Under the pieces are notes generated by a model. The model saw only the letters and a list, made by a program, of their open reading frames with translations, ran no database searches and was not told where the DNA came from. This document shows, piece after piece, positions 1 to 64,000 of a stretch of 64,000 bases of DNA. Made by a program: the position numbers and the translations under genes. Source of the DNA: Agathobacter sp. (GTDB lineage: Bacteria > Bacillota > Clostridia > Lachnospirales > Lachnospiraceae); NCBI GenBank assembly GCA_017409825.1, contig JAFQRZ010000012.1:62001-126000 (forward strand), read 5' to 3'. The first letter of the stretch is position 1. Each line of letters begins with the position of its first letter.

Positions 1-326
1 ACTTCGCGTCCATTGCCACTTTCTACGATGCGAAATTTATTTCCTGTTTCTGAATCAGAAACATCTATTGTGTCGCTAATTTCTTCCACATCTAGCTCAT
101 CAATTCTACAACCAGGCAATTCCCCCGCTTCTGTAACGCACATAAGACGCTGGACAAATACATCCACCGCCTGTTTCTCACCAGAGACAATGATTTCCAC
201 AATGCCTCCTAAATTCTTCACTTGTCCTGTTAATTTTAGTTCTTCTGCCAGTTCCGCTACAAAAGGTCGAAATCCAATGCCCTGTACCAGACCGGAAACT
301 GTAATTTTATATACTGCATTCATCAT
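1..326 (-). CDS. hypF: HypF, N-terminal acylphosphatase domain (partial, runs off the left edge)
   Basis: About 108 codons read leftwards from an ATG pair at 321-326; the stop lies outside the window. The translation opens MNAVYKITVSGLVQGIGFRP, the acylphosphatase signature with the catalytic arginine in GFRPFV and the asparagine of the VKNLGGIVEI strand. Acylphosphatases stand alone at about 90 residues, but this frame stays open past residue 100. GFRPFV rather than GFRxxV is typical of HypF, the carbamoyltransferase that makes the cyanide ligand of [NiFe] hydrogenases. The nearby ech operon and HypA fusion support HypF. A TATAAT lies only a few bases upstream and no good ribosome site is seen, so the mRNA leader may be very short. 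A free-standing acylphosphatase cannot be excluded from this fragment. Confidence 0.8.
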   Translation of the reverse strand, partial: MMNAVYKITVSGLVQGIGFRPFVAELAEELKLTGQVKNLGGIVEIIVSGEKQAVDVFVQRLMCVTEAGELPGCRIDELDVEEISDTIDVSDSETGNKFRIVESGNGRE

Positions 327-350
327 GTGGATATTATAACATTTTTCCCA

Positions 351-389
351 ATAAAAAAACACCCCAGATTGCCATAACTCTCTGAGGTG
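351..389 (-). terminator. Rho-independent terminator
   Basis: Read on the minus strand, CACCTCAGA (381-389) pairs with TCTGGGGTG (360-368) with one G-U pair, followed by a run of seven T (353-359). It closes the 96-aa gene to its right and separates it from hypF. Confidence 0.75.
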
Positions 390-396
390 CTCTAAA

Positions 397-687
397 TCAT
401 CTCTGTTTCCATAAGAATGATTCTCTCCTTCCATATTCTCTTTCGTATACATCTTTAATATCCTGAGCTTTATAATCCAACACCTTGAATTCTTCTAACT
501 CAGCCGTTTCTTTTTCCAGTTCTCTTTCGAAAGGGCGTTCCTCTTTCTCCTTGCGCTCCCTTCGACCATCATATCCCCTTGTCTCTGTTGCGAACACATG
601 ATAATACTCACCACTTGCTCCAACTGCCTTCTGAGAATATACATAAGTTGGTGGTCCACTTCCCACATACTGAATACTCTGCAACAT
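397..687 (-). CDS. Hypothetical protein, 96 aa, highly charged
   Basis: Not recognised. The start ATG at 687 has a strong AGGAGG ribosome site seven bases upstream. The first 35 residues are neutral with Gly/Tyr/Ser (GSGPPTYVYSQKAVGASGEY). From about residue 38 the protein is almost all Arg, Lys and Glu and probably helical or coiled-coil. There is no signal peptide or membrane segment. It sits between DUF454 and hypF and ends in its own terminator. The good ribosome site and terminator argue that it is a real gene; no function can be inferred. Confidence 0.6.
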   Translation of the reverse strand: MLQSIQYVGSGPPTYVYSQKAVGASGEYYHVFATETRGYDGRRERKEKEERPFERELEKETAELEEFKVLDYKAQDIKDVYEREYGRRESFLWKQR

Positions 688-775
688 CCTTGTTACCTCC
701 TTTCACAGTTTCTATTTCTAGAACCTGCCCACATCTTGTGGTAATACTATTCTCTTTGGTATATATATCGGCATT

Positions 776-1177
776 TTATGTATTATCTTTAGTATCTGCT
801 TTGACCTCTTTCAGGTTCTTTACCCCAAAGAGGAAGTACACCATATGAAACACCCAAACCGCAAATAAAATCGCACGCCCTACTGGAACTCGACTCATCA
901 TAATAAATCCGATAGACATAAAAAGTGTTACAGTTGTCATAATTCGTATCTTCGTTTTCCGTGTCATGCCTTTTCCTGCTACATAAGATTCCAAATTATC
1001 TTTGTACAATTTCGTACCCACAAACCATTCGTTTAGTTTTTTCGAACTTTTGGCAAAACAATATGCAGCTAATAATAAAAATGGAAACGTTGGGAGCACA
1101 GGTACTACCGATCCAACCGCTCCAATAACTAATCCTACACAACCGACCACAATATACACAATTTTCTTAATACTCAT
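776..1177 (-). CDS. DUF454 (YbaN family) inner-membrane protein
   Basis: A 133-residue membrane protein. The N-terminal half carries the family core: a hydrophobic segment of about residues 5-40 with VVPVLPTFPFLLLAAYCFAK, followed by the basic SSKKLNEWFVG stretch; two further hydrophobic segments lie at about 78-118. This matches the DUF454/YbaN family, whose role is unknown. I chose the ATG at 1177 because AGGAG lies eight bases upstream and MSIKKIVYIVV is a natural membrane N-terminus; the longer frame (to 1282) would run into the preceding gene. It lies 25 bases behind the DUF3793 gene, so the two are probably co-transcribed. Confidence 0.85.
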   Translation of the reverse strand: MSIKKIVYIVVGCVGLVIGAVGSVVPVLPTFPFLLLAAYCFAKSSKKLNEWFVGTKLYKDNLESYVAGKGMTRKTKIRIMTTVTLFMSIGFIMMSRVPVGRAILFAVWVFHMVYFLFGVKNLKEVKADTKDNT

Positions 1178-1202
1178 TTTAGATTCTCCTTCATGTTTCA
1201 AA

Positions 1203-1817
1203 TTAAGAAGCAAATGGAATACTTTGCTCGCGATAGAGCTGAATAATCGGGCGAATTCCATGCCCATTTGCCAATAAAACAATCAATTCTTCCTTTGCCT
1301 CTTCATACGCATCGAAAATTTTTCTCTTGGAAGCAACATCCGCATATACCTTCCAATATCCAGAATATAGATAATTATTCCCTTTATGTTCGATAAATCC
1401 TAGAACATCCTCTAATGGATAACCCAGGAGAAGCCCCATTTCATGAGGAAAGCCTTCTCCTTGATCCATGTATGTCTGATAACGGTATTGAAACGTTCTT
1501 AAAATACCGCCCAGGGATAAATCATGATAACCATTTGCCTTTAAAATACGTTGCACTTCTGGGTCATTTAAATGCGTTGCTAATTGCATTTTGCGAAACA
1601 GCAGGAAGGTGGTTTTCTCATCCTGTCGCAGCAAACGGTAATGAAGAATCCCTGTCTTCTTTAAGATTATACGAACAGCATCTTCATCTTTACTTGATAC
1701 GATCAACAAATTAGACATTTTAATTCCTTTGATAAGCGGAGCACATTGTAGCACCAGCTTCGTCTCTACTTGTGATAAATCCATTGTTTGCACAATCTTA
1801 AATACTTCTTGACACAT
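1203..1817 (-). CDS. DUF3793 family protein
   Basis: 204 residues. The recognisable family features are LQCAPLIKGIKMSNL near residue 28 and the C-terminal GLLLGYPLEDVLGFIEHKG with YSGYWKVYAD about 20 residues later. DUF3793 proteins are cytosolic, of unknown biochemical role, and in Clostridia often sit beside feoAB or flavodoxin genes, which suggests a link to iron or low-potential redox. Here the promoter carries a DtxR-like palindrome just downstream of the -10 box, in keeping with metal regulation (inference). The start at 1817 has AAGGAG seven bases upstream. Confidence 0.85.
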   Translation of the reverse strand: MCQEVFKIVQTMDLSQVETKLVLQCAPLIKGIKMSNLLIVSSKDEDAVRIILKKTGILHYRLLRQDEKTTFLLFRKMQLATHLNDPEVQRILKANGYHDLSLGGILRTFQYRYQTYMDQGEGFPHEMGLLLGYPLEDVLGFIEHKGNNYLYSGYWKVYADVASKRKIFDAYEEAKEELIVLLANGHGIRPIIQLYREQSIPFAS

Positions 1818-1837
1818 AACAGCTCCTTTTTGTTCCA

Positions 1838-1890
1838 GTTAGTCTTAACTAACCTTGGTTTACTATATCTAATCCATTCATATTTGTCAA
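1838..1890 (-). promoter_or_regulatory. Promoter and palindromic operator of the DUF3793-DUF454 pair
   Basis: On the minus strand TTGACA (1885-1890), 17 bases, then TATAGT (1862-1867): a near-consensus sigma-A promoter. Immediately downstream, over the likely transcription start, lies GTTAGT-TAAG-ACTAAC (1838-1853), a perfect 6-bp inverted repeat with a 4-base spacer. The TTAGTtaagACTAA pattern resembles DtxR/MntR-type metal operators; the regulator is an inference. Confidence 0.65.
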
Positions 1891-1934
1891 TCTTATTTTG
1901 TGTTTTTTTATAAGGACATATTCGCACTTGTTTA

Positions 1935-1977
1935 GCAACTAATTTTAGTTGCAAATCTTTTTAGATAATTATATAAT
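1935..1977 (+). promoter_or_regulatory. Promoter and operator of the hicAB remnant
   Basis: TTGCAA (1949-1954), 17 bases, then TATAAT (1972-1977). Overlapping the -35 box is a perfect inverted repeat GCAACTAA-TT-TTAGTTGC (1935-1952). HicB antitoxins repress their own promoters through such palindromes, so this operator has probably been kept although the toxin is lost. Confidence 0.65.
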
Positions 1978-1999
1978 AATTTGTGTAGGAGGTATTTTC

Positions 2000-2122
2000 A
2001 TGGGTAAAAAAGACAAACTAATTGAACGACTAAAAGCAAAACCCAAAGATTTTACTTTTGATAAAGCAGAGACACTACTAAATTTCTTTGACTATATACG
2101 TTCTGACAAAGGAAAAACTAGT
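2000..2122 (+). pseudogene. hicA: Truncated hicA toxin gene
   Basis: The first 41 codons match the N-terminus of the HicA variant whose sequence normally continues from DKGKTSGSR into a strand and a histidine-containing HKPHP motif (from memory of the family). Here the frame leaves HicA directly after KTS and enters the hicB ribosome site. About half of the toxin, including the histidine region, has been deleted, so no active mRNA interferase is expected. Confidence 0.7.
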
Positions 2123-2488
2123 AGAAGGAGAGGGGTTGATTTAATGAATAACACTATTGAATACAAAGGATATATTGGAAGTATTGAATTTTCAGAAGAA
2201 GATGAAGTTTTTCATGGTAAAGTTCAAGGAATACGTGCATTAATTTCATACGAGGGTACCAATGCTCAAGAATTAATTGAAGACTTCCACACCGCAGTAG
2301 ACGATTATTTGGTATTATGTGAAGAAGAAAACATAGAACCTGAAAAAGCATATAAAGGAAGCTTTAATGTGCGTATTTCTCCAGAATTACACAAGAAAGC
2401 TGTCGTATATGCTTATTCTCAGCAAGTATCTTTGAATAAAGTTATGGAAGATGCTTTAAATAGCTACATTGTTGATAAAGAAAAATAA
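2000..2488 (+). CDS. hicB: HicB-family antitoxin with an in-frame N-terminal HicA remnant
   Basis: A 162-codon frame starting at ATG 2000 behind AGGAGG. Residues 1-41 are the start of a HicA toxin (MGKKDKLIERLKAKPKDFTF...SDKGKTS). They are joined through a translated ribosome-binding site (RRRGVDL) to a complete HicB antitoxin from residue 49: partial RNase H-like domain with SIEFSEEDEVFHGKVQG, then a C-terminal ribbon-helix-helix (FNVRISPELHKKAVVYAYSQ, NKVMEDALNSYI). HicB can still be made alone: ATG 2144 has its own AAGGAGAGG site ten bases upstream. HicB normally neutralises HicA and represses the operon; only the second role remains possible here. Whether fusion, HicB alone or both are made is unknown. 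Confidence 0.8.
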   Translation: MGKKDKLIERLKAKPKDFTFDKAETLLNFFDYIRSDKGKTSRRRGVDLMNNTIEYKGYIGSIEFSEEDEVFHGKVQGIRALISYEGTNAQELIEDFHTAVDDYLVLCEEENIEPEKAYKGSFNVRISPELHKKAVVYAYSQQVSLNKVMEDALNSYIVDKEK

Positions 2489-2491
2489 TTA

Positions 2492-2527
2492 AAAATCCCG
2501 ACTAGTGAATCATCTTGTCGGGATTTT
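2492..2527. terminator. Bidirectional terminator between hicB and the HypA fusion gene
   Basis: AAAATCCCGAC (2492-2502) pairs perfectly with GTCGGGATTTT (2517-2527). A-runs and T-runs on both sides let it end the convergent hicB (+) and hypA-methyltransferase (-) transcripts. Confidence 0.85.
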
Positions 2528-2537
2528 AATTTTTGAT

Positions 2538-3515
2538 TTACGCCCTACGATTATGCAATTTTTTTACACCAGATACGACATACATCTGGTCATTTGACAC
2601 TTTCACATCGACTTCAAAAAAGGCTTCAAATAATTTCGCCAATTCATCTTCATGCATCAATCCCATCGATACTTTTCTGGCTGGACCAGAATGGTGGGAA
2701 TCCAACTGCTTACGGCTCATGCTGTGAGCAATCGTAAGACGTCCACCCATGCGAAGCTTATCTGCAAGACACTTGATTAAGCTGGCTGGATTTACGAAAT
2801 GTGGGAATGCATTATAAATCATACAGGTATCATACAAATCTGGCAATCGAAAGGCTTCAATATCCGAGCAAAAAAAAGCCACACGATCATCGTCAAATTT
2901 GCTCTTTGCAATACGAATCATTTCACTGGAAATATCTACTGCTGTGATTTTATTTACATCACGTTCCAGATAATCTGGAATCAGTACACCTGTACCACAA
3001 GCTACATCTAACACATCTACACCAGCATGAACATCCGCATAATCCAAAATCGCATTGATTTTGTCCATATCGCGAACCTGATCCTCGTCCCAGGTAGGCG
3101 CTAGCATATCAAAAAATTCGATGACATCCTGCTTGCGAATCACTCTTGCAAGGACATCTCCTTTTTCTTCTACCCATTCCGATTCCATAAAATCAATGGT
3201 CATTTCTTTCCCTGCATCCGTAGGATTTCCTGGTGTACCACAGATTGGGCAATCGTACTGCAATAATCTCTTTGGGAAAAGCTCATTACAGTTTGGACAA
3301 CGAAGCATAAGTGCTGTTTTGCGAACTGTCACTTCTGCACCTTCGCAGACAGTGCCAACAGAAGCTTCCTCGAAATATCCTTTTACGACATCAAAGGAAT
3401 AACCCGACGCCTCACCAATGAGAAGCTGGATTTTATTTACCTGATTGTGTTTTCTTTCTCTACATAAATCTTCTGCGTGCTCAATAATCTGCACTGCACC
3501 ATGATATTCATGCAT
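2538..3515 (-). CDS. hypA: HypA nickel metallochaperone fused to a SAM-dependent methyltransferase
   Basis: 325 residues, two domains. Residues 1-113 are HypA: it starts MHE (N-terminal nickel site) and has the zinc-binding pairs C73-x2-C76 and C89-x2-C92. HypA delivers nickel to the large subunit of [NiFe] hydrogenases. Residues from about 130 form a class I methyltransferase: motif I VLDVACGTG at 168-176, acidic residue in TAVDIS (D194), then CSDIEAF and PHFVNPASLI. The second domain's substrate is unknown. Ordinary HypA ends near residue 115. It follows echF by 71 bases, but a terminator lies between them. Start chosen at 3515: AAGGAG is seven bases upstream and MHE must be N-terminal for nickel binding. 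Confidence 0.85.
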   Translation of the reverse strand: MHEYHGAVQIIEHAEDLCRERKHNQVNKIQLLIGEASGYSFDVVKGYFEEASVGTVCEGAEVTVRKTALMLRCPNCNELFPKRLLQYDCPICGTPGNPTDAGKEMTIDFMESEWVEEKGDVLARVIRKQDVIEFFDMLAPTWDEDQVRDMDKINAILDYADVHAGVDVLDVACGTGVLIPDYLERDVNKITAVDISSEMIRIAKSKFDDDRVAFFCSDIEAFRLPDLYDTCMIYNAFPHFVNPASLIKCLADKLRMGGRLTIAHSMSRKQLDSHHSGPARKVSMGLMHEDELAKLFEAFFEVDVKVSNDQMYVVSGVKKLHNRRA

Positions 3516-3550
3516 AACAAATCTCCTTCATCCTTTCATATCCTAATCAT

Positions 3551-3579
3551 AAAACAAGGGCTGTCTTTCGACAACCCCT
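3551..3579 (-). terminator. Terminator between echF and the hypA fusion gene
   Basis: Minus strand: AGGGGTTGTC (3570-3579), GAAA tetraloop, GACAGCCCTT (3556-3565), then TTTTAT after two bases. Ten pairs including G-U. A possible promoter TTGTCG-N17-TATGAT is embedded in the same stretch, so hypA may be transcribed partly independently of ech (weak evidence). Confidence 0.65.
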
Positions 3580-3586
3580 GAATAAA

Positions 3587-4123
3587 TTACTTCTCTTCCA
3601 CCATAGAAATAGATTTCTTAGGACAACTGCTTTCGCAAAGACCACAGCTTACGCAAAGGTCCTTATTGAGTTCCCATTTCTTTTCTGCACGATCTACTGT
3701 AATCGCTTCCTTAGGACATTTCTTTGCACAAAGTGTACAGAATACACATGTGTCCATGTCTGCCTGTGGAATCTTCTTTACTGTGATTGGTTTTTCATAG
3801 GTCGCAGTAAATTTCTGTGCGCCTGGTTCCTGATAGCCAGGTACGATAGTAAGACATTTCTTAGGACATTTTTCTACACAGTATCCACACTGAATACAGT
3901 CGAAACGGTCGATAGACCATGTACTTGCCTTACGATCTACCTTAATCGTACGAGCAGGACAGTTCATACCACAGATACCGCAGAGAATACAGTCATCGAT
4001 ATTGATTTCTACATGTCCACGGCTTCTTTCTGGATAAACCGCTGGTTCTGCTGGATAGTTTTTCGTTACTGGTTTAGAAAAAAGGTTTTTCAATACCACA
4101 TTTTTAAATTTCATCACTGCCAT
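3587..4123 (-). CDS. echF: EchF-type ferredoxin subunit with four [4Fe-4S] motifs
   Basis: 178 residues, electron-transfer subunit of the energy-converting hydrogenase. Four CxxCxxCxxxCP motifs start at C45, C76, C126 and C157. EchF/NuoI-like subunits usually carry two; here the module is duplicated, with a linker of about 40 residues, suggesting a longer electron wire to ferredoxin. The N-terminal part (KFKNVVLKNLFSKPVTKNYP) is the NuoI-like membrane-proximal segment. The start at 4123 has GGAGG ten bases upstream. Last gene of the six-gene ech operon, 18 bases after echE. No membrane helix is predicted by eye; it should sit on the cytoplasmic arm with EchC-E. Confidence 0.87.
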   Translation of the reverse strand: MAVMKFKNVVLKNLFSKPVTKNYPAEPAVYPERSRGHVEINIDDCILCGICGMNCPARTIKVDRKASTWSIDRFDCIQCGYCVEKCPKKCLTIVPGYQEPGAQKFTATYEKPITVKKIPQADMDTCVFCTLCAKKCPKEAITVDRAEKKWELNKDLCVSCGLCESSCPKKSISMVEEK

Positions 4124-4141
4124 ATCAAAAATCCTCCTTTC

Positions 4142-5221
4142 CTATCGCTCGGTACAACTGATACATGGATCAATTGTAAGAATTAATAATGGTACATCTG
4201 CAAAGTCTGCACCTTTCAATGTTTCCAATAAGCCTGGAATATTTGCAAAGGTAGGAGTTCTAACACGCATACGCTCCAAGAATTTGCTTCCGTTTGCTTT
4301 ACTAAAGTAAACTGCTTCACCACGAGGCTGTTCCATACGAACGAATGCTTCACCATTTGGATTTCCTTTTACGATAGTAGCAATATCTCCCTTAGGCATC
4401 TTGTCGATACACTGACCGATTAAATCGATTGCCTGGAAGATTTCATTGATACGTACTTCACAACGTCCATAAGAGTCGCATTCATCACTTGTGATGATAT
4501 CGAAATCAAGATCACCATAAGCAGCATAGCCTGTAGTTCTCATATCCATTTTGATGCCTGACGCACGTGCAAATGGACCTGCAGCACCAAGGTTGTGTGC
4601 CTGTTCTTTGGTAAGGATACCTACACCACGAAGACGAGATTCTACTGTGTAATCCTTCATAAATGTTTTACGAACAATTCTTAAATCTGCAGCGATATCA
4701 TCCATGGTAACTTTGATGGTCTGTAACATGACATCATCGATATCCTTTAATACACCACCAACTTTATTTACAGAGAAGATACATCTTCCACCTGTTGTCA
4801 TTTCAAAAAGGTCAAGAACCTTTTCTCTCATTCTCCAGCACTGATAGAATAAACTTTCGAAACCGAAAGCATCCGCAAGGAGACCAAGCCATAATAAATG
4901 ACTATGTACACGTGACATTTCTGCCCAGATTGTACGAAGGTATTTGCCTCTGTTTGGTACTTCTACCTGCATGATTTTTTCGATGGATTCACAATATCCC
5001 ATACCATGCATGAAAGAACAGATACCACAAGTACGTTCAATAACATACGTCATTTCGTTAAAATCTTTTTTATCTACAAGACTTTCCAAACCTCTGTGTA
5101 CGAATCCGATAGAAGGGATTGCTTCTACTACTTTTTCATCTTCCAAAACTAAATCCAAATGGATTGGTTCTGGGAGAACTGGATGCTGAGGTCCAAAAGG
5201 AATAATACTCTGTTTTGCCAT
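4142..5221 (-). CDS. echE: EchE, [NiFe] hydrogenase large subunit
   Basis: 359 residues, NuoD-like catalytic subunit. The four nickel-iron cysteine ligands are visible: CGIC at 65-68 and DPCISCTER at the extreme C-terminus (C353, C356). The protein stops directly after this motif, so it lacks the C-terminal peptide that a maturation protease removes in most [NiFe] hydrogenases; group 4 enzymes without that peptide (for example CooH) are known. No protease gene is seen nearby. It catalyses H+/H2 interconversion with ferredoxin in the membrane-bound Ech complex. Start at 5221 with GGAGG upstream; 12 bases after echD. Confidence 0.93.
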   Translation of the reverse strand: MAKQSIIPFGPQHPVLPEPIHLDLVLEDEKVVEAIPSIGFVHRGLESLVDKKDFNEMTYVIERTCGICSFMHGMGYCESIEKIMQVEVPNRGKYLRTIWAEMSRVHSHLLWLGLLADAFGFESLFYQCWRMREKVLDLFEMTTGGRCIFSVNKVGGVLKDIDDVMLQTIKVTMDDIAADLRIVRKTFMKDYTVESRLRGVGILTKEQAHNLGAAGPFARASGIKMDMRTTGYAAYGDLDFDIITSDECDSYGRCEVRINEIFQAIDLIGQCIDKMPKGDIATIVKGNPNGEAFVRMEQPRGEAVYFSKANGSKFLERMRVRTPTFANIPGLLETLKGADFADVPLLILTIDPCISCTER

Positions 5222-5233
5222 CTCTCCTACCTC

Positions 5234-5593
5234 CTACTTCTTAATAAATGGTGTTTCGTCTTTCAAACGATATAATTTCTGATTGTAATCTAAATTAATC
5301 ATCTGAATATTTACACCAAATAATTCTTTCATTTCATTTTCATAAAGGAATGCATAAGGATAAAACTCTGTAATACTACAAACCTCTGTATCCTTATCCA
5401 TTACGATACGAAGGTTCGTGTATTCGTTTGTATCATCATTTGCAAAAGAATAGCTAAGCTCGATTTTTTCATTTACATAAGCACAGCAAATCTGAGAGAG
5501 ACGTAAGCCCTGTTTCTTGAATGCCATGACATCACCGAGCAGCTGCTCTGGAGTAATTTCTACTAATACATGTTCTGGATTCTTGATTTCCAT
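5234..5593 (-). CDS. echD: EchD, NuoC-like hydrogenase subunit
   Basis: 119 residues, homologous to the 30-kDa (NuoC) subunit of complex I. The diagnostic part is the C-terminal FYPYAFLYENEMKELFGVNI, followed by the short DETPFIKK tail. It has no cofactor motif and is a structural part of the cytoplasmic arm. Its ATG overlaps the echC stop by one base (TAATG) and has AAGGAGG upstream, indicating translational coupling. Its place between echC and echE is the standard ech gene order. Confidence 0.88.
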   Translation of the reverse strand: MEIKNPEHVLVEITPEQLLGDVMAFKKQGLRLSQICCAYVNEKIELSYSFANDDTNEYTNLRIVMDKDTEVCSITEFYPYAFLYENEMKELFGVNIQMINLDYNQKLYRLKDETPFIKK

Positions 5594-6084
5594 TACTTAT
5601 TTCCCTCCTTCTCTTCTTTCTCTTCCTTTTCTTCATGTGATTCATACATCGCATGAACATACTCAGGGTTATTTGCTTTTTCCTGCCATAAATCAATAGC
5701 TTTTACGATACCATCGATAATTGCCTGTGGTCTTGCAGCACAACCAGGTACATAAATGTCAACTGGAATCGTAGTATCTGCGCCGCCAATGATGTTGTAG
5801 CATTCTTTAAATACGCCACCAGTACATGCACATACACCAACTGCAACGACTACCTTTGGTCTAGGCATCTGTTCATAAAGCTGTCTAACAACTTCCTGGT
5901 TTGATTTGTTAATTCCTCCTGTAATCAGGAAGATATCTGCCTGCATTGGGTCACCTGTGTTGATGATACCAAAACGTTCTGCATCATATACAGGAGTAAG
6001 GCAGGCTAAAACTTCTATATCACATCCGTTACAGCTTGATCCATCATAATGGAGAAGCCAAGGAGATCTTTTTACGTTTCCCAT
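5593..6084 (-). CDS. echC: EchC, hydrogenase small subunit
   Basis: 163 residues, NuoB-like small subunit carrying the proximal [4Fe-4S] cluster next to the nickel site. The ligands are seen as C18 and C21 in SSCNGCDIE, C85 in GVCACTGG and C115 in YVPGCAARP, the standard group 4 pattern. It lacks the extra cluster domain of classical hydrogenase small subunits. The C-terminus is a Glu/Lys-rich tail (from about residue 148) of unclear role. Start at 6084, 13 bases after echB. Confidence 0.93.
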   Translation of the reverse strand: MGNVKRSPWLLHYDGSSCNGCDIEVLACLTPVYDAERFGIINTGDPMQADIFLITGGINKSNQEVVRQLYEQMPRPKVVVAVGVCACTGGVFKECYNIIGGADTTIPVDIYVPGCAARPQAIIDGIVKAIDLWQEKANNPEYVHAMYESHEEKEEKEEKEGNK

Positions 6085-6097
6085 TTTCTCTTCCTTT

Positions 6098-6976
6098 CTA
6101 TGCCATTACCATAAGAATGATTAAGTTTACGCCAGCAACAAGAATTGTTACGCCCCAGGCAAGCTTAAACATGGTATGCCATTTTACACGAGCTGAAGTG
6201 TTGTCGATTAAGATTTCTAAGAAATAAGTAGCCAAAACCGCAACCACTGCTAATAAGTAACTCCAAGGATTTTTCCAAATGAAGAATAATCCTACAAATC
6301 CCATTAAGAATACGTGTTCATACCATTCTGCGATTTCATAAAGTGCCAATGTTCTTGCACCCATATCAGTAGTGATACCTTTTACCAATTCCTGATGTGG
6401 ATGGTGAGAAGCACTTAAGTCGAATGGAGACTTACGTAATTTAATTGTAAGGATAAATACAAATGCTACAAAGAATCCTGGTGTCTTGATAATAGCCGGC
6501 AAATCCGCCTGGATGATATCTGACACATTGAAGGAACCTGTTGCTAAATAAAAACCGATACAAGCCAAAAGTACGGCTGGTTCGTAGCAAAGCATCTGGA
6601 ACAACTCACGAGAAGCACCAATGTTGCTGTATGGTGAGTTGGTAATACATGCTGCGAAAATAAGGAAGGTTGCTCCTGTGGAAAGCAAGAAGAAGCAAAG
6701 CAAAATATCACTTCCACCGAAGAACATCATACCTGTTACAATAATTGTTGCTAAAAATGACACTACAAGGAAAATCTGTGCATAGTTAACAACGATGAAC
6801 TGCTTGGATAATAATTTCTGCACATCATAAAATGGCTGGAAAATACTTGGTCCAATACGGCCCTGCATACGAGCAGAAATTTTACGGTCGATACCGCTTA
6901 AAAGTCCACCTAAGAAAGGTGCCAAAATAAGGAAGGCTACGATGCCAATAACTCTATATGTCATACTATAACGCAC
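6098..6976 (-). CDS. echB: EchB, NuoH-like membrane subunit
   Basis: 292 residues with about eight hydrophobic segments. It is the complex I NuoH homologue linking the hydrogenase arm to the ion-pumping antiporter subunit. Family signatures include GPSIFQPFYDVQKLLSK near residue 43 and KSPFDLSASHHPHQELVKG near residue 182. The start overlaps the end of echA by 11 bases, typical of coupled translation. Start at 6976 with AGGAGG upstream. Its role in H+ or Na+ translocation is inferred from the family. Confidence 0.92.
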   Translation of the reverse strand: MRYSMTYRVIGIVAFLILAPFLGGLLSGIDRKISARMQGRIGPSIFQPFYDVQKLLSKQFIVVNYAQIFLVVSFLATIIVTGMMFFGGSDILLCFFLLSTGATFLIFAACITNSPYSNIGASRELFQMLCYEPAVLLACIGFYLATGSFNVSDIIQADLPAIIKTPGFFVAFVFILTIKLRKSPFDLSASHHPHQELVKGITTDMGARTLALYEIAEWYEHVFLMGFVGLFFIWKNPWSYLLAVVAVLATYFLEILIDNTSARVKWHTMFKLAWGVTILVAGVNLIILMVMA

Positions 6977-8885
6977 CTCCTATAATCATACATAATAAGA
7001 TAATTAAAAATGCTGTGGTTACAAATGCACAAGGTCTCATGAGTTTTCTCTGTCCTATGTCATGTGCAAAGTACCAGTTTGTCATAAACAAGTGCTTCTT
7101 CTCGCCCATGGAATCGATGAACTCTTTGTTGTTACCTACGTTAATACCATTCATATAAGACTTCAACTGTCTTACCTTTGAAGTTTCCGCATAACGGAAC
7201 GCCATAATTGGTGCAACGAAGATGAAGCAAACAATTGCGATAAGCAAGAACAATACGCCCTGTGGAAGTACTGCTGCTGCAGTTCCAAACATTTCTGTCA
7301 AAAGTGGTTCTACATATACAACAGAAAGAATTGGGAACAATAAGCAAAGTAAAATCATAAGGGTTGCATGAACGGTCAAAGAAAGTCTTTCATCCTTTTT
7401 CGTAATATCCGTTACTTTGATTTCTGTATCTGTGTAAGAAATAATTTTACTCATCCATTTTGTCCAATAGAACATAGTCGTTGCAGAACCATATACGATA
7501 AAGAGTACTAATAAAATATTACCCATATCTACAGATGCCTTAAGTGCTGACCATTTTGAAATCAACATACCAAATGGAGCAAGGAACATACCTGCAATAC
7601 CGATGAACATGAATGCACCAAGCTTTGGCAAACGGAAGATAAGACCATGCATATCTTCGATATCACGACTGTGAAGTGCATTTTCGGTAGCACCAACGTT
7701 CTGGAATAAAAGCGATTTGGAAATCGCATGGAAAATCATAAGGAACACACCCGCCCATACTGTTTCCGCTGTACCTACACCTGCACAGGCAACCATAAGT
7801 CCAAGGTTGGAAACAGTAGAGAATGCCAATACTTTCTTTGCATCTGTCTGTGCAATCGCCATAATAGAGGCCGCAAAGAAGGTGAAACCACCGATAAAGC
7901 TGATCATCAAACCTGTCATGGTTCCGCTCATTGCTGGAGCCAAACGGAATAAGATATAGATACCAGCTTTAACCATTGTCGCACTATGTAATAATGCAGA
8001 AGATGGTGTTGGAGCAACCATCGCACCCATGAGCCATGTAGAGAATGGCATCTGTGCCGCTTTTGTAAGTGCTGCCACTGCCAAGAGTGCTACTGGAATT
8101 ACTGCTGCTGCATTTCCTTCTGTACCAAGTGTAATCAAATTCTGGAAAGAAAGGCTTCCTGTCTTGTAGCCTGCATACATAATCGCAATTACAACACCTG
8201 CACCACCCAAAAGGTTCATCCAAAGTGCACGGAATGAGTTGTTGATTGCTTCTTTGGTTCTGGTATATCCAATCAAAAGGAAAGAACATACACTGGTCAT
8301 TTCCCAGAAAAGGTCAATCCAAAGTAAGCTTTCAGATAAAACGAAACCAAACATTGCGCCTAAGAAGATAAATAAAAGCATGAAGAAATAGTTTCTTCTA
8401 TCTTCGTATTCCGTATGTAAATGATGGTAACCATGCATATAACCTACAGAATATATAACAATCAAGCTTCCGATTACACCAACAATAATACACATAAGCA
8501 TAGACAACTTATCTACACGAATATGAGCAATTTCCGCCATTTCTGGTCCAAACAGCTCCATGTAAGTAATCAGCATTGTTGGAATAATTGATAATAAACT
8601 GATGATGTGTTTTCTATACTTGAAACTTAAGTATGTAATCACAAACATCAAAAGCCAAACTGCACCCAGCATAATCATATCGATTGTATGGGTGTGATAA
8701 TAGAGTTCCAATACTGGAGTGCCCTGTGCGAACCACTGAAAAGCAAATAATCCAGTCACTGCCATAATGGTACCTGCACCAAGATATGCAATGATGTTAC
8801 GGATTTTGTTTTCGCGAATTGCAAACATCAGAACCGCAACCACTAATGGAAAACAGATTAAGAAAGGTATCATCCACATAATCAT
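6966..8885 (-). CDS. echA: EchA, NuoL/MrpA-like ion-pumping membrane subunit
   Basis: 639 residues, mostly membrane helices: antiporter-like subunit of the energy-converting hydrogenase. Typical blocks are the MHG...FFMLLFIFLGAMFGFVLSE region, LLWIDLFWEMTSVCSFLLIGY with the conserved glutamate, and KAAQMPFSTWLMGAMVAPTP with the conserved lysine and SALLHSATMVKAGIYILFR after it. It couples ferredoxin-driven hydrogen formation to an ion gradient. It is the first gene of echABCDEF. Start at 8885 behind GAGGAG; a second in-frame ATG two codons later is equally close to that site. Confidence 0.93.
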   Translation of the reverse strand: MIMWMIPFLICFPLVVAVLMFAIRENKIRNIIAYLGAGTIMAVTGLFAFQWFAQGTPVLELYYHTHTIDMIMLGAVWLLMFVITYLSFKYRKHIISLLSIIPTMLITYMELFGPEMAEIAHIRVDKLSMLMCIIVGVIGSLIVIYSVGYMHGYHHLHTEYEDRRNYFFMLLFIFLGAMFGFVLSESLLWIDLFWEMTSVCSFLLIGYTRTKEAINNSFRALWMNLLGGAGVVIAIMYAGYKTGSLSFQNLITLGTEGNAAAVIPVALLAVAALTKAAQMPFSTWLMGAMVAPTPSSALLHSATMVKAGIYILFRLAPAMSGTMTGLMISFIGGFTFFAASIMAIAQTDAKKVLAFSTVSNLGLMVACAGVGTAETVWAGVFLMIFHAISKSLLFQNVGATENALHSRDIEDMHGLIFRLPKLGAFMFIGIAGMFLAPFGMLISKWSALKASVDMGNILLVLFIVYGSATTMFYWTKWMSKIISYTDTEIKVTDITKKDERLSLTVHATLMILLCLLFPILSVVYVEPLLTEMFGTAAAVLPQGVLFLLIAIVCFIFVAPIMAFRYAETSKVRQLKSYMNGINVGNNKEFIDSMGEKKHLFMTNWYFAHDIGQRKLMRPCAFVTTAFLIILLCMIIGGAL

Positions 8886-8949
8886 TCTCTCCTCTTTTAT
8901 TTTTATTAATTATTTATAAAAATTCTATAAAGGCATTTAGCCGTGTAAC

Positions 8950-8978
8950 ATTTTATTCCTTTTATTTTCAAATTTCAA
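8950..8978 (-). promoter_or_regulatory. Probable promoter of the ech operon
   Basis: Minus strand TTGAAA (8973-8978), 17 bases, TAAAAT (8950-8955), giving a leader of about 58 bases before echA. The surrounding 8886-9090 stretch is very AT-rich and shows no other clear structure. Confidence 0.5.
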
Positions 8979-9090
8979 GATAAAAATCATACAAATTGAT
9001 ATTTTTTTAACAAAGTTTTTTGTTCAATATGACAGATTCATTTCATACAACTTTTCGTAAATTTTCGCTGTTTTCAAGGCTTTGTGGCAT

Positions 9091-9123
9091 CAAAAAAGAG
9101 GACTCAATCGTATTGAATCCTCT
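9091..9123 (-). terminator. Terminator of the dapA-dapB operon
   Basis: Minus strand AGAGGATTCAAT (9112-9123), loop ACG, ATTGAGTCCTCT (9097-9108) with one G-U pair, then six T. Confidence 0.85.
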
Positions 9124-9176
9124 CTTATTGTCAGTAAATTGTATTGAATTTTGTACAAACTTTAAGCAATTTTTAG

Positions 9177-9938
9177 CTACTTTGCAGCGATAACATCTGC
9201 CATTCCATAGTAACCTGCTGGTTTTCCTTTTAAGAATTTCGCCGCTTCCACTGCACCTTTTGCAAATACTGCTTTCGAATATGCGGTATGTTTAAACTCG
9301 ATGACTTCATCCTGTCCAGCGAAAATTACTTCATGTTCTCCAACGATAGTACCGCCACGAACTGCCGCAATACCGATTTCATATTTATCACGTTTCACAC
9401 GTTCCTGGCTACGGTCATATTTGTAAGTGTAGGAATTTTCTAAAGCATCGTTCATGGAATCTGCTAAGGCTAATGCTGTTCCACTTGGTGCATCCACCTT
9501 CAAATTATGATGTTTTTCTACGATTTCCATATCAAAGCCTGCTGGCCCGAAAACCAAAGCCGCTTTGCGGAGAAGTTCCATCAAGGTATTGATACCAAGT
9601 GACATATTGGCAGATTTTAAAACTGCCGTACTCTGGCTCACCTGAGATACTCTGGCAATCTGCTCTTCCGAAAGCCCTGTCGTACAAAGCACCACTGGCA
9701 TCTCTTTCACCTCACAATAATCCAAAAGTTCATCTACCGCGTTGGCATTAGAAAAATCGATAATTACATCTGCTTCTACATCACATTCACCAATTGATGC
9801 AAACACAGGATAATCATTTTCAATTCCCTGATATACATCAACACCTGCCACAATTGAAATCTCTGGGTCGTCTTTACAAATATTGGTAATGCACTGACCC
9901 ATTTTACCATTGCAGCCATTCATAATTACTCTAGTCAT
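9177..9938 (-). CDS. dapB: 4-hydroxy-tetrahydrodipicolinate reductase
   Basis: 253 residues. Second committed step of lysine and meso-diaminopimelate synthesis: reduces the DapA product with NAD(P)H. N-terminal nucleotide fold MTRVIMNGCNGKMGQCI (the family's GxxGxMG motif). The catalytic segment EIVEKHHNLKVDAPSGTAL (residues about 133-151) holds the paired histidines and the lysine of the KxDAPSGTA motif. Length is normal for the family. It lies 11 bases after dapA, so the two form an operon under the lysine riboswitch. Confidence 0.96.
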   Translation of the reverse strand: MTRVIMNGCNGKMGQCITNICKDDPEISIVAGVDVYQGIENDYPVFASIGECDVEADVIIDFSNANAVDELLDYCEVKEMPVVLCTTGLSEEQIARVSQVSQSTAVLKSANMSLGINTLMELLRKAALVFGPAGFDMEIVEKHHNLKVDAPSGTALALADSMNDALENSYTYKYDRSQERVKRDKYEIGIAAVRGGTIVGEHEVIFAGQDEVIEFKHTAYSKAVFAKGAVEAAKFLKGKPAGYYGMADVIAAK

Positions 9939-9949
9939 TTTCTTTCCTC

Positions 9950-10840
9950 TTATGCTAATTTAATTCCGTAATTTTTCATTACTTCCATCATCTTGGCTTT
10001 TTTCTCATCACTCATATCACAAAGTGGAGCACGAAGTGGACCTACCTCAAGTCCCATCATGTTCATTGCATTCTTTACAGGAATTGGGTTTACATCTGAG
10101 AATAAAGCATCTACTAGTGGCAATGCTTCTCTCTGGATTTTCTGTGCAGTCGTAATGTCTCCATTGAAATAGCTTTCGCAAAGTTCGTGTACCTGTTTTG
10201 GTGCCACATTACTCCAAACAGAAATAACACCCTTAGCGCCGATAGACATCAATGGGAGTACAAGTCCGTCTTCTCCAGAATATAAATCTAATTTGCCATC
10301 GGTTAAATACATCGTCTGTGATGCCTGTGCCATATTGCCAGTCGCTTCTTTTAAGCCTACGATATTTTCTTTTTCTTTAAAAAGAGTCGCTACTGTTTCA
10401 GGAAGAAGATTGCATCCAGTTCTACCTGGTACATTGTACATAATGATTGGAAGCTTGGTTTCGTCCGCAATCATAGAATAATGTTTTATAAGGCCAGCCT
10501 GTGAAGCTTTGTTATAATATGGCGTTACGATAAGTAAACCATCTGCGCCATCTTCTTCTGCTTCCTTCGCATGCTGAATTGCAGTTCTCGTACAGTTAGA
10601 ACCTGTTCCTGCAATTACTGGAATACGATGTTTAGTAAACTCTACCGCAGCTTTGATTACATCTCTATGCTCCTGCATGGTCAAAGTCGATGCTTCACCT
10701 GTTGTACCACAAATGATAATCGCATCGGTGCCTTCCTCAATCTGCCAGTTGATAATCTCTTCCAATTTATTATAGTTTACTTCTTCGTTGTCATACATCG
10801 GTGTAACAATCGCAACACCTGCTCCTTTAAAAATTGCCAT
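9950..10840 (-). CDS. dapA: 4-hydroxy-tetrahydrodipicolinate synthase
   Basis: 296 residues, TIM-barrel lyase condensing pyruvate with aspartate semialdehyde. Visible motifs: GTTGEASTLT (substrate loop), YNVPGRTGCNL with the catalytic tyrosine, and GLKEATGNM with the Schiff-base lysine. Start at 10840 with AAGGAGG nine bases upstream. Transcription is controlled by the lysine riboswitch in the 310-base leader, which fits its role at the head of the lysine/diaminopimelate branch. Confidence 0.96.
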   Translation of the reverse strand: MAIFKGAGVAIVTPMYDNEEVNYNKLEEIINWQIEEGTDAIIICGTTGEASTLTMQEHRDVIKAAVEFTKHRIPVIAGTGSNCTRTAIQHAKEAEEDGADGLLIVTPYYNKASQAGLIKHYSMIADETKLPIIMYNVPGRTGCNLLPETVATLFKEKENIVGLKEATGNMAQASQTMYLTDGKLDLYSGEDGLVLPLMSIGAKGVISVWSNVAPKQVHELCESYFNGDITTAQKIQREALPLVDALFSDVNPIPVKNAMNMMGLEVGPLRAPLCDMSDEKKAKMMEVMKNYGIKLA

Positions 10841-10886
10841 TTTGTAAACCTCCTTTGTAACCCCTTTATATCTTCAAAAATAAAAA

Positions 10887-11103
10887 GACCGACTTACTAG
10901 AGCCGGTCAAAATCCAATCCTGAAACTGATTTTTGATAGCTCAACATCTTTCGATGACAGTCATAGAATTCTTCATCCTATGCCCAGAATCATAACTTGC
11001 AGAAATTATGTCCTTCGGCGCTTTCCCCTTTTACTTATGTTCCACTGTTCTGCTACATCCCATAAGCTACTCATAAATCGCGCAACCTCTATCTCACTCA
11101 AAT
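10887..11103 (-). promoter_or_regulatory. Lysine riboswitch (L box) with transcription terminator, upstream of dapA
   Basis: Minus-strand leader with the conserved L-box landmarks in order: GATAGAGGTTGCG near 11083-11095, GGGGAAAGCGCCGAAGG near 11015-11031, TCTGGGCATAGGATG near 10978-10992, and ACTGTCATCGAAAGATGTTG near 10943-10962, closing with GCTATC (10935-10940), which pairs with GATAG at the 5' end (P1). It is followed by an intrinsic terminator, GACCGGCT-CTAGTA-AGTCGGTC (10887-10908) and TTTTTATTTTT. High lysine should favour termination before dapA. The 10841-11151 interval without a gene is explained by this element and its promoter. Confidence 0.9.
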
Positions 11104-11112
11104 ATTTACTTT

Positions 11113-11141
11113 ATCATATCATTTCCCTAGTGGTATGTCAA
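11113..11141 (-). promoter_or_regulatory. Promoter of the riboswitch-dapAB transcript
   Basis: Minus strand TTGACA (11136-11141), 17 bases, TATGAT (11113-11118); the predicted start near 11106 lies just before the riboswitch P1 stem. The promoter sits directly behind the stop of the preceding gene. Confidence 0.8.
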
Positions 11142-11151
11142 TGTATGCAAT

Positions 11152-11637
11152 CTATTTTTCCAAAGTAACCTGGTACAATTCGTCTGCACATTCTTTGATA
11201 CTGTCAGGCACCTGTCTGCCTGTACAAATTACCACCATATCTTCTGGCACTGCTGCCGCTAATTCCAAAAATTCTTCTTCTGAAATAATATTCTGGCTGA
11301 CAAGTCCCAAAACCTCATCTAAAACCACCAAGTCACAACCACCTGTCGTAATTACTTTCTTGCTATAGTTGTAACCCATTTTCAGGTTCATGATTTCCTT
11401 TTCTTTTTCTTCCTCTGCTAATTCATCAAAAGAGTGCTCTGATTTTTCAAAGCGGAAAAACTTAAGCTCTGGTTCAAGCTTTTTCAATAATTCTTCGCTA
11501 TCTTCACTTTTCTCTTTTAAAAATGAAATAACTGTCGCACTTTTCCCATGGGAAGCTTCGCGAATGGCAGTTCCTAATGCCGCCGTTGATTTACCATGAC
11601 CTTCGCCATAATAAATACGTACAATGCCTTTACTCAT
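11152..11637 (-). CDS. Corrinoid adenosyltransferase-like (CobO/BtuR family) P-loop protein
   Basis: 161 residues. The Walker A GEGHGKSTAALG (residues about 11-22) and the downstream CDLVVLDEVLG Walker B-like strand place it in the CobO/BtuR (CobA) ATP:corrinoid adenosyltransferase family. It is shorter than most members (about 175-200 residues) and lacks the usual N-terminal extension. No other cobalamin genes are near. I chose ATG 11637 rather than the ATG 12 bases upstream because GGAGG lies five bases before it and actually overlaps the upstream ATG. The function is family-based; substrate specificity is uncertain. Confidence 0.8.
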   Translation of the reverse strand: MSKGIVRIYYGEGHGKSTAALGTAIREASHGKSATVISFLKEKSEDSEELLKKLEPELKFFRFEKSEHSFDELAEEEKEKEIMNLKMGYNYSKKVITTGGCDLVVLDEVLGLVSQNIISEEEFLELAAAVPEDMVVICTGRQVPDSIKECADELYQVTLEK

Positions 11638-11709
11638 GTCATCCTCCATTTATAAGCCAATCAGTGTTTCACTTCTAGGTAAAATATCACATTTCCAAAA
11701 ATTTTGCAA

Positions 11710-12330
11710 CTATATCTCAATTTTGCTTACCGATACTTCATAAGCAATTCTCTGTTCCACCTCAGTTTCATTTATTTTTTTCACATATTCCCTGCTCTGA
11801 ATCCTGCCCCAAATCTGCACATGAGTTCCAACCTCAAACGTAGATGCGAAGCGTGCATTTCTGCCCCAGCAAATACATGGAATATAATCTGATTTTCCGT
11901 AGGAACGATTTACTGCTACCAATAAATCTGCGATTTCGCGCCCCAGTGGTGTCTTACGGTAAACCGCTTCCTTACAAATATATCCATCCAGGAAAATCTG
12001 GTTGGTTGCTTCTTCCTCCTCTGCTTCCTCCAAAAATTCCAATTCTCTTGCAAAAACAGAAAGCACCAATCTGTTTTTGTGCTCTTCGTGACGATTAAAA
12101 GAACGGAACTGTCCATTTATGTACACGTAAGCTCCTCTATAATCCTTTGTCACATCAATTAATCTTTCTGATACCATTACTGGAATATAATCCACAAAAT
12201 TAGACAATCTGTTTACTGAGATTTCTACCATATAAAAACCTTCGCCATACACCTCGTGACTGTATGTGAAGTCCGATACAATTTCTCCTACTAATGATAC
12301 CTGGTTGTTTTCAAACATTTTATCTGCCAT
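11710..12330 (-). CDS. Double OB-fold single-stranded DNA-binding-like protein
   Basis: 206 residues consisting of two tandem SSB-like OB folds. Repeat 1 (about 1-100) contains NQVSLVGEIVSDFTY, YMVEISVNRLS and AYVYINGQFRSF. Repeat 2 (about 106-206) contains NQIFLDGYICKEAVYRKTPLG, ADLLVAVNR, YIPCICWGRNA, VQIWGRIQSREY. Ordinary bacterial SSB has one fold and an acidic tail; here there is no acidic C-terminal tip and an acidic linker (EEAEEEEA) lies between the folds. It probably binds single-stranded nucleic acid but is unlikely to be the main replicative SSB. Start at 12330 behind AGGGAG. Confidence 0.75.
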   Translation of the reverse strand: MADKMFENNQVSLVGEIVSDFTYSHEVYGEGFYMVEISVNRLSNFVDYIPVMVSERLIDVTKDYRGAYVYINGQFRSFNRHEEHKNRLVLSVFARELEFLEEAEEEEATNQIFLDGYICKEAVYRKTPLGREIADLLVAVNRSYGKSDYIPCICWGRNARFASTFEVGTHVQIWGRIQSREYVKKINETEVEQRIAYEVSVSKIEI

Positions 12331-12415
12331 GAATATTCTCCCTTCGTTTTGTTACAACTATTCTTACCATTCTTTCAAGGGGGAAATACAGCAAAGTTTG
12401 TCGATAAAAAAAAAC

Positions 12416-12444
12416 TTGCAAAACAAAGCATTAGTGTTTATTAT
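12416..12444 (+). promoter_or_regulatory. typA promoter
   Basis: TTGCAA (12416-12421), 17 bases, TATTAT (12439-12444). Predicted start about 50 bases before the typA ATG. Confidence 0.6.
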
Positions 12445-12503
12445 ACTTACTTGGCTTAACTAAGTAACTTATGTGCTTATTTATTATAGAAAGAAGGATT
12501 TTT

Positions 12504-14351
12504 ATGAATACAACGAGAGAAGACATTCGTAATATCGCAATCATCGCCCACGTTGACCATGGCAAAACAACCTTGGTGGACGAACTGTTAAAACAGAGTG
12601 GCGTTTTCCGTGAAAATCAGGAGGTTCAGGAACGTGTCATGGACTCCAATGATATCGAACGTGAACGTGGTATTACCATTTTGTCGAAAAATACAGCCGT
12701 ACAGTATAAAGATGTAAAAATCAACATCATCGACACCCCAGGTCATGCAGACTTCGGCGGTGAAGTAGAGCGAGTACTCAAAATGGTAAATGGTGTTGTT
12801 TTGGTCGTAGATGCCTTTGAAGGCACCATGCCTCAGACGAAATTCGTACTGATGAAAGCATTAGCTTTGGATTTGCCAGTTATCGTTTGTATTAACAAAA
12901 TTGACCGACCTGAAGCAAGACCAAACGAAGTAATCGATGAAGTTTTAGAATTATTCATGGATTTAGATGCCTCTGACGAACAGTTGGAATGCCCATTTGT
13001 TTTTGCATCTGCAAGAAATGGATATGCCAAATTAGATTTAAATGATGAAGGAAAAGACATGGTTCCTCTTTTCGAAACCATATTAGACTACATCCCTGGA
13101 CCATCTGGTGACCCAGATGCCAATACACAGGTACTCATCAGCACCATCGACTACAATGAATATGTCGGTCGCATCGGTGTAGGTAAAGTTGATAATGGTG
13201 TCATCAAAGTAAATCAGGATGCTGTCGTTGTAAACCATCACGAACCAGGCAAACAGACCAAAGTTCGAATCAGCAAGCTTTATGAATTTGATGGCTTAAA
13301 TAAAACAGATGTAACGGAAGCTTCTGTCGGTTCCATCGTAGCGATTTCTGGTATTTCAGACATTCATATCGGCGATACCATCTGTGCACCAGAAAGCCCA
13401 GAAGCAATTCCTTTCCAGAAAATTTCAGAACCAACTATCGCGATGAACTTTATCGTAAACGACAGTCCTCTTGCTGGACAGGAAGGAAAATACGTAACTT
13501 CCCGTCATATCCGCGAGCGACTTTATCGTGAACTAAACACGGACGTATCCCTTCGCGTGGAAGATACTGACTCTCCTGACAGCTTAAAGGTTTCTGGACG
13601 TGGTGAGCTTCACTTATCCGTACTCATCGAAAACATGCGTCGTGAAGGCTATGAATTTGCCGTAAGTAAAGCAGAAGTATTATATAAAGAAGATGAACAT
13701 GGCAAAAAGCTAGAACCAATGGAAATCGCTTATGTCGATGTTCCAGATGAATTTACTGGTGCCGTTATCTCAAAATTACAGCAGCGAAAAGGTGAACTTC
13801 AAAATATGGGTTCTATTGCTGGTGGCTACACCCGTATCGAATTCCGCATTCCTTCCCGTGGCTTAATTGGCTATCGTGGAGACTTTATGACAGATACCAA
13901 AGGAAATGGTATTATCAATACGATTTTCGATGGCTATGATACTTATCGTGGCGATATTGATTATCGTGCAACTGGTTCCCTCATCGCATTTGAAGATGGC
14001 GAATCCGTAACCTATGGACTTTTCTCTGCACAGGACCGTGGAACCCTTTTCATCGGACCAGGCGAAAAAGTTTACTCAGGTATGGTTATCGGTCAGTGTG
14101 CTCGTGCCGAAGATATCGAGTTGAACGTTTGTAAGAAAAAACATCTTACTAACACGCGTTCCTCTTCCGCAGACGAAGCCCTTACATTGACACCACCTCG
14201 TATTCTAAGTCTCGAACAGGCATTAGACTTCATCGACACCGATGAACTTCTAGAGGTAACGCCAAAGAGTCTTCGTATCCGCAAACGTATTTTAGATCCA
14301 ACCTTACGTAAGAGAACCGCATTCAAATTAAAGCAACAAAACAGTAATTAA
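12504..14351 (+). CDS. typA: Ribosome-associated translational GTPase TypA/BipA
   Basis: 615 residues. Translation-factor GTPase of the EF-G/LepA group, involved in ribosome assembly and stress adaptation. G motifs seen: [10 protein letters not shown] (G1), RGITI (G2), [10 protein letters not shown] (G3), NKIDRPEA (G4), then the beta-barrel, two alpha-beta domains and the TypA-specific C-terminal domain ([18 protein letters not shown]-like region near residue 550). Start at ATG 12504, since GAAGGA lies seven bases upstream and [18 protein letters not shown] is the family N-terminus. Single-gene unit with its own promoter and terminator. Confidence 0.96.
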
Positions 14352-14357
14352 ACACAA

Positions 14358-14382
14358 AAGAGACCGTAGCATACGGTCTCTT
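14358..14382. terminator. Bidirectional terminator between typA and the GGDEF gene
   Basis: AAGAGACCGTA (14358-14368), loop GCA, TACGGTCTCTT (14372-14382), T-rich on the plus side. Serves the convergent typA and 14388 genes. Confidence 0.85.
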
Positions 14383-14387
14383 AGTTT

Positions 14388-16337
14388 TTATCCATTCTTC
14401 TTCGCAGCCTCTGCTGCTGCCAATTTCTTGGCACGTTTTTCCTGATACATCTTCTGGTCTGCCTGCTCGATTACTTCATCTAAGCTATCAATTTCTCTCG
14501 CCTTCCAAGTCGACACACCCATGCTGGCAGATAACACAAATGGATGCTTGCCAGACTCATTTACTTCCTTCATATCATCACGGATAGACTGGAGAATCCG
14601 TTCCAGCTTGTACTCATGCCCATCTTTGTAGCCGCCAAAGAGCACAAACTCATCGCCGCCATAGCGCATCCCTAGCATCTCGCCAGACACATTTTTATGT
14701 ACGATACTACCAATTTCACGAATCATCATATCTCCGACTTCATGTCCTAAGGTATCATTTGCCGCCTTCAAACCGTCTGCATCCATAAAGATAATAAATG
14801 CATTCTTATCATCCGCCTTAAAATGATCCATCATGCTCTTCGCTTCATAAGAAAATCCAGAACGGTTGTAAAGCATCGTCAAATTATCATAGCACCACAT
14901 ACCATTTAATCGGTCTACGGCATCTTTTAACAGCATACGCTGACGTACGTTATCCAAACCAACACCGATTTCCATCAGCATCGAATAATACAACCCACTG
15001 GCAACGACACTGTCTACACGCTGACATACCGCATAACCATAACAACAATTATGATAGAAAATCTGGTTTACTACAAATGTATTTCCGCCCGACTTGGAAC
15101 GGCATTCCTCTGGAAGCACATAGCCTTTTGGAAACTTCTTATAGGATACAAATTTCCCTTTTTCATAAGCCACCGCAATGTCAATATATTCGGTATAGTC
15201 ATCATTGACATCTAAAACATCGATATTACGTCCTAAGTTTCGTTCCGGTAAAGCAAATACCTGGTCTACATCACAGGCACACAAATAAAATTTCTCTACC
15301 CCAATCTGCGGAACGTATTGCTTCATAACATCAAACAACTGCTCTGGTCGTTTGGCTTTCGCAAAATCTGCTGTCATGCCACGTACCACATCCGCCATAA
15401 AAATGGTATCTCTCTGCTGGATAATATATTTATGCTTTATCTGTTCCATCAATTCTTCTATGCCTAAAATATCATCTGCTTGTGGTCTACAGCCACAGCT
15501 TTCTCGATATTTCATTTCGCAAGGAAGACTATAATACTCAATATCCTTTCCATTCAGAAGCTCCATAATCTCTAAAATAGCCTTATAGCCAACTTCCTTC
15601 TGGTTCTTGTCCACGGTAGTAAGCGATGGACGATCCAACTGTGAACGTTCGCCATTATCAAAGCCACACACTTTGACATCTTCCGGAATCTTGTAGCCCG
15701 CTCTTTTAAAAACATCCATGATACCATGTGCCATATCATCATTGCCACAAATAATAGCCTCTGGTTCTTTTCCTTCTGCCAAAATCTGCTCGCCAATCAT
15801 GATGCCACTTTCCATAGTGAAGGCACCTTCGTAAATGTCGCTCTCATCAAACATAAGTCCATTATTGACCATTGCATCCTGAAAAGCCTTGCAACGTTTA
15901 CGGGCTTCGCTACTCGCCACCAAAGAACCACTGACATAGCAAATCTTGGTATAGCCATGATATAAGAAATGCTCTACCATCTCATACTCTGCTTCATAGC
16001 TATCAATCGCAACACAGCTCATACCATCTATTTTTCGATCGATACTTACCATTGGCTTTCCAAGCGTGTTCAATTCCTTGACGATTCTATCCAACGCAAC
16101 CGGATTATGAATCGTATTTGGCACCAGCACCACGCCATCAAACTTGTCGAATTCTGGAAGCTTTAGCACTTGTGTCGCTGCCATAATACTTTCTTCCGTT
16201 TCACGCGTTCCTACATAATTGGTAAACACGAAAAGGTTGCAATCAAATTCCTTTGCACCCATTTCCATGCCTTGTAGTATCTTCTTCTGATTATCCAGAT
16301 TAATTGCACCCAAAACCACCGCAATCTGTTTTACCAT
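14388..16337 (-). CDS. Cytosolic LacI-type sensor domain with GGDEF diguanylate cyclase
   Basis: 649 residues. Residues 1 to about 280 form a periplasmic-binding-protein-like type I fold as in LacI/GalR effector domains (KQIAVVLGAI, FDGVVLVP, ICYVSGSLVAS, AIICGNDDMAHGIMDVFKRAG, VCGFDNGERS) but with no N-terminal helix-turn-helix and no signal peptide. A middle region (about 290-480) is of unknown fold. The C-terminal GGDEF domain has the intact active-site motif RYGGDEF near residue 580. The RxxD inhibitory site that usually precedes it is absent. Together this suggests cyclic-di-GMP synthesis in response to a cytosolic small molecule such as a sugar (inference). Lies 27 bases after hisA. Confidence 0.82.
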   Translation of the reverse strand: MVKQIAVVLGAINLDNQKKILQGMEMGAKEFDCNLFVFTNYVGTRETEESIMAATQVLKLPEFDKFDGVVLVPNTIHNPVALDRIVKELNTLGKPMVSIDRKIDGMSCVAIDSYEAEYEMVEHFLYHGYTKICYVSGSLVASSEARKRCKAFQDAMVNNGLMFDESDIYEGAFTMESGIMIGEQILAEGKEPEAIICGNDDMAHGIMDVFKRAGYKIPEDVKVCGFDNGERSQLDRPSLTTVDKNQKEVGYKAILEIMELLNGKDIEYYSLPCEMKYRESCGCRPQADDILGIEELMEQIKHKYIIQQRDTIFMADVVRGMTADFAKAKRPEQLFDVMKQYVPQIGVEKFYLCACDVDQVFALPERNLGRNIDVLDVNDDYTEYIDIAVAYEKGKFVSYKKFPKGYVLPEECRSKSGGNTFVVNQIFYHNCCYGYAVCQRVDSVVASGLYYSMLMEIGVGLDNVRQRMLLKDAVDRLNGMWCYDNLTMLYNRSGFSYEAKSMMDHFKADDKNAFIIFMDADGLKAANDTLGHEVGDMMIREIGSIVHKNVSGEMLGMRYGGDEFVLFGGYKDGHEYKLERILQSIRDDMKEVNESGKHPFVLSASMGVSTWKAREIDSLDEVIEQADQKMYQEKRAKKLAAAEAAKKNG

Positions 16338-16364
16338 TTCCCTGCTTCTCCTTGTTACCCTTTC

Positions 16365-17144
16365 CTATTTTGGCTTCACAAACTCCAATACCTCTTTGTA
16401 TTTCAGTTTACCACCGAACAAATCAAGCGCACTACCAATCGTAACATTAAGCCTATCATGACCAAGCGCTTTTATCTGCTCCAAATCCGCATAGTCATGC
16501 ACACCACCTGCATACGTAATTGGAAGCTTCCCCCATTCTCCCAATAACGCAACCAGCTCTGTCTGGATTCCGCTCTGCTTGCCCTCCACATCCACTGCAT
16601 GAATTAAAAATTCATCACAGTACTGGGACAGCTTGTCTAAAAGTTCCAAACTTACCTTTTCGGTTGTGAATTTCTGCCAACGGTCTGTTACGATATAATA
16701 ACCATCTTTTAAATATCGACAGGACAAATCCAGTACCACATGCTCCTTCCCCACTGCAACTACCAGCTTGTCCAAATTTTCATAATTTATTTTGCCATCC
16801 TTAAATACATAAGAGGTAACAATCACATGACTTGCCCCTTTTTCTATATAATAAGGAGCATTCTCTGCGGTAATTCCACCACCAATCTGCAATCCTTGTG
16901 GATATGCACGCAGCGCCTCTACCGCTTGTTGCTTCGTTGCCTCGTAGTATTCACTATCTGCTGCATTCAGCAAAATGATATGCCCGCCTTTGATTCCATC
17001 CTTCTGATATCGCTTTGCAAAATCTGCAGCTCCCTGTTCTGACACAAAATTTTCTACTGCTTCGTTATTTCTATCCTTCAGACTGCTTCCCACAATCTGT
17101 TTCACTTTTCCATTATGGATATCAATACAAGGTCTAAATTGCAT
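16365..17144 (-). CDS. hisA: Phosphoribosylformimino-AICAR ribotide isomerase, type usual in eukaryotes
   Basis: 259 residues, TIM barrel of histidine synthesis. It begins MQFRPCIDIHNGKVKQIVG and contains GLQIGGGITAENAPYYI, LDLSCRY, FLIHAVDVEGKQSGI and PITYAGGVHDYADLE. This pattern (RPCIDIHNGKVKQIVG, HAVDVEGKQ) is the HisA subtype found in fungi, plants and some Clostridia rather than the common bacterial subtype. No other his gene is in the window. The ATG at 17144 fits the family N-terminus although no clear ribosome site precedes it; a TTG at 17177 would add 11 residues. Confidence 0.88.
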   Translation of the reverse strand: MQFRPCIDIHNGKVKQIVGSSLKDRNNEAVENFVSEQGAADFAKRYQKDGIKGGHIILLNAADSEYYEATKQQAVEALRAYPQGLQIGGGITAENAPYYIEKGASHVIVTSYVFKDGKINYENLDKLVVAVGKEHVVLDLSCRYLKDGYYIVTDRWQKFTTEKVSLELLDKLSQYCDEFLIHAVDVEGKQSGIQTELVALLGEWGKLPITYAGGVHDYADLEQIKALGHDRLNVTIGSALDLFGGKLKYKEVLEFVKPK

Positions 17145-17281
17145 TTTTTTAAGGACAATCCGTCCATACCTTTCCAAGAAATTGAATTTATACTATAATT
17201 GTCTATACAAATATCATGATTTGATATAATTTTAACACATTATTGAGGTTCTGTGAAGTTATCTTTTATACAATTTACATC

Positions 17282-18830
<1,549 letters not shown>

Positions 18831-18839
18831 TAAACAGCA

Positions 18840-18876
18840 AAGGTGTCGCAAATGTATATTTGTCGACACCTTTTTT
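18840..18876 (+). terminator. guaB terminator
   Basis: AAGGTGTCG (18840-18848) pairs with CGACACCTT (18864-18872); the inner CAAAT/ATTTG extends the stem past a bulged T; a T-run follows. Confidence 0.88.
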
Positions 18877-18979
18877 ATATAATTTTTACGATTCGTTCGT
18901 TGCTTTTCCATGATTTTCATGGTATATTAGGTTCTACATTACTATAAATAATATTTTCAAAAGAAAGAGGTAAAAATTT

Positions 18980-20263
18980 ATGGAATTTGGGCCCGGGCAT
19001 ATAGGCCAGTTAGTATGTATCTTAGTTTTAGTATTTTTATCGGCGTTTTTCTCATCATCTGAGACCGCCCTTACCACAGTAAACAAAATCCGTATGAAAA
19101 ATCTTGCAGAAAACGGTGACAAACGTGCCGCAAAGGTTCTAAAGGTAACCAGCGACAGCGGCAAGATGCTTTCTGCAATTTTAATCGGTAACAACATCGT
19201 AAACATCGGAGCATCTTCTATCGCGACCATCCTCGCTATCGATATTTTTGGCGATATTGGATCTGGTATTGCAACAGGTGTACTTACTGTCATTGTTTTA
19301 ATCTTCGGCGAAGTATCACCAAAGACGATGGCGACCATAAAAGCTGACAGCTTTGCACTTGCTATCGCGGGAATTATTGATGTATTGATGTTTATTCTTA
19401 CACCGGTTATTTTTGTTATTAATAAATTAGCATCTGGCGTACTCTTCCTTCTTCGCGTAAATCCGAACGATGTGAACAACACGATGACAGAAGAAGAAAT
19501 TCGTACTATCGTTGATGAAAGTCAGGAAAGCGGAGCTATTGAAGATGAAGAACGTGAAATGATTCACAACGTATTCGACTTCGGTGACTCACTTGCAAAA
19601 GAAGTCATGGTTCCACGTATCGATATGACCTTTGTACAGGCCGACGCTACATTTGAAGAATTAATTGAACTTTATCGTGAGAATAAATATACACGTTATC
19701 CAGTATATGAAGAATCTACCGATTATGTTATCGGTATCATCAATATGAAAGATGTAATCCTTCTTCAAAACGAAGAAGATTTCTCTATTCGCAAGATTAT
19801 CCGCGAACCATATTTTACATATGAGCATAAAAACACAGCGGATTTATTTGTAGAAATGCGTAATACTTCTATCCCTCTCGCCATCGTTTTAGACGAATAC
19901 GGCGTAACTGCTGGTCTTGTAACCTTAGAAGACCTTTTGGAAGAAATCGTAGGGGAAATTCGTGACGAATACGATAGCGACGAAGAAGATGCGATCGAGC
20001 AGCTCAGTGAATTTGAATACTTGATTTTAGGCTCTACCAATTTAGATGACGTAAATGACGCCTTAGATTTGGAATTCAAATCCGATGACTATGATACTAT
20101 CGGTGGCTACTGCTTACAGCTTCTTGACCACCTTCCAGAAGAAAATGAAACCATCTTCACGGAAGACGATGTCGTTATCAAAATCAAGGAAGTCGATAAG
20201 AATCGTATTGAACGAATTTATATTAGAGTTCCTGAAAAGGAAGTAAAAACAGACGAAAATTAA
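18980..20263 (+). CDS. CNNM/CorC-type transporter (hemolysin C family, DUF21-CBS-CorC)
   Basis: 427 residues. The N-terminal DUF21 membrane domain (about 10-190, four hydrophobic segments) contains VFLSAFFSSSETALTTVNK and FGEVSPKTMA. A CBS pair follows (MVPRIDMTFVQ to MKDVILL, and TSIPLAIVLDEYGVTAGLVTLEDLLEEIVGEI), then a C-terminal CorC_HlyC domain (about 345-420). The family exports Mg2+ or other divalent ions; the old name hemolysin is misleading. Start 18980 with AGAGGT ten bases upstream. Single gene with its own terminator. Confidence 0.92.
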   Translation: MEFGPGHIGQLVCILVLVFLSAFFSSSETALTTVNKIRMKNLAENGDKRAAKVLKVTSDSGKMLSAILIGNNIVNIGASSIATILAIDIFGDIGSGIATGVLTVIVLIFGEVSPKTMATIKADSFALAIAGIIDVLMFILTPVIFVINKLASGVLFLLRVNPNDVNNTMTEEEIRTIVDESQESGAIEDEEREMIHNVFDFGDSLAKEVMVPRIDMTFVQADATFEELIELYRENKYTRYPVYEESTDYVIGIINMKDVILLQNEEDFSIRKIIREPYFTYEHKNTADLFVEMRNTSIPLAIVLDEYGVTAGLVTLEDLLEEIVGEIRDEYDSDEEDAIEQLSEFEYLILGSTNLDDVNDALDLEFKSDDYDTIGGYCLQLLDHLPEENETIFTEDDVVIKIKEVDKNRIERIYIRVPEKEVKTDEN

Positions 20264-20281
20264 ACATTTATGAAATAACGA

Positions 20282-20310
20282 AACTCCCTCATGCTTGAGG
20301 GAGTTTTTTA
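20282..20310 (+). terminator. Terminator after the CNNM/CorC gene
   Basis: AACTCCCTCA (20282-20291), loop TGCT, TGAGGGAGTT (20296-20305), then T-run. It also lies just beyond the convergent aminotransferase stop. Confidence 0.88.
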
Positions 20311-20321
20311 TATCATTGCAA

Positions 20322-21608
20322 CTATTTACTTTCTAAAATTTTATTTACAGAAGAAAGACGAACGCATACTACAAATACTTCTGCCGCCTTCTTCAGTTCT
20401 TCCAAAGATGGGAAAGTAGGTGCAATTCGGATGGTGTTATCTTTTGGATCTTTTCCATAAGGGAACGGAGCTCCTGCACCTGTCATTGTCACGCCTGCTT
20501 CTTTACATTTACCGATGATGTCTTTTGCACATCCTTCTAAAGATTCGAAACAAATGAAATAGCCACCGACTGGATTTACCCATGTACCGATGCCGCGGCT
20601 TGCGATTTCTGCTGTCATAAGTTCATCTAACATCTCGAATTTTGGACGCATGATATCTGCCTGCTTCATCATGTGCTGTTTGATACCATCAAAGTTTTTG
20701 AAGTATAATGCATGACGACGCTGATTGGTCTTGTCATAACCGATTGTCTGAATCGTCAACTGTTTCTTGATATCTGCAATATTATTTGGTGAAGCTGCAA
20801 GTGCTGCAATACCAGCACCTGGGAACGTTACCTTACTAGTAGAGCAGAATTCGAATACCATATCTGGATTACCTGCTTCTTCACATTCTGCAAGAATGTT
20901 TAAGATAACATCCTGTTTATCTTCGTATAAATGATGTACACAGTATGCATTATCCCAGAAAATACGGAAGTCTGGTGCTGCAGGTTTCAAACGTGCGAAA
21001 CGCAGTACTGTTTCGTCCGAATACGAAACACCCGATGGGTTCGAATATTTTGGTACACACCAAATACCCTTTACGGCTGGGTCATTGTTTACATATTCTT
21101 CTACCATGTCCATATCTGGACCATCCTCGTAGAGAGGAATATTAATCATCTCGATACCGAAAAGCTCTGTAATCGCAAAATGTCTGTCATAACCTGGTAC
21201 TGGACAAAGAAATTTAACCTTATCTAATTTGCACCAAGGGGTATTTCCGCAGTAACCTAAAACCATCGCTCTGGAAATCTGGTCATACATGATATTTAAG
21301 CTGGAATTTCCGTATACGATAACACTCTTTTCACTACATCCAAGCATTTCTGCAAGAAGACGTTTCGCCTCTGGAATACCATCCAACACACCATAGTTAC
21401 GTAAATCCATACCGTTTTCACTTACCAAAGCGGTATTCGAATCAATCGCATCCAATAAGCCCATCGATAAATCCAACTGCTCTGCCGATGGCTTCCCTCT
21501 GGACATATCCAATTTCAAATTCAACGCCTTAATTTCTTCAAACTGTTTTTCAAGAGCAGCCTGTTCTACAAGTAACTCTTCTCTTGTCATTTCCTGATAC
21601 TTCTGCAT
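20322..21608 (-). CDS. PLP-dependent aminotransferase (aspartate aminotransferase, MocR-like/type Ic)
   Basis: 428 residues, fold type I aminotransferase. Seen: LDMSRGKPSAEQLDLS at the N-terminus, GNSSLNIMYDQISR, CPVPGYDRHFAI, VPKYSNPSGVSYSDE, the aspartate in IFWDNAYCVHHL, and the cofactor lysine in CSTSKVTFPGAG; then TIRIAPTFPS with the substrate-binding arginine. These are marks of the Aminotran_MocR (PF12897) group, for which aspartate aminotransferase activity is reported. There is no DNA-binding domain. Follows rarA by 51 bases with AGGAGG before ATG 21608, so it may share its transcript. Confidence 0.88.
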   Translation of the reverse strand: MQKYQEMTREELLVEQAALEKQFEEIKALNLKLDMSRGKPSAEQLDLSMGLLDAIDSNTALVSENGMDLRNYGVLDGIPEAKRLLAEMLGCSEKSVIVYGNSSLNIMYDQISRAMVLGYCGNTPWCKLDKVKFLCPVPGYDRHFAITELFGIEMINIPLYEDGPDMDMVEEYVNNDPAVKGIWCVPKYSNPSGVSYSDETVLRFARLKPAAPDFRIFWDNAYCVHHLYEDKQDVILNILAECEEAGNPDMVFEFCSTSKVTFPGAGIAALAASPNNIADIKKQLTIQTIGYDKTNQRRHALYFKNFDGIKQHMMKQADIMRPKFEMLDELMTAEIASRGIGTWVNPVGGYFICFESLEGCAKDIIGKCKEAGVTMTGAGAPFPYGKDPKDNTIRIAPTFPSLEELKKAAEVFVVCVRLSSVNKILESK

Positions 21609-21659
21609 GCTAATTCCTCCTACTTATGTATCTTAATATTCTATGTTTGTCTAAAACTT

Positions 21660-22979
21660 TTATTCGCCTTTTATCTTTTTAAAATGCTCACGAATCGTCT
21701 TCTCATATCCCATCTCGGAAGGCTCATAAAATTTCGTCCCTACCAAAGCATCTGGCAAATACTGCTGTGCCACATAATGATTTGGGTAATCATGTGCATA
21801 TTTATAACCAAGTCCATGTCCTAACTTTTCTGCACCCTTATAATGTGCATCCTGTAAATGGTTCGGAACTGGTGGTGTCACATTGTTTTGTACTGCACGC
21901 ATCGCTGCATCAATGGCTCCGTAGGCCGCGTTGCTCTTTGGTGCACAAGCTACATACGTAGCCGCCTGTGACAAAATAATCTGTGCTTCTGGCATTCCGA
22001 TTCGCTCGATGGCTTGTGATGCAGATGTCGCTACAACTAATGCCATTGGATCTGCGTTTCCTACATCCTCCGATGCACAAATCATAATTCTTCTCGCAAT
22101 AAATTTAATATCTTCTCCCGCATATAGCATACGTGCCAGATAATACACGGCTGCATCTGGGTCAGAACCTCTCATACTCTTGATAAAAGCAGAAATCGTA
22201 TCGTAATGATTATCTCCTGTTTTATCATAAGATATCACACGTTTTTGGATGCATTCACTGGCTACATCAATCGTGATATGAATCTTACCATCTGCACCTC
22301 GATCCGTGGTAAGAATGCCAAGTTCAATGGCTGTAAGAGCAGCTCTCGCATCCCCATTACAAACATCTGCCAAAAACTCTAATGCCTCATCATCAATCAC
22401 AGCTCCGAAGGAACCCATTCCTTTTTCACGGTCGTTGACTGCACGAAGCAAAAGTACCTTGATATCTTCCTTGTCCAGTTTCTTTAACTCGAAAATAATA
22501 GAGCGGGATAATAACGCACTATTTACCTCGAAATATGGATTTTCGGTAGTCGCACCAATCAGAATAATCGTTCCATCCTCCACAAATGGTAGCAGGTAAT
22601 CCTGCTGTCCTTTGTTGAAACGATGAATTTCGTCGATGAAAAGAATCGTTTTCTTTCCATACATCCCCTGATTGTTCTTCGCCTGCTGCACAACCTCTTC
22701 CATGTCCTTCTTCCCAGCAGAAGTCGCATTAATCTGCTTAAACTCCGCACTGGTCGTATTCGCGATTACCTTAGCCAAGGTTGTCTTTCCTGTTCCCGGA
22801 GGTCCATAGAAAATAATGGAGCTAAGCTTATCGGCTTTAATTGCACGATAGAGCAATTTGTCTTTTCCCACAATGTGCTGCTGTCCTACGACCTCATCCA
22901 ATGTAGTCGGTCTCAGACGAGAAGCCAATGGTGACTCGGATTCCATATTCTGTTCTCGCATATATTCAAATAAATCCAT
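21660..22979 (-). CDS. rarA: Replication-associated recombination ATPase RarA/MgsA
   Basis: 439 residues, AAA+ clamp-loader-like ATPase acting at stalled replication forks. It starts MDLFEYMREQN, then PLASRLRPTTLDEVVGQQHI; Walker A GPPGTGKTTLA, Walker B LFIDEIHRFNK, sensor 1 IGATTENPYFEV, and the C-terminal tetramerisation region with GSDPDAAVYYLARML and YKYAHDYPNHYV. Full length. Start 22979 with GGAGG seven bases upstream. 98 bases separate its start from the clpB terminator. Confidence 0.95.
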   Translation of the reverse strand: MDLFEYMREQNMESESPLASRLRPTTLDEVVGQQHIVGKDKLLYRAIKADKLSSIIFYGPPGTGKTTLAKVIANTTSAEFKQINATSAGKKDMEEVVQQAKNNQGMYGKKTILFIDEIHRFNKGQQDYLLPFVEDGTIILIGATTENPYFEVNSALLSRSIIFELKKLDKEDIKVLLLRAVNDREKGMGSFGAVIDDEALEFLADVCNGDARAALTAIELGILTTDRGADGKIHITIDVASECIQKRVISYDKTGDNHYDTISAFIKSMRGSDPDAAVYYLARMLYAGEDIKFIARRIMICASEDVGNADPMALVVATSASQAIERIGMPEAQIILSQAATYVACAPKSNAAYGAIDAAMRAVQNNVTPPVPNHLQDAHYKGAEKLGHGLGYKYAHDYPNHYVAQQYLPDALVGTKFYEPSEMGYEKTIREHFKKIKGE

Positions 22980-23103
22980 GCTGCCTCCATTGAATTTCGA
23001 TTTCTAGTAACTCCATATATATGAATAGAATACCATAATTTAACAATATATGGAATACCCCTGATTATGAATTTTTATTATCTTTAAAATTCATTTTCCT
23101 TAT

Positions 23104-23141
23104 AAAAAAGACACGTTTTAAGATAAAAACGTGTCTTTTTT
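23104..23141. terminator. clpB terminator
   Basis: AAAAAAGACACGTTTT (23104-23119) and AAAACGTGTCTTTTTT (23126-23141) form a 16-bp perfect stem, with built-in A and T runs on both strands. Confidence 0.88.
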
Positions 23142-23190
23142 GCATTTTCTTACATAAAATTATTCAATTTGACGCAATTCATCAAATGTA

Positions 23191-25782
23191 TTAATTGTGC
23201 TTCGCGCTTGCTGTCAAACGTCCATCTTTCACATCAATGTAAATCACATCACCCATCTGCACTTCATCTGCCAGAATCAGTTTTGCAGAAAGCGTCTCTA
23301 CATGCTTCTGCAAGAAACGTTTCAGTGGTCTTGCACCATAGACTGGATCATACCCATGCTCCACAATAAACGCTGTTGCGTCGTCGGAAAGTTCCACTGA
23401 CAATTCGCGATCTTTCAATCGACTGTTCAAATCCGCCATCATAAGCGTAATGATATTTCCGATATTGTCTTTTGTGAGTGGCTTGAACATAATGATTTCA
23501 TCCAAACGGTTTAAAAACTCTGGACGGAAATGTCCACGTACCACATGCATCACGGCCTCTTCTGCGAGCGGAGAAATCGTTCCATCCTCGTCAATGCCAT
23601 CCAAAAGCTGTGCGGAACCAAGATTACTGGTCATAATAATAATGGTATTTTTGAAATCTACCGTACGTCCCTGAGAATCTGTAATACGTCCATCATCCAA
23701 TACCTGAAGCAATACATTAAACACATCTGGATGTGCCTTTTCCACCTCATCAAACAATACTACCGAATATGGTTTGCGTCGAACAGCTTCTGTGAGCTGG
23801 CCCCCTTCGTCATAGCCTACATATCCTGGAGGCGCTCCAATCAAACGCGATACGGAATATTTCTCCATGTATTCACTCATATCCAAACGTACCATATTTG
23901 ATTCATCATCAAAAAGACTTGCCGCCAAAGCCTTTGCCAACTCTGTTTTACCAACACCAGTTGGTCCTAAGAAAAGGAAGGAACCGATTGGCTTGCTTGG
24001 GTCTTTGATACCTGCTTTCGAACGAATAATCGCTTCTGTCACCATGGTTACTCCATCATCCTGTCCAACGACACGTTTGTGAAGTTCATCATCCAAATGC
24101 AAGGTTTTGTTGCGTTCGCTTTCGGTCAGCTTCGCCACTGGAATTCCGGTCCAACGAGAAATGATACGAGCAATTTCTTCCTCGGTTACTTTTTCTCGCA
24201 CGAGCGAAAGGTCTCGATTCTTCAAAATCTCTTCCTCTGCTTCCAACTGCTTTTCCATCTGTGGCAATACTCCATACTGGAGCTCTGCAGCCTTTTCCAA
24301 ATCATAATTCTGCTGCGCGATTTTAATTTCATTTTTTGTCGTTTCAATGGATTCACGAAGTTTGCTTACTTTATCTACTGCATCTTTTTCATTGGTCCAA
24401 TTTGCCTTTTTACTATTCAATTCATCATGAAGCTCTGCCAATTCTTTTTGTAAATTCGCCAAGCGTTCCTGGCTGAGACGGTCCGTTTCTTTCTTTAGGG
24501 CAGTTTCTTCAATTTCCATCTGCATGACACGGCGATTCAGTTCATCCAATTCTGTTGGCATAGAATCCAGCTCTGTCTTAATGAGTGCACAGGCTTCATC
24601 CACAAGGTCAATCGCCTTGTCTGGAAGGAATCGGTCGGAAATATAACGGTTAGACAAAGTCGCCGCAGAAACCAATGCCGAATCGGTAATTTTTACTCCA
24701 TGGTAAACTTCGTATCGATCCTTCAGTCCTCGAAGAATGGAAATCGTATCTTCTACGGTAGGCTCATCCACCATCACTGGCTGGAAACGACGTTCCAATG
24801 CCGCATCCTTTTCAATATATTCGCGATATTCATCCAAGGTAGTCGCACCAACACAGTGCAACTCTCCACGCGCAAGCATTGGTTTTAAAAGCTGTCCTGC
24901 ATCCATCGCACCATCTGTTTTTCCAGCACCGACAATCGTATGCAGCTCATCGATAAACAAAATAATCTGTCCATCCGAAGCCTTCACTTCATCCAATACT
25001 GCTTTGAGTCGCTCCTCAAATTCACCACGATATTTCGCACCTGCGATAAGTGCCCCCATATCCAGTGCAAATAATCGTTTGTCCTTCAATCCTTCTGGAA
25101 CATCTCCTCGTACAATACGCTGTGCCAAACCTTCTACTACGGCAGTTTTGCCTACACCAGGTTCTCCAATTAAAACTGGGTTATTCTTGGTCTTTCTGGA
25201 CAAAATGCGTACCACATTGCGGATTTCTGCGTCACGTCCGATGACAGGGTCCAGCTTTTGCTGGCGTGCGCGCTCTACCATGTCATATCCATATTTTTCC
25301 AAGGTATCATACGTAGCCTCTGGATTATCAGAAGTCACTCGCTGATTCCCACGCACTGTCGCCAATGCCTGCAGGAATCTATCCCTTGTCAAACCATATT
25401 CCTGGATGAGTTCCTTCATCGCCTTATTCGGATATTTCAATAAGGAAAGGAATATATGCTCCACAGACACATATTCATCGCCCATGTGTTTCGCTTCATC
25501 TTCTGCGTGAATCAACACGTTATTCAAGTCTTTTCCAATATAGACCTGTCCTGCTCCCTGCACCTTTACTCTCGCATTCAGCTTGCGAAGTGCGTTTTCC
25601 GTGAAATGCTCACGGTTGATTTCCATCTTTTCTATCAATTTGCCAATCAGGCCATCTTCTTGAGTTAAGAGAGCAACTAAAAGATGTTCCTGTTCAATCT
25701 CTTGGTTACCGTATTCATACGCTAACTTTTCGAGTGCATTGATTGCTTCGATAGATTTCTGTGTAAATTTCTGAATATTCAT
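23191..25782 (-). CDS. clpB: ATP-dependent disaggregase ClpB
   Basis: 863 residues. N-terminal double Clp repeat (residues 1-145), NBD1 with Walker [14 protein letters not shown], coiled-coil middle domain (about 400-525), NBD2 with Walker [16 protein letters not shown], and the C-terminal arginine-finger region ([14 protein letters not shown]). It rescues aggregated proteins together with DnaK. The ClpB-type long middle domain and [16 protein letters not shown] boundary separate it from ClpC/ClpA. Start 25782 behind AAGGAGG. The promoter carries a CIRCE element, so it should be repressed by HrcA and induced by heat. Confidence 0.97.
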
Positions 25783-25831
25783 TGTAGCGTACCTCCTTTT
25801 TATTAGCCTTTCTTTTTTCTCTACAATTTAT

Positions 25832-25874
25832 GTTTTATCACTCATTGTTAGCACTGTCAATAGGCGAGTGCTAA
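25832..25874 (-). promoter_or_regulatory. CIRCE (HrcA) operator over the clpB promoter
   Basis: TTAGCACTG (25848-25856), nine bases, GAGTGCTAA (25866-25874): the CIRCE inverted repeat TTAGCACTC-N9-GAGTGCTAA with a single mismatch. On the minus strand it covers the -35 box TTGACA (25855-25860); the -10 TAAAAC lies at 25832-25837 after 17 bases. Confidence 0.9.
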
Positions 25875-25904
25875 TTCTATTTCTTAAATATTTCTAAACA
25901 AAAA

Positions 25905-25933
25905 TAACCAGCCTGATTCTTCAAGCTGGTTAT
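25905..25933 (-). terminator. Terminator of the lipoprotein gene
   Basis: Minus strand ATAACCAGC (25925-25933), loop, GCTGGTTAT (25905-25913), then TTTTTG. Confidence 0.8.
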
Positions 25934-25948
25934 CCACACTTTATTATT

Positions 25949-26920
25949 TTATTCCCAAACAACTTCTGTATCCATCTTTCCTAACGCTATTTCACTTACC
26001 TTATAAAAGGTTTCGATATAGCTAGCCTCATCCGTATGTTTCTCTACAAGTTCTCTTGTCACACTTCCATCTTCCCATACCGTCTCTGCTACAATGCAAG
26101 CGATATCTTTACCAACACGTAGCTGTGTTGGCATTTCTCCTGGTTTTACAGTTTCTGTTTGCAAAATTTTTAATGATTCATCCATATAATGTAAATGAAT
26201 CTCTTCTGGTTCGGAAGCGAGAAGTTCCACTGTCAATTCTACTGCACCACCGAAAACCTGCTTCTCCCCATCCTCTGTTATGGTTGCTTCTTCCTCTAAT
26301 TTCACGGTATAATTTCCACCAACGATGCCACCTTGATAATGTCCCATACCGGCAGTCACATAATATGCTCCATCAGTAGTCATATAAACTGGATTCATAT
26401 AAAATCCTACATTTTCAACATTTTCTTTCACCAACGCGTACATGGTTCCAGTCAAGTAAACACTTTCGCCCACATCAGTCACATTGAGATGCTGGGACAC
26501 TTCACAAATTTCATCCCCGATCATCAGCATACTAAATGGTTCCTGCCCTTCTTCCTGCCATTCGGAATAAAAAAATGCAATCCCTTCTAAGTCATCAAAA
26601 CGAATTTCCCAATTCTCACAATCCTTAGCCTCTGTTGTACCATGCTTCTCCACTGTGCCATAAATACGTCCATTGTATTTTGCCTCATTTTCTGCAATTA
26701 TGTTTCCACCATCCACAATTTCATCCAAATGATCATTCAAATACGCATCCATGTCAAACAAGTCCAAATACTCTGTCGTAAGAAAAATCCCTACAAGACG
26801 ATCCGAATTTTCCTGCTGCTCTCCGCCTGCATCTTCTTTCGCAAGCGAACAGCCACCGAGTAGCCCTACCATCAAAATAACAATCATACACCAAACGATT
26901 GCCTTACCTTTTCGCATCAT
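25949..26920 (-). CDS. Lipoprotein of unknown function
   Basis: 323 residues. N-terminal signal with lipobox LGGC (cleavage before about C24), then an acidic extracellular part. No enzyme motif recognised. It has several beta-strand-like stretches (VELTVELLASEPEEIHLHYM, ACIVAETVWEDGSVTRELVE). The ATG overlaps the stop of the upstream HTH gene by four bases (ATGA), so the two are translationally coupled, which makes it part of a DUF2975-HTH-lipoprotein cassette. Possibly a surface sensor or an output of that regulator; this is inference only. Confidence 0.75.
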   Translation of the reverse strand: MMRKGKAIVWCMIVILMVGLLGGCSLAKEDAGGEQQENSDRLVGIFLTTEYLDLFDMDAYLNDHLDEIVDGGNIIAENEAKYNGRIYGTVEKHGTTEAKDCENWEIRFDDLEGIAFFYSEWQEEGQEPFSMLMIGDEICEVSQHLNVTDVGESVYLTGTMYALVKENVENVGFYMNPVYMTTDGAYYVTAGMGHYQGGIVGGNYTVKLEEEATITEDGEKQVFGGAVELTVELLASEPEEIHLHYMDESLKILQTETVKPGEMPTQLRVGKDIACIVAETVWEDGSVTRELVEKHTDEASYIETFYKVSEIALGKMDTEVVWE

Positions 26921-27144
26921 TCTTCTTCCTCCTCTCCAAGTTCTCCATCAAATTTCAAAATATCACCCACATCACATTGCAGATAATAGCAAATTCGATT
27001 GATTGTATGAAAACGCACACCCTTCGCTTTTCCACTTCGTAGCACCGACAGATTTGCCTCTGTGATATCCACCAATTTACAAAGCTCTTTCGAGGTCATT
27101 CCGCGTCCCTTTAACACATCCTCTAAACAAACTCGAATTCCCAT
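26917..27144 (-). CDS. XRE/YozG-like helix-turn-helix regulator
   Basis: 75 residues, a minimal Cro/CI-type DNA-binding protein: RVCLEDVLKGRGMTSKELCKLVDITEANLSVLRSGKAKGVRFHTINRICYYLQCDVGDILKFD spans the whole helix-turn-helix, ending in an acidic tail. Start at 27144, because GAGG lies five bases upstream; the longer frame would start inside the DUF2975 gene. Such YozG-like regulators are commonly paired with DUF2975 membrane proteins, as here. The likely target is the pair of palindromes at 28060-28125 ahead of the cassette (inference). Confidence 0.85.
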   Translation of the reverse strand: MGIRVCLEDVLKGRGMTSKELCKLVDITEANLSVLRSGKAKGVRFHTINRICYYLQCDVGDILKFDGELGEEEEE

Positions 27145-27154
27145 TTCCTCACCT

Positions 27155-28042
27155 CTAAATAAACAAATCATTATCCTGTTTCAACTTTTGATTCTCTTCA
27201 ATGTATCTCGCCATTACATGGATGACCAGCAAGAACAGGATTGCAAAAATCGGTATATTTACCGTAATGTGTATCTGATATAACAAATCAGCAAAAAGCA
27301 ATTGTGCAATATTAAGCAGCACACTCGCCGCCACGATTACAAGTAAGGATTTTCTACATAATACTGTAACTTTTTTTACTAGCAGGATTGCTTTTGGAGA
27401 ATACAAATCTGAAAGCAATTCCTCCAATACTTTAATACAGAAATAAAGCACTACTACACTTATTCCATTCGGAAGCGAACTCACGACACTTTGCAAAACC
27501 AAAAACACATACGTCGATGTCAAATCTGGTCCCCCATAGAAAAACGAATCCCCAGCAACACTATTTCCTTCCTGCAAATTTTTTATCGCAAGAGGCAGGT
27601 GGATAAAGCACTCTGCGATTGCACTCCATGCAAATAGAACTAAAACAATATATAATACCGTACGAAGACCTTTTTGCAATGCCTGCAAATCCTCCGTCTT
27701 ATTCTGGATAACAATACGAAATACCAGGTATGCCACGAGCAACGAATAGAACGTTCCACCTAACAATACCTTTCCACTGCCTAGCATGGACGCTGGAAGC
27801 AGCCCTGGATTAATCATGTAATATAACACAAACAATAACATAATGCTTAATGCCAATAGCATATAGTCTGTTTTCTGATATTTTCCCTTTTTCTTAAGAA
27901 TCAAAAACACTCCACATGGAATAAAACTTACCAATAGATAAATGATAATGGCACATACATTTCCAATTGCTCCTGATAACGAAAGTTGTCGTAGTCCCCA
28001 GCCAATCTGTTCCAATGGAAACGATAACAAATTGAAATCCAT
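27155..28042 (-). CDS. DUF2975-like membrane protein
   Basis: 295 residues with about seven hydrophobic segments. The C-terminal AILFLLVIHVMARYIEENQKL, followed by KQDNDLFI, matches the DUF2975 pattern (hydrophobic helix then AR-Y-E-...-L-x-x-ENDLxI). The N-terminal half is longer than usual for DUF2975 (about 160-200 residues), so it may carry extra helices. Start at 28042 behind GGAGG. First gene of the cassette. The family has no known biochemical role. Confidence 0.65.
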   Translation of the reverse strand: MDFNLLSFPLEQIGWGLRQLSLSGAIGNVCAIIIYLLVSFIPCGVFLILKKKGKYQKTDYMLLALSIMLLFVLYYMINPGLLPASMLGSGKVLLGGTFYSLLVAYLVFRIVIQNKTEDLQALQKGLRTVLYIVLVLFAWSAIAECFIHLPLAIKNLQEGNSVAGDSFFYGGPDLTSTYVFLVLQSVVSSLPNGISVVVLYFCIKVLEELLSDLYSPKAILLVKKVTVLCRKSLLVIVAASVLLNIAQLLFADLLYQIHITVNIPIFAILFLLVIHVMARYIEENQKLKQDNDLFI

Positions 28043-28059
28043 ATTTGACCTCCATTTTC

Positions 28060-28125
28060 AAATTATTGTTTTTCGATAATTTATTTTCTTTATCATATCA
28101 CAAAATTATCGTTTGTCAATAATTT
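28060..28125 (-). promoter_or_regulatory. Promoter with twin 23-bp operator palindromes
   Basis: Two 23-base palindromes, 28060-28082 and 28103-28125, share arms AAATTAT...ATAATTT and differ in the inner TTG/CGA order, so each is almost the reverse complement of the other. Between and within them sit TTGACA (28114-28119, minus strand) and TATGAT (28092-28097), spaced 16 bases. The arrangement suggests a repressor bridging both sites and closing the promoter. Confidence 0.7.
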
Positions 28126-28158
28126 CGCAGCAAACACACAAGTGGTTTTTAAAACCGC

Positions 28159-28187
28159 TTGACAAAGCATATTAAAACCGTTAGAAT
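28159..28187 (+). promoter_or_regulatory. degV-family promoter
   Basis: TTGACA (28159-28164), 17 bases, TAGAAT (28182-28187). A direct repeat TAAAACCG occurs at 28150-28157 and 28173-28180 (23 bases apart), flanking the -35 box; the first copy belongs to the palindrome GGTTTTTAAAACC. Confidence 0.65.
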
Positions 28188-28223
28188 AGTATTAAACAAT
28201 AATAAAATGAGGAGATTATGACC

Positions 28224-29051
28224 ATGAACTTTAAAATTGTTGCTGACTCTAGTGCAAATTTAAACACTACTGTAGACCGTAGTATCGTATCTGTTCCACT
28301 TACTCTTAGAACAGATGAACGAGAATTTGTAGATAATGAAGCTTTAGATATAAAAGAAATGACCGATTATCTCGGATCTTACAAAGGAAAATCTGGTTCT
28401 GCCTGTCCTTCTTCTCAGGATTGGGTAGATGCTTTCTGCGATGCAGAAGAAATCTATGCAGTTGCTATCACTAGTAACTTATCTGGCTCTTTCAACTCGC
28501 TCCGCATTGCGAAAGAGGAATATGTAGAAGATCATCCAGACCGCAAGGTTTGTATTATCGATTCTCTTTCTGCTGGTCCTGAACTGAAACTTATCGTAGA
28601 AAAAGTACAGGAGCTCAAAGCAGAAGGAAAAACCTTTGAAGAAGTGAGTGAAGCTATCGCAGAATATCAAGAAAAAACACACCTTATCTTCTGTTTAAAA
28701 TCACTTACCAACCTCGCAAACAACGGACGTGTAAGTCCAGCCGTTGCTAAGATTGCAGGTGTATTAAACATCCTGGTTGTAGGTATCGCACAGGAAGGCG
28801 TTCTCGAACAGAAAGAAAAAGCCCGTGGTGAAAAGAAAGCTATTGCTGCGATTCAGAAAATTATGAACGAATTAAACTATGCTGGCGGCAAAGTAATTAT
28901 CGACCACTGCTTCAATGAAAAAGACGCAAACAAGGTAAAAGAATTAATCCTTGCAGCTTATCCATCTGCAGATGTCAGAATCGCCGAAACCAGAGGTCTT
29001 TGCAGCTTCTACGCAGAAGTTGGCGGACTCATGGTTGGTTTCGAAGGATAA
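28224..29051 (+). CDS. DegV family fatty-acid-binding protein
   Basis: 275 residues. DegV/FakB fold: N-terminal KIVADSSANL, then VPLTLRTDEREFVD, GSACPSSQDWVDAF, AITSNLSGSFNSLRIAKEEY, CIIDSLSAGPELKLIV and the C-terminal ADVRIAETRGLCSFYAEVGG. DegV proteins hold a fatty acid, usually for phosphorylation by FakA; no fakA is nearby. Two ATGs are possible: 28218 sits three bases from GAGGAG, too close, so 28224 at nine bases is preferred. Single gene ending at a long palindrome. Confidence 0.93.
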   Translation: MNFKIVADSSANLNTTVDRSIVSVPLTLRTDEREFVDNEALDIKEMTDYLGSYKGKSGSACPSSQDWVDAFCDAEEIYAVAITSNLSGSFNSLRIAKEEYVEDHPDRKVCIIDSLSAGPELKLIVEKVQELKAEGKTFEEVSEAIAEYQEKTHLIFCLKSLTNLANNGRVSPAVAKIAGVLNILVVGIAQEGVLEQKEKARGEKKAIAAIQKIMNELNYAGGKVIIDHCFNEKDANKVKELILAAYPSADVRIAETRGLCSFYAEVGGLMVGFEG

Positions 29052-29088
29052 TATATTTTACTTTAAATATTATTAATCTAAATACTAC

Positions 29089-29240
29089 GAAATGGACCTA
29101 TATTTATATTAAATTCACACACGACTTTCGCTCTTCGCGAGCTCGTTACGTTACTAAATTCGCGACGAGACGAGGCGTCGCTCATTAAGTAACGACGGCT
29201 CGCTAAAGGTGTTCATTTAATATAAATATAGGTCCATTTC
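29089..29240. repeat. 152-bp long palindrome between convergent genes
   Basis: Perfect 26-bp inverted arms, 29089-29114 and 29215-29240 (both begin GAAATGGACC when read inward). Inside is a 100-base GC-rich core with further partial complementarity: GTTACT (29147-29154 region) against AGTAAC (29188-29193), and GCGACG/CGTCGC in the middle. The arms are AT-rich, the core is CG-rich and unlike its surroundings. It fits a MITE-like relic or a very long hairpin terminator serving degV and nadE. The remainder of 29052-29324 holds nothing recognised. Confidence 0.8.
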
Positions 29241-29324
29241 TTACTTTTTAGGCAAAACTATATTCAAAGCAAAACATATTACTTCTATACCAATAGAATA
29301 CTATGTTCTTGGTAAAATCAGTAA

Positions 29325-31214
29325 TTATAGTAGTTCAAGTTCATCCATCCAGATACGTACGCATGCATCCGAAGGCATCATAAGGTCTCCACGAGGCGAT
29401 ACGGAAAGAGTTCCCACCTTTGGACCATCTGGCAGACAAGAACGTTTGAACTGCTGGCTGAAAAATCTGCGGTAGAAGGTCTTAAGCCATTTCAAAATCG
29501 TCGCACTATTATATGTGCCATGGAATGCCATTTTTGCCAGCATATAAATTTTCTCTGGCGAGAAACCAAAACGAAGCACGTAGTACATCACGAAATCATG
29601 CAGTTCATACGGTCCCACTAAGTCTTCGGTCTTCTGTGCAATCTGTCCGTTTTCTGGTGGAAGAAGTTCTGGTGAAACTGGTGTATCAAGTACATCATAA
29701 AGCACCTTTGCAAGCACTTCTTCTCCACAAGTATCTGCATAATAACGCACCACATGACGAACCAGCATTTTTGGAACAGAACCATTTACACAGTACATAG
29801 ACATATGATCTCCATTGTAAGTCGCCCATCCAAGTGCAAGCTCTGACATATCTCCCGTTCCGATTACCATACCATTTTTCTGATTTGCGATATCCATAAG
29901 AATCTGGGTTCTTTCACGAGCCTGCGCATTTTCATACGTTACGTCATGATTATTTTCATCATGGTTGATATCTTTAAAATGCTGTCTTACCGAATCTTTG
30001 ATGCTCACCTCCATAAAGGTCGCACCAAGCTGCTTAATCATGTTTACAGCATTATCGTATGTTCTATCGGTAGTGCCAAAACCTGGCATCGTAACCGCTA
30101 CGATATCCTTACGGCTTTTCTTCATTAAGTCAAAGGCCTTCGCAATAACAAGAAGTGCCAAGGTCGAATCCAGTCCACCTGAAATTCCGATAACTGCAGT
30201 CGCAGCCCCGGTATGTTCCATACGTTTCTTAAGACCCATTGCCTGAATCGCAAATACATCCTCACAATGCTTCCGGCGTGCATTTTCATCTGCTGGTACA
30301 AATGGAGAAGGGGCTACAAAACGAGTCAACTGCGTCTCTGTTTCACGCAAATGGAAAGGTACACATACATGACTATCTTCTGTTTCAAACAAAGCATTCT
30401 TTCTACGGTCAATTTCTAAACGTTCTACATCAATTTCAGAATAAATAATTCCATTTCCAAGACGTTCGCTTTCTGCTAATAGATTGCCGTTTTCCGCAAT
30501 AAGATTATGACCACTATACACTACATCCTGTGTCGATTCGCCTTCGCCAGCATTCACACTGATGTATCCACAAAGTAATCTTGCAGACTGACCTTTTACC
30601 AAATCCTTGCGATAGCAATCACTACCAGAAACCTCAATCGCTGCAGCCGGATTTACAATAAGATTTGCTCCACCGATTGCATGACCAATACTTGGTGGCT
30701 GCACTGCCCACAAATCTTCTCCAATTTCCACCGCAATTTTTAAGCTTGGCATTTCTGCACAGTAGAAAATCAAATCGGTAGATACTGGTGTAATCTGTCC
30801 ATTTGGAAGCACTTCTTCTGTCTCAAGAAATGCACCACTTACAAAATGACGATTATCCTTCAAATATGATTTCGGAACAATACCCAAAACCTCTCCTTTG
30901 GAAACTACAGCAACGACATTGTAAAGCTTACTATTGATTTCATAAGGAAGTCCTACAAAATAAACTGCATCATAATATTCACTCGCAGAAACAATCTGCA
31001 TCAGTTCTTCTTTTGCAGATTTCAATAGCTTGCTCTGGTAAAACAAATCTCCACAGCTTGCCCCTGTAATTGCAAGTTCTGGAAAAGCTACAATCTTCGC
31101 CCCAGCTCTTTCCGCATCCTTCATCAGTGTGCGGATAAGCTGTCCATTATATTTCGTGTCTGCCACCTTAATCTTTGGTGTGACTGCTGCTACTTCTACA
31201 AACCCGTATTTCAT
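29325..31214 (-). CDS. nadE: Glutamine-dependent NAD+ synthetase
   Basis: 629 residues. N-terminal nitrilase-type glutaminase domain: AFPELAITGASCGDLF with the catalytic glutamate, PKSYLKDNRHF with the lysine, and SGSDCYRKDLVKGQSA downstream. C-terminal NAD synthetase: IGISGGLDSTLALLV P-loop, GTGDMSELALGWATYNGDHMSMY and PTAELL-like SPELLPPENGQ. It amidates deamido-NAD using glutamine. Start at 31214 (MKYGFVEVAAVTP), since AAGGAG lies seven bases upstream; the longer frame overlaps hslO. 13 bases after the hslO stop, so in an operon with it. Confidence 0.95.
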   Translation of the reverse strand: MKYGFVEVAAVTPKIKVADTKYNGQLIRTLMKDAERAGAKIVAFPELAITGASCGDLFYQSKLLKSAKEELMQIVSASEYYDAVYFVGLPYEINSKLYNVVAVVSKGEVLGIVPKSYLKDNRHFVSGAFLETEEVLPNGQITPVSTDLIFYCAEMPSLKIAVEIGEDLWAVQPPSIGHAIGGANLIVNPAAAIEVSGSDCYRKDLVKGQSARLLCGYISVNAGEGESTQDVVYSGHNLIAENGNLLAESERLGNGIIYSEIDVERLEIDRRKNALFETEDSHVCVPFHLRETETQLTRFVAPSPFVPADENARRKHCEDVFAIQAMGLKKRMEHTGAATAVIGISGGLDSTLALLVIAKAFDLMKKSRKDIVAVTMPGFGTTDRTYDNAVNMIKQLGATFMEVSIKDSVRQHFKDINHDENNHDVTYENAQARERTQILMDIANQKNGMVIGTGDMSELALGWATYNGDHMSMYCVNGSVPKMLVRHVVRYYADTCGEEVLAKVLYDVLDTPVSPELLPPENGQIAQKTEDLVGPYELHDFVMYYVLRFGFSPEKIYMLAKMAFHGTYNSATILKWLKTFYRRFFSQQFKRSCLPDGPKVGTLSVSPRGDLMMPSDACVRIWMDELELL

Positions 31215-31227
31215 ACTACCACTCCTT

Positions 31228-32100
31228 TTATGCTTCACGAATCACTTTTAATTCATCAATATCGAAATTATAAGCTTTGTTACAGAACTGACATTTTACC
31301 TCAATGCTTTCGCCATCATTGATGATATCATCCAAGTCTTTTTTGTTAATTGTTGATAATGCTCTGGCAACCTTATCTTTGGAACAATCACAATAGAATT
31401 GTGTGTCCATGGTATCCATGATTTCTAATCCTAAATCCCCTAGGATTTCTTCTAAGATTCCTTCTGGCGAAAGCCCTCTTTCGAGCATATTCGTTACCGT
31501 ATCCATTTCCGCAATACAGTTCTCTAATTTCTCAATGACATCATCACTGGTAAATGGCATAAGCTGCAAGATAAATCCACCGGCCTGTTTTACGGAACCA
31601 TCTTTGTCCACAAGAACACCTAATCCAACTGCGGATGGTGTCTGCTCTGATGTCGCAAAATAATAGGTTAAATCTTCTGCAATTTCTCCCGTCTGAAGCT
31701 CGCACTGCCCTACATAAGGCTCTTTTAACCCCATATCTTTGATAACGCTTAATATTCCAAGATCAAGTGCTGCACCTACATCCAATTTTCCTGGTGCTTT
31801 TGGTGGAAGATCCACATCTGGATTTGCTGCAAATCCTTTTACATTACCATGAGAATCCGCCGTTACGGTAAGACCTTTGGCTGGACCCGAACACTGAATA
31901 CGAAGAGTCAGTACATCCTTATCGCCCTTCATCATACTTCCCATCATAGCTCCTGCTGCAAGGAGTCTTCCAAGTGCCGCAGTCATAACTGGTGACGTAT
32001 CATGGTCTACTCTCGCTGTTTCTACCATTTCTTTTGCGTTGATTGCAAATGCACGAATGCTGGCATCTGCCGCAGTCGCTCTTACAATATAATCTGACAT
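31228..32100 (-). CDS. hslO: Redox-regulated chaperone Hsp33
   Basis: 290 residues. Holdase activated by oxidative unfolding. The N-terminal domain starts MSDYIVRATAADASIRAFA and carries the GRLLAAGAMMGSMMKGDKDVLTLRI stretch; the C-terminal zinc switch is visible as YCDCSKDK and, about 30 residues later, CQFCNKAYNF (CxC...CxxC). Start at 32100 behind AGAGGT. Located between the methyltransferase (30-base gap) and nadE, all on the minus strand, probably one operon. Confidence 0.96.
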   Translation of the reverse strand: MSDYIVRATAADASIRAFAINAKEMVETARVDHDTSPVMTAALGRLLAAGAMMGSMMKGDKDVLTLRIQCSGPAKGLTVTADSHGNVKGFAANPDVDLPPKAPGKLDVGAALDLGILSVIKDMGLKEPYVGQCELQTGEIAEDLTYYFATSEQTPSAVGLGVLVDKDGSVKQAGGFILQLMPFTSDDVIEKLENCIAEMDTVTNMLERGLSPEGILEEILGDLGLEIMDTMDTQFYCDCSKDKVARALSTINKKDLDDIINDGESIEVKCQFCNKAYNFDIDELKVIREA

Positions 32101-32130
32101 AATTTACCTCTTTCTATTCTACTTCTATCT

Positions 32131-32886
32131 TTACTGTATAATAGTTTTTGTCTTCTCGCGTGCCACAAAAAGCACCTTCTCACATTCCTCCGTTGCTGGC
32201 AAATTGGTATATGCATCATACATTGCTACAAATTCCAGTCCAGCCTCCTCCAAAAGTCTGCAAATGGTCGATGGCTCATAGCATCTTTGGAAATGTGTTT
32301 CTTCAAATCGCTGGAAACGTCCATCCGCTTCTTTGATATAAAGAGTCAAATCATACTCATTGATTTCCTCCTCTTCATCAAAGTAATTTTCCCAGATAAA
32401 GCTTCCTTCTTCCCTCGTTTCCGCGAAGGTATTTTCCGCCAAAAGTTCCCGATATTTATATGGCGTGTTAATATCAAACACGAAGATTCCGCCTGGATCG
32501 AGGTAGTTATTTGCTAATGCAAATACCTCCCTTAGTTCCTCTTCTTCCAAAATATAATTCACGCAGTCACAGGCACTATAAATCCCACGCACCGTACCGT
32601 AGAGCTCGAACTCTCTCATATCCTGCAACAGATACAAAATAGACGCATCGGATTGTTCTCTGGCAATATCTAGCATTTCGTAGGAATAATCCACGCCTAT
32701 CATGTCATATCCTTTTTCTGCCAGATAACGAGTCAGTTTCCCCGTCCCACAGCCTAAATCCAAAAGCAAGCCATCCTCTATTCCATATTCTTTGAAAAGC
32801 TTGTCCAAATATTCTCCCCATTCCTGATAGGGAACATTATCCATGAACAAATCATACACTTGTGCAAAGCTTGTATACGCGTCCAT
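32131..32886 (-). CDS. Class I SAM-dependent methyltransferase
   Basis: 251 residues. N-terminal YTSFAQVYDLFMDNVPYQEW, motif I LLDLGCGTGKLTRYLAEKG, acidic residue in MIGVDYSYEML, then YLLQDMREFEL and GIYSACDCVNYI. Such proteins (PF13649-type with a Rossmann core and inserted beta sheet) occur widely upstream of hslO in Lachnospiraceae; the substrate is unknown. Start at 32886 (MDAYTSFA). Confidence 0.88.
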   Translation of the reverse strand: MDAYTSFAQVYDLFMDNVPYQEWGEYLDKLFKEYGIEDGLLLDLGCGTGKLTRYLAEKGYDMIGVDYSYEMLDIAREQSDASILYLLQDMREFELYGTVRGIYSACDCVNYILEEEELREVFALANNYLDPGGIFVFDINTPYKYRELLAENTFAETREEGSFIWENYFDEEEEINEYDLTLYIKEADGRFQRFEETHFQRCYEPSTICRLLEEAGLEFVAMYDAYTNLPATEECEKVLFVAREKTKTIIQ

Positions 32887-32951
32887 ACTCGTCTCCTAAA
32901 CACACATTTTCACAAGTAATAGTGTAGCAATAAATCTATGGAAAAGCAAGG

Positions 32952-32980
32952 TTGATATTTCCTTTTGAAACGATTATACT
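32952..32980 (+). promoter_or_regulatory. Promoter of the 347-aa membrane protein gene
   Basis: TTGATA (32952-32957), 17 bases, TATACT (32975-32980), start about 23 bases before the ATG. Confidence 0.6.
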
Positions 32981-33010
32981 TGAATAGAAATCAAGAAAGA
33001 GGAACCCGAT

Positions 33011-34054
33011 ATGATTGATAATTATGAACATTATATCACGCGAAATATACGCGCCTTTTACAAACGACGTTTATTCTCGCCAATTCTATATTTGCTAATT
33101 CTGCTCATTTTATGGTTCGTATTTCCATTGGGAGAAATGCTCTCTCCAATGCCATTAAAAAACGCTGGGCAGATTGAAGGCGTATACGAAGCGAAAAAAG
33201 AATACGTGACCGTAACCTTTGAGGAACTGACCTTTACTGGCTATACGACTAGCCGTTTTGGTTCCACGAATGGCTACTGGTACTATGGAGAAAAAGATGA
33301 TGTATGCTACATTGTACTACTGACACCATTTACCTGCGAAGAAGGAAATCCATTTATTGAAAAGCTTACCGCAACCTGCCGTATTGTCAATCATCCGAAA
33401 TTATACAAACAGTTTTTAAGTGCAGTTGCAGCCGATTTAGAATGGACTACCACTGGAATCTCTAACCAGCTGCCAGACGTATTTTATAGCGAACCGGACT
33501 ACAATCCTTTGACAAATCTCACACTTTTCCTTTTTTATTTTGGAACCTTAATTTATACGATTATATCCTTAATTCGCTATACTTTATTTATCTATTTCCC
33601 TTATTTGGCTCCTGCCTGTCAGAACCTGATTGTCTTTGGTAATCCGAAGAAGCAATTAGAGGAAGCCGAAGAGGAACTAGCAACGCTACCACAGTTAGCA
33701 ACCGAGGATATGTTCATCACCGAACACTATTTTATTATGACCTCACCTTACGGGAATGCGGTTGTACCGATTCAGGAAATTTTGTGGATTTACAAATACT
33801 CCACACTACACAAATTTCTCTGGTATCACTTCAGCATCTCCTATACCTTGCATATTACTGCAAACAAGCACATGTTTATCCAATGTCCGAAAAATATCAA
33901 ATCTGACATTGATGGTATTATCGACTACCTTGCTGAAGCAAACCATGACATTCTCGTAGGCTTTACCGAAGAAAATCGTCTCAAGGTTGAGGCCAAGCAG
34001 GGCAAACCATTCCATATCGAAAAATGGACTGCTCTTCTCAATAAAAAAGTATAA
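33011..34054 (+). CDS. Membrane protein of unknown function (possibly DUF6709)
   Basis: 347 residues. Two hydrophobic segments, about 24-42 and 173-195, separated by a 125-residue probably extracytoplasmic region (VTVTFEELTFTGYTTSRFGS, WYYGEKDDVCYIVLLTPFTC). The C-terminal cytoplasmic part resembles a PH-like or YdjM-type sensor: TEHYFIMTSPYGNAVVPIQEILWIYKY, KHMFIQCPKN. I do not recognise the family with certainty. Own promoter; AGAGGAACCC lies upstream of ATG 33011. It converges on the 1200-aa repeat protein. Confidence 0.7.
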   Translation: MIDNYEHYITRNIRAFYKRRLFSPILYLLILLILWFVFPLGEMLSPMPLKNAGQIEGVYEAKKEYVTVTFEELTFTGYTTSRFGSTNGYWYYGEKDDVCYIVLLTPFTCEEGNPFIEKLTATCRIVNHPKLYKQFLSAVAADLEWTTTGISNQLPDVFYSEPDYNPLTNLTLFLFYFGTLIYTIISLIRYTLFIYFPYLAPACQNLIVFGNPKKQLEEAEEELATLPQLATEDMFITEHYFIMTSPYGNAVVPIQEILWIYKYSTLHKFLWYHFSISYTLHITANKHMFIQCPKNIKSDIDGIIDYLAEANHDILVGFTEENRLKVEAKQGKPFHIEKWTALLNKKV

Positions 34055-34065
34055 TTTTTCACAAG

Positions 34066-34089
34066 CCCTAGTCACTTATGTGACTAGGG
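34066..34089. terminator. Shared convergent terminator, overlaps the end of the 1200-aa gene
   Basis: CCCTAGTCAC (34066-34075), loop TTAT, GTGACTAGGG (34080-34089), with T-runs on both sides. The last codons and the TAG stop of the minus-strand gene (34068-34070) lie inside the stem. Confidence 0.82.
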
Positions 34090-37000
34090 AGTTTTTCTTT
34101 CATGCACTGAATCTCTTGTAAAGTAAAAAAATATGTTTCTCCCTCTGCACCTTCCTTTGAGAGTGTTTGCTGAAGCAAATTCCGATATTCTAAATTCAAT
34201 CTCCAAATAGAATTCTTTTCCAAACCACCTTTTTCGAAAGGAATCAAATCCCCTTTTTCATCTATAAAAAACTCCTCGCTAATAAAACGCACATAATTCT
34301 TTTTCCTACTTTTCCTCATGGACGTATCTGTCACAAAAACAGTGATTGTCTTCTCAACCACATTCCCAAAACGATCCGTTGCTTTGTACGTAATCTCAAC
34401 CTGGCTGTCTGTTGTCATATCCGTAAATGTCTTGGTGTTATAGTTCGTTACGATAACATCCTTTCCATTTACCAGTGTGCCATCCTCCCTGTCCACAGCC
34501 TTCACTTTCCTTAAAAGCTCTGCCTGTGTGATTTCACCGCTTTTCGCCTGCTCCAGAGTGAAATAACGGTTGCTTACGGAAAGCTCTGGATACTTATCCC
34601 ACCTTGCAGTCAGGCGTGTGTCTTTTTCTATCACTGTTTCTGTATCTGCCGCATACTCCATGTTCTCCTCTGATACCCATTTATCGAAAGAATGTCCGGA
34701 AAGCACTGGGGCTTTCTCCAGTCTAAACGTAGGAGCACGAAACGCTCCTGATGCATTATAATAACGTTCCCCGGTCTGCGAATCGTATCCAACTGCGGAA
34801 CCGTTGGTATCATAGCTTAAGGTAACATCCGATACGTACAGGGCATACAGTGTGACACTGTCTCTTGTGCTATAAGTTGCACCTGTTGCGGTATCTGCAC
34901 TGGCACCTGCTTCTGTTGCACTGCTCCATCCGGTATTGGTCCATCCATCGAAGCTTCCACTTTCCGAAATAACGAAATCTGCTGTCTGGGTGTTATTGTA
35001 AATGGTTTTCTGCAGGACGGTCTGAATCGTATTATCGCCGTCCCGTTCCACCAGTGTTACTGAAATATCCTTTTTAAATACTGCATAAAGCATCACCGGC
35101 TCTGTTCCCATGGTAAGCGAAGTAAGTCCTGTTGTCGCAGAGGCATCCGTGTTCCAGCCAACGAAAGTAAATCCGTCCCCTTTTTCTGCCGGTGTACTTA
35201 AATCGATGGCTGCGTTATAGTTTACCTCTGCCGATTCTTTTCCTGCACTGCTTCCACCGTTGGTCCAGTAGTCGTAGGTTACGGTATAGGAATTGATATT
35301 CCATACAGCATACAGATTAATAACTGCACCGTCTGCTGTAGCAAGGTTTGAGACGGACTGCTTGTCCGTATAGATTACTGCTCCATCTGCTGAAGCTGCC
35401 CAGCCTTTAAAACTGTAGCCGGTTCTTTCATAAAGATTGGAGGAAAGCTTAACAGAAGTGTCGTATGTTGCGACAGTATCTGCCATTGTTCCGTTTCCAC
35501 CATTTGCATTGTACCTGATGGTATAGGTATTTGCAGTCCATTTTGCATACAGGGTGGTACTTTCTGTAAATGTTGTCTTTGTGGAAAGAATATTCCCTGC
35601 CGCATCGATATACCGCGTTCCAGCTCCACACTTTTCCGTATAATATCCGCCAAAGGTATAGCCTGTTTTTACAGGAACTGTAATCTTTGAAACAGCTGTG
35701 GTGCAGGTATCCGCTGTGAAGTTTCCACTGCCATACTTCTGGTAAAATACCTTTGTTCCAGGAAGTTCGGCACCCTGGCTGTCCAGTTTGATTTCATATA
35801 CATTTGCCTTCCACTGTGCGTACAGGGTCTGGTTTCCAACTATGGTATAAATGTCGCCTGCACTTACTGTTGTTCCTGTGCCGTTTGCTGCAGTGTTCCA
35901 TCCAGTGAAGGTATATCCAGTCCGGTTTGGTGTCGGAAATGCTGGATAATAACTGCTGTATGTTACCGACTGTGAGGCTGGTGTTACCGTTCCGCCGTTG
36001 GCATTATATATAACGGTATAAGTGTTTGGACGGTAATACGCATTGTATGTATTTGCTGAAGTGACTGTTTTCCCTGCATCCTTGCTGCTTGCAGAATAGC
36101 CGGCTGGTGGTGTCACGTATGCCGGGGTAAAGGTATTTCCTGATGCTATCAGGGAATTCGTCGTTTCAAACAGGATCCATTTTCCACTGACAGGATTGTA
36201 TTTATAATGCTTTACCGTCTGATTGTATTCCGGCTTTACGATGTTTTCCGGCTGTGTGTCACCAGCATTGCCGCCTTTATAAAGCACCGTGTAGTTTCCT
36301 GCATTGTCATAGACCACCAGCTGATAGGAATACGCATGCCCGTTTACAAAGGATGAAATATCTGTTGCCGGTAGAGTGTAACGGTACACCAGGGTATTCA
36401 TATCCTTGGTATAGGTCAGCGGGTAAAACTTATAAACCGAAGGCGATGCCGTTATCCATACCAGAAGATACACTTCGTCGTTGCTGATATTTCCGGTTGC
36501 TGTGTAGGAAGGATAATCGTGGTTTTCAACATCCGACACTTCAATGGAATACACGGCATATAGTGTCACGTCTCCTGCAGGCATCGAATACGACGACAAA
36601 GGAATACGTGCAGTACTGGACGTGCTCCAGCCGATAAAGGTATAACCTGGTTTGCTGGCGGTTGGACTTAAATCGACTGCAGCTCCATACGCAAGTGTTT
36701 TACCTGTCGCAGATGTGGTACCGCCGTTGGCGTTATATGTCACCGTGTACGTATTCGCAGCCCACTGTGCTGTAAATGTTACATCACTAAACAGGGAAAC
36801 ATAAAACTTATTGTCGCTCATCCATGAATTAAGCTGTGTGGTAGAGTATGTCTTCCCGTGCATCCAGCTATCCGCTGAGGTGTTTCCGGATGATACTTTC
36901 CATCCCTGAAAGGTGTAACCCGTTTTCGTTGGATTCGATAAAGGGGTTATTCCTTCCGTTCCATACCTGGTGACTGTTTTTGTGTCCGTGCCATTATTTG

Positions 37001-37670
37001 CATCGATTGTGTATGTAAATGACTTGGCACAAATATGCATGCTCGGAAATAAAGCTTCCAGTTCCGCTGCTGTAATATCTGGTGATTCTACTCCGTTTGA
37101 GAAATCTCCATTTTCTACATATCGGAACAGAAAAACAATATATTTTACCCTGCTTGCACGTGTGCCTCCGGTATAGGATGCATAATCGGTGCCATCCGTA
37201 GTCACCCCTACGGTATACGTCTGGGAAGGTTTCAACCAGTTGGAGGAAAACAGAAGGCTTCCAGCATCATCGAATTCCCATATCCCGTATGCAACGGAGT
37301 CATTTTTGATGGCACTTTCACCGCCATCTTTTCCTGCAACCAAATTTATTTTGGTATTGTATGCGGTTTTAAATGCTTTCTGATAGGTGATTCGATTTGA
37401 TACCTCATTTGCTACCTCTGCCCATGTATACCCCGTTCTAATCGCCAGCCCCATATTTATACCCTTGGTTTTCATGTCTGTTATGGAAGAATTGCTGGCA
37501 TTTGTCAAATCCACTGCATTTGCCTTAAGTGTAGACCATGAAAGCAGACCGCTTGGTGTCGCCGCATACACTGCCACCGGCTCCGCCAGTGTCTGGAACA
37601 CCATCAGAAGGCACAGGAAAAATGCCAGAATATTCTTAAATGTGAATTTCGGTTTCTTTTTTGTTTTCAT
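34068..37670 (-). CDS. Large secreted Listeria-Bacteroides-repeat (Flg_new) protein, 1200 aa
   Basis: N-terminal basic region and hydrophobic signal (ILAFFLCLLMVFQTLAEPVAVYA, cleaved near residue 36). From about residue 215 to 1015 it holds roughly eight beta-grasp InlB-B/Flg_new repeats of the form YTVTYNANGGT...GYTFIGWSTS...LYAVY. Then comes an Ig/cadherin-like module (about 1020-1115, ending VEKTITVFVTDTS) and an 80-residue charged tail with no LPXTG or membrane anchor. It is likely secreted, perhaps held at the surface by partners or through the Tad-like machine. Start 37670 behind GGAGGGGAGG, 18 bases after the 885-aa gene. Base composition looks richer in C and G than the flanks, suggesting transfer. 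Confidence 0.85.
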   Translation of the reverse strand: MKTKKKPKFTFKNILAFFLCLLMVFQTLAEPVAVYAATPSGLLSWSTLKANAVDLTNASNSSITDMKTKGINMGLAIRTGYTWAEVANEVSNRITYQKAFKTAYNTKINLVAGKDGGESAIKNDSVAYGIWEFDDAGSLLFSSNWLKPSQTYTVGVTTDGTDYASYTGGTRASRVKYIVFLFRYVENGDFSNGVESPDITAAELEALFPSMHICAKSFTYTIDANNGTDTKTVTRYGTEGITPLSNPTKTGYTFQGWKVSSGNTSADSWMHGKTYSTTQLNSWMSDNKFYVSLFSDVTFTAQWAANTYTVTYNANGGTTSATGKTLAYGAAVDLSPTASKPGYTFIGWSTSSTARIPLSSYSMPAGDVTLYAVYSIEVSDVENHDYPSYTATGNISNDEVYLLVWITASPSVYKFYPLTYTKDMNTLVYRYTLPATDISSFVNGHAYSYQLVVYDNAGNYTVLYKGGNAGDTQPENIVKPEYNQTVKHYKYNPVSGKWILFETTNSLIASGNTFTPAYVTPPAGYSASSKDAGKTVTSANTYNAYYRPNTYTVIYNANGGTVTPASQSVTYSSYYPAFPTPNRTGYTFTGWNTAANGTGTTVSAGDIYTIVGNQTLYAQWKANVYEIKLDSQGAELPGTKVFYQKYGSGNFTADTCTTAVSKITVPVKTGYTFGGYYTEKCGAGTRYIDAAGNILSTKTTFTESTTLYAKWTANTYTIRYNANGGNGTMADTVATYDTSVKLSSNLYERTGYSFKGWAASADGAVIYTDKQSVSNLATADGAVINLYAVWNINSYTVTYDYWTNGGSSAGKESAEVNYNAAIDLSTPAEKGDGFTFVGWNTDASATTGLTSLTMGTEPVMLYAVFKKDISVTLVERDGDNTIQTVLQKTIYNNTQTADFVISESGSFDGWTNTGWSSATEAGASADTATGATYSTRDSVTLYALYVSDVTLSYDTNGSAVGYDSQTGERYYNASGAFRAPTFRLEKAPVLSGHSFDKWVSEENMEYAADTETVIEKDTRLTARWDKYPELSVSNRYFTLEQAKSGEITQAELLRKVKAVDREDGTLVNGKDVIVTNYNTKTFTDMTTDSQVEITYKATDRFGNVVEKTITVFVTDTSMRKSRKKNYVRFISEEFFIDEKGDLIPFEKGGLEKNSIWRLNLEYRNLLQQTLSKEGAEGETYFFTLQEIQCMKEKLPSHISD

Positions 37671-37688
37671 CTTATTTTTCCTCCCCTC

Positions 37689-40346
37689 CTAATTACTGAT
37701 GTTGGCGTCGGTGACATCGACGATAATCGTAAAGCTGTTTCCGCTCTGGGTGAACTGTACCACGGTGCCGGTCGGTTTCGTGATGTCGTAGTAGACGGTA
37801 CTGTAGCTTTCTGCTGTATTTCCGTTTAAGTCAACGGCTACTGCCTTATAACGGGTAACGCCCTGTGAGGTGTTTGTAAAGGCAAGCTCCTTTGACTTCG
37901 CACCGTTTAGATTCGATGCTGTTGCCACAGCAGTCAGGCTTCCGTCTTCACCAATTCTGTAGATAGTTAAGCTTTTAAGCCCTACACCATCATCCGACGC
38001 GGATGCGGTCAGTGTAGTCTGCTGGTTCGTCCACTTATCATTTCCGCTTAAACTTACGTCTGGGGCATAGTTGTCTACCCAGTAAGCATACAGCTGTGTC
38101 CCCGTAGTGCTCTTATATACGATGTCGGAATACATAAATTCATTGTAAAACCTGGTTCCGGTTCCGTTCTTTCCTGTGTAATATCCCTTAAATTCAAAGC
38201 CGTACCGTGTTGGTGCCTGAATTCTAGGAACAACTTCAGCCTCTGCTCCAGGCACCAGTCTGTCGTAGGTTGCCGTCACTGAATCTGTGCCGCCGGTTCC
38301 ACCTTCTTTGTTTAAGATAAGCGGATAGGTCTTTGCGAGCCATTTCGCAAACAGGGTAGAATCCTGCACGAAATAAGTGCTGTCAAATCCAAATGATCCA
38401 TTTGTATCAATCAGAGGCGTTCCTGAACCGAACATATCAGCGAAATAGCCTTTGAAATCATATCCGGTACGTGCCGGAATGCTTATCCTGTCCAGAATGG
38501 CTGTAAACATATTGTTGGTGTAGAAGTTTACACCATATTTCTCATAGAAATAGCCTGTTCCACCGCTGCCTTCCTGCGGATTTAAGGTAATCTGTGCTGT
38601 TACTGGTTCCCATACCGCGTAAAGGTCGATAACTGCTCCGTTTACGGATGTGATGTTTTTAACCGCTGCCTTGTCGGCATAAACCACTGCTCCGCCTTCG
38701 GTTCTTGCCCAGCCCATGAAGGTGTAACCACGTCTGGTATATACGTTTGGACGAAGCAGAGCATCCTTATCGTATGTAGCTGGTGTGTCCGCAAGGCCTG
38801 CATCCGGTATGCCTACGTGATAACGGATGGTATAGGTATTCGCTGTCCACTTTGCATAGATGGTTCTGTCCTGTTTGAATGTTGTACTAGAAGCGGTAAT
38901 CGTTCCATTTCCATCAATGTGGCTTACTCCGCCGCCATTCTTCGCATCGAAATATCCGCCGAAGGTATAGCCTGTTTTCTGAGGCTTTGTAACGCCTGTA
39001 ATGGAAGATGTAGCATCTTCATCGGAATAGAATCCTTTTTCGTATCCTTCGTACATAATTCCACTGCCTGGTGTGTCTGCACCATCATCATCCAGTGAAA
39101 TCTCATACACATTTTTCTGCCATACTGCGTAAAGCGTTACCTTACCGCCATTGGCAGAGGTAAGGTTTTCTACTGTCTGCCCATCCGTAAAATCCACCGC
39201 TCCGTCCGGTGTTCTGGCCCATCCCATGAAGGTATAGCCGGTACGGGTAAAGGTATTCTTTGCAAGTGCCTGTTCCTTATCATAGGTATGTGTGACCGTA
39301 TTCATTCTTCCGCTGCCACCATTGGCGTCATACTCTATGGTGTAGGTGTTTGGTTTCCAGTTGGCGTAAAGAACAATACCTCTGTTTCCCAATCCCACCG
39401 CTGGAAGAATTGCTCTCGGCATATATTTTCCTCCGGAAGCAAACGTTGTACCATCACTCTTTTTCCATTCTTTTCCTGGTTCAAGATGATACCCCGTTCT
39501 AAATAAATCTATACCATTCTTTCCTGTATCTGCCAGAGTCGCTTGCTGTAATACCCTGAAACTCTTCTTTTCCACAACACCTGATTTAAATAACATATCA
39601 GACAATACAGTTCCATTCTGTGTTATGCTTCCAGAGCTGTACCCTGCGGTCTGTGGCTTAGCTCCAGCACCGATGTTGTACATGATGTCGAGTTTGGGAT
39701 TATCTAATTTACTCTCTATTTTCTTATAACTTTCAAAATAATGCCCCCAAAAAATACTTTTTAAAGCATTCAGGTCGCTATCATTCTTTAATCGATAAAT
39801 GGTTCCCCATTTGGAGATACCACCATATCCATTCTCTGTTATCCCTCCATTGGGACTCTCTCCCTGTTTGGTAACCATAATAGCATCAATCTGTACATGA
39901 ATCAGCGACGCATCCAGTACATAGGTTGCATTATTAGGGTCGACTGCCTGTGCCAATCTGTACAATTCCTTATCCTCCACTGCGTACAAATCATACTGAT
40001 AGCCGCCAGCATTTACCTGGTCTACCATGGTTATAGAATCTCCGAATCTTTCTACTGCAAAAGACACCGAATGTCCATTTCCAGACAGGGTAATATCAAA
40101 TCCTACTGTTGCAAACTTTAAATTCGTACTCGAAGATGCAAGCTTTGCGTATGTGGCATAATAAACTGCACCATCCCAGGATTCTGAATGATAAGGCTCA
40201 CCTTTTAATGCAGTACTCTCATAAAACTCTTTTGCATTTGTATAGCTTGTGGCTGCCTGATAGTTTTCTTTCGAAACTATCACGGAACAAACACTTATAA
40301 ATAAGAACAGTAGGAAAATAATCCATTTCTTCTTTTCCAATTCCAT
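37689..40346 (-). CDS. Secreted Listeria-Bacteroides-repeat (Flg_new) protein, 885 aa
   Basis: N-terminal membrane/signal segment (WIIFLLFLFISVCSVIVS), an unrecognised 240-residue N-domain, then about six Flg_new repeats (for example NTYTIEYDANGGSGRMNTV, GYTFMGWARTPDGAVDFTDG). A Big-type Ig module follows (APDVSLSGNDKWTNQQTTLTASASDDGVGLKSLTIYR). The end, ITKPTGTVVQFTQSGNSFTIIVDVTDANISN, stops in what looks like the first strands of a further Ig module, so the C-terminus may be truncated. No sorting motif. It forms a two-gene unit with the 1200-aa gene. Start 40346 with AAGGAG six bases upstream. Confidence 0.85.
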   Translation of the reverse strand: MELEKKKWIIFLLFLFISVCSVIVSKENYQAATSYTNAKEFYESTALKGEPYHSESWDGAVYYATYAKLASSSTNLKFATVGFDITLSGNGHSVSFAVERFGDSITMVDQVNAGGYQYDLYAVEDKELYRLAQAVDPNNATYVLDASLIHVQIDAIMVTKQGESPNGGITENGYGGISKWGTIYRLKNDSDLNALKSIFWGHYFESYKKIESKLDNPKLDIMYNIGAGAKPQTAGYSSGSITQNGTVLSDMLFKSGVVEKKSFRVLQQATLADTGKNGIDLFRTGYHLEPGKEWKKSDGTTFASGGKYMPRAILPAVGLGNRGIVLYANWKPNTYTIEYDANGGSGRMNTVTHTYDKEQALAKNTFTRTGYTFMGWARTPDGAVDFTDGQTVENLTSANGGKVTLYAVWQKNVYEISLDDDGADTPGSGIMYEGYEKGFYSDEDATSSITGVTKPQKTGYTFGGYFDAKNGGGVSHIDGNGTITASSTTFKQDRTIYAKWTANTYTIRYHVGIPDAGLADTPATYDKDALLRPNVYTRRGYTFMGWARTEGGAVVYADKAAVKNITSVNGAVIDLYAVWEPVTAQITLNPQEGSGGTGYFYEKYGVNFYTNNMFTAILDRISIPARTGYDFKGYFADMFGSGTPLIDTNGSFGFDSTYFVQDSTLFAKWLAKTYPLILNKEGGTGGTDSVTATYDRLVPGAEAEVVPRIQAPTRYGFEFKGYYTGKNGTGTRFYNEFMYSDIVYKSTTGTQLYAYWVDNYAPDVSLSGNDKWTNQQTTLTASASDDGVGLKSLTIYRIGEDGSLTAVATASNLNGAKSKELAFTNTSQGVTRYKAVAVDLNGNTAESYSTVYYDITKPTGTVVQFTQSGNSFTIIVDVTDANISN

Positions 40347-40373
40347 ATCTCCTTTCTTTCTAATTTTTGTATA

Positions 40374-40400
40374 TAAAAAGCGTACCGAAATTCGGTACGC
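40374..40400 (-). terminator. Hairpin upstream of the repeat-protein genes
   Basis: GCGTACCGAA-A-TTCGGTACGC (40381-40400 with near-perfect symmetry); on the minus strand it is followed by TTTTTATATAC. It reads as a terminator isolating the 885/1200-aa genes from the toxin and pilus genes, though a perfect palindrome could also be an operator. Confidence 0.65.
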
Positions 40401-40420
40401 CTGAATTTTTAAGTTTTAGT

Positions 40421-40550
40421 TGATAAAACTTTAGCATTATGTTATTTTATAGATAAGAAAAGCACCCACTCCAAAGTGGATGCCTCGGTTAAGTGTTTAT
40501 GACCTTATGGTCACCGCCTATCCTGTTGGCAGACAGGATAGGCATTTTTA
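40421..40550 (+). ncRNA. Predicted antisense antitoxin RNA of a type I toxin-antitoxin locus
   Basis: Promoter TTGATA (40421-40426), 17 bases, TATTTT (40444-40449). The predicted RNA is about 95 bases from near 40456 and ends at the strong terminator GCCTATCCTG (40516-40525)/CAGGATAGGC (40534-40543) plus ATTTTTATT. It has no reading frame. It is antisense to the 3' untranslated part of the 35-aa toxin mRNA, as in TxpA/RatA and BsrG/SR4 (known arrangement). Confidence 0.6.
40463..40484 (-). terminator. Terminator of the toxin mRNA
   Basis: Minus strand GCATCCACT (40476-40484), loop TTGG, AGTGGGTGC (40463-40471), then TTTTCTT. It ends the 35-aa toxin message inside the antisense RNA region. 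Confidence 0.7.
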
Positions 40551-40553
40551 TTA

Positions 40554-40661
40554 CTATTTTCTCTTATCGAGAAAGGTAATAAGTGCGATTAATAAACCGC
40601 CAAAGGTGATTAACAATGTCAATACACCCAGGAAAACCATAATGATTTCATAATCGGTCAT
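40554..40661 (-). CDS. Putative holin-like toxin, 35 aa (type I toxin)
   Basis: 35 codons: MTDYEIIMVFLGVLTLLITF, then GGLLIALITFLDKRK. One membrane helix with a short acidic N-terminus and a basic C-terminus, the pattern of the small putative holin-like toxins (Fst/TxpA superfamily). ATG 40661 sits behind a strong GGGAGGTGG site. The 5' leader contains GCCTCCC (near 40708-40716), which can pair with that site, a known way of silencing such toxins until the mRNA is processed. Promoter TTGACC (40769-40774), 17 bases, TAATTT (40746-40751). The frame is below the usual length cut-off for gene calling. Confidence 0.7.
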   Translation of the reverse strand: MTDYEIIMVFLGVLTLLITFGGLLIALITFLDKRK

Positions 40662-40774
40662 TTGCACCACCTCCCTCTTATGTATTCCAGTATAAATTTA
40701 CTGGTTTGGGAGGCAACCACCCTGTCGTAGGTACTATTCTGTATTAAATTATCATAGATTAATTCTAAGGTCAA

Positions 40775-42049
40775 CTAATAATCCCAATAGCCCTCATCGT
40801 CTTCGGTAATTAATTCCTGCACATCTTTTGCAATATACATATACCAATCATATCTTGAATCGATAAAACCACCGCTCATATTTGATGAATACAGCCCTTT
40901 ACTTTCAAGATACTCCGTTAAAATTTCGAATCCATGCTTTCCATTTACATAACCATCGCTATGAGTAAGTACAGCATAATCACCATCACCAAAATCAACC
41001 ACATTTCCATATCCAGCATCGATTACCATCTGCTCATAAGGCGAAATATCATGTTCATCCTCCGTAGGCACCCAGGTACTTGTATCCTGGTTGTTTGATG
41101 GATTCTTATCCGCCTCGGTATTTGTGGTATTTCCAGTGCTACCATTTCCCGAATTTGAATTATTTACAGTATTGCCAGTATTGCTGCTTGCTCCCCCATT
41201 GCCAGAGGTATTCCCATTTCCTGTATTCCCTGGAGTAGAGTTGCCGGTATTATTCGTGGTACCGCCATTGCCGGCATTTGCATTTCCTGACTGAATACCA
41301 GGTGCAGCATCTTCTTTTACCGTAATCAGGAATGTTGCTTTGCTTTCATTACCCGCACGGTCTACGTAAGATACATGTACAAGCCACTCGTGCTTGTCGG
41401 CATCACGCAGCTCTAATTCACATACGATATTGTCGGCTGCGATTTTGCCATCTACATTGTCGGTAATTTCATACTCAGACTTGTCTACGTCTGGTTCTGC
41501 AGATAGTTTTTCCTTACTTACCATAACTACCTTGTCTGCAGCTTCTTCGATTTTCGCACCGGTCTTATCAAGGACAAGCACGATTTCTTCATACGCTGCA
41601 TTTCCATGGGCATCCATGATTTCCATTACTGCACGGTATACACCTTCTTCGGTAGGAATTTCTTCATTGCCGATAGACTTTAATTCATCCTCTGTGGCCA
41701 TGGTGTTAATCTTGTCTGTGAGGCTTTTTAAGGCCTTTTCATCCATTAAGCCAAGATTTCCACTACGTTCGAAGCGAATAAGCTTTATGGTGCATTCTGA
41801 CGCGTCACGGATACTTTCAAACATACCTGTGAAGTCTGCATTGGCTGCATCGTTGGTAAATACATATCTATGTGCAAAGTCCGCTTTTGGAGCGGTGGTG
41901 TCGACTACAGTCTCCTCTGTATCTAGCTGATTATACGCATTCTTATCTTTTCCCGCACCTATCCAAAATGCAATAATGCTTACGATCAAAAGGACGGCAA
42001 GAACTATCGCTATAATTATGGTGTTTTTTCTTATTTTCATTAAATTCAT
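40775..42049 (-). CDS. Membrane-anchored protein with Gly/Asn/Thr linker, Tad-like cluster
   Basis: 424 residues. N-terminal anchor helix (about 9-31). Residues 50-245 look like Ig-type or bacterial adhesin-like domains (TIKLIRFERSGNLG, HEWLVHVSYVDRAGNESKATFLITV). Then comes a low-complexity tract of about 70 residues (258-325) of Gly, Asn, Thr and Ser, of the kind used as a wall-spanning spacer, and a 95-residue acidic C-terminal domain (YEQMVIDAGYGNVVDFGDGDYAV). No enzyme motif. Last gene of the Tad-like operon. Start 42049 with GGAG seven bases upstream. Possibly a surface-exposed tip or adhesin (inference). Confidence 0.75.
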   Translation of the reverse strand: MNLMKIRKNTIIIAIVLAVLLIVSIIAFWIGAGKDKNAYNQLDTEETVVDTTAPKADFAHRYVFTNDAANADFTGMFESIRDASECTIKLIRFERSGNLGLMDEKALKSLTDKINTMATEDELKSIGNEEIPTEEGVYRAVMEIMDAHGNAAYEEIVLVLDKTGAKIEEAADKVVMVSKEKLSAEPDVDKSEYEITDNVDGKIAADNIVCELELRDADKHEWLVHVSYVDRAGNESKATFLITVKEDAAPGIQSGNANAGNGGTTNNTGNSTPGNTGNGNTSGNGGASSNTGNTVNNSNSGNGSTGNTTNTEADKNPSNNQDTSTWVPTEDEHDISPYEQMVIDAGYGNVVDFGDGDYAVLTHSDGYVNGKHGFEILTEYLESKGLYSSNMSGGFIDSRYDWYMYIAKDVQELITEDDEGYWDY

Positions 42050-42174
42050 TTTGTTTCTCCATTTTCTTTTCTCTATTATATTGCATTCTATCCCTTTTTA
42101 CAATCCTCCTATTCGATAGCATTTTCTTTTCGTACCTTCTATTCACTTGTCAATGTGCGTTTATTTTCCCTAAA

Positions 42175-42564
42175 TTATTCCGATTCTATTTCCTCATATT
42201 CTTCTAGCAAAACGGTTCTGACACACGAAACACTGCCCTTTGTTCCAATTGGATGATTCCAGGTCAGTTTCGCTTCTACCGAAAGCAGTCCTTTTTCCAT
42301 ATCTGCCTCAAGGAATGTCACGGTGAGGTCGGATGCTGAATTTATCTGCACTGCCAGAGACTGCAAAAACATCGACTTCCATTCCTCCTCTGACTGTGGT
42401 CCGCCCTCCTCATATAAAAGACTCGTCATGCATTGTTCCATAGAAGACTTCAAGGCATTATTTAGCTCCACCTGTCTTATGCTTCTTCCGTGGATGGTAA
42501 ATCCGATTAGGAGGATAAGAAGCCCTATTATAGCTGCATAGAATGCCATCAACATATTTTTCAT
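42175..42564 (-). CDS. Membrane-anchored pseudopilin-like protein, 129 aa
   Basis: MKNMLMAFYAAIIGLLILLIGFTIHG is a class III-type single N-terminal helix without a prepilin cleavage motif, followed by a soluble domain (VELNNALKSSMEQCMTSLLY...SDLTVTFLEADMEKGLLSVEAKLTW). Overall design is like TadE/TadF minor pilins, but sequence similarity is not evident. Start at ATG 42564 six bases after AGGAG; a GTG directly before it is also in frame. Ten bases after the 188-aa gene. Confidence 0.7.
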   Translation of the reverse strand: MKNMLMAFYAAIIGLLILLIGFTIHGRSIRQVELNNALKSSMEQCMTSLLYEEGGPQSEEEWKSMFLQSLAVQINSASDLTVTFLEADMEKGLLSVEAKLTWNHPIGTKGSVSCVRTVLLEEYEEIESE

Positions 42565-42573
42565 CACAAACTC

Positions 42574-43140
42574 CTAACTGTGTTCCACAGGAAGCTGAAA
42601 TACATACGTATGCTCCCCGCCGTTCGTTCCACAAATTTTTACATATACGGTATATATTCCACCCTGAAAGCAGCACAAAATATCCTGTTCCTTCTCATAT
42701 ACAAATGGCACTAGAATCTCTTCCATGCTGGCGATATCGTCTGCATTCAAAAACATCAGCACGGAATCCCCTGCCTGATTCTGTATATCTGTAAGATAGA
42801 TGGTAAATCCGCTTTCTTCACTTCCGTTTACCACAGAACCATCCTCCATCGTTACATCAAACAGGCTTTTCATTGCAATATAACTGCCTGCATTCTGTGT
42901 TCCACCTGTGTATGTCATAACTGGCACATAATCCGATACGGCACCTTCCACATAGGAAAGTCCTTCATTTTTTAGATTTCCCGTATCAAGCACAGGAGAA
43001 AAAACTTCCCCTGCACCTTCAAATACATTGTCTTTTCCGCGTAGTCCCGTAGAAAAAAACATCCATATAGCAAACGAGACGCAGCCTAACATGATAATCA
43101 ACGGATAAAACTGCTTTACTATATTCTTTATCAGTTCCAT
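42574..43140 (-). CDS. Membrane-anchored extracellular protein, 188 aa, Tad-like cluster
   Basis: One N-terminal helix (YPLIIMLGCVSFAIWMFFSTG, about 12-32), then a soluble domain (IYLTDIQNQAGDSVLMFLNADDI, GIYTVYVKICGTNGGEHTYVFQLP) of probable beta structure. Not recognised. It lies 24 bases after the 49-aa gene and has AGGAG at a good distance from ATG 43140. Its place between TadE-like proteins suggests a minor pilin or pilus-associated protein (inference). Confidence 0.7.
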   Translation of the reverse strand: MELIKNIVKQFYPLIIMLGCVSFAIWMFFSTGLRGKDNVFEGAGEVFSPVLDTGNLKNEGLSYVEGAVSDYVPVMTYTGGTQNAGSYIAMKSLFDVTMEDGSVVNGSEESGFTIYLTDIQNQAGDSVLMFLNADDIASMEEILVPFVYEKEQDILCCFQGGIYTVYVKICGTNGGEHTYVFQLPVEHS

Positions 43141-43164
43141 ACATTACTCCTATCCTTATTGTTC

Positions 43165-43314
43165 TTATATCGTACCTGCCAGAAGTTCCAAAAGGCTTTG
43201 AAACAATACAAATGTGCCCCCGAAAAAAAGGCCCCACATAAGCCCCATTCCAGCAGTAGTACCGATACCTTCCTCTGCTACATCTATTAGAATTGATTCA
43301 ATTAATTCGCTCAT
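43165..43314 (-). CDS. Small membrane protein, 49 aa, Tad-like cluster
   Basis: A short frame: MSELIESILIDVAEEGIGTT, then AGMGLMWGLFFGGTFVLFQS and LLELLAGTI. One glycine-rich membrane helix with helix-packing GxxxG-like spacing. ATG 43314 has AGAGGTGG six bases upstream. It begins 11 bases after the 37-aa gene and ends 24 bases before the 188-aa gene, so it is embedded in the operon. Small size, tight spacing and good ribosome sites support a real gene; the function is unknown, with a pilin-like or platform accessory role possible. Confidence 0.65.
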   Translation of the reverse strand: MSELIESILIDVAEEGIGTTAGMGLMWGLFFGGTFVLFQSLLELLAGTI

Positions 43315-43324
43315 CTGCCACCTC

Positions 43325-43438
43325 TTAAAAACTCACTCGCATAAGAAGCCTGAAAAAGAAAAGAAAAATTCCTCCGTAGAGTACACCCCACAGGACATAC
43401 ATCATCAGTTCTTTGATTGCTTTGATAATTGTTTCCAT
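43325..43438 (-). CDS. Small membrane protein, 37 aa, Tad-like cluster
   Basis: METIIKAIKELMMYVLWGVL, then YGGIFLFFFRLLMRVSF: one hydrophobic helix (about 12-31) with a basic end. ATG 43438 follows AGGAGC by five bases, and the gene sits 18 bases after the TadE-like gene and 10 before the 49-aa gene. It resembles the 49-aa protein in design (short N-terminal amphipathic helix, W-G-L-F-F-G core), so the two may be diverged paralogues. Function unknown. Confidence 0.62.
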   Translation of the reverse strand: METIIKAIKELMMYVLWGVLYGGIFLFFFRLLMRVSF

Positions 43439-43456
43439 TCGCTGCTCCTTATGTCA

Positions 43457-43795
43457 CTATATAATCTTTGTCTGTATCTTTTGTTGCTTTAATCCAAACA
43501 GCTCAATTTCAAAATAATATGTCAGCTTTATCTGTGCGTAGTTTTTTACTCCTGCTTTTGATGCTCTTTGTACATCCACTTCAAGAATATATCCATTTGC
43601 CTCTGCCTCCTCTTGGCATTCTCTGATAACAGCCTCGTTATAGTTGCTTTCCACGATAACCTTAGAAATAGACTCCATGTAATTATCTGCCGCTACAGCT
43701 CTAGAAAAACCAACCGTAACTCCAACACCACTCCCTACCATAACGATTGCTGCCAGCACGCCGACAAAGGTCTTAAACACAATATCCAAATGCAT
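43457..43795 (-). CDS. TadE-like minor pilin (DUF4320-like)
   Basis: 112 residues: N-terminal helix (FKTFVGVLAAIVMVGSGVGVTVGFSRAV) and a soluble part with two cysteine-free beta stretches and ECQEEAEANGYILEVDV, KNYAQIKLTYYFEIELFGLKQ. This fits the DUF4320/TadE-like proteins of Clostridial Tad clusters: residues A-x-x-x-x-V-ES..., no glycine-glutamate prepilin site. I chose ATG 43795 because AAGGAGG is eight bases upstream; the seven extra codons of the longer frame overlap the platform gene. Likely a pseudopilin. Confidence 0.75.
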   Translation of the reverse strand: MHLDIVFKTFVGVLAAIVMVGSGVGVTVGFSRAVAADNYMESISKVIVESNYNEAVIRECQEEAEANGYILEVDVQRASKAGVKNYAQIKLTYYFEIELFGLKQQKIQTKII

Positions 43796-43805
43796 ATTTT
43801 CCTCC

Positions 43806-45215
43806 TTACCTTCCAATCAGGTCTACAATGCCGTTGATAGAGGTCACAATTGCAATGACGAGATACCCCATGCAGCCAAAGCCTGCACACAGAAACGGAA
43901 TCCATGTAAAAGACTTCATGCTGTCCCTAAGCATCATGCTGTCGCGCTCGGCTTTCTCAAGATTTTTGATATTTTTCTCGATAACCACATCCATTACCTC
44001 AGCATCACGATTTGCACCGACAGCAAGCGAATATAGCTTATGCATAATCTCCCTAATCTGCTGGTTATTAAAATCACGAAGGAATGACATATAAGCCTCA
44101 GGGTCATGCGGTTTCATCAATAGCATTTCGCTCATACGTACCAGCTCTCCCTTTAAGACCACAGGTGCTGTTTCAATGGACTTTTCGATAGCCCCTTCCA
44201 CACTTTCTCGTTGCAAAAGCAACATGACATCAAAGAGCCATTTGGGAAATGCTTTTGAAATCTCAGAACGCATGGTGTAAATGCTGCTCCAATAAATAAA
44301 TGTGTGCACATGAAATCCTGCGAATATAAGACATACAGAAATAGCCAGCGTAATCCAGCTAGGCTTGATATAGAAAAATAAGGCAGATGCCACGACAGAA
44401 AGAATTGCAAAAGAACGATATTTTTTTCGTTCCTTTTTGGCATCATAATTTTCGAAATAATCGAAATATGCTTCCGCTTGTTCCAAACTCATTTCTTCCG
44501 ATTTGACTAATAAGCTCTGTGCTAAGCGCTTGTCCATAAATACATAATATATACAGAATCCAATCAATAGCACTGTGCTGATTATCTGTGTAGCAGGTAA
44601 AGTTACAATCTCCAAATCAGAGCTTCTCATGATATGAAGCATGATTACGCAAACCAGAAGAAAGAATGCATAAATAACTGCACCGATATTTCTTTCCCAT
44701 ACTCTCTTTATTCGGATGCTCTCTACGACTTGCTGCCATGCAGTACGCATACTCTCTAGAATCTTAAATTCTTTCTGGCATTCCCCACCTAATTCTTCTG
44801 CGTTCAAAAAGAAGGCATGCAGATTTCTTAGTTTCTCACAATCATAACGAGACTCTATATGAATGAGTGCTTCCATTTCCGCCCGTTTAATGTTCCACTT
44901 TCCAGCCTCTAGAATCTCGAATCCTTCGTCCAACGTCTCCCTCATAAGCCCATCCGAAAAACTGGTTGCAGTTTCTTCCAAAGACTGAATGACATCTTGG
45001 GTATAAATAAAAGACTGTGCCATCTGACTCATATATAAATTGACATCATGAAATCGATTGGTTTCGTAACGAAATTGTGCTTGATTACGCACTAGTTTGG
45101 GAACACAAAGCAGATAGGCTGCCACTACAACAAGCAGCAATATTAGATGCAATTCAAATAGAAAACCAAAGACCAGCGCAATCAGGAGTACGGTTCCATA
45201 ATATTTTTTCTCCAT
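43806..45215 (-). CDS. TadB/TadC-type (T2SS F) platform protein
   Basis: 469 residues. Inner-membrane platform with hydrophobic segments at about 8-35, 182-225, 268-310 and 435-465. It contains cytoplasmic helical domains typical of type II secretion F proteins (SQMAQSFIYTQDVIQSLEETATSFSDGL; KAFPKWLFDVMLLLQRESVEGAIEKSIETAPVVL). Instead of the usual TadB plus TadC pair only this one platform gene is present. The ATG overlaps the ATPase stop by one base (TAATG-type). It should work with the TadA-like ATPase to assemble or retract the filament. Confidence 0.85.
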   Translation of the reverse strand: MEKKYYGTVLLIALVFGFLFELHLILLLVVVAAYLLCVPKLVRNQAQFRYETNRFHDVNLYMSQMAQSFIYTQDVIQSLEETATSFSDGLMRETLDEGFEILEAGKWNIKRAEMEALIHIESRYDCEKLRNLHAFFLNAEELGGECQKEFKILESMRTAWQQVVESIRIKRVWERNIGAVIYAFFLLVCVIMLHIMRSSDLEIVTLPATQIISTVLLIGFCIYYVFMDKRLAQSLLVKSEEMSLEQAEAYFDYFENYDAKKERKKYRSFAILSVVASALFFYIKPSWITLAISVCLIFAGFHVHTFIYWSSIYTMRSEISKAFPKWLFDVMLLLQRESVEGAIEKSIETAPVVLKGELVRMSEMLLMKPHDPEAYMSFLRDFNNQQIREIMHKLYSLAVGANRDAEVMDVVIEKNIKNLEKAERDSMMLRDSMKSFTWIPFLCAGFGCMGYLVIAIVTSINGIVDLIGR

Positions 45216-46270
45216 TAGGCTCCACCTCCCAATTGCGTAAACATATCTACATCCAGCTCTGCTTCAATACGTTCCCTCGTTCTCACTGGAATTCTGTCTC
45301 TACAAATTTTCCCATTTTCAACTACAAGAACTGCCTCATTTCGCTCCTTGTCCCTTGAAAAAAAGCATACCTGATCGATATAACGGCGAATTTTACCTTC
45401 TGCATCTGCTCGCAATTTTAACAACACACTTATGTTTACATAGCTGTGAAGCGAATTTAACACACGTTCTGCCTCCTTCCCGCCATGCAGCATATTCACA
45501 CCACGGTCTGGAAACATACGAGCATCATTGGTATGTGTCGTAGTCATAATTGGGATACCATTTGACACACATTCTAGGAATGCTTCCATATCATTCCCAC
45601 CTCGGATTTCACCCATTATAATGCGTCTTGCATTCATACGAAGTGCTGTCTCCATCGGAGTTCTATAATTCCCGTCCGTAACCTTAAGCTCCGCACAAGA
45701 AGCCTCTGGATTTACAAGTGGATAATGTATCTCTGCCACATCTTCCATCGTAATGACTTTTTCATGCTTCGGAATTACTGATGCAAATAGCTTCAATCCT
45801 TCTGTTTTTCCTGCTGCAGGCAGTCCACAAAACACAATGCTTTCATGTGCTTTTACACAATTCTCCAGCATCGTCATGGTCGCTTCCTCACAATAGCCCT
45901 GTTCTAAGGCAAGACTTCTATTGATACGCAAGCCCCCATGGGACTTACGAATATTGACATTCGTAAGCCCACTTTTAGACTGGCTCTTATGCAAGCATGT
46001 GATACGAAGAGTTTCCGTATCCGCCATTGCTGTATGATCACTCGGATTAAAATTGCAGTTTACACTTTTGCCAACTAATGCAGAAAAATTCTCCCAATAG
46101 CTTTCATTTAGAATTGGATTTTTTAATTGCTTCGGAATCACTGACGCTTTCGACTGCCAGATGTTTCCACAGTTAAAATCCAAATCTGTTACATCCTCAT
46201 CCTCTAAATACTTCCAGATTTCTGGAAATGTTCTTCGGATATCTTCATCCTTTAATTTTAAAGTGCTCAA
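45215..46270 (-). CDS. tadA: TadA/CpaF-type assembly ATPase
   Basis: About 351 residues. Secretion ATPase of the Tad/VirB11 family: N-terminal domain, Walker A CGLPAAGKTEGLKLF, Asp box ITMEDVAEIHYPL, Walker B-like ARRIIMGEIRGGNDMEAF, and His box IPIMTTTHTND. It powers pilus assembly at the cytoplasmic membrane. I chose TTG 46270: it lies eight bases after AAGGAG. The in-frame ATG at 46291 (seven codons earlier) has no ribosome site, so it is the weaker option, although it is only three bases from the previous stop. Second gene of the Tad-like operon. Confidence 0.88.
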   Translation of the reverse strand: MSTLKLKDEDIRRTFPEIWKYLEDEDVTDLDFNCGNIWQSKASVIPKQLKNPILNESYWENFSALVGKSVNCNFNPSDHTAMADTETLRITCLHKSQSKSGLTNVNIRKSHGGLRINRSLALEQGYCEEATMTMLENCVKAHESIVFCGLPAAGKTEGLKLFASVIPKHEKVITMEDVAEIHYPLVNPEASCAELKVTDGNYRTPMETALRMNARRIIMGEIRGGNDMEAFLECVSNGIPIMTTTHTNDARMFPDRGVNMLHGGKEAERVLNSLHSYVNISVLLKLRADAEGKIRRYIDQVCFFSRDKERNEAVLVVENGKICRDRIPVRTRERIEAELDVDMFTQLGGGA

Positions 46271-46293
46271 CGTTTTCTCTCCTTCTTGCATTA

Positions 46294-46494
46294 CTACGAG
46301 GTCACGCCTAACAAACCGCTAATTTCAGCCATAATCTGATCCAAAACTGCATTTAACGACGTATCGAAAAATCCTCCTGATGTTACAAGTGGTGTTACGA
46401 TTGCGTAAATTCCTGCGCAGATGGCAAGTGCTAATAGGATTCCGTAAAAAATTTTTACGAATCCACTTCCGATTTCTGAACTTTCATTTGGCAT
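46294..46494 (-). CDS. Small hydrophobic protein, first gene of the Tad-like operon
   Basis: 66 residues: MPNESSEIGSG, a strong hydrophobic segment (FVKIFYGILLALAICAGIYAIVTPLV) and an amphipathic C-terminal half (AVLDQIMAEISGLLGVTS). It is in the place where Flp-type pilins are usually encoded, but has no G/E prepilin cleavage site and no Flp signature. It could be the main filament subunit or an assembly scaffold. ATG 46494 follows AAGGAGG by seven bases. The leader and promoter immediately precede it. Confidence 0.75.
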   Translation of the reverse strand: MPNESSEIGSGFVKIFYGILLALAICAGIYAIVTPLVTSGGFFDTSLNAVLDQIMAEISGLLGVTS

Positions 46495-46567
46495 AAAAAA
46501 TCCTCCTTATGTATATTTGATAAAATACGAATACATAGGGTCTATATGCCTTATACATTTGGATATA

Positions 46568-46633
46568 GCTGACGAATTGTCAGCAAAAGAAAAAAGATAA
46601 TTGTAATTATAGCTACAAAGCCATTCTTGTAAA
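46568..46633 (-). promoter_or_regulatory. Promoter and leader hairpin of the Tad-like operon
   Basis: Minus strand TTTACA (46628-46633), 16 bases, TATAAT (46606-46611). The transcript would start near 46599 and carry a hairpin GCTGAC-GAATT-GTCAGC (46568-46584) in its roughly 105-base leader. The leader has no recognised riboswitch (no c-di-GMP-I core seen). Repeats of TGTATAAGG/ATACATAAGG flank it. Confidence 0.6.
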
Positions 46634-46642
46634 GAGTAAATC

Positions 46643-46696
46643 AAAAAACCGACATATTTTTGGCAAACCTGCAAAAAATACGTCGGTCATTTTTTT
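46643..46696. terminator. Terminator between the pilus operon and the MCP gene
   Basis: ACCGACATATTTTTGGC (46648-46664) and GCAAAAAATACGTCGGT (46671-46687) form a long imperfect stem with T-runs on both ends. Confidence 0.8.
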
Positions 46697-46724
46697 ATAA
46701 TAGTACTAAAATTTTATTCAAAAA

Positions 46725-47726
46725 TTAAATATCCTTTTGAAGATGAACATGGATGCGTTTGCTCAATTCGTTCGCAATACGATCGTTTTCTTCGTTGCTT
46801 TCACGAATCTCTTCTACATGCTCCGTAATGAGTAATACACTGTTTGTAAACTCACCAACTGCATTTGCAGATTCCGTCGCTGCGGTACGAATAGAATCAA
46901 TCGTCTTCGTCGCTTCGTCCAACTGTGTTGCTAATGATTCTGCGATATACGCAAAATCCTGCATCTTGTCAAACATGATTTTGGAATCACCCTGATACTT
47001 GTGTCCAACCTCTACCAGTTCTGTATAGCTTCCTACGGTCTTGTCCTTCATGAATTCCACAACCTTATTGGCTTCTTCCGCTAACTGACTTACCGCATTC
47101 AATACTGTTTTCGAAATTTCGCTAATCTCACTTGCAGTAGCACTAGTCATAACAGAAAGCTTATTGATTTCATCTGCAACGATTGCAAAGCCTCTTCCTG
47201 CCTCTCCCGCATGAGCCGCTTCAATCGAAGCATTCAAAGCCAAAAGATTCGTCTGATCTGCAATCTCCATAATATCCTTAGTCAAGTCCAAAATACGCTC
47301 TGCTTTTTTTGATTCTTCAATCTTCTCTCGCATGGAAGCTTCCACCGCTTCTGCCATTGCCTGCACTTCACGGCGCTGTGCTTCGGAACGAGTCATAATA
47401 TCGTAAGCGGTATTATTGCTTTCCTGCGCGTAATCTTTCCCGTCCTGTGCCTCTTCGCTCATCTGGGTAAAAGACTCATCCATCTCCTCCATAGAATCCG
47501 AAATCTCGGTAATATTCGAAGACATCTCTTCCAAAGATGCTGTAAACTCTTCCATCACACTAGACATATTGGTAGTTTCCCCAGCTACCATGTCAATGCG
47601 TTCCGCTACATCATCAATGGAATGTGCGAGACTATCTGCACTCGTCTGCACATCTGCAAATACCTCTTTCACTTTTTCGCGTTCTTCCTGCATCGCTGCA
47701 TCTTTTCTCTTGTGAAACAAACTCAT
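46725..47726 (-). CDS. Methyl-accepting chemotaxis protein without membrane segments
   Basis: 333 residues. It starts [20 protein letters not shown] and is a long coiled coil with the signalling hairpin [20 protein letters not shown] plus [11 protein letters not shown] in the middle, flanked by typical methylation-helix heptads. No transmembrane helix and no recognisable sensor domain, so it is a cytosolic receptor reading an internal cue or docking to another protein. ATG 47726 has GAGGTGG nine bases upstream; the longer frame (to 47786) has none. Promoter TTTACG-N17-TATAAT lies at 47764-47792. No che or flagellar genes are in the window. Confidence 0.9.
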
Positions 47727-47763
47727 AAAAACCACCTCTGTATTACAAACAATACCTAGATTT

Positions 47764-47792
47764 ATTATAGCAAAGTAGCTTTTCAACGTAAA
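47764..47792 (-). promoter_or_regulatory. MCP gene promoter
   Basis: Minus strand TTTACG (47787-47792), 17 bases, TATAAT (47764-47769), lying just before and overlapping the end of the upstream C-GCAxxG-C-C gene (stop at 47799). Confidence 0.55.
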
Positions 47793-47798
47793 GGGGTT

Positions 47799-48257
47799 TT
47801 ATTGCACACAATGCAATTCTTTTAGATATTCTTCCAATATCTCTGCTGCACTACCGACTTTTTCTACACAAGGACGTTTTTTATAATATTCTTCGGTACG
47901 CTTTTCTGGTGTCGCCGCTTCTTTTTTTACATCAAGTCCAAGCAGCTCGCGACAAATAATGGAGCCATTATCTGCTTCATAGCGTCGTGCAAGCTCCTGA
48001 ATATGCTCATAAAGCTCTTTCTTCCCTTCATAATCCCCTGGCTCGTTATATCCTTTGATAAAGCCTAATACCATAAACATTCCTGATACACTTCCGCACA
48101 CCTCACGGAGACGGCCCATTCCTCCACCAAATGGAGATGAAATTTTAAGTGCTGTATCCACATCAATTGTCAGCATATCTTCGAATGCTAAAATCATACA
48201 CTGGGCACAGTTGTACCCATCTAGGAAACTCTGCATCGCTTTTTCTTTTCGTGTCAT
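47799..48257 (-). CDS. C-GCAxxG-C-C family protein
   Basis: 152 residues. Cysteine positions fit the family name: DGYNCAQCM, then GGGMGRLREVCGSVSGMFMVLG, SIICRELLG, and PCVEKVGSAAEIL near the end. Proteins of this kind (PF09719 group) are thought to bind a metal or redox centre; no function is proven. ATG 48257 follows AGGGAG by seven bases. Single gene next to the MCP. Confidence 0.88.
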   Translation of the reverse strand: MTRKEKAMQSFLDGYNCAQCMILAFEDMLTIDVDTALKISSPFGGGMGRLREVCGSVSGMFMVLGFIKGYNEPGDYEGKKELYEHIQELARRYEADNGSIICRELLGLDVKKEAATPEKRTEEYYKKRPCVEKVGSAAEILEEYLKELHCVQ

Positions 48258-48282
48258 ATTTTTCTCCCTCTCGTATTGATTC

Positions 48283-48309
48283 GAAAATGGGCATGAATTT
48301 TCATGCCCA
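48283..48309 (-). terminator. Terminator of the large MCP gene
   Basis: Minus strand TGGGCATGAA (48300-48309), loop AA, TTCATGCCCA (48288-48297), then TTTTC. Confidence 0.78.
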
Positions 48310-48329
48310 CTCTCATTGTCTTACTATAA

Positions 48330-50093
48330 TTAATTCAACTTAAATCGGTTTACTTCACTGTCCAATCCATTTGCAATATCCAGATTTGAATTCGCCTCAA
48401 GTCCAATATCATCCACACTAGTAGTAATATTTACTGTAGCTTCCGATACACTTGTGATACCTCGTGCACTTTCTTCGATTGCGATATTTACCGCATTTAC
48501 AGACTCACGAATGGCTTCTACATTTACCTTTAAGCTTTCGCTGGAAGTAGCAAATTCTGTCATCATCTGATTCATATTTCCTACATCATTCTGGTAATCC
48601 TTGCTGGTTACGAGAAGTTTCTCATAACCTGTCATAGCTGTTTCATCCATGAACTGAATCATCTTTTCTGCTTCTGCCGCAAGTTCATTTACCGCATCAA
48701 TTACCTGCTTACTAACCTCCTGGATTTCTGCGGCTGCTTCAGCAGAGTTTGTAGCAAGCTTACCAATTTCATCGGCTACTACTGCAAATCCGCGACCTGC
48801 TTCTCCTGCTCTTGCCGCTTCAATCGAAGCATTTAAAGAAAGCAAATTGGTCTGACTCGTAATACTAATAATATTATCTGTCAAAGCACTAATTGTTTCT
48901 ACTGCTTTGGACTTCTCAATTTTTTCATTTACTGCAGATGACATTTCTTCTGCCAGACGCTTCGCTTCTTCCTGCTCTGCAATCGCATTCTGATATACGG
49001 CTGCGGCTTTCGTCATGATATCATCTGAGGAATCTTTTCCACCCTCTGCACGACCATTGATTATTTCGATTTCATCCGAAATATCCATGATAGATTCGTT
49101 GATTTCTGCAAGAGCTGCACTGGTTTCTTCCATACCCGCACTCATTTCTTCCATCGTTGCAGATACGTCCGTGATACTTTCCTGTGCTGCTGCCAGATTC
49201 GAAACTACCAGCTTGGAGGAACTGTTTAAACTTGTGGAACCACCCGCAATGTTTAACATAATACCGCGAATGTATTCCAGCATTGCATTTACATTATTGG
49301 CAATGAGTTCTAATTCATCGCCTGATTTGATTTCCAATTTCTGTGTCAAATCGCCTTCATTGTTTACTAAATCGTAAAGCTTTACATTTACTCCATTTAA
49401 ACCCTTCATAATGCTACGAACAATAAAGAAGATAACGATTAAACTTACAGCAATTCCCTCAAGGGTAAGCATTATCGTTTTCGTCTGGCTATCCTTTAAC
49501 TCATACACAATCGTACTAGCATCATAGTCACAACCCAAAACTGCTACGACAGTACCATCCTCCGTCACAATTGGAACATAGGTTGTAAGAAGTGCTTCCC
49601 CATCTGAAACATCAATTTCATCCTCTACATATTCCTCGCCATCGAATACACCTGATAAATCAGAAAGGCTTACCTCAAACTCTTCGCCAATCGCACATGC
49701 CGTTTCTGTTGTATCTGCATCTATGCCATAGTACACCTTGCTACCATCGGTATATAACGTATAGATATATAAAACATTGCCTCTTTCCTGAAAATTAATC
49801 AGAATTTCTTGCTGTGATTTATACTCTGCGGAGCCTTCCATCCCTGGCTTCGTAATTTGAGCTACTACTGCCGGGTCTAAATTTTCTTCTGCAAGTCTCG
49901 CAACTGTCAAGGCTTGTGTCTGCCCCATGGCCATCATTTCTTCTTCCAGTGTATTATAAGAGAACATACCTAGCAAAACACAAAGTGCCAAAATAACGGC
50001 AGTTACTGGAAGTAGTAGCTTCCACCAGATACTGATTTTGCGAACCTTCTGCTTGAAGTTCTTTTTCGTTTCATTTGACTTTTTGATTCCCAT
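48330..50093 (-). CDS. Transmembrane methyl-accepting chemotaxis protein
   Basis: 587 residues. TM1 near 27-48, an extracellular domain of about 160 residues (Cache-like; ...[22 protein letters not shown]..., ...[25 protein letters not shown]), TM2 near 208-228, a HAMP segment, and the signalling coiled coil with [20 protein letters not shown] followed by [15 protein letters not shown]. It senses extracellular ligands through the Cache domain and signals to CheA, which is not encoded here. ATG 50093 follows GAGGTTGGAG. The extracellular domain type is judged by eye. Confidence 0.92.
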
Positions 50094-50214
50094 ACTCCAA
50101 CCTCTTTTCTCAAGTAAAGAGTCATACTACATATAGTGTAATTCTAGCAGAAAGTTAATATTTTCACAATAGGTTGTATCTACTTTTTCATTGTGCACGA
50201 TATATCTTTTGTCC

Positions 50215-50955
50215 TCATAGTTGCTTTCTCAGCATTAATAAAATTTTCTTTTCTAAACGTGAAACTGCTACCTGATTCATCCCCAAAACTTTCGCACTTT
50301 CACTCTGTGTTTTCCCCTCCATATACCGAAGCTCTATCAGTCGCCTGTCCCTCTCTTCTAAACCATCTAGCATTTGCACCACAGTAATTCGATTAATTAG
50401 TTCCGTTTCATTTTTCCTAGAATCCTCTAACTGGTCTGCCAACATCATCTGATTTCCATCATTCCCGCTACCAATCGGCTGATAAATGGATTCCACCTCC
50501 GTGGTAGCCTCCATCGCCATCAAGATTTCATCCGGCAACAAACCCGTTGCCGTCACGAGTTCTTCCATGGTGGGGTCGCAGTTATTCATTTTCTTCAATT
50601 CTTCCTTTACTGCTGCAATTTTCCTTGCATTGTCCTTGATTTGCCGGCTCACGTGAATCATTCCATCATCCCGCATAAACCGACGAATTTCTCCAATTAT
50701 CATGGGAACCGCATACGTGGAAAAAGATAGTTCCCGATTTAAATCGAATTTATCGATGGCTTTTAGCAACCCGATTACCCCTATCTGGAACAAATCCTCC
50801 TGCTCATAGCCCCGACTCGCAAATCTCTTTAGGACCATGTAAACCAGCCCTGTATTAGCAATTACTAAGGCATCTCGTTCTCCTTTATCTCCTGCCTGTG
50901 CTTTTCGGATGGAGCATCTCCAACCGTCCTCCTTGGTAGAGAGATTACTGCTCAC
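50215..50955 (-). CDS. sigF: Sporulation sigma factor SigF (SpoIIAC)
   Basis: 246 residues. Sigma-70 regions 2 (YEQEDLFQIGVIGLLKAIDK, FSTYAVPMIIGEIRRFMRDD), 3 and 4 (LEERDRRLIELRYMEGKTQS, VSRLEKKILLML). The first forespore-specific sigma factor, held inactive by SpoIIAB. No ATG precedes residue 44; GTG 50955, preceded by GAGGAGG, is the best start, with TTG 50967 as an alternative. It overlaps spoIIAB by 11 bases or more. Third gene of the spoIIA operon. Confidence 0.95.
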   Translation of the reverse strand: MSSNLSTKEDGWRCSIRKAQAGDKGERDALVIANTGLVYMVLKRFASRGYEQEDLFQIGVIGLLKAIDKFDLNRELSFSTYAVPMIIGEIRRFMRDDGMIHVSRQIKDNARKIAAVKEELKKMNNCDPTMEELVTATGLLPDEILMAMEATTEVESIYQPIGSGNDGNQMMLADQLEDSRKNETELINRITVVQMLDGLEERDRRLIELRYMEGKTQSESAKVLGMNQVAVSRLEKKILLMLRKQL

Positions 50956-51436
50956 TTTCCTCCTCAAATTCTTCTATCGCTATGTACTTCGTCATCGTCA
51001 CACGTGTACCTTCGCCTACACTCGAATACACCTCGACCTCATCCATAAACGTCTCCATAAATGCAAACCCCATTCCAGAGCGTTCCATATCTGGCTTAGT
51101 CGTAAAAAATGGCTGACGTGCTTCTTCTACATTAACAATTCCAACACCCTTATCTTCTACAATAACCGTTAATTTCTGCCCATCTCGCAGACAAGTCATT
51201 TCTACCTGTGCAGCTTCTTGCCCGTTAGCTTCCCCACAATCACTCACTCCATATCCATGAATGATGGCATTCGTCACTGCCTCGGAAACCGCTGTTTTTA
51301 CATCCTGTAGCTCGTCCATGGTAGGGTTCATATCCATCATAAAGCCCATAACCACCATTCGCGCAAAACCTTCATTCATCGAACACGCATCAAACGATAC
51401 TTTGGCATAATTTTTCAATCTATTGTTCTTCTCCAT
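50945..51436 (-). CDS. spoIIAB: Anti-sigma F factor / serine kinase SpoIIAB
   Basis: 163 residues, GHKL ATPase fold. Marks: NEGFARMVVMGFMMDMNPTMDE, the N-box AVSEAVTNAIIHGYG, and G1 VEDKGVGIVNVEEARQP with the later ERSGMGFAFMETFMDEV. It binds sigma F and phosphorylates SpoIIAA. ATG 51436; GGAGG is ten bases upstream, with GGGAG immediately before the ATG. Five bases follow the spoIIAA stop. Confidence 0.96.
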   Translation of the reverse strand: MEKNNRLKNYAKVSFDACSMNEGFARMVVMGFMMDMNPTMDELQDVKTAVSEAVTNAIIHGYGVSDCGEANGQEAAQVEMTCLRDGQKLTVIVEDKGVGIVNVEEARQPFFTTKPDMERSGMGFAFMETFMDEVEVYSSVGEGTRVTMTKYIAIEEFEEESEQ

Positions 51437-51441
51437 CTCCC

Positions 51442-51765
51442 TTAAGCCTCCTTCACTTCTACAATTTTTTGCAATCCAGCCGACTGAAATATCATGCTCA
51501 CACGCCTACTCAAATGTGATGCAGAAAATTTTCCTCCACGAAACTGCATGGTTTTACTTCTCCCGATGACGACTCCGATTCCAGAACTATCCATAAATTC
51601 CGTTTTCTCAAAATCCAGCTCTAATTCCTGCACCGCAAATGCCTCCACCAGCATATCTAATTCACGACACAATTGTTGTGCAACATGATGATCCACTTCC
51701 TTGGGCATCTGATACGTAAGAACATGTCCTCTTACTTCATATTTTTTCTCATATTTCTTTTCCAT
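51442..51765 (-). CDS. spoIIAA: Anti-anti-sigma factor SpoIIAA
   Basis: 107 residues, STAS domain. The phosphorylated serine lies in the typical loop FEKTEFMDSSGIGVVIGR. Dephosphorylated SpoIIAA frees sigma F from SpoIIAB in the forespore. First gene of the spoIIA operon; ATG 51765 has AGGAGG six bases upstream. The promoter could not be assigned: the 36 bases between the TPR terminator and this gene are short, so it may overlap the terminator. Confidence 0.95.
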   Translation of the reverse strand: MEKKYEKKYEVRGHVLTYQMPKEVDHHVAQQLCRELDMLVEAFAVQELELDFEKTEFMDSSGIGVVIGRSKTMQFRGGKFSASHLSRRVSMIFQSAGLQKIVEVKEA

Positions 51766-51801
51766 ATAACCTCCTAAATTTGTATCATGTCTTTTCCAAA
51801 T

Positions 51802-51832
51802 AAAAAAGACACAAGAAAACTCTTGTGTCTTT
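51802..51832 (-). terminator. Terminator of the DUF342-TPR operon
   Basis: Minus strand AAAGACACAAGA (51821-51832), loop GTTT, TCTTGTGTCTTT (51805-51816), continuing TTT. Confidence 0.88.
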
Positions 51833-51845
51833 CGTAAATCATTCT

Positions 51846-53204
51846 TTAATTTTCGTTTATATAGTTCATGGACGTATTTGCCTGCTGTGTACCCGGATAA
51901 TTATCAATTACATACTGATAATATGGCTTTGCAGCCTCCATATTTCCACTCTTACGATAGCATTGCGCCAAATAATAAGCTGCGCTGCCATCCTTATACG
52001 ACATATCATGATTCACTACTGGAAGGAAATAGTTTATCGCTTCCGCAAACCCTTCTGCATTGTAACTATTATAGCCAGAATTATACAAAGTCTCATAATA
52101 TGTCACAGCAACCGTTGGCCAAATACTATTGTAAAGCTCCAATGCGGATGCTGACAAATGTGCACTGTCCACCTTTTCCAAGCTCACCCCTGCCGTCATA
52201 AGGTCATTTGCAACATACGCAACATACCCTGACAGCAATGCGTCATAGGAGCTTCCCTGTTCTGGCGTTGCCTGTCCCTGCAATGTCGCAATCTGTGCTT
52301 CCAATCCAGCTATTGTCTGCGCCTGTGCCTGAATCTGCTGTGCATTAGAGCTTAATGTCTCATTCACCTGCACCATCTGGTCTTTCATATCCTGTTTGGC
52401 TTTGTTTTCGATTCCAGGAACCAGCAAAAAGCCAACGCACAAAGCACCAATCAGCAAGCCGATTAATAAATATCCCAAGCTTGCACTTAAGGAAGAATCC
52501 TGGAAACGACTTGGCATGATAATAGTTTCATTTCCACTCTGATAAGAAATCAAATCATCTTCTTTTTTCTTTCGAAGACTTCCTTTTTCACGAAGTTTCG
52601 CATTTACTTCTTTCAAATAGCGAAGTGTAATGGTATTATTCGCATCGATTTTTCCAGCATTACGAAGTGTCTTCTTCGCTTGCTCTAGCTTATCCTCCTG
52701 CAGATACAGAAGTGCCAAAAGCTGGTGTCCTCTTACTAATTTCGGATTCAAGGACAATACTTTTTTTAACTGGATAATCGCCAAATCCCTACTATCCTGT
52801 TTACAATAAAGAATCGCCTGATTAAACTTCTTGATGGTCTGATTAATGGCATCTAGCTGTGCACGATTTTGGCGGAGTTCATCCAAATAACGTCCTGCAA
52901 TATTATCATCCTGCTGGTAGCTCTTGCTGATGACCCACTCGCTAAGTGCATCTACTACTTCACCCATTTCATAATAAACCAAACCTAAGAGGTTTCTCGC
53001 ATCTATATTATATTTATTAAATTTCAAACTCTTTTTTAAGCTAATAATAGCTCCCGACAGGTTGCGCACTTCCGCCTTCTGTAATCCATCGTTGTAATAC
53101 AGATTGGACATACGTTTGATTTTGAGAAATACACTCAAATCCGTGCCACATACGGGACACGTTGCCGCATTTCCTGCCTCGTGATTACATCTATAACAAA
53201 TCAT
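51846..53204 (-). CDS. TPR protein with zinc ribbon and one membrane helix
   Basis: 452 residues. A zinc ribbon at the N-terminus (CYRCNHEAGNAATCPVCG), about six TPR-like helices (GAIISLKKSLKFNKYNIDARNLLGLVYYEMGEVVDAL and others, 40-210), a membrane helix (SASLGYLLIGLLIGALCVGFLLVP, about 244-267), a coiled coil, then further TPRs (ALELYNSIWPTVAVTYYETL, GSAAYYLAQCYRKSGNMEAAKPYYQYVIDNYPG). It probably scaffolds a protein complex at the membrane. 14 bases after the 49-aa gene; third gene of the DUF342 operon. Confidence 0.8.
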   Translation of the reverse strand: MICYRCNHEAGNAATCPVCGTDLSVFLKIKRMSNLYYNDGLQKAEVRNLSGAIISLKKSLKFNKYNIDARNLLGLVYYEMGEVVDALSEWVISKSYQQDDNIAGRYLDELRQNRAQLDAINQTIKKFNQAILYCKQDSRDLAIIQLKKVLSLNPKLVRGHQLLALLYLQEDKLEQAKKTLRNAGKIDANNTITLRYLKEVNAKLREKGSLRKKKEDDLISYQSGNETIIMPSRFQDSSLSASLGYLLIGLLIGALCVGFLLVPGIENKAKQDMKDQMVQVNETLSSNAQQIQAQAQTIAGLEAQIATLQGQATPEQGSSYDALLSGYVAYVANDLMTAGVSLEKVDSAHLSASALELYNSIWPTVAVTYYETLYNSGYNSYNAEGFAEAINYFLPVVNHDMSYKDGSAAYYLAQCYRKSGNMEAAKPYYQYVIDNYPGTQQANTSMNYINEN

Positions 53205-53218
53205 GAAATACCTCGATT

Positions 53219-53368
53219 CTAAAACTGGTTACCAGATTTTAAGTCACGAATCATCTCTGTAATAATATCCGTAACATCCGTCAAATCACGATTATAAATA
53301 GTAGCTTCCGCTTCTTCTACTTCCAAAGAAGGCTGGAAGTTCTTCAATTCTTCTTCAAAATTAATCAT
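53219..53368 (-). CDS. Small acidic protein, 49 aa
   Basis: MINFEEELKNFQPSLEVEEA, then EATIYNRDLTDVTDIITEMI and RDLKSGNQF. Acidic, probably two helices, no membrane segment. ATG 53368 has GAGG about nine bases upstream. It lies 22 bases after DUF342 and 14 before the TPR gene, in the same orientation. The spacing and ribosome site indicate a real third gene in the operon, too short for the usual gene cut-off. Function unknown; perhaps an adaptor for the two larger proteins. Confidence 0.7.
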   Translation of the reverse strand: MINFEEELKNFQPSLEVEEAEATIYNRDLTDVTDIITEMIRDLKSGNQF

Positions 53369-53390
53369 GTATCAAATCCTCACTAAAATA

Positions 53391-54791
53391 CTACACAAGT
53401 TCATCCTTCATCGAGAACATCACAACTCGACCATCTCTCTCAAAAAAAGATACCGATGTCTGTTGCTCTTTTACCTGATGAAGCGCATCATTAATGCCAA
53501 TTATAACACCTGTATATACATCCTGAATGACATTGATGGATGCTCCATGTGCACTTTCTACTACCGCATTCATTTCATTGAGCTGCTGCGTATGAGACGC
53601 CAATTCTGCCTGCTTTACAATCTTCGTACGAAGTAAAGAAGCTCTTCTTGGATCGTTTGGCGGAATATCTGCACCTGCCTTTACGGCATCGTCTAACTGC
53701 TTAATACCGATTCCGATTTTTTCAATCATATCCTGTGCCTCGATAATACAGTTTTCATGGTAGGTAATCTGCTTCTTTACTTCCATGTTCACACCAACAT
53801 AAATCTCGGTTTTTACACCATATTCATTTCCAAAGTTAAATGCTTCTACACCTGTTGCTGCATGAACCACACCACCTACGATACTCGCATGTTTGCCTTT
53901 TAAGAACACTTTATCGTAAGCAGTGATATTGCAGTTAATCAAAGAATCTGTCGTAACAGAACCATGTGCTTTCACTTTCGTGTACTCCAAAAACTTCGCA
54001 ATCAGATTGCCCTTTGTAATGACAGTACCTCTGCCTGCACCTAGCATACCACCACGGATGATAATATCCTTGTTTGCATCCAGCAAAGCGCCTTCTACCG
54101 TACCATCAATCGTAATCGAACCAGTCGCACGAATTACAGCGCCAGTCGGAACATTTCCATGGATGATAACATCTCCACGGAAATCAATATTTCCAGTTTT
54201 TAAACCTACGTCTCCATGCACCTCGTGCACATCTGAAATCAAGATACGATTGTTTTTCATCTCGATTTTACCATTCATGGTTGAGGTATAGGTCTTATTG
54301 TCGGCAGAACGTTCAAACCCTTTCCCTGTCAGCGGTGGAAGTGGTCTTCCACGTTTTGCAACCAAGAGTTTTCCTTTCACAGTCATACCATTGGAACCAT
54401 CAACTGGATCATGATAGGTAGCAATGACCTGGCCTTCTTCTACCAGTTCTACGGTATGAATACTCCAATAATCTACCGTTCCATCCTCACGACGGCTAGG
54501 CACTTTGTTAAAATTGTAGTCAAAATTAAAATCAAAGTATGCATCAACGCCATTTACGGCGTCGATGCCCTTTGCGATCAAACATTCACGATCAAAATAT
54601 CGTTCTTCAACCATGGCAGAGATTTTGGTCTCGTTAAGCCCAATCTTAACACCTGCAGCACGTACTTTGTCCATGATATCACTAAACTCATACTCTTCGT
54701 CCGGTGTCAAAGGAGCAGGAAGCAGCAAATAGGCTTCCATCTCATCATATGAAATTCTAATCTTTGGTTCCCTTTTTAATACGACTTCCAT
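53391..54791 (-). CDS. DUF342/FapA family protein
   Basis: 466 residues. The DUF342 (FapA, flagellar assembly protein A) fold: N-terminal part with LLLPAPLTPDEEYEF and FDFNFDYNF, then a long right-handed beta helix (PVDGSNGMTVKGKLL, GDVGLKTGNIDFRGDVIIHGNVPTGAVIRATGSITIDGTVEGALLDA) and a helical C-terminal part. Such proteins bind or regulate cell-surface polymers and occur in non-motile clostridia as well; a flagellar role is not supported here. ATG 54791 with GGAGAGAG upstream. First of three genes. Confidence 0.88.
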   Translation of the reverse strand: MEVVLKREPKIRISYDEMEAYLLLPAPLTPDEEYEFSDIMDKVRAAGVKIGLNETKISAMVEERYFDRECLIAKGIDAVNGVDAYFDFNFDYNFNKVPSRREDGTVDYWSIHTVELVEEGQVIATYHDPVDGSNGMTVKGKLLVAKRGRPLPPLTGKGFERSADNKTYTSTMNGKIEMKNNRILISDVHEVHGDVGLKTGNIDFRGDVIIHGNVPTGAVIRATGSITIDGTVEGALLDANKDIIIRGGMLGAGRGTVITKGNLIAKFLEYTKVKAHGSVTTDSLINCNITAYDKVFLKGKHASIVGGVVHAATGVEAFNFGNEYGVKTEIYVGVNMEVKKQITYHENCIIEAQDMIEKIGIGIKQLDDAVKAGADIPPNDPRRASLLRTKIVKQAELASHTQQLNEMNAVVESAHGASINVIQDVYTGVIIGINDALHQVKEQQTSVSFFERDGRVVMFSMKDELV

Positions 54792-54839
54792 TCTCTCTCC
54801 ATAATTATGCTATATATAGTAAAATTATAGCATTATAAA

Positions 54840-57485
54840 CTACATCTGTGCAAGACGTTCTTCTACTTGTGCCATCATTTGTTCGTATTTTGCGAGTTTG
54901 TCTTTTTCTTCCTGAACCTTTTCTGGTTTTGCATTGTTCAAGAAGCGTTCGTTCGAAAGCATACCCTTAGAACGTGCAAGCTCTTTTTCTAATTTTTCTT
55001 TCTCTTTCATGAGACGTTCTTTTTCTTTTTCGAAATCAACCAAGTCTTCCAATGGAAGGTAAACAACCGCGCCTGGAATCACAACAGATACTGCATTATC
55101 TGAGATACCAGCCTTGTCCGCCTGTACCGCAATCTCATTGGTGAATGCAAGATTTATATATACTTCTTTATTCGCATCAAAGGTTGCTCTTAATGCTTCA
55201 TCTTCTGATACAATATAAATCTTAGCCTTTCTTGAAGGTGGAACATCCATTTCTGTACGAACATTACGAACACCCTTTACAAGGTCTTTGCAGTGTTCAA
55301 TCGCAGCTTCTTCTGTTGGGAAGTTCCATGCATCCTTATATTCTGGCCAATTTGCCAACATAATCGTTTCTTCTTCTGGATGAAGGGTACAGAAGATTTC
55401 TTCTGTAATAAATGGCATGTATGGATGAAGCAATCTTAATGATTCTGTAAGTACTGTCTTAAGAGTCCAAAGAGCTGCATTCGCAGATGCCATATCCTCT
55501 TCCTTCTTGTAGGTACGAACTTTCGCAATTTCAATATACCAGTCACAGAATTCATCCCAGATGAAATCATAAACCTTCTGTACTGCGATACCAAGTTCAA
55601 ACTTATCCATATTTTCGGTAACATCTTTTGCCAAGGTATTTACTTTAGAAAGAATCCACTTATCTGCTACATGAAGTTCGCTAAGCGCAGGTTCTGTGAT
55701 TTCCATACCTTCTAAGTTCATCATAATGAAACGTGATGCATTCCATACCTTGTTTGCAAAGTTACGAGAAGCTTCTACTCTTTCCCAATAGAAACGCATA
55801 TCGTTACCAGGCGCATTACCTGTGATAAGTGTCAAACGAAGTGCATCTGCACCATACTTATCAATAACTTCAAGTGGGTCAATACCGTTACCAAGCGATT
55901 TACTCATCTTACGTCCCTGTGAATCACGAACCAAACCGTGGAATAATACGGTATGGAATGGAGCCTTTCCCATCTGTTCGTAGCCAGAGAATATCATACG
56001 AATTACCCAGAAGAAAATAATGTCGTAACCCGTCACTAATACATCATTTGGGTAGAAATAATCCAAATCTTCTGTCTTTTCTGGCCAGCCTAAGGTAGAG
56101 AATGGCCAAAGTGCAGATGAGAACCATGTGTCCAATGTATCTGGGTCCTGGTCCATGCCTGCATGTCCACATTTTGGACAAGTGCCTGGATTTTCATGTG
56201 CTACTACCATTTCACCACATTCTGGACAATAGTAAGCTGGGATTCTGTGTCCCCACCAGAGCTGACGAGAAATACACCAGTCACGAATATTGTCTGTCCA
56301 GTTGAAGTAGGTCTTATCCATACGTTTTGGAAGGAGCTCGATTTCTCCATTCTTAACACCTTCAACAGCTGGTTTAATCATTTCATCCATCTTAACGAAC
56401 CACTGCTGTTTAATCATTGGTTCTACCGTTGTACCACATCTATCATGTGTACCTACGTTATGTGAATGAGGAACTACTTTTACAAGAAGTCCCATTTCTT
56501 CTAAATCTGCAACAAGTGCCTTACGGCATTCGTATCTATCCATACCTGCATATTTACCAGCAAGTGAATTCATCACAGCATCGTCACCGATAACTACGAT
56601 TTCTTCTAAGCCATGACGTTTTCCAACTTCAAAGTCGTTAGGGTCATGTGCTGGTGTAATCTTAACACAGCCTGTACCGAATTCTTTGTCTACATAAGAA
56701 TCAGCGATAACCGGAATCTCGCGTCCTGTTGTAGGAAGGATAAGGTTCTTGCCGATAATATCCTGATATCTTTCGTCATCTGGATTTACTGCAACTGCTG
56801 TATCACCGAATAATGTTTCAGGACGTGTGGTAGCGATTTCTACGAAACGACCTTCTTCACCAACTACTGGATAGTTGATATGCCAGAAAAAGCCATCCTG
56901 TTCTTCGTGTTCTACTTCTGCGTCTGAAATCGATGTTTTACAAACTGGACACCAGTTTACGATACGAGACCCCTTGTAAATCCATCCTTTTTCATACAAT
57001 TTGATAAATACATCCTGAACAGCATGAGAACAGCCTTCATCCATAGTGAAACGTTCTCTTTCCCAGTCTGCAGATGAACCTAATTTCTTAAGCTGTTTGA
57101 TGATACGTCCGCCGTATTCTTCTTTCCAGTCCCAACATTTTTCCAGGAAGCCTTCACGTCCTAAATCAGCCTTGTCGATACCCTGTTCCTTTAAGCTTTC
57201 GATAACCTTAACTTCTGTTGCGATAGAAGCATGGTCTGTACCTGGCTGCCAAAGTGCATTGTAGCCCTGCATTCTCTTATAACGGATAAGAATATCCTGC
57301 ATCGTATTGTCAAGTGCATGTCCCATGTGAAGCTGACCAGTAATGTTTGGTGGTGGCATCACAATCGTAAATGGCTTTCTGCTACGGTCTACTTCTGCAT
57401 GGAAATATCCATTGTCTTCCCATTTCTGATACAATCTGTCTTCAATGTCTTTTGGATCATAAGTTTTGTTCAATTCTTTACTCAT
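54840..57485 (-). CDS. valS: Valyl-tRNA synthetase
   Basis: 881 residues, class I aminoacyl-tRNA synthetase. HIGH-type motif PPPNITGQLHMGHAL, the editing (CP1) domain (CWGDTAVAVNPDDERY-like TLFGDTAVAVNP), KMSKS as GRKMSKSLGNGIDPLE, the anticodon domain, and the C-terminal coiled-coil arm typical of ValS. Start at ATG 57485 with AAGGAAAAGG upstream; the longer frame would enter the T-box leader. Controlled by the T-box at 57528-57821. Confidence 0.97.
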   Translation of the reverse strand: MSKELNKTYDPKDIEDRLYQKWEDNGYFHAEVDRSRKPFTIVMPPPNITGQLHMGHALDNTMQDILIRYKRMQGYNALWQPGTDHASIATEVKVIESLKEQGIDKADLGREGFLEKCWDWKEEYGGRIIKQLKKLGSSADWERERFTMDEGCSHAVQDVFIKLYEKGWIYKGSRIVNWCPVCKTSISDAEVEHEEQDGFFWHINYPVVGEEGRFVEIATTRPETLFGDTAVAVNPDDERYQDIIGKNLILPTTGREIPVIADSYVDKEFGTGCVKITPAHDPNDFEVGKRHGLEEIVVIGDDAVMNSLAGKYAGMDRYECRKALVADLEEMGLLVKVVPHSHNVGTHDRCGTTVEPMIKQQWFVKMDEMIKPAVEGVKNGEIELLPKRMDKTYFNWTDNIRDWCISRQLWWGHRIPAYYCPECGEMVVAHENPGTCPKCGHAGMDQDPDTLDTWFSSALWPFSTLGWPEKTEDLDYFYPNDVLVTGYDIIFFWVIRMIFSGYEQMGKAPFHTVLFHGLVRDSQGRKMSKSLGNGIDPLEVIDKYGADALRLTLITGNAPGNDMRFYWERVEASRNFANKVWNASRFIMMNLEGMEITEPALSELHVADKWILSKVNTLAKDVTENMDKFELGIAVQKVYDFIWDEFCDWYIEIAKVRTYKKEEDMASANAALWTLKTVLTESLRLLHPYMPFITEEIFCTLHPEEETIMLANWPEYKDAWNFPTEEAAIEHCKDLVKGVRNVRTEMDVPPSRKAKIYIVSEDEALRATFDANKEVYINLAFTNEIAVQADKAGISDNAVSVVIPGAVVYLPLEDLVDFEKEKERLMKEKEKLEKELARSKGMLSNERFLNNAKPEKVQEEKDKLAKYEQMMAQVEERLAQM

Positions 57486-57527
57486 TTTCCTTTTCCTTTC
57501 TATTTTTAAATAATAGTGTTCTATACA

Positions 57528-57821
57528 TAAAAACGCCCCTTGTGTCATAAGACGCAAAGGGCGTGAATATACGCGGTACCACCTTTTTCATGTCGGCACA
57601 CTTCTAGAATGTGCGAACACCTCATGTCCGTTAACGGGGACGAAGCGGAGGAACTTACTTTGTATCAAGACGTAATCTGCCTCTCACATGTTCAGTCACT
57701 CGGTTCAAAAGCTACCTTCCATAAGTCGCACTTCAAAACACCTTTCAGCCGATGGGCGTTTCTCTCTGGGAAGTCTCGTTATGTACTCCTCTTTCTCATT
57801 ACCTTTATCTATTTATCACTT
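57528..57821 (-). promoter_or_regulatory. T-box riboswitch (tRNA-responsive leader) of valS
   Basis: The conserved T-box AGGTGGTACCGCG lies on the minus strand at about 57572-57585, followed by the terminator ACGCCCTTTGCGTC (57551-57564)/GACACAAGGGGCGT (57533-57546) and TTTTTATG. Upstream, stem I marks are visible (CCAGAGAG, GGCTGAAAGG). A GTA triplet (near 57713-57715) is a candidate valine specifier; this was not checked in a full fold. Uncharged tRNA-Val should release the terminator. The stretch 57486-57850 is explained by this leader and its promoter. Confidence 0.9.
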
Positions 57822-57827
57822 CATAAG

Positions 57828-57856
57828 ATAATACTTGCAAAATAGGTATTTGTCAA
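57828..57856 (-). promoter_or_regulatory. valS promoter
   Basis: Minus strand TTGACA (57851-57856), 17 bases, TATTAT (57828-57833), immediately upstream of the T-box stem I region. Confidence 0.78.
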
Positions 57857-57866
57857 GTAAAACTAA

Positions 57867-58004
57867 CTATTCTTCTTCTCCATCTTCATCATCTACAACT
57901 GCTGCTACGGTAGATGAAATCGTAGATGCAACGGTAATCACTACAATAATACAAATTAAAACGATAAAACTTAAAAATGCAAATAAGAATCCTTCAGGTG
58001 TCAT
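57867..58004 (-). CDS. Small membrane protein, 45 aa
   Basis: MTPEGFLFAFLSFIVLICII, then VVITVASTISSTVAAVVDDE and DGEEE: one hydrophobic helix (about 6-27) and an acidic tail. ATG 58004 follows AGGAGATAG closely. It sits 10 bases upstream of the valS promoter, so it is transcribed separately. A palindrome lies just ahead of it (58026-58064). Not recognised; a small regulatory or stress-related membrane protein is possible. Confidence 0.6.
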   Translation of the reverse strand: MTPEGFLFAFLSFIVLICIIVVITVASTISSTVAAVVDDEDGEEE

Positions 58005-58025
58005 AATACTATCTCCTATTTCCCC

Positions 58026-58064
58026 AACTAATAGTATTCACTAACGTGAACTACACTATTAGTT
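58026..58064 (-). promoter_or_regulatory. Nested palindrome ahead of the 45-aa gene
   Basis: Perfect 10-bp arms AACTAATAGT (58026-58035) and ACTATTAGTT (58055-58064) enclose a second inverted repeat TTCAC-TAAC-GTGAA (58037-58050). It lies 22 bases before the start codon on the leader/promoter side. It could be an operator, or a leader hairpin controlling the ribosome site. Confidence 0.55.
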
Positions 58065-58297
58065 AGTTTAGCACATTTCATTGGCTTTCGCAAGAATTCC
58101 ATTGGGATTCATTTAAATTTAATAAATGCGGTTTTTTATGGATACTCTTTTCCTTGTTAGTTGACATGGCCACAGAAGAATTCACCCAATTTCTTCAAGA
58201 CGGTATTGATGATTTAGAAAAGACAAATTTTTTAGGCTTTGATGACCTTCAAAAATTTCTATATTTTTTATAGCATTCTAATCCCTCTGCATCACTA

Positions 58298-58325
58298 TCA
58301 TACATTCTCCTTTTACGCATATACT
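58298..58325 (+). promoter_or_regulatory. Possible sigma-E promoter of the PdaB-like gene
   Basis: TCATACA (58298-58304), 13 bases, CATATACT (58318-58325), close to the sigma-E consensus KCATATT-N13-15-CATAYAMT. Starts about 20 bases before ATG 58353. In Bacillus subtilis pdaB is sigma-E dependent (known). The remaining part of 58065-58297 holds no recognised element. Confidence 0.5.
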
Positions 58326-58352
58326 TAAACAAAATACCTCATAGGTAAAAGT

Positions 58353-59150
58353 ATGCGTGAAAAACTCAAAAAAATCTGGAACCTCACCAAAGACTCCAAA
58401 AAAGAAACCAAGGTCGGCATTCAGGCAGTGGCTCTTTTCTTATGCATTCTAATGGCAGTCCATCTTGGCGACACCGCTATTGCAGTAAACAGTACATACG
58501 GTGACCGAGAACTTCCTATTTATTCCGTAAAAACTGATGAAAAGAAAATCTCCATCAGCTTTGACGCCGCATGGGGAGCAGAAGACTTTCCAAAAATCAT
58601 GGAAATACTGGATAAGCATAATGTGAAGACTACCTTCTTTATGACGGGAGAATGGGTGAAAAACTACCCGGAGTGCGTTAAAACTTTGGTAAAAAAGGGG
58701 CATGATTTGGGCAATCATAGTTCCACGCACCCTGACATGACCACACTTTCCAAAGAAAAGCAACGTGAACAGATTTTAAACGTACATAACGCAGTAAAAG
58801 AATTAACTGGTTATGAAATGGAACTTTTCCGCCCTCCGTATGGGGCTTATGACAACGAGGTTATTCGGACGTGTTATGAAAATGGATACTTCCCAATTCA
58901 GTGGGATGTTGACTCTCTCGACTGGAAGGATCTTTCTGCTTCCGAAATCATAAATAAAGTCTGCAATCACAAGTCCTTAGATAATGGCTCCATCATCCTT
59001 TGTCACAACGGCGCCAAGCACACTGCAGAAGCACTCGACGAGCTACTCACCAATCTGAAAAAGCAAGGCTATGAAATTGTACCAATTTCAGAACTAATCA
59101 TTCGGGAAAACTTCCACATGGATGTCACCGGCCAGCAGATTCCAGATTAA
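58353..59150 (+). CDS. PdaB-like polysaccharide deacetylase (sporulation)
   Basis: 265 residues. One N-terminal membrane/signal helix (about 22-43), then a NodB deacetylase domain: motif 1 ISISFDAAWGAEDFPKI (one catalytic aspartate replaced relative to TFDDG, as in PdaB), motif 2 LGNHSSTHPDM with the metal histidines, motif 3 FRPPYGAYDNEV, motif 4 QWDVDSLDW, motif 5 IILCHNGAKHTAEAL. PdaB-type enzymes act on peptidoglycan in spore cortex maintenance. ATG 58353 lies eight bases after ATAGGT. It has no neighbour in the same transcript and ends at a long palindrome. Confidence 0.88.
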   Translation: MREKLKKIWNLTKDSKKETKVGIQAVALFLCILMAVHLGDTAIAVNSTYGDRELPIYSVKTDEKKISISFDAAWGAEDFPKIMEILDKHNVKTTFFMTGEWVKNYPECVKTLVKKGHDLGNHSSTHPDMTTLSKEKQREQILNVHNAVKELTGYEMELFRPPYGAYDNEVIRTCYENGYFPIQWDVDSLDWKDLSASEIINKVCNHKSLDNGSIILCHNGAKHTAEALDELLTNLKKQGYEIVPISELIIRENFHMDVTGQQIPD

Positions 59151-59166
59151 ATTACGTACGTGTCTA

Positions 59167-59318
59167 GATTTTATTTCAAAAGTAAATCTCTTCCAAAAAG
59201 TAAGAACTCCCCCTTGATATATTCATTTTGAAGCCTTACGTAAGTACAGCAAAAAATGAATATATCAAGGGGGAGTTCATAGTCTTTAGAACACCTAATT
59301 TACTTTTGAAATAAAATC
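59167..59318. repeat. 152-bp nested long palindrome between convergent genes
   Basis: Inner arms of 26 bp, 59204-59229 and 59253-59278 (starting GAACTCCCCC), around a 23-base loop that itself contains CTTACGTAAG. Outer arms of 21 bp, 59167-59187 and 59298-59318, are also perfect inverted copies; the right one is the coding end of mtnN (last seven codons). So the terminus of mtnN is duplicated in inverted form beside the deacetylase gene. It probably works as a terminator for both genes. Confidence 0.8.
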
Positions 59319-59981
59319 CAATACAATTTCAATTGATACAATAGCTGCCCGTTCTGCGAAGGTCTGGTAATCCATTGCACCACCATCTCCGTCTGAAATA
59401 GAACGAAGCACAGCGAATGGCACATTATTTACGGTACATACGTGACCGATGCTGCCGCCTTCCATTTCTGCTGCGATTGCACGGAAATCATTTTTCACCT
59501 GTGCTTTTTTCGCAGGGTCGTGCATGAACAAGTCACCTGTTGCAATTGGTCCTACGACATAATTGATGCCTTTTTCCTGCAAACATTCCCCGAGAAGCTT
59601 TACCATCTTCGCATCTGCTGGGAAATAAATCTGGTTGAGACCAGAAATCAGTCCAACTGGATCCCCCAATGCCGAAGTATCCATATCATGCTGGAACACA
59701 TCACTGGCGAGTGCTACATCCAACACATTCAAGTCCTTGGTAAGTGTGCCAGCTACTCCGATGTTAATAATCATATCCGGAGCAAATTTTAAAATCATAG
59801 CCTCTGCACAAATTGCTGCAAACACCTTTCCTACGCCACATACCGCAGCAACTACTTCTACATCTCCAATATTTCCACATACAAAATGGATGCCGCTAAC
59901 GGTTTCTGTAGTTTGATTTTCCAGTGCTTCCTTTAGATTATCTACTTCCATCTGCATCGCACCGATAATACCGATTTTCAC
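59295..59981 (-). CDS. mtnN: 5'-methylthioadenosine/S-adenosylhomocysteine nucleosidase
   Basis: 228 residues. Nucleoside phosphorylase fold: KIGIIGAMQMEVDNLKEAL, GVGKVFAAICAEAMIL, INIGVAGTLTKDL, IAAEMEGGSIGHVCTVNNVPFAVLRSISD with the catalytic region. It cleaves S-adenosylhomocysteine to S-ribosylhomocysteine, the LuxS substrate. I chose GTG 59981 because AGGAGG lies eight bases upstream and VKIGIIGAM is the family start; no ATG is available. It lies 41 bases after luxS and shares its transcript. Confidence 0.95.
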   Translation of the reverse strand: MKIGIIGAMQMEVDNLKEALENQTTETVSGIHFVCGNIGDVEVVAAVCGVGKVFAAICAEAMILKFAPDMIINIGVAGTLTKDLNVLDVALASDVFQHDMDTSALGDPVGLISGLNQIYFPADAKMVKLLGECLQEKGINYVVGPIATGDLFMHDPAKKAQVKNDFRAIAAEMEGGSIGHVCTVNNVPFAVLRSISDGDGGAMDYQTFAERAAIVSIEIVLDFISKVN

Positions 59982-60022
59982 TGTTGTTTCCTCCTGTTTT
60001 TCACGTACAGGGCACCCGCCCT

Positions 60023-60481
60023 TTATTCTGGATAAGAGAACTGCATGTTCTCCCAATTATTCAAAACCTCAAGATACTTCGCTGCCTCTTCCTTTGCAAG
60101 TTCCAAATCAAGGTTCGCATAATTGCCACATTCAATGGCAGAAGCACCAAACACTGGCCCCTCGTAAGCTACAATATCTTCCAAAATCTCAATCGTAAGC
60201 TCAAACACTTCCACTGGAGCAAGGTCCTTTACCAAGAAGTAAAAGCCTGTCTGACATCCCATTGGTCCAAAGTAAATAACCTTATCCGAAACTGCGGAAT
60301 TGCGCGCATAAGTTGCAAACATGTGCTCTAAGGAATGCATCGTTGCATTGCTCATATAGTCTCCGTTATTTGGCTTTCTGGTACGCAAATCATACGTAAT
60401 CACATTGTCATCTTCACGCGAAATATAAAAACCTGGTTCTAAAATATTGTGATTAATCTGGAAACTCTTAATTCTTTCCAT
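60023..60481 (-). CDS. luxS: S-ribosylhomocysteine lyase LuxS
   Basis: 152 residues. Iron/zinc enzyme of the activated methyl cycle that releases homocysteine and DPD, the precursor of autoinducer-2. Motifs: HNILEPGFYI, the metal motif HSLEHMFATYARNS with two histidines, and the third ligand cysteine in IECGNYANLD. Length normal. ATG 60481 follows AGGAGG by seven bases. Between pepF (8 bases) and mtnN in one operon. Confidence 0.97.
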   Translation of the reverse strand: MERIKSFQINHNILEPGFYISREDDNVITYDLRTRKPNNGDYMSNATMHSLEHMFATYARNSAVSDKVIYFGPMGCQTGFYFLVKDLAPVEVFELTIEILEDIVAYEGPVFGASAIECGNYANLDLELAKEEAAKYLEVLNNWENMQFSYPE

Positions 60482-60489
60482 AATTCCTC

Positions 60490-62292
60490 CTAACACATTT
60501 TTTCAAACTTATCTAAGTATTCCTCGAATACATTCAATGCATCATCTACTGGCGCAGGAGTACTCATATCTACACCTGCTGCTTTTAAGAGGTCGATTGG
60601 ATCCTTTGAACCGCCACCACTTAAGAAGTTTTCGATGTAGCGGTCTACGGCTGGTTTACCTTCTTCTAAGATTTTCTTAGAAAATGCAATCGCAGCAGAA
60701 TAACCTGTCGCATACTGATATACATAGAAGGATGTGTAAAAATGTGGAATACGCATCCATTCATAATCGATTTCTTCATCTACTACCATATCTGGTCCGT
60801 AGTACAATACATTTAAGTCATGATAAATCTTGCACAATGCTTCCTGGCTCAAATTCTCACCTTCTGCCAGCTTCTTATGCACAATCATTTCAAATTCTGC
60901 AAACATAGTCTGACGGAATAAGGTTGTGCGGAACTCTTCCAGATAATGATTTACTAAATACTTACGCTCTACATCATTGGTGCAATTTTCCATCATGTGA
61001 TGCATAAGAAGCGCTTCATTACAGGTAGATGCTACTTCTGCAACGAAAATCAAATAACCAGCTTTGTTGATTGGCTGACACTTATTAGAATAATAGGTAT
61101 GCATTGCATGACCCATTTCATGAGCCAGTGTAAACATACTGCCCAAATTATCCTGATGATTCAAAAGCACATAAGGATGTGTGCCATAAGCACCCCATGA
61201 ATATGCACCAGAGCGTTTATTTTCGTTTTCGAAAACGTCAACCCAATCCTTATCCATACCATCCGAAGCTACTTTTACATAATCTTCGCCCATTGGAATC
61301 AATGCTTTCTTCACGATTTCTTTTGCTTCGTCATAAGGATATTTGGTGCCTGGGTCTTCTACGACTGGCACATAGATATCATACATATGAAGCTGGTCTA
61401 CACCCAAAAGTTTCTTGCGAATTGACATATATTTGTGCATAGCAGGAAGATGCTTGTGCACTGTTTCGATTAAGTTGTCATATACAGATTCTGGAATATT
61501 TCCATTATCTAAATGCATCGCACGTACACTTGGGTAATTACGTACTGTTGCAAAGAAATTTTCTTTCTTCAACTGTGCCTGGAAAATCGCAGAAACTGTA
61601 TTGCCACGTTTCTTATACTGCTTATACACACCACGGAATACATCCTTACGAAGTCTTCTATCCTTTTCCTGTAAAAGAGTCGTAAAGTTGCCATGTGTAA
61701 TCTGGATTGGATTTCCCTCTACATCTGTTACAGTTGGGAATTTGATATCCGCATTGTCAAACATCGAATAAATATTATATGGAGCTACTGCCATATTTCC
61801 AGCCTGTGCCAATACCGCTTCTACTTCTGCATTTCTGGTGTGTGCTTTACCGCGAAGGATTTCGCTAATATCTCTACGGTATCTTTCCAACTCAGGCTCA
61901 TCCTTGTAAAACTGTTCAATCACAGCTTCATCCATTGCCAAAATTTCAGGACTCATAAAGGAAACTGCACTAGACATCGCTACCGAAATCGTATCCGCTT
62001 TTGCAGAATATCCCTGATATTTGGAAACAGCAGTATCCTCATGATAGCGCTGATTTGCGTATACATATACACGTTCTCCATAATAATTGAGTTCGTCTAA
62101 TTTTTTCAAGAAAGCAAGTAAGGTTGCTGCGTTTTCACCCAAACGTCCCTTGTACTGCTCTATCTCTTTTGCAAGTTCTAAAACCTTTTGCGCTTCTTCT
62201 TCCCAGCGCTCATCGCTCTCAAACATATCCTGCATATTCCATTTGTACTGTGCAGGAATTTCATCACGTTTGCGAAGTTTGTCTTTTCCCAT
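60490..62292 (-). CDS. pepF: Oligoendopeptidase F
   Basis: 600 residues, M3 family zinc metallopeptidase. HEMGHAMH zinc motif in FTLAHEMGHAMHTYYSN, preceded by GAYSWGAYGTHPYVLLN, with the downstream FVAEVASTCNEALLM glutamate. It hydrolyses short peptides in the cytoplasm. ATG 62292 (MGKDKLRKRDEIPAQYKW) follows GGGGGAA by about nine bases; an upstream ATG (62307) overlaps that site. First gene of the pepF-luxS-mtnN transcript. Confidence 0.95.
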   Translation of the reverse strand: MGKDKLRKRDEIPAQYKWNMQDMFESDERWEEEAQKVLELAKEIEQYKGRLGENAATLLAFLKKLDELNYYGERVYVYANQRYHEDTAVSKYQGYSAKADTISVAMSSAVSFMSPEILAMDEAVIEQFYKDEPELERYRRDISEILRGKAHTRNAEVEAVLAQAGNMAVAPYNIYSMFDNADIKFPTVTDVEGNPIQITHGNFTTLLQEKDRRLRKDVFRGVYKQYKKRGNTVSAIFQAQLKKENFFATVRNYPSVRAMHLDNGNIPESVYDNLIETVHKHLPAMHKYMSIRKKLLGVDQLHMYDIYVPVVEDPGTKYPYDEAKEIVKKALIPMGEDYVKVASDGMDKDWVDVFENENKRSGAYSWGAYGTHPYVLLNHQDNLGSMFTLAHEMGHAMHTYYSNKCQPINKAGYLIFVAEVASTCNEALLMHHMMENCTNDVERKYLVNHYLEEFRTTLFRQTMFAEFEMIVHKKLAEGENLSQEALCKIYHDLNVLYYGPDMVVDEEIDYEWMRIPHFYTSFYVYQYATGYSAAIAFSKKILEEGKPAVDRYIENFLSGGGSKDPIDLLKAAGVDMSTPAPVDDALNVFEEYLDKFEKMC

Positions 62293-62362
62293 ATTGTATT
62301 CCCCCATTCTTTCAGATTTGTGACCATCGCTTATCCGTCACCATTTGAAGTTATTTTAACAC

Positions 62363-62389
62363 AAAAAAGGGGGTTGCACACCCCCTTTT
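62363..62389 (-). terminator. Terminator of the LCP gene
   Basis: Minus strand AAAAGGGGGT (62380-62389), loop GTGCA, ACCCCCTTTT (62365-62374), then TT; a strong G-C stem. Confidence 0.82.
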
Positions 62390-62414
62390 CATAAAAATAA
62401 ATATTTCTTCTTAA

Positions 62415-63941
62415 TTATTCTACTGGGACAATCAAATCCTCTGCTTCAATGGTTTCGCCATCAAAGACCATCTTAATCAAAGTTCTTGCCTGAGCCACTG
62501 TAGCTTCGTCTGGAATCATTACATAAGTCTTGAGATTTGGCATAGAATAACAAATATCATTTCTTCCGATTCCACTTACTGCATAGGTTTGGATATTCCA
62601 TTCTGCCATGTCATTCAACTGCATCTTCACGATTGCAGAAAGCTCTTCCTGTGACACGTTAAATCGGAAATAGCCTCCCATACTGTCTAATATCTGATTG
62701 TAGTTAAGCAGTAAACTGCCAGATGTCATCTTCTGAATCATCCCTTTGATAACCGCCATCTGGTGTTCGCCTCGTGCGCGGTCACCACCGCCAAACTGCT
62801 TTCTCTCACGAACGAATGCCAATGCCTGTTCGCCATTTACTTCATTCGCACCCTTCTGGAAATAAATTCCTTCGTTTGTCGTATAGAATTCTTTTTCCGA
62901 ATATACGGTAATACCACCAAGGGCATCTACCAATCGCTGGAATGCGGTAAAGTTTAACTGTGCATAATATTTGATATCAACATCATAATAGTCGCTTAAG
63001 GTATCCATCGAGCATTCCACACCATGCACACCACAATGTGTCAGCTTATCCAAAGCTCCCTCTTCTGATACAGAAATTGGGATATAAAAATCACGTGGTG
63101 TATTCAGTAAAAGTACCTGCTTGGTCGTTGGATTGATAATTGCAAGAATATTTACATCACTATTCGCACGTGTTGCTGCGTAAGCAGTGTCGTGACCACT
63201 AATATAAATCGCAAACGGATCCTTTGTCACATCAAATGGAGTCTCTTCTTTTTCTACCACCTGTGTTTCACTCGTTACAACACATTCATGAACGCACTTT
63301 ATTTTGCTGGAGATATCACTATATCCCTCTTGCCCCTCGATAATATCGAGATATGCTGTACTAAGAATAAACGCATCCTTTTCTTTCGCCAAAACTGCAT
63401 CTACCATTGCAAAAATATCACTGTATTCTTCCAGATTCAGATTACGATCCAAGTCATTTTCGATAACATTAATCGCTTTCTTGGTATTATTTCTGTCGTA
63501 CGCGAGACTATAACCAAAATCATATCGTTTGGTATCCTCTAAGGATTTTGCTTTATCCTCTGCACGAACATAAACACCGAAAACAAATTCTTCTACTTTT
63601 ACTTCCTGGTCTTCCTCTACCAGATTATCCATGGTTTCTTCAAACTTATTTACCATCTGAATACCCACGATATCCACTAACACCAAAGACAAGGTCAAAA
63701 GAAGTGCCATTGTACGTACTATATACTTTACAATTTTCTTTGCCTTTGCTGGAATTAAAAAGAAACACACAAAAACGATAAGCAATAAAATAACAACCGC
63801 CAAGATTGCCAGCCCTATGTATTTCACCGGCAGCATATTCAGTCCTGCTACCTTAATGAATAATCCTGCAGTTGCTAATACTGCAAGTGCAAAAATAATC
63901 CCTGCGATTATAGGCCAAACTTTACTCTTGTGGTTGTTCAT
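62415..63941 (-). CDS. LytR-CpsA-Psr (LCP) family cell-wall ligase
   Basis: 508 residues. Three N-terminal hydrophobic segments (about 10-30, 41-65 and 75-97), then an accessory domain (about 100-240) and the LCP catalytic domain (about 245-460): FAIYISGHDTAYAATRANSDVNILAIINP, LLNTPRDFYIPI with the conserved arginine, HCGVHGVE, LNFTAFQRLVDALGGI, and FVRERKQFGGGDRARGEHQMAVI. LCP enzymes attach teichoic acids or capsule polysaccharide to peptidoglycan, outside the membrane. ATG 63941 follows GAGGG by about nine bases. The promoter probably lies at 63942-64000, but no clear -35/-10 pair was seen. Confidence 0.93.
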   Translation of the reverse strand: MNNHKSKVWPIIAGIIFALAVLATAGLFIKVAGLNMLPVKYIGLAILAVVILLLIVFVCFFLIPAKAKKIVKYIVRTMALLLTLSLVLVDIVGIQMVNKFEETMDNLVEEDQEVKVEEFVFGVYVRAEDKAKSLEDTKRYDFGYSLAYDRNNTKKAINVIENDLDRNLNLEEYSDIFAMVDAVLAKEKDAFILSTAYLDIIEGQEGYSDISSKIKCVHECVVTSETQVVEKEETPFDVTKDPFAIYISGHDTAYAATRANSDVNILAIINPTTKQVLLLNTPRDFYIPISVSEEGALDKLTHCGVHGVECSMDTLSDYYDVDIKYYAQLNFTAFQRLVDALGGITVYSEKEFYTTNEGIYFQKGANEVNGEQALAFVRERKQFGGGDRARGEHQMAVIKGMIQKMTSGSLLLNYNQILDSMGGYFRFNVSQEELSAIVKMQLNDMAEWNIQTYAVSGIGRNDICYSMPNLKTYVMIPDEATVAQARTLIKMVFDGETIEAEDLIVPVE

Positions 63942-64000
63942 CTTTTTTCCCTCTTATGTAAGTGTATGGTTAATAGTATTTATTCAAAAAATTTCTTACG

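Follow-up and report, generated by a model that had tools for sequence, protein, structure and literature searches.

Can a Tad-like machine build a type IV filament from subunits that are translated without a leader and are never cut by a prepilin peptidase? The question is raised by a nine-gene operon in the window (the whole stretch of 64,000 nucleotides of Agathobacter sp. DNA that was analysed), in which an earlier note had seen a minimal Tad-like engine without canonical pilin, prepilin peptidase or secretin. In the parts of the literature available to us, type IV filaments are described as having a prepilin peptidase among their core or ancestral components, and minor pilins as functional only once processed (PMC10191384, PMC6668835, PMC12075869). 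We infer, with a probability of about 0.6, that the operon and its relatives encode a leaderless Tad-like type IV filament of a monoderm that presents sortase-less adhesins, both the filament and its function being read from sequence.

The nine genes are present as described, with all nine ORFs at 40775–46494 on the minus strand, each behind a ribosome-binding-site match of at least 4 bases, with intergenic gaps of 2–24 bases except for 125 bases ahead of the 424-aa gene, and with a 1-base overlap between the ATPase and platform genes. Where a promoter was said to head the operon, a promoter-like site lies at 46633–46606, but such matches in the region are not above those in shuffled sequence (17 vs 19.1 ± 5.0). 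Beyond the 424-aa gene the cluster runs on to 34068 with two large exported proteins, giving the following features:

46606–46633, minus strand: promoter-like site TTTACA-16-TATAAT, 11 of 12 matches, 5′ of the 66-aa gene
46294–46494, minus strand: 66-aa small pilin candidate, putative major subunit by position, conserved in loci L106 and L107
45215–46291, minus strand: TadA/CpaF-like ATPase of a distinct clade, Pfam T2SSE E 1.7e-14
43806–45215, minus strand: 469-aa platform, a single chain with a TadB-like N half and a TadC-like C half
43457–43795, minus strand: 112-aa TadE-like minor subunit (family p111), ATG at 43795, no leader seen
43325–43438, minus strand: 37-aa membrane protein resembling a pilin, assigned to family p35 from its position and length
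43165–43314, minus strand: 49-aa membrane protein resembling a pilin, assigned to family p48 from its position and length
42574–43140, minus strand: 188-aa pilin-like protein with ectodomain (family p155)
42175–42564, minus strand: 129-aa second TadE-like protein (family p200)
40775–42049, minus strand: 424-aa membrane-anchored accessory protein, seen in Agathobacter only
37689–40346, minus strand: 885-aa exported surface protein with Flg_new repeats, without the C-terminal RFIS domain
34068–37670, minus strand: 1200-aa exported surface protein, putative displayed adhesin
34071–34304, minus strand: RFIS domain, the conserved C-terminal part of the 1200-aa protein

The operon's ATPase falls into a clade of its own, distinct from ordinary TadA, delimited by a gap in E from 1.8e-21 to 1.0e-15 and present in 37 of 299 sampled Lachnospiraceae genomes, with Roseburia, Agathobacter and Lachnobacterium among the carriers. 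The usual gene order is a ~55-aa protein, the ATPase, a fused TadB–TadC platform, a TadE-like protein, proteins of ~35, ~48 and ~155 aa and a second TadE-like protein, and it is often closed by a large exported protein. Conservation of the small ORFs had been set beforehand as a refutation test, and they proved to be conserved: in two other Agathobacter MAGs, whose ATPases are 88% and 73% identical to the window's, the series from the 66-aa protein to the 129-aa protein is recognisably the same and in unchanged order, and where the window has its 424-aa gene they have one of 430 or 421 aa. Among 36 more distant loci, genes of 28–41, 43–56 and 128–192 aa lie 3′ of the platform in 23, a count by size alone of which a few may be chance, and a gene of 100–126 aa occurs in 34. 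The 66-, 37- and 49-aa proteins are linked to the distant families through their position, length and alignment by eye, with no significant profile score, and a single-sequence search of the 36 distant loci gave no homologue of the 424- and 188-aa proteins. The operon is genuine and conserved. Its 424-aa protein is specific to the lineage, and the proteins of 188 and 129 aa are membrane-anchored, as had been said, but also look like further subunits, pilin-like and TadE-like respectively.

The Tad-like engine is borne out by the T2SSE match of the ATPase, whose own profile matched CpaF among solved structures (E 5e-30), though VirB11 as well (E 4e-32), together with a platform that has TadB- and TadC-like halves. 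This platform had been described as a single TadB/C protein; it is indeed one chain, but by sequence comparison it is a TadB–TadC fusion, the N half resembling a TadB (E 7.5e-6) and the C half a TadC (E 2.4e-9) when one canonical protein of each was compared. Pfam T2SSF was found in 7 of 37 platforms with a best E of 1.2e-4, and two unrelated families reach 9e-5 (one member each); hhalign of the platform against single canonical proteins gave nothing useful, and its comparison with solved structures gave no convincing match.

The case for leaderless subunits comes from the relatives, whose 55-, 35-, 48- and 155-aa proteins mostly begin M(K)xIxEEYG with a membrane helix directly after. The strict motif E(x)[YH]G stands near the start of 80 of 219 operon proteins shorter than 240 aa vs 1 of 297 other genes at 37 loci, and of 169 of 452 operon proteins vs 2 of 485 other genes at 79 named loci, the two sets overlapping; its G is residue 9 in 72 of the 80. 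When the Y is set as +6, only two residues precede the would-be +1 across the family, and by a looser motif pattern an upstream start with room for a leader is absent in 71 of 102 genes. Such a start resembles that of a finished Flp pilin, and the product of the family's first gene has the look of an Flp pilin without a leader, so that the description 'without canonical pilin' was too strong. The claim that the subunits lack a class III leader stands for most of them, on which none is recognisable, but not securely for the window's 66-aa protein, in which an N-terminal extension, MPNESSEIGSG, precedes FVKIFYG (the E of the motif is missing) and might be cleavable as a short leader. This extension sits on a derived long branch, and the window's four pilin-like proteins are without the family motif, on a derived branch that lost EYG. 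With the motif missing from these four and a short cleavable leader possible on the 66-aa protein, the window is a poor example of its own family.

Profile comparisons with known pilins tell against the leaderless filament. In the 55-aa family, Pfam Flp_Fap matched 4 of 34 proteins at a best E of 0.01, unrelated families in the same table scoring as well, and hhalign of this family gave no match to the genome's own Flp1-like pilin and nothing useful against single canonical proteins. A search of 60 family genomes with PF04964 gave two weak matches only, and this profile is therefore no yardstick for clostridial pilins. The TadE-like layout of two short proteins was judged by eye, Pfam TadE giving no match to them. 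Iterated family profiles, completed for three of six families, absorb membrane segments of unlike proteins and are thus taken as weak support at most; the one joining the small families also pulls in the membrane segment of the 424-aa protein and omits the window's 66-aa protein. Gram-positive tad-like loci without any protein bearing an apparent prepilin signal motif are described in the part of Imam et al. 2011 available to us (PMC3244431), but they contain tadV, tadZ and rcpC homologues, none of which was recognised in the window's operon.

No TadV-type peptidase lies near the operon, in agreement with the earlier note; the search that it proposed of the rest of the draft genome yielded two A24 peptidases, both on contigs other than the window's. 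A standard Flp/TadV pair assigned to the same system had been named as evidence against the proposal. A standard pair does exist on contig C11, with an Flp1-like pilin (Pfam E 4.2e-13), yet the operon around it is a complete Tad one that has a TadA of its own along with two T2SSF platform proteins, a TadE-like protein and FHA genes, and so nothing assigns the pair to the window's system. This canonical clostridial Tad (type IVc) pilus has in common with the window's system an ATPase, a T2SSF platform, a small pilin and a TadE-like protein, but differs in having TadV, an FHA protein and two platform genes, and in an Flp1-like pilin whose leader ends in G and which carries E at +5. It is possible that the C11 TadV acts in trans on the window's system. 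An A24 peptidase is encoded elsewhere in all 37 family genomes with the system and in both genomes outside the family, which leaves room for processing in trans; with no system genome lacking one among these, the genomic test fails to separate leaderless subunits from subunits processed in trans.

A large downstream protein with a conserved C-terminal domain had escaped the earlier note as a partner. Of the 37 genomes with the system, 29 have this RFIS domain, common to the large proteins, vs 1 of 262 without it, as judged with a profile built from 16 sequences out of the same loci; 8 of the 37 gave no match. No LPxT[GA] was found near the C-terminus of 42 large proteins chosen by an RFIS-like pattern (the sets overlap), a thioester domain was found in one of seven scanned (E 2.7e-7), and by eye the N-terminal signal sequences of the large proteins look ordinary. 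Comparison of the RFIS domain with solved structures gave no convincing match. These surface proteins are probably displayed by the pilus machine.

Among annotated records, the closest relatives found are modules without a name that adjoin large adhesins on conjugative plasmids of the pLS20-like and pHT-beta kinds. We compared pHT-beta (E. faecium, conjugative), a pLS20-like plasmid of B. subtilis natto (conjugative) and pEIDB1 (E. innesii, typed non-mobilizable). Common to these modules and the chromosomal family are a TadA/VirB11-like ATPase (profile E 9e-68, 4e-67 and 3.6e-55 vs 2.1e-38 for the genome's own TadA), two platform proteins best matched to the fused platform, a TadE-like protein of ~120 aa, a leaderless membrane protein of 47–53 aa and a large adhesin upstream, and an A24 peptidase is absent from all four plasmids searched, pZB18 included. 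The modules differ in that TadB and TadC are separate genes, there is no EYG motif, VirD4-like genes are linked, and the adhesin is of thioester/SpaA type with no RFIS domain seen by eye. The window's platform gave no match when searched against the plasmids. Among the open-access matches listed, in the portions available, there is no account of this Lachnospiraceae system, and the plasmid module is nowhere named Tad-like. A C. sordellii conjugation locus was dropped as a relative, the text of PMC5770547 containing none of the tad- or pilus-related words searched for.

Sequence shows the TadA/CpaF-type ATPase, the fused platform, two TadE-like proteins and three or four small membrane proteins that have one leaderless start in common across the family. 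In the leaderless filament that we favour, the subunits would enter the membrane with the N-terminus inside and the start methionine kept, the ATPase and platform would build them into a filament without prepilin peptidase, and the EYG segment would stand in for the processed Flp N-terminus, with E at +5 and Y at +6. The RFIS-bearing exported proteins, without a sortase signal, would dock on the filament or its tip via RFIS and act as adhesins. Classical processing in trans, with the TadV or PilD of other loci cutting subunits whose short N-terminal segments are minimal leaders, would suit the retention of an A24 peptidase in every family genome with the system and the G-S-G ahead of F...Y(+6)G(+7) in the window's 66-aa protein. 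MSH systems, in the part of Denise et al. available, also have loci without their own peptidase, but for them the authors suggest that another system's may be borrowed (PMC6668835). With only two residues ahead of the would-be +1, no room for a longer leader in most genes and an extension that occurs on a derived long branch, we regard processing in trans as unlikely here.

A pseudopilus-like machine, remaining within the cell wall and forming no long filament, whose task is the export or anchoring of the large RFIS proteins, seems to us doubtful though not far-fetched. Its strong co-occurrence with one large exported protein family and its several nearly headless subunits are consistent with such a role, but Tad engines normally build filaments, and the apparently ordinary signal sequences of the large proteins make a second export step unneeded in a monoderm. 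The plasmid modules that adjoin VirD4-like genes, and one chromosomal locus of 40 (L070) with an 830-aa protein resembling VirD4 (E 1.3e-11), would fit a DNA-transfer accessory; this role is quite improbable for the chromosomal systems, as 39 of the 40 loci, the window's included, have no VirD4 relative at E 1e-3 within spans of up to 20 kb each (26 kb for the window), whereas both plasmid controls were found. That an ordinary Tad locus is merely accompanied by chance small ORFs is hardly credible: six-frame translation readily yields small ORFs by chance, but conserved order, ribosome-binding sites and a shared N-terminus tell against it, and the motif counts refute it in the main.

If the leaderless reading is true, a filament with peptidase-independent subunits would make leader cleavage inessential for assembly and offer a simpler system to study, and common gut bacteria (Roseburia, Agathobacter, Lachnobacterium) would have a new surface organelle with adhesins. 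More tentatively, there may be a branch of type IV filaments in which every subunit is translated finished and no peptidase takes part, serving gut Lachnospiraceae as well as mating contact on conjugative plasmids of Bacillus, Enterococcus and probably Listeria, and presenting sortase-less adhesins. In the part available of the paper on the sortase-independent pLS20 adhesin, its authors leave open what keeps the adhesin on the cell (PMC8092201); such a branch, if real, would give a testable answer to the anchoring of this thioester adhesin and would imply that these Gram-positive plasmids do build pili. The ATPase tree joins the window-type and plasmid proteins with a support of 87/80 that is not decisive. 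With the platform profile, the top five of 285 targets are plasmid platform proteins (E 8e-8 to 2.9e-4), and a sixth ranks seventh (0.0046), behind a VirB2-like protein. The p111 profile placed the pHT-beta protein first (E 3.9e-5), but a background protein (0.0012) came ahead of the other two (0.03), and the p200 profile placed the pLS20-like protein first (3.5e-4), with background at 0.0013.

The source draft genome (2.80 Mb, 36 contigs) carries three machines of this kind: a type IVa-like locus on contig C5 with two T2SSE ATPases, a pilin and a PilD-like peptidase; a clostridial Tad on contig C11 with TadA, two T2SSF proteins, TadV, TadE-like and FHA proteins and an Flp1-like pilin (E 4.2e-13); and the operon of the window, on contig C4. 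Close to the canonical Tad operon (locus L011, 3037-13685) are genes for FliS and for a 472-aa flagellin. The window operon is a variant of the Tad kind, kin to an unnamed plasmid module, and T2SSE in its ATPase (E 1.7e-14) is the sole Pfam match above cut-off among its nine ORFs.

Features of the operon and its 3' surroundings
46633-46606: promoter-like site
40775-46494, - strand: nine consecutive ORFs of 66, 358, 469, 112, 37, 49, 188, 129 and 424 aa
40378-40661: 35-aa Hol_Tox protein (PF16935, E 3e-5) with adjoining hairpins, between the 424- and 885-aa genes
40378-40543: terminator-like hairpins, 3' of the 424-aa gene
Past the hairpins: two large exported proteins (885 and 1200 aa) that contain Flg_new/List_Bact repeats

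The Hol_Tox protein and its hairpins look like a type I toxin-antitoxin element; no gene was called at the matching site in L107, the locus of an Agathobacter MAG relative.

With the window ATPase as query, 37 of 299 family genomes matched at E <=1.8e-21, followed by a gap to 1.0e-15, where ~400-aa frames resembling ordinary TadA begin; three of the 37 (G103, G224 and G252) have two copies. A named set comprising the best 80 of 242 matches came chiefly from Roseburia, Agathobacter and other Lachnospiraceae. Beyond the family, two genomes (G625 and G393) of a class draw of 391 encode a full-length platform, and a phylum draw of 398 gave none apart from the window's own. Besides the window, 39 loci were analysed; gene calling recovered the ATPase at 36 of them, and L060, L079 and L080 were left out of the gene-order and motif counts. 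In a midpoint-rooted tree of 41 ATPases, many inner forks of which are unsettled, the 37 loci and two Agathobacter sp. MAGs (88% and 73% identical to the window ATPase) are separated with full support from two canonical TadA proteins; within the family, a long branch (2.22 changes per column) unites the window and the two MAGs.

Among the relatives a ~55-aa gene usually comes first, followed by the ATPase, the platform (393-540 aa) and genes of ~111, ~35, ~48, ~155 and ~110-220 aa, often with one for a 570-1850-aa protein last; the ~111-aa gene is placed later, or a small gene is uncalled, in some loci. In 34 of 37 loci the gene immediately before the ATPase encodes a protein of <70 aa; each of the three small size classes is represented 3' of the platform in 23 of 36, and a 100-126-aa gene is present there in 34 of 36. 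At locus L043 the ATPase has two adjoining 56-aa small pilin genes ahead of it (just before 9930), which score equally against the profile. The N-terminal half of the platform profile resembles canonical TadB and the C-terminal half canonical TadC (one case each), and we read the platform as a fusion of TadB with TadC, or else an unsplit form; T2SSF was matched in 7 of 37 platforms with a best E of 1.2e-4, a level that two stray families of that table also reach.

The 55-, 35-, 48- and 155-aa proteins of the relatives mostly share near-identical first nine residues, M-K-x-I-x-E-E-Y-G, with a membrane helix immediately after. The strict pattern E(x)[YH]G occurs near the start of 80/219 operon proteins <240 aa versus 1/297 other genes in 37 loci, and of 169/452 operon proteins versus 2/485 others in 79 of the 80 named loci, a set that overlaps the first in part (L108 is L042); both contrasts were run through Fisher tests that ignore kinship. 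Loci encoding at least one strict-motif protein number 34 of 37, and 68 of 79 in the named set; the window and its two relatives encode none. Of the 80 strict-motif proteins, 72 have the motif glycine at residue 9. Two sister loci, close kin in which the change may be one event, carry EHG in all three proteins, an outcome reached in 1/10000 shuffles. Residue 2 is lysine in 39 of the 80, so that retention of the start methionine is expected from the specificity of methionine aminopeptidase. In 102 proteins marked by a looser pattern, the stretch from the nearest in-frame stop upstream to the called start was checked for ATG, GTG or TTG: 31 have an alternative start and 71 have none, and hence no room for a hidden leader. 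Once cleaved, Flp pilins have glutamate or aspartate at +5 and tyrosine at +6 (PMC3244431). When the tyrosine of the small subunits is set to +6, just two residues precede +1, so that these subunits look made in finished form. Taken at the level of the family, the unusual proposal of assembly without leader processing appears well supported by sequence.

Members of the prepilin peptidase family A24 number at least one in all 37 system genomes and in both genomes outside the family, so processing in trans remains compatible with genome content. None lies near the operon in the 37 system genomes; in three the A24 gene and the operon share a contig, >0.8 Mb apart, and in the remainder the draft assemblies place them on separate contigs. 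Leaderless assembly is less certain for the 66-aa protein of the window than for the family. This protein starts MPNESSEIGSG-FVKIFYG, nearly alike in both MAGs, and a cut after Gly11 would place Y at +6 and G at +7 as in Flp, yet F at +5; a cleavable leader on this branch is therefore possible. EYG is absent from the window's 66-, 37-, 49- and 188-aa proteins, and the simplest reading is that the changes in all four arose on the long ATPase branch. Two results hinder easy assignment: at E 0.01 the 55-aa-family profile does not pick up the 66-aa protein, and a single-sequence search with the 188-aa protein found no counterpart at the other loci.

The last ~80 aa of the window's 1200-aa protein form a C-terminal domain (RFIS...GGL..S.W...EY..LL) found also in large proteins of other loci. 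This RFIS domain was found in 30 of 299 family genomes, 29 of the 37 with the system and one of the 262 without it (Fisher p 6e-32), although the profile was built from 16 large proteins of these loci, which favours the count of 29, and the genomes are not independent. The one exception, G001, is 74% complete. Near-absence elsewhere, together with matches off the operon contig (genomes G038, G083, G103, G110, G122 and G143), leads us to argue that the RFIS protein and the Tad-like system are probably functionally tied. The last 60 residues contain no LPxT[GA] in any of 42 large proteins selected with an RFIS-like pattern, a set overlapping the others. Seven chromosomal ones were scanned: Flg_new repeats are present in three, the related Flg_new_2 in one and ChW repeats in one; one of these proteins, from locus L076, contains a thioester domain (E 2.7e-7). 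The 885-aa surface protein (37689-40346) matches large proteins of L059, L043 and L047 and ends without the RFIS domain, which is present in the gene after it.

For the C. tyrobutyricum ATPase (L102, on the same contig as L110), the 15 best plasmid hits among the matches listed (5000 records) are all from Enterococcus (E 9e-42 to 2e-43). On these Enterococcus plasmids and on one B. subtilis natto plasmid, termed pLS20-like from its annotation, the ATPase gene is succeeded by a pair of platform genes and one for a TadE-like protein of ~120 aa, with leaderless 47-53-aa membrane proteins nearby and a large adhesin upstream. The natto adhesin is annotated as a thioester domain protein, and that of pHT-beta has a thioester match below the Pfam cut-off (E 8e-4). 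On the Bacillus and Enterococcus plasmids L186, L188, L189 and L190 a Tad-like module adjoins a large adhesin and the plasmid carries no prepilin peptidase; A24 was found in 0 of 4 plasmids searched. Among 72,556 plasmid records, 140 match the pHT-beta TadC-like protein: 50 from Bacillus, 45 from Listeria (by this match), 31 from Enterococcus and 14 from others. Plasmid proteins rank first among 285 targets for the Lachnospiraceae ATPase and platform profiles, and the two TadE-like family profiles gave weak plasmid matches intermixed with background. Support of 87/80 for a clade joining plasmid and Lachnospiraceae ATPases is only suggestive of common membership. Type IV secretion systems of Gram-positives do not seem to form pili, according to the authors of PMC8092201, who also leave open how the sortase-independent adhesin of pLS20 is retained at the cell surface; the Tad-like module next to that adhesin offers a testable explanation. 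A VirD4 query of 770 called proteins in 40 loci recovered both plasmid controls and one match (E 1.3e-11), an 830-aa protein in L070 five genes before the ATPase. Judged by this VirD4 search, the Lachnospiraceae operon does not appear to be a conjugation locus.

What the sequence shows is an engine with its platform, a large protein tied to the system, and a set of small membrane proteins that share one leaderless N-terminus. In the mechanism that we propose, the small subunits would be inserted into the membrane with the N-terminus inside and assembled by the ATPase and platform, EYG taking over, as an assembly signal, from the processed end of Flp; the large protein would be an adhesin, at the filament tip or along the filament.

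Upstream of the operon (46725-51436) are genes for a methyl-accepting chemotaxis protein, a second one judged by sequence, and an HATPase_c_2 protein, and genes similar in sequence occupy the upstream region of L107. Elsewhere in the window, a lysine riboswitch lies at 10929-11099 on the - strand (95.5 bits).
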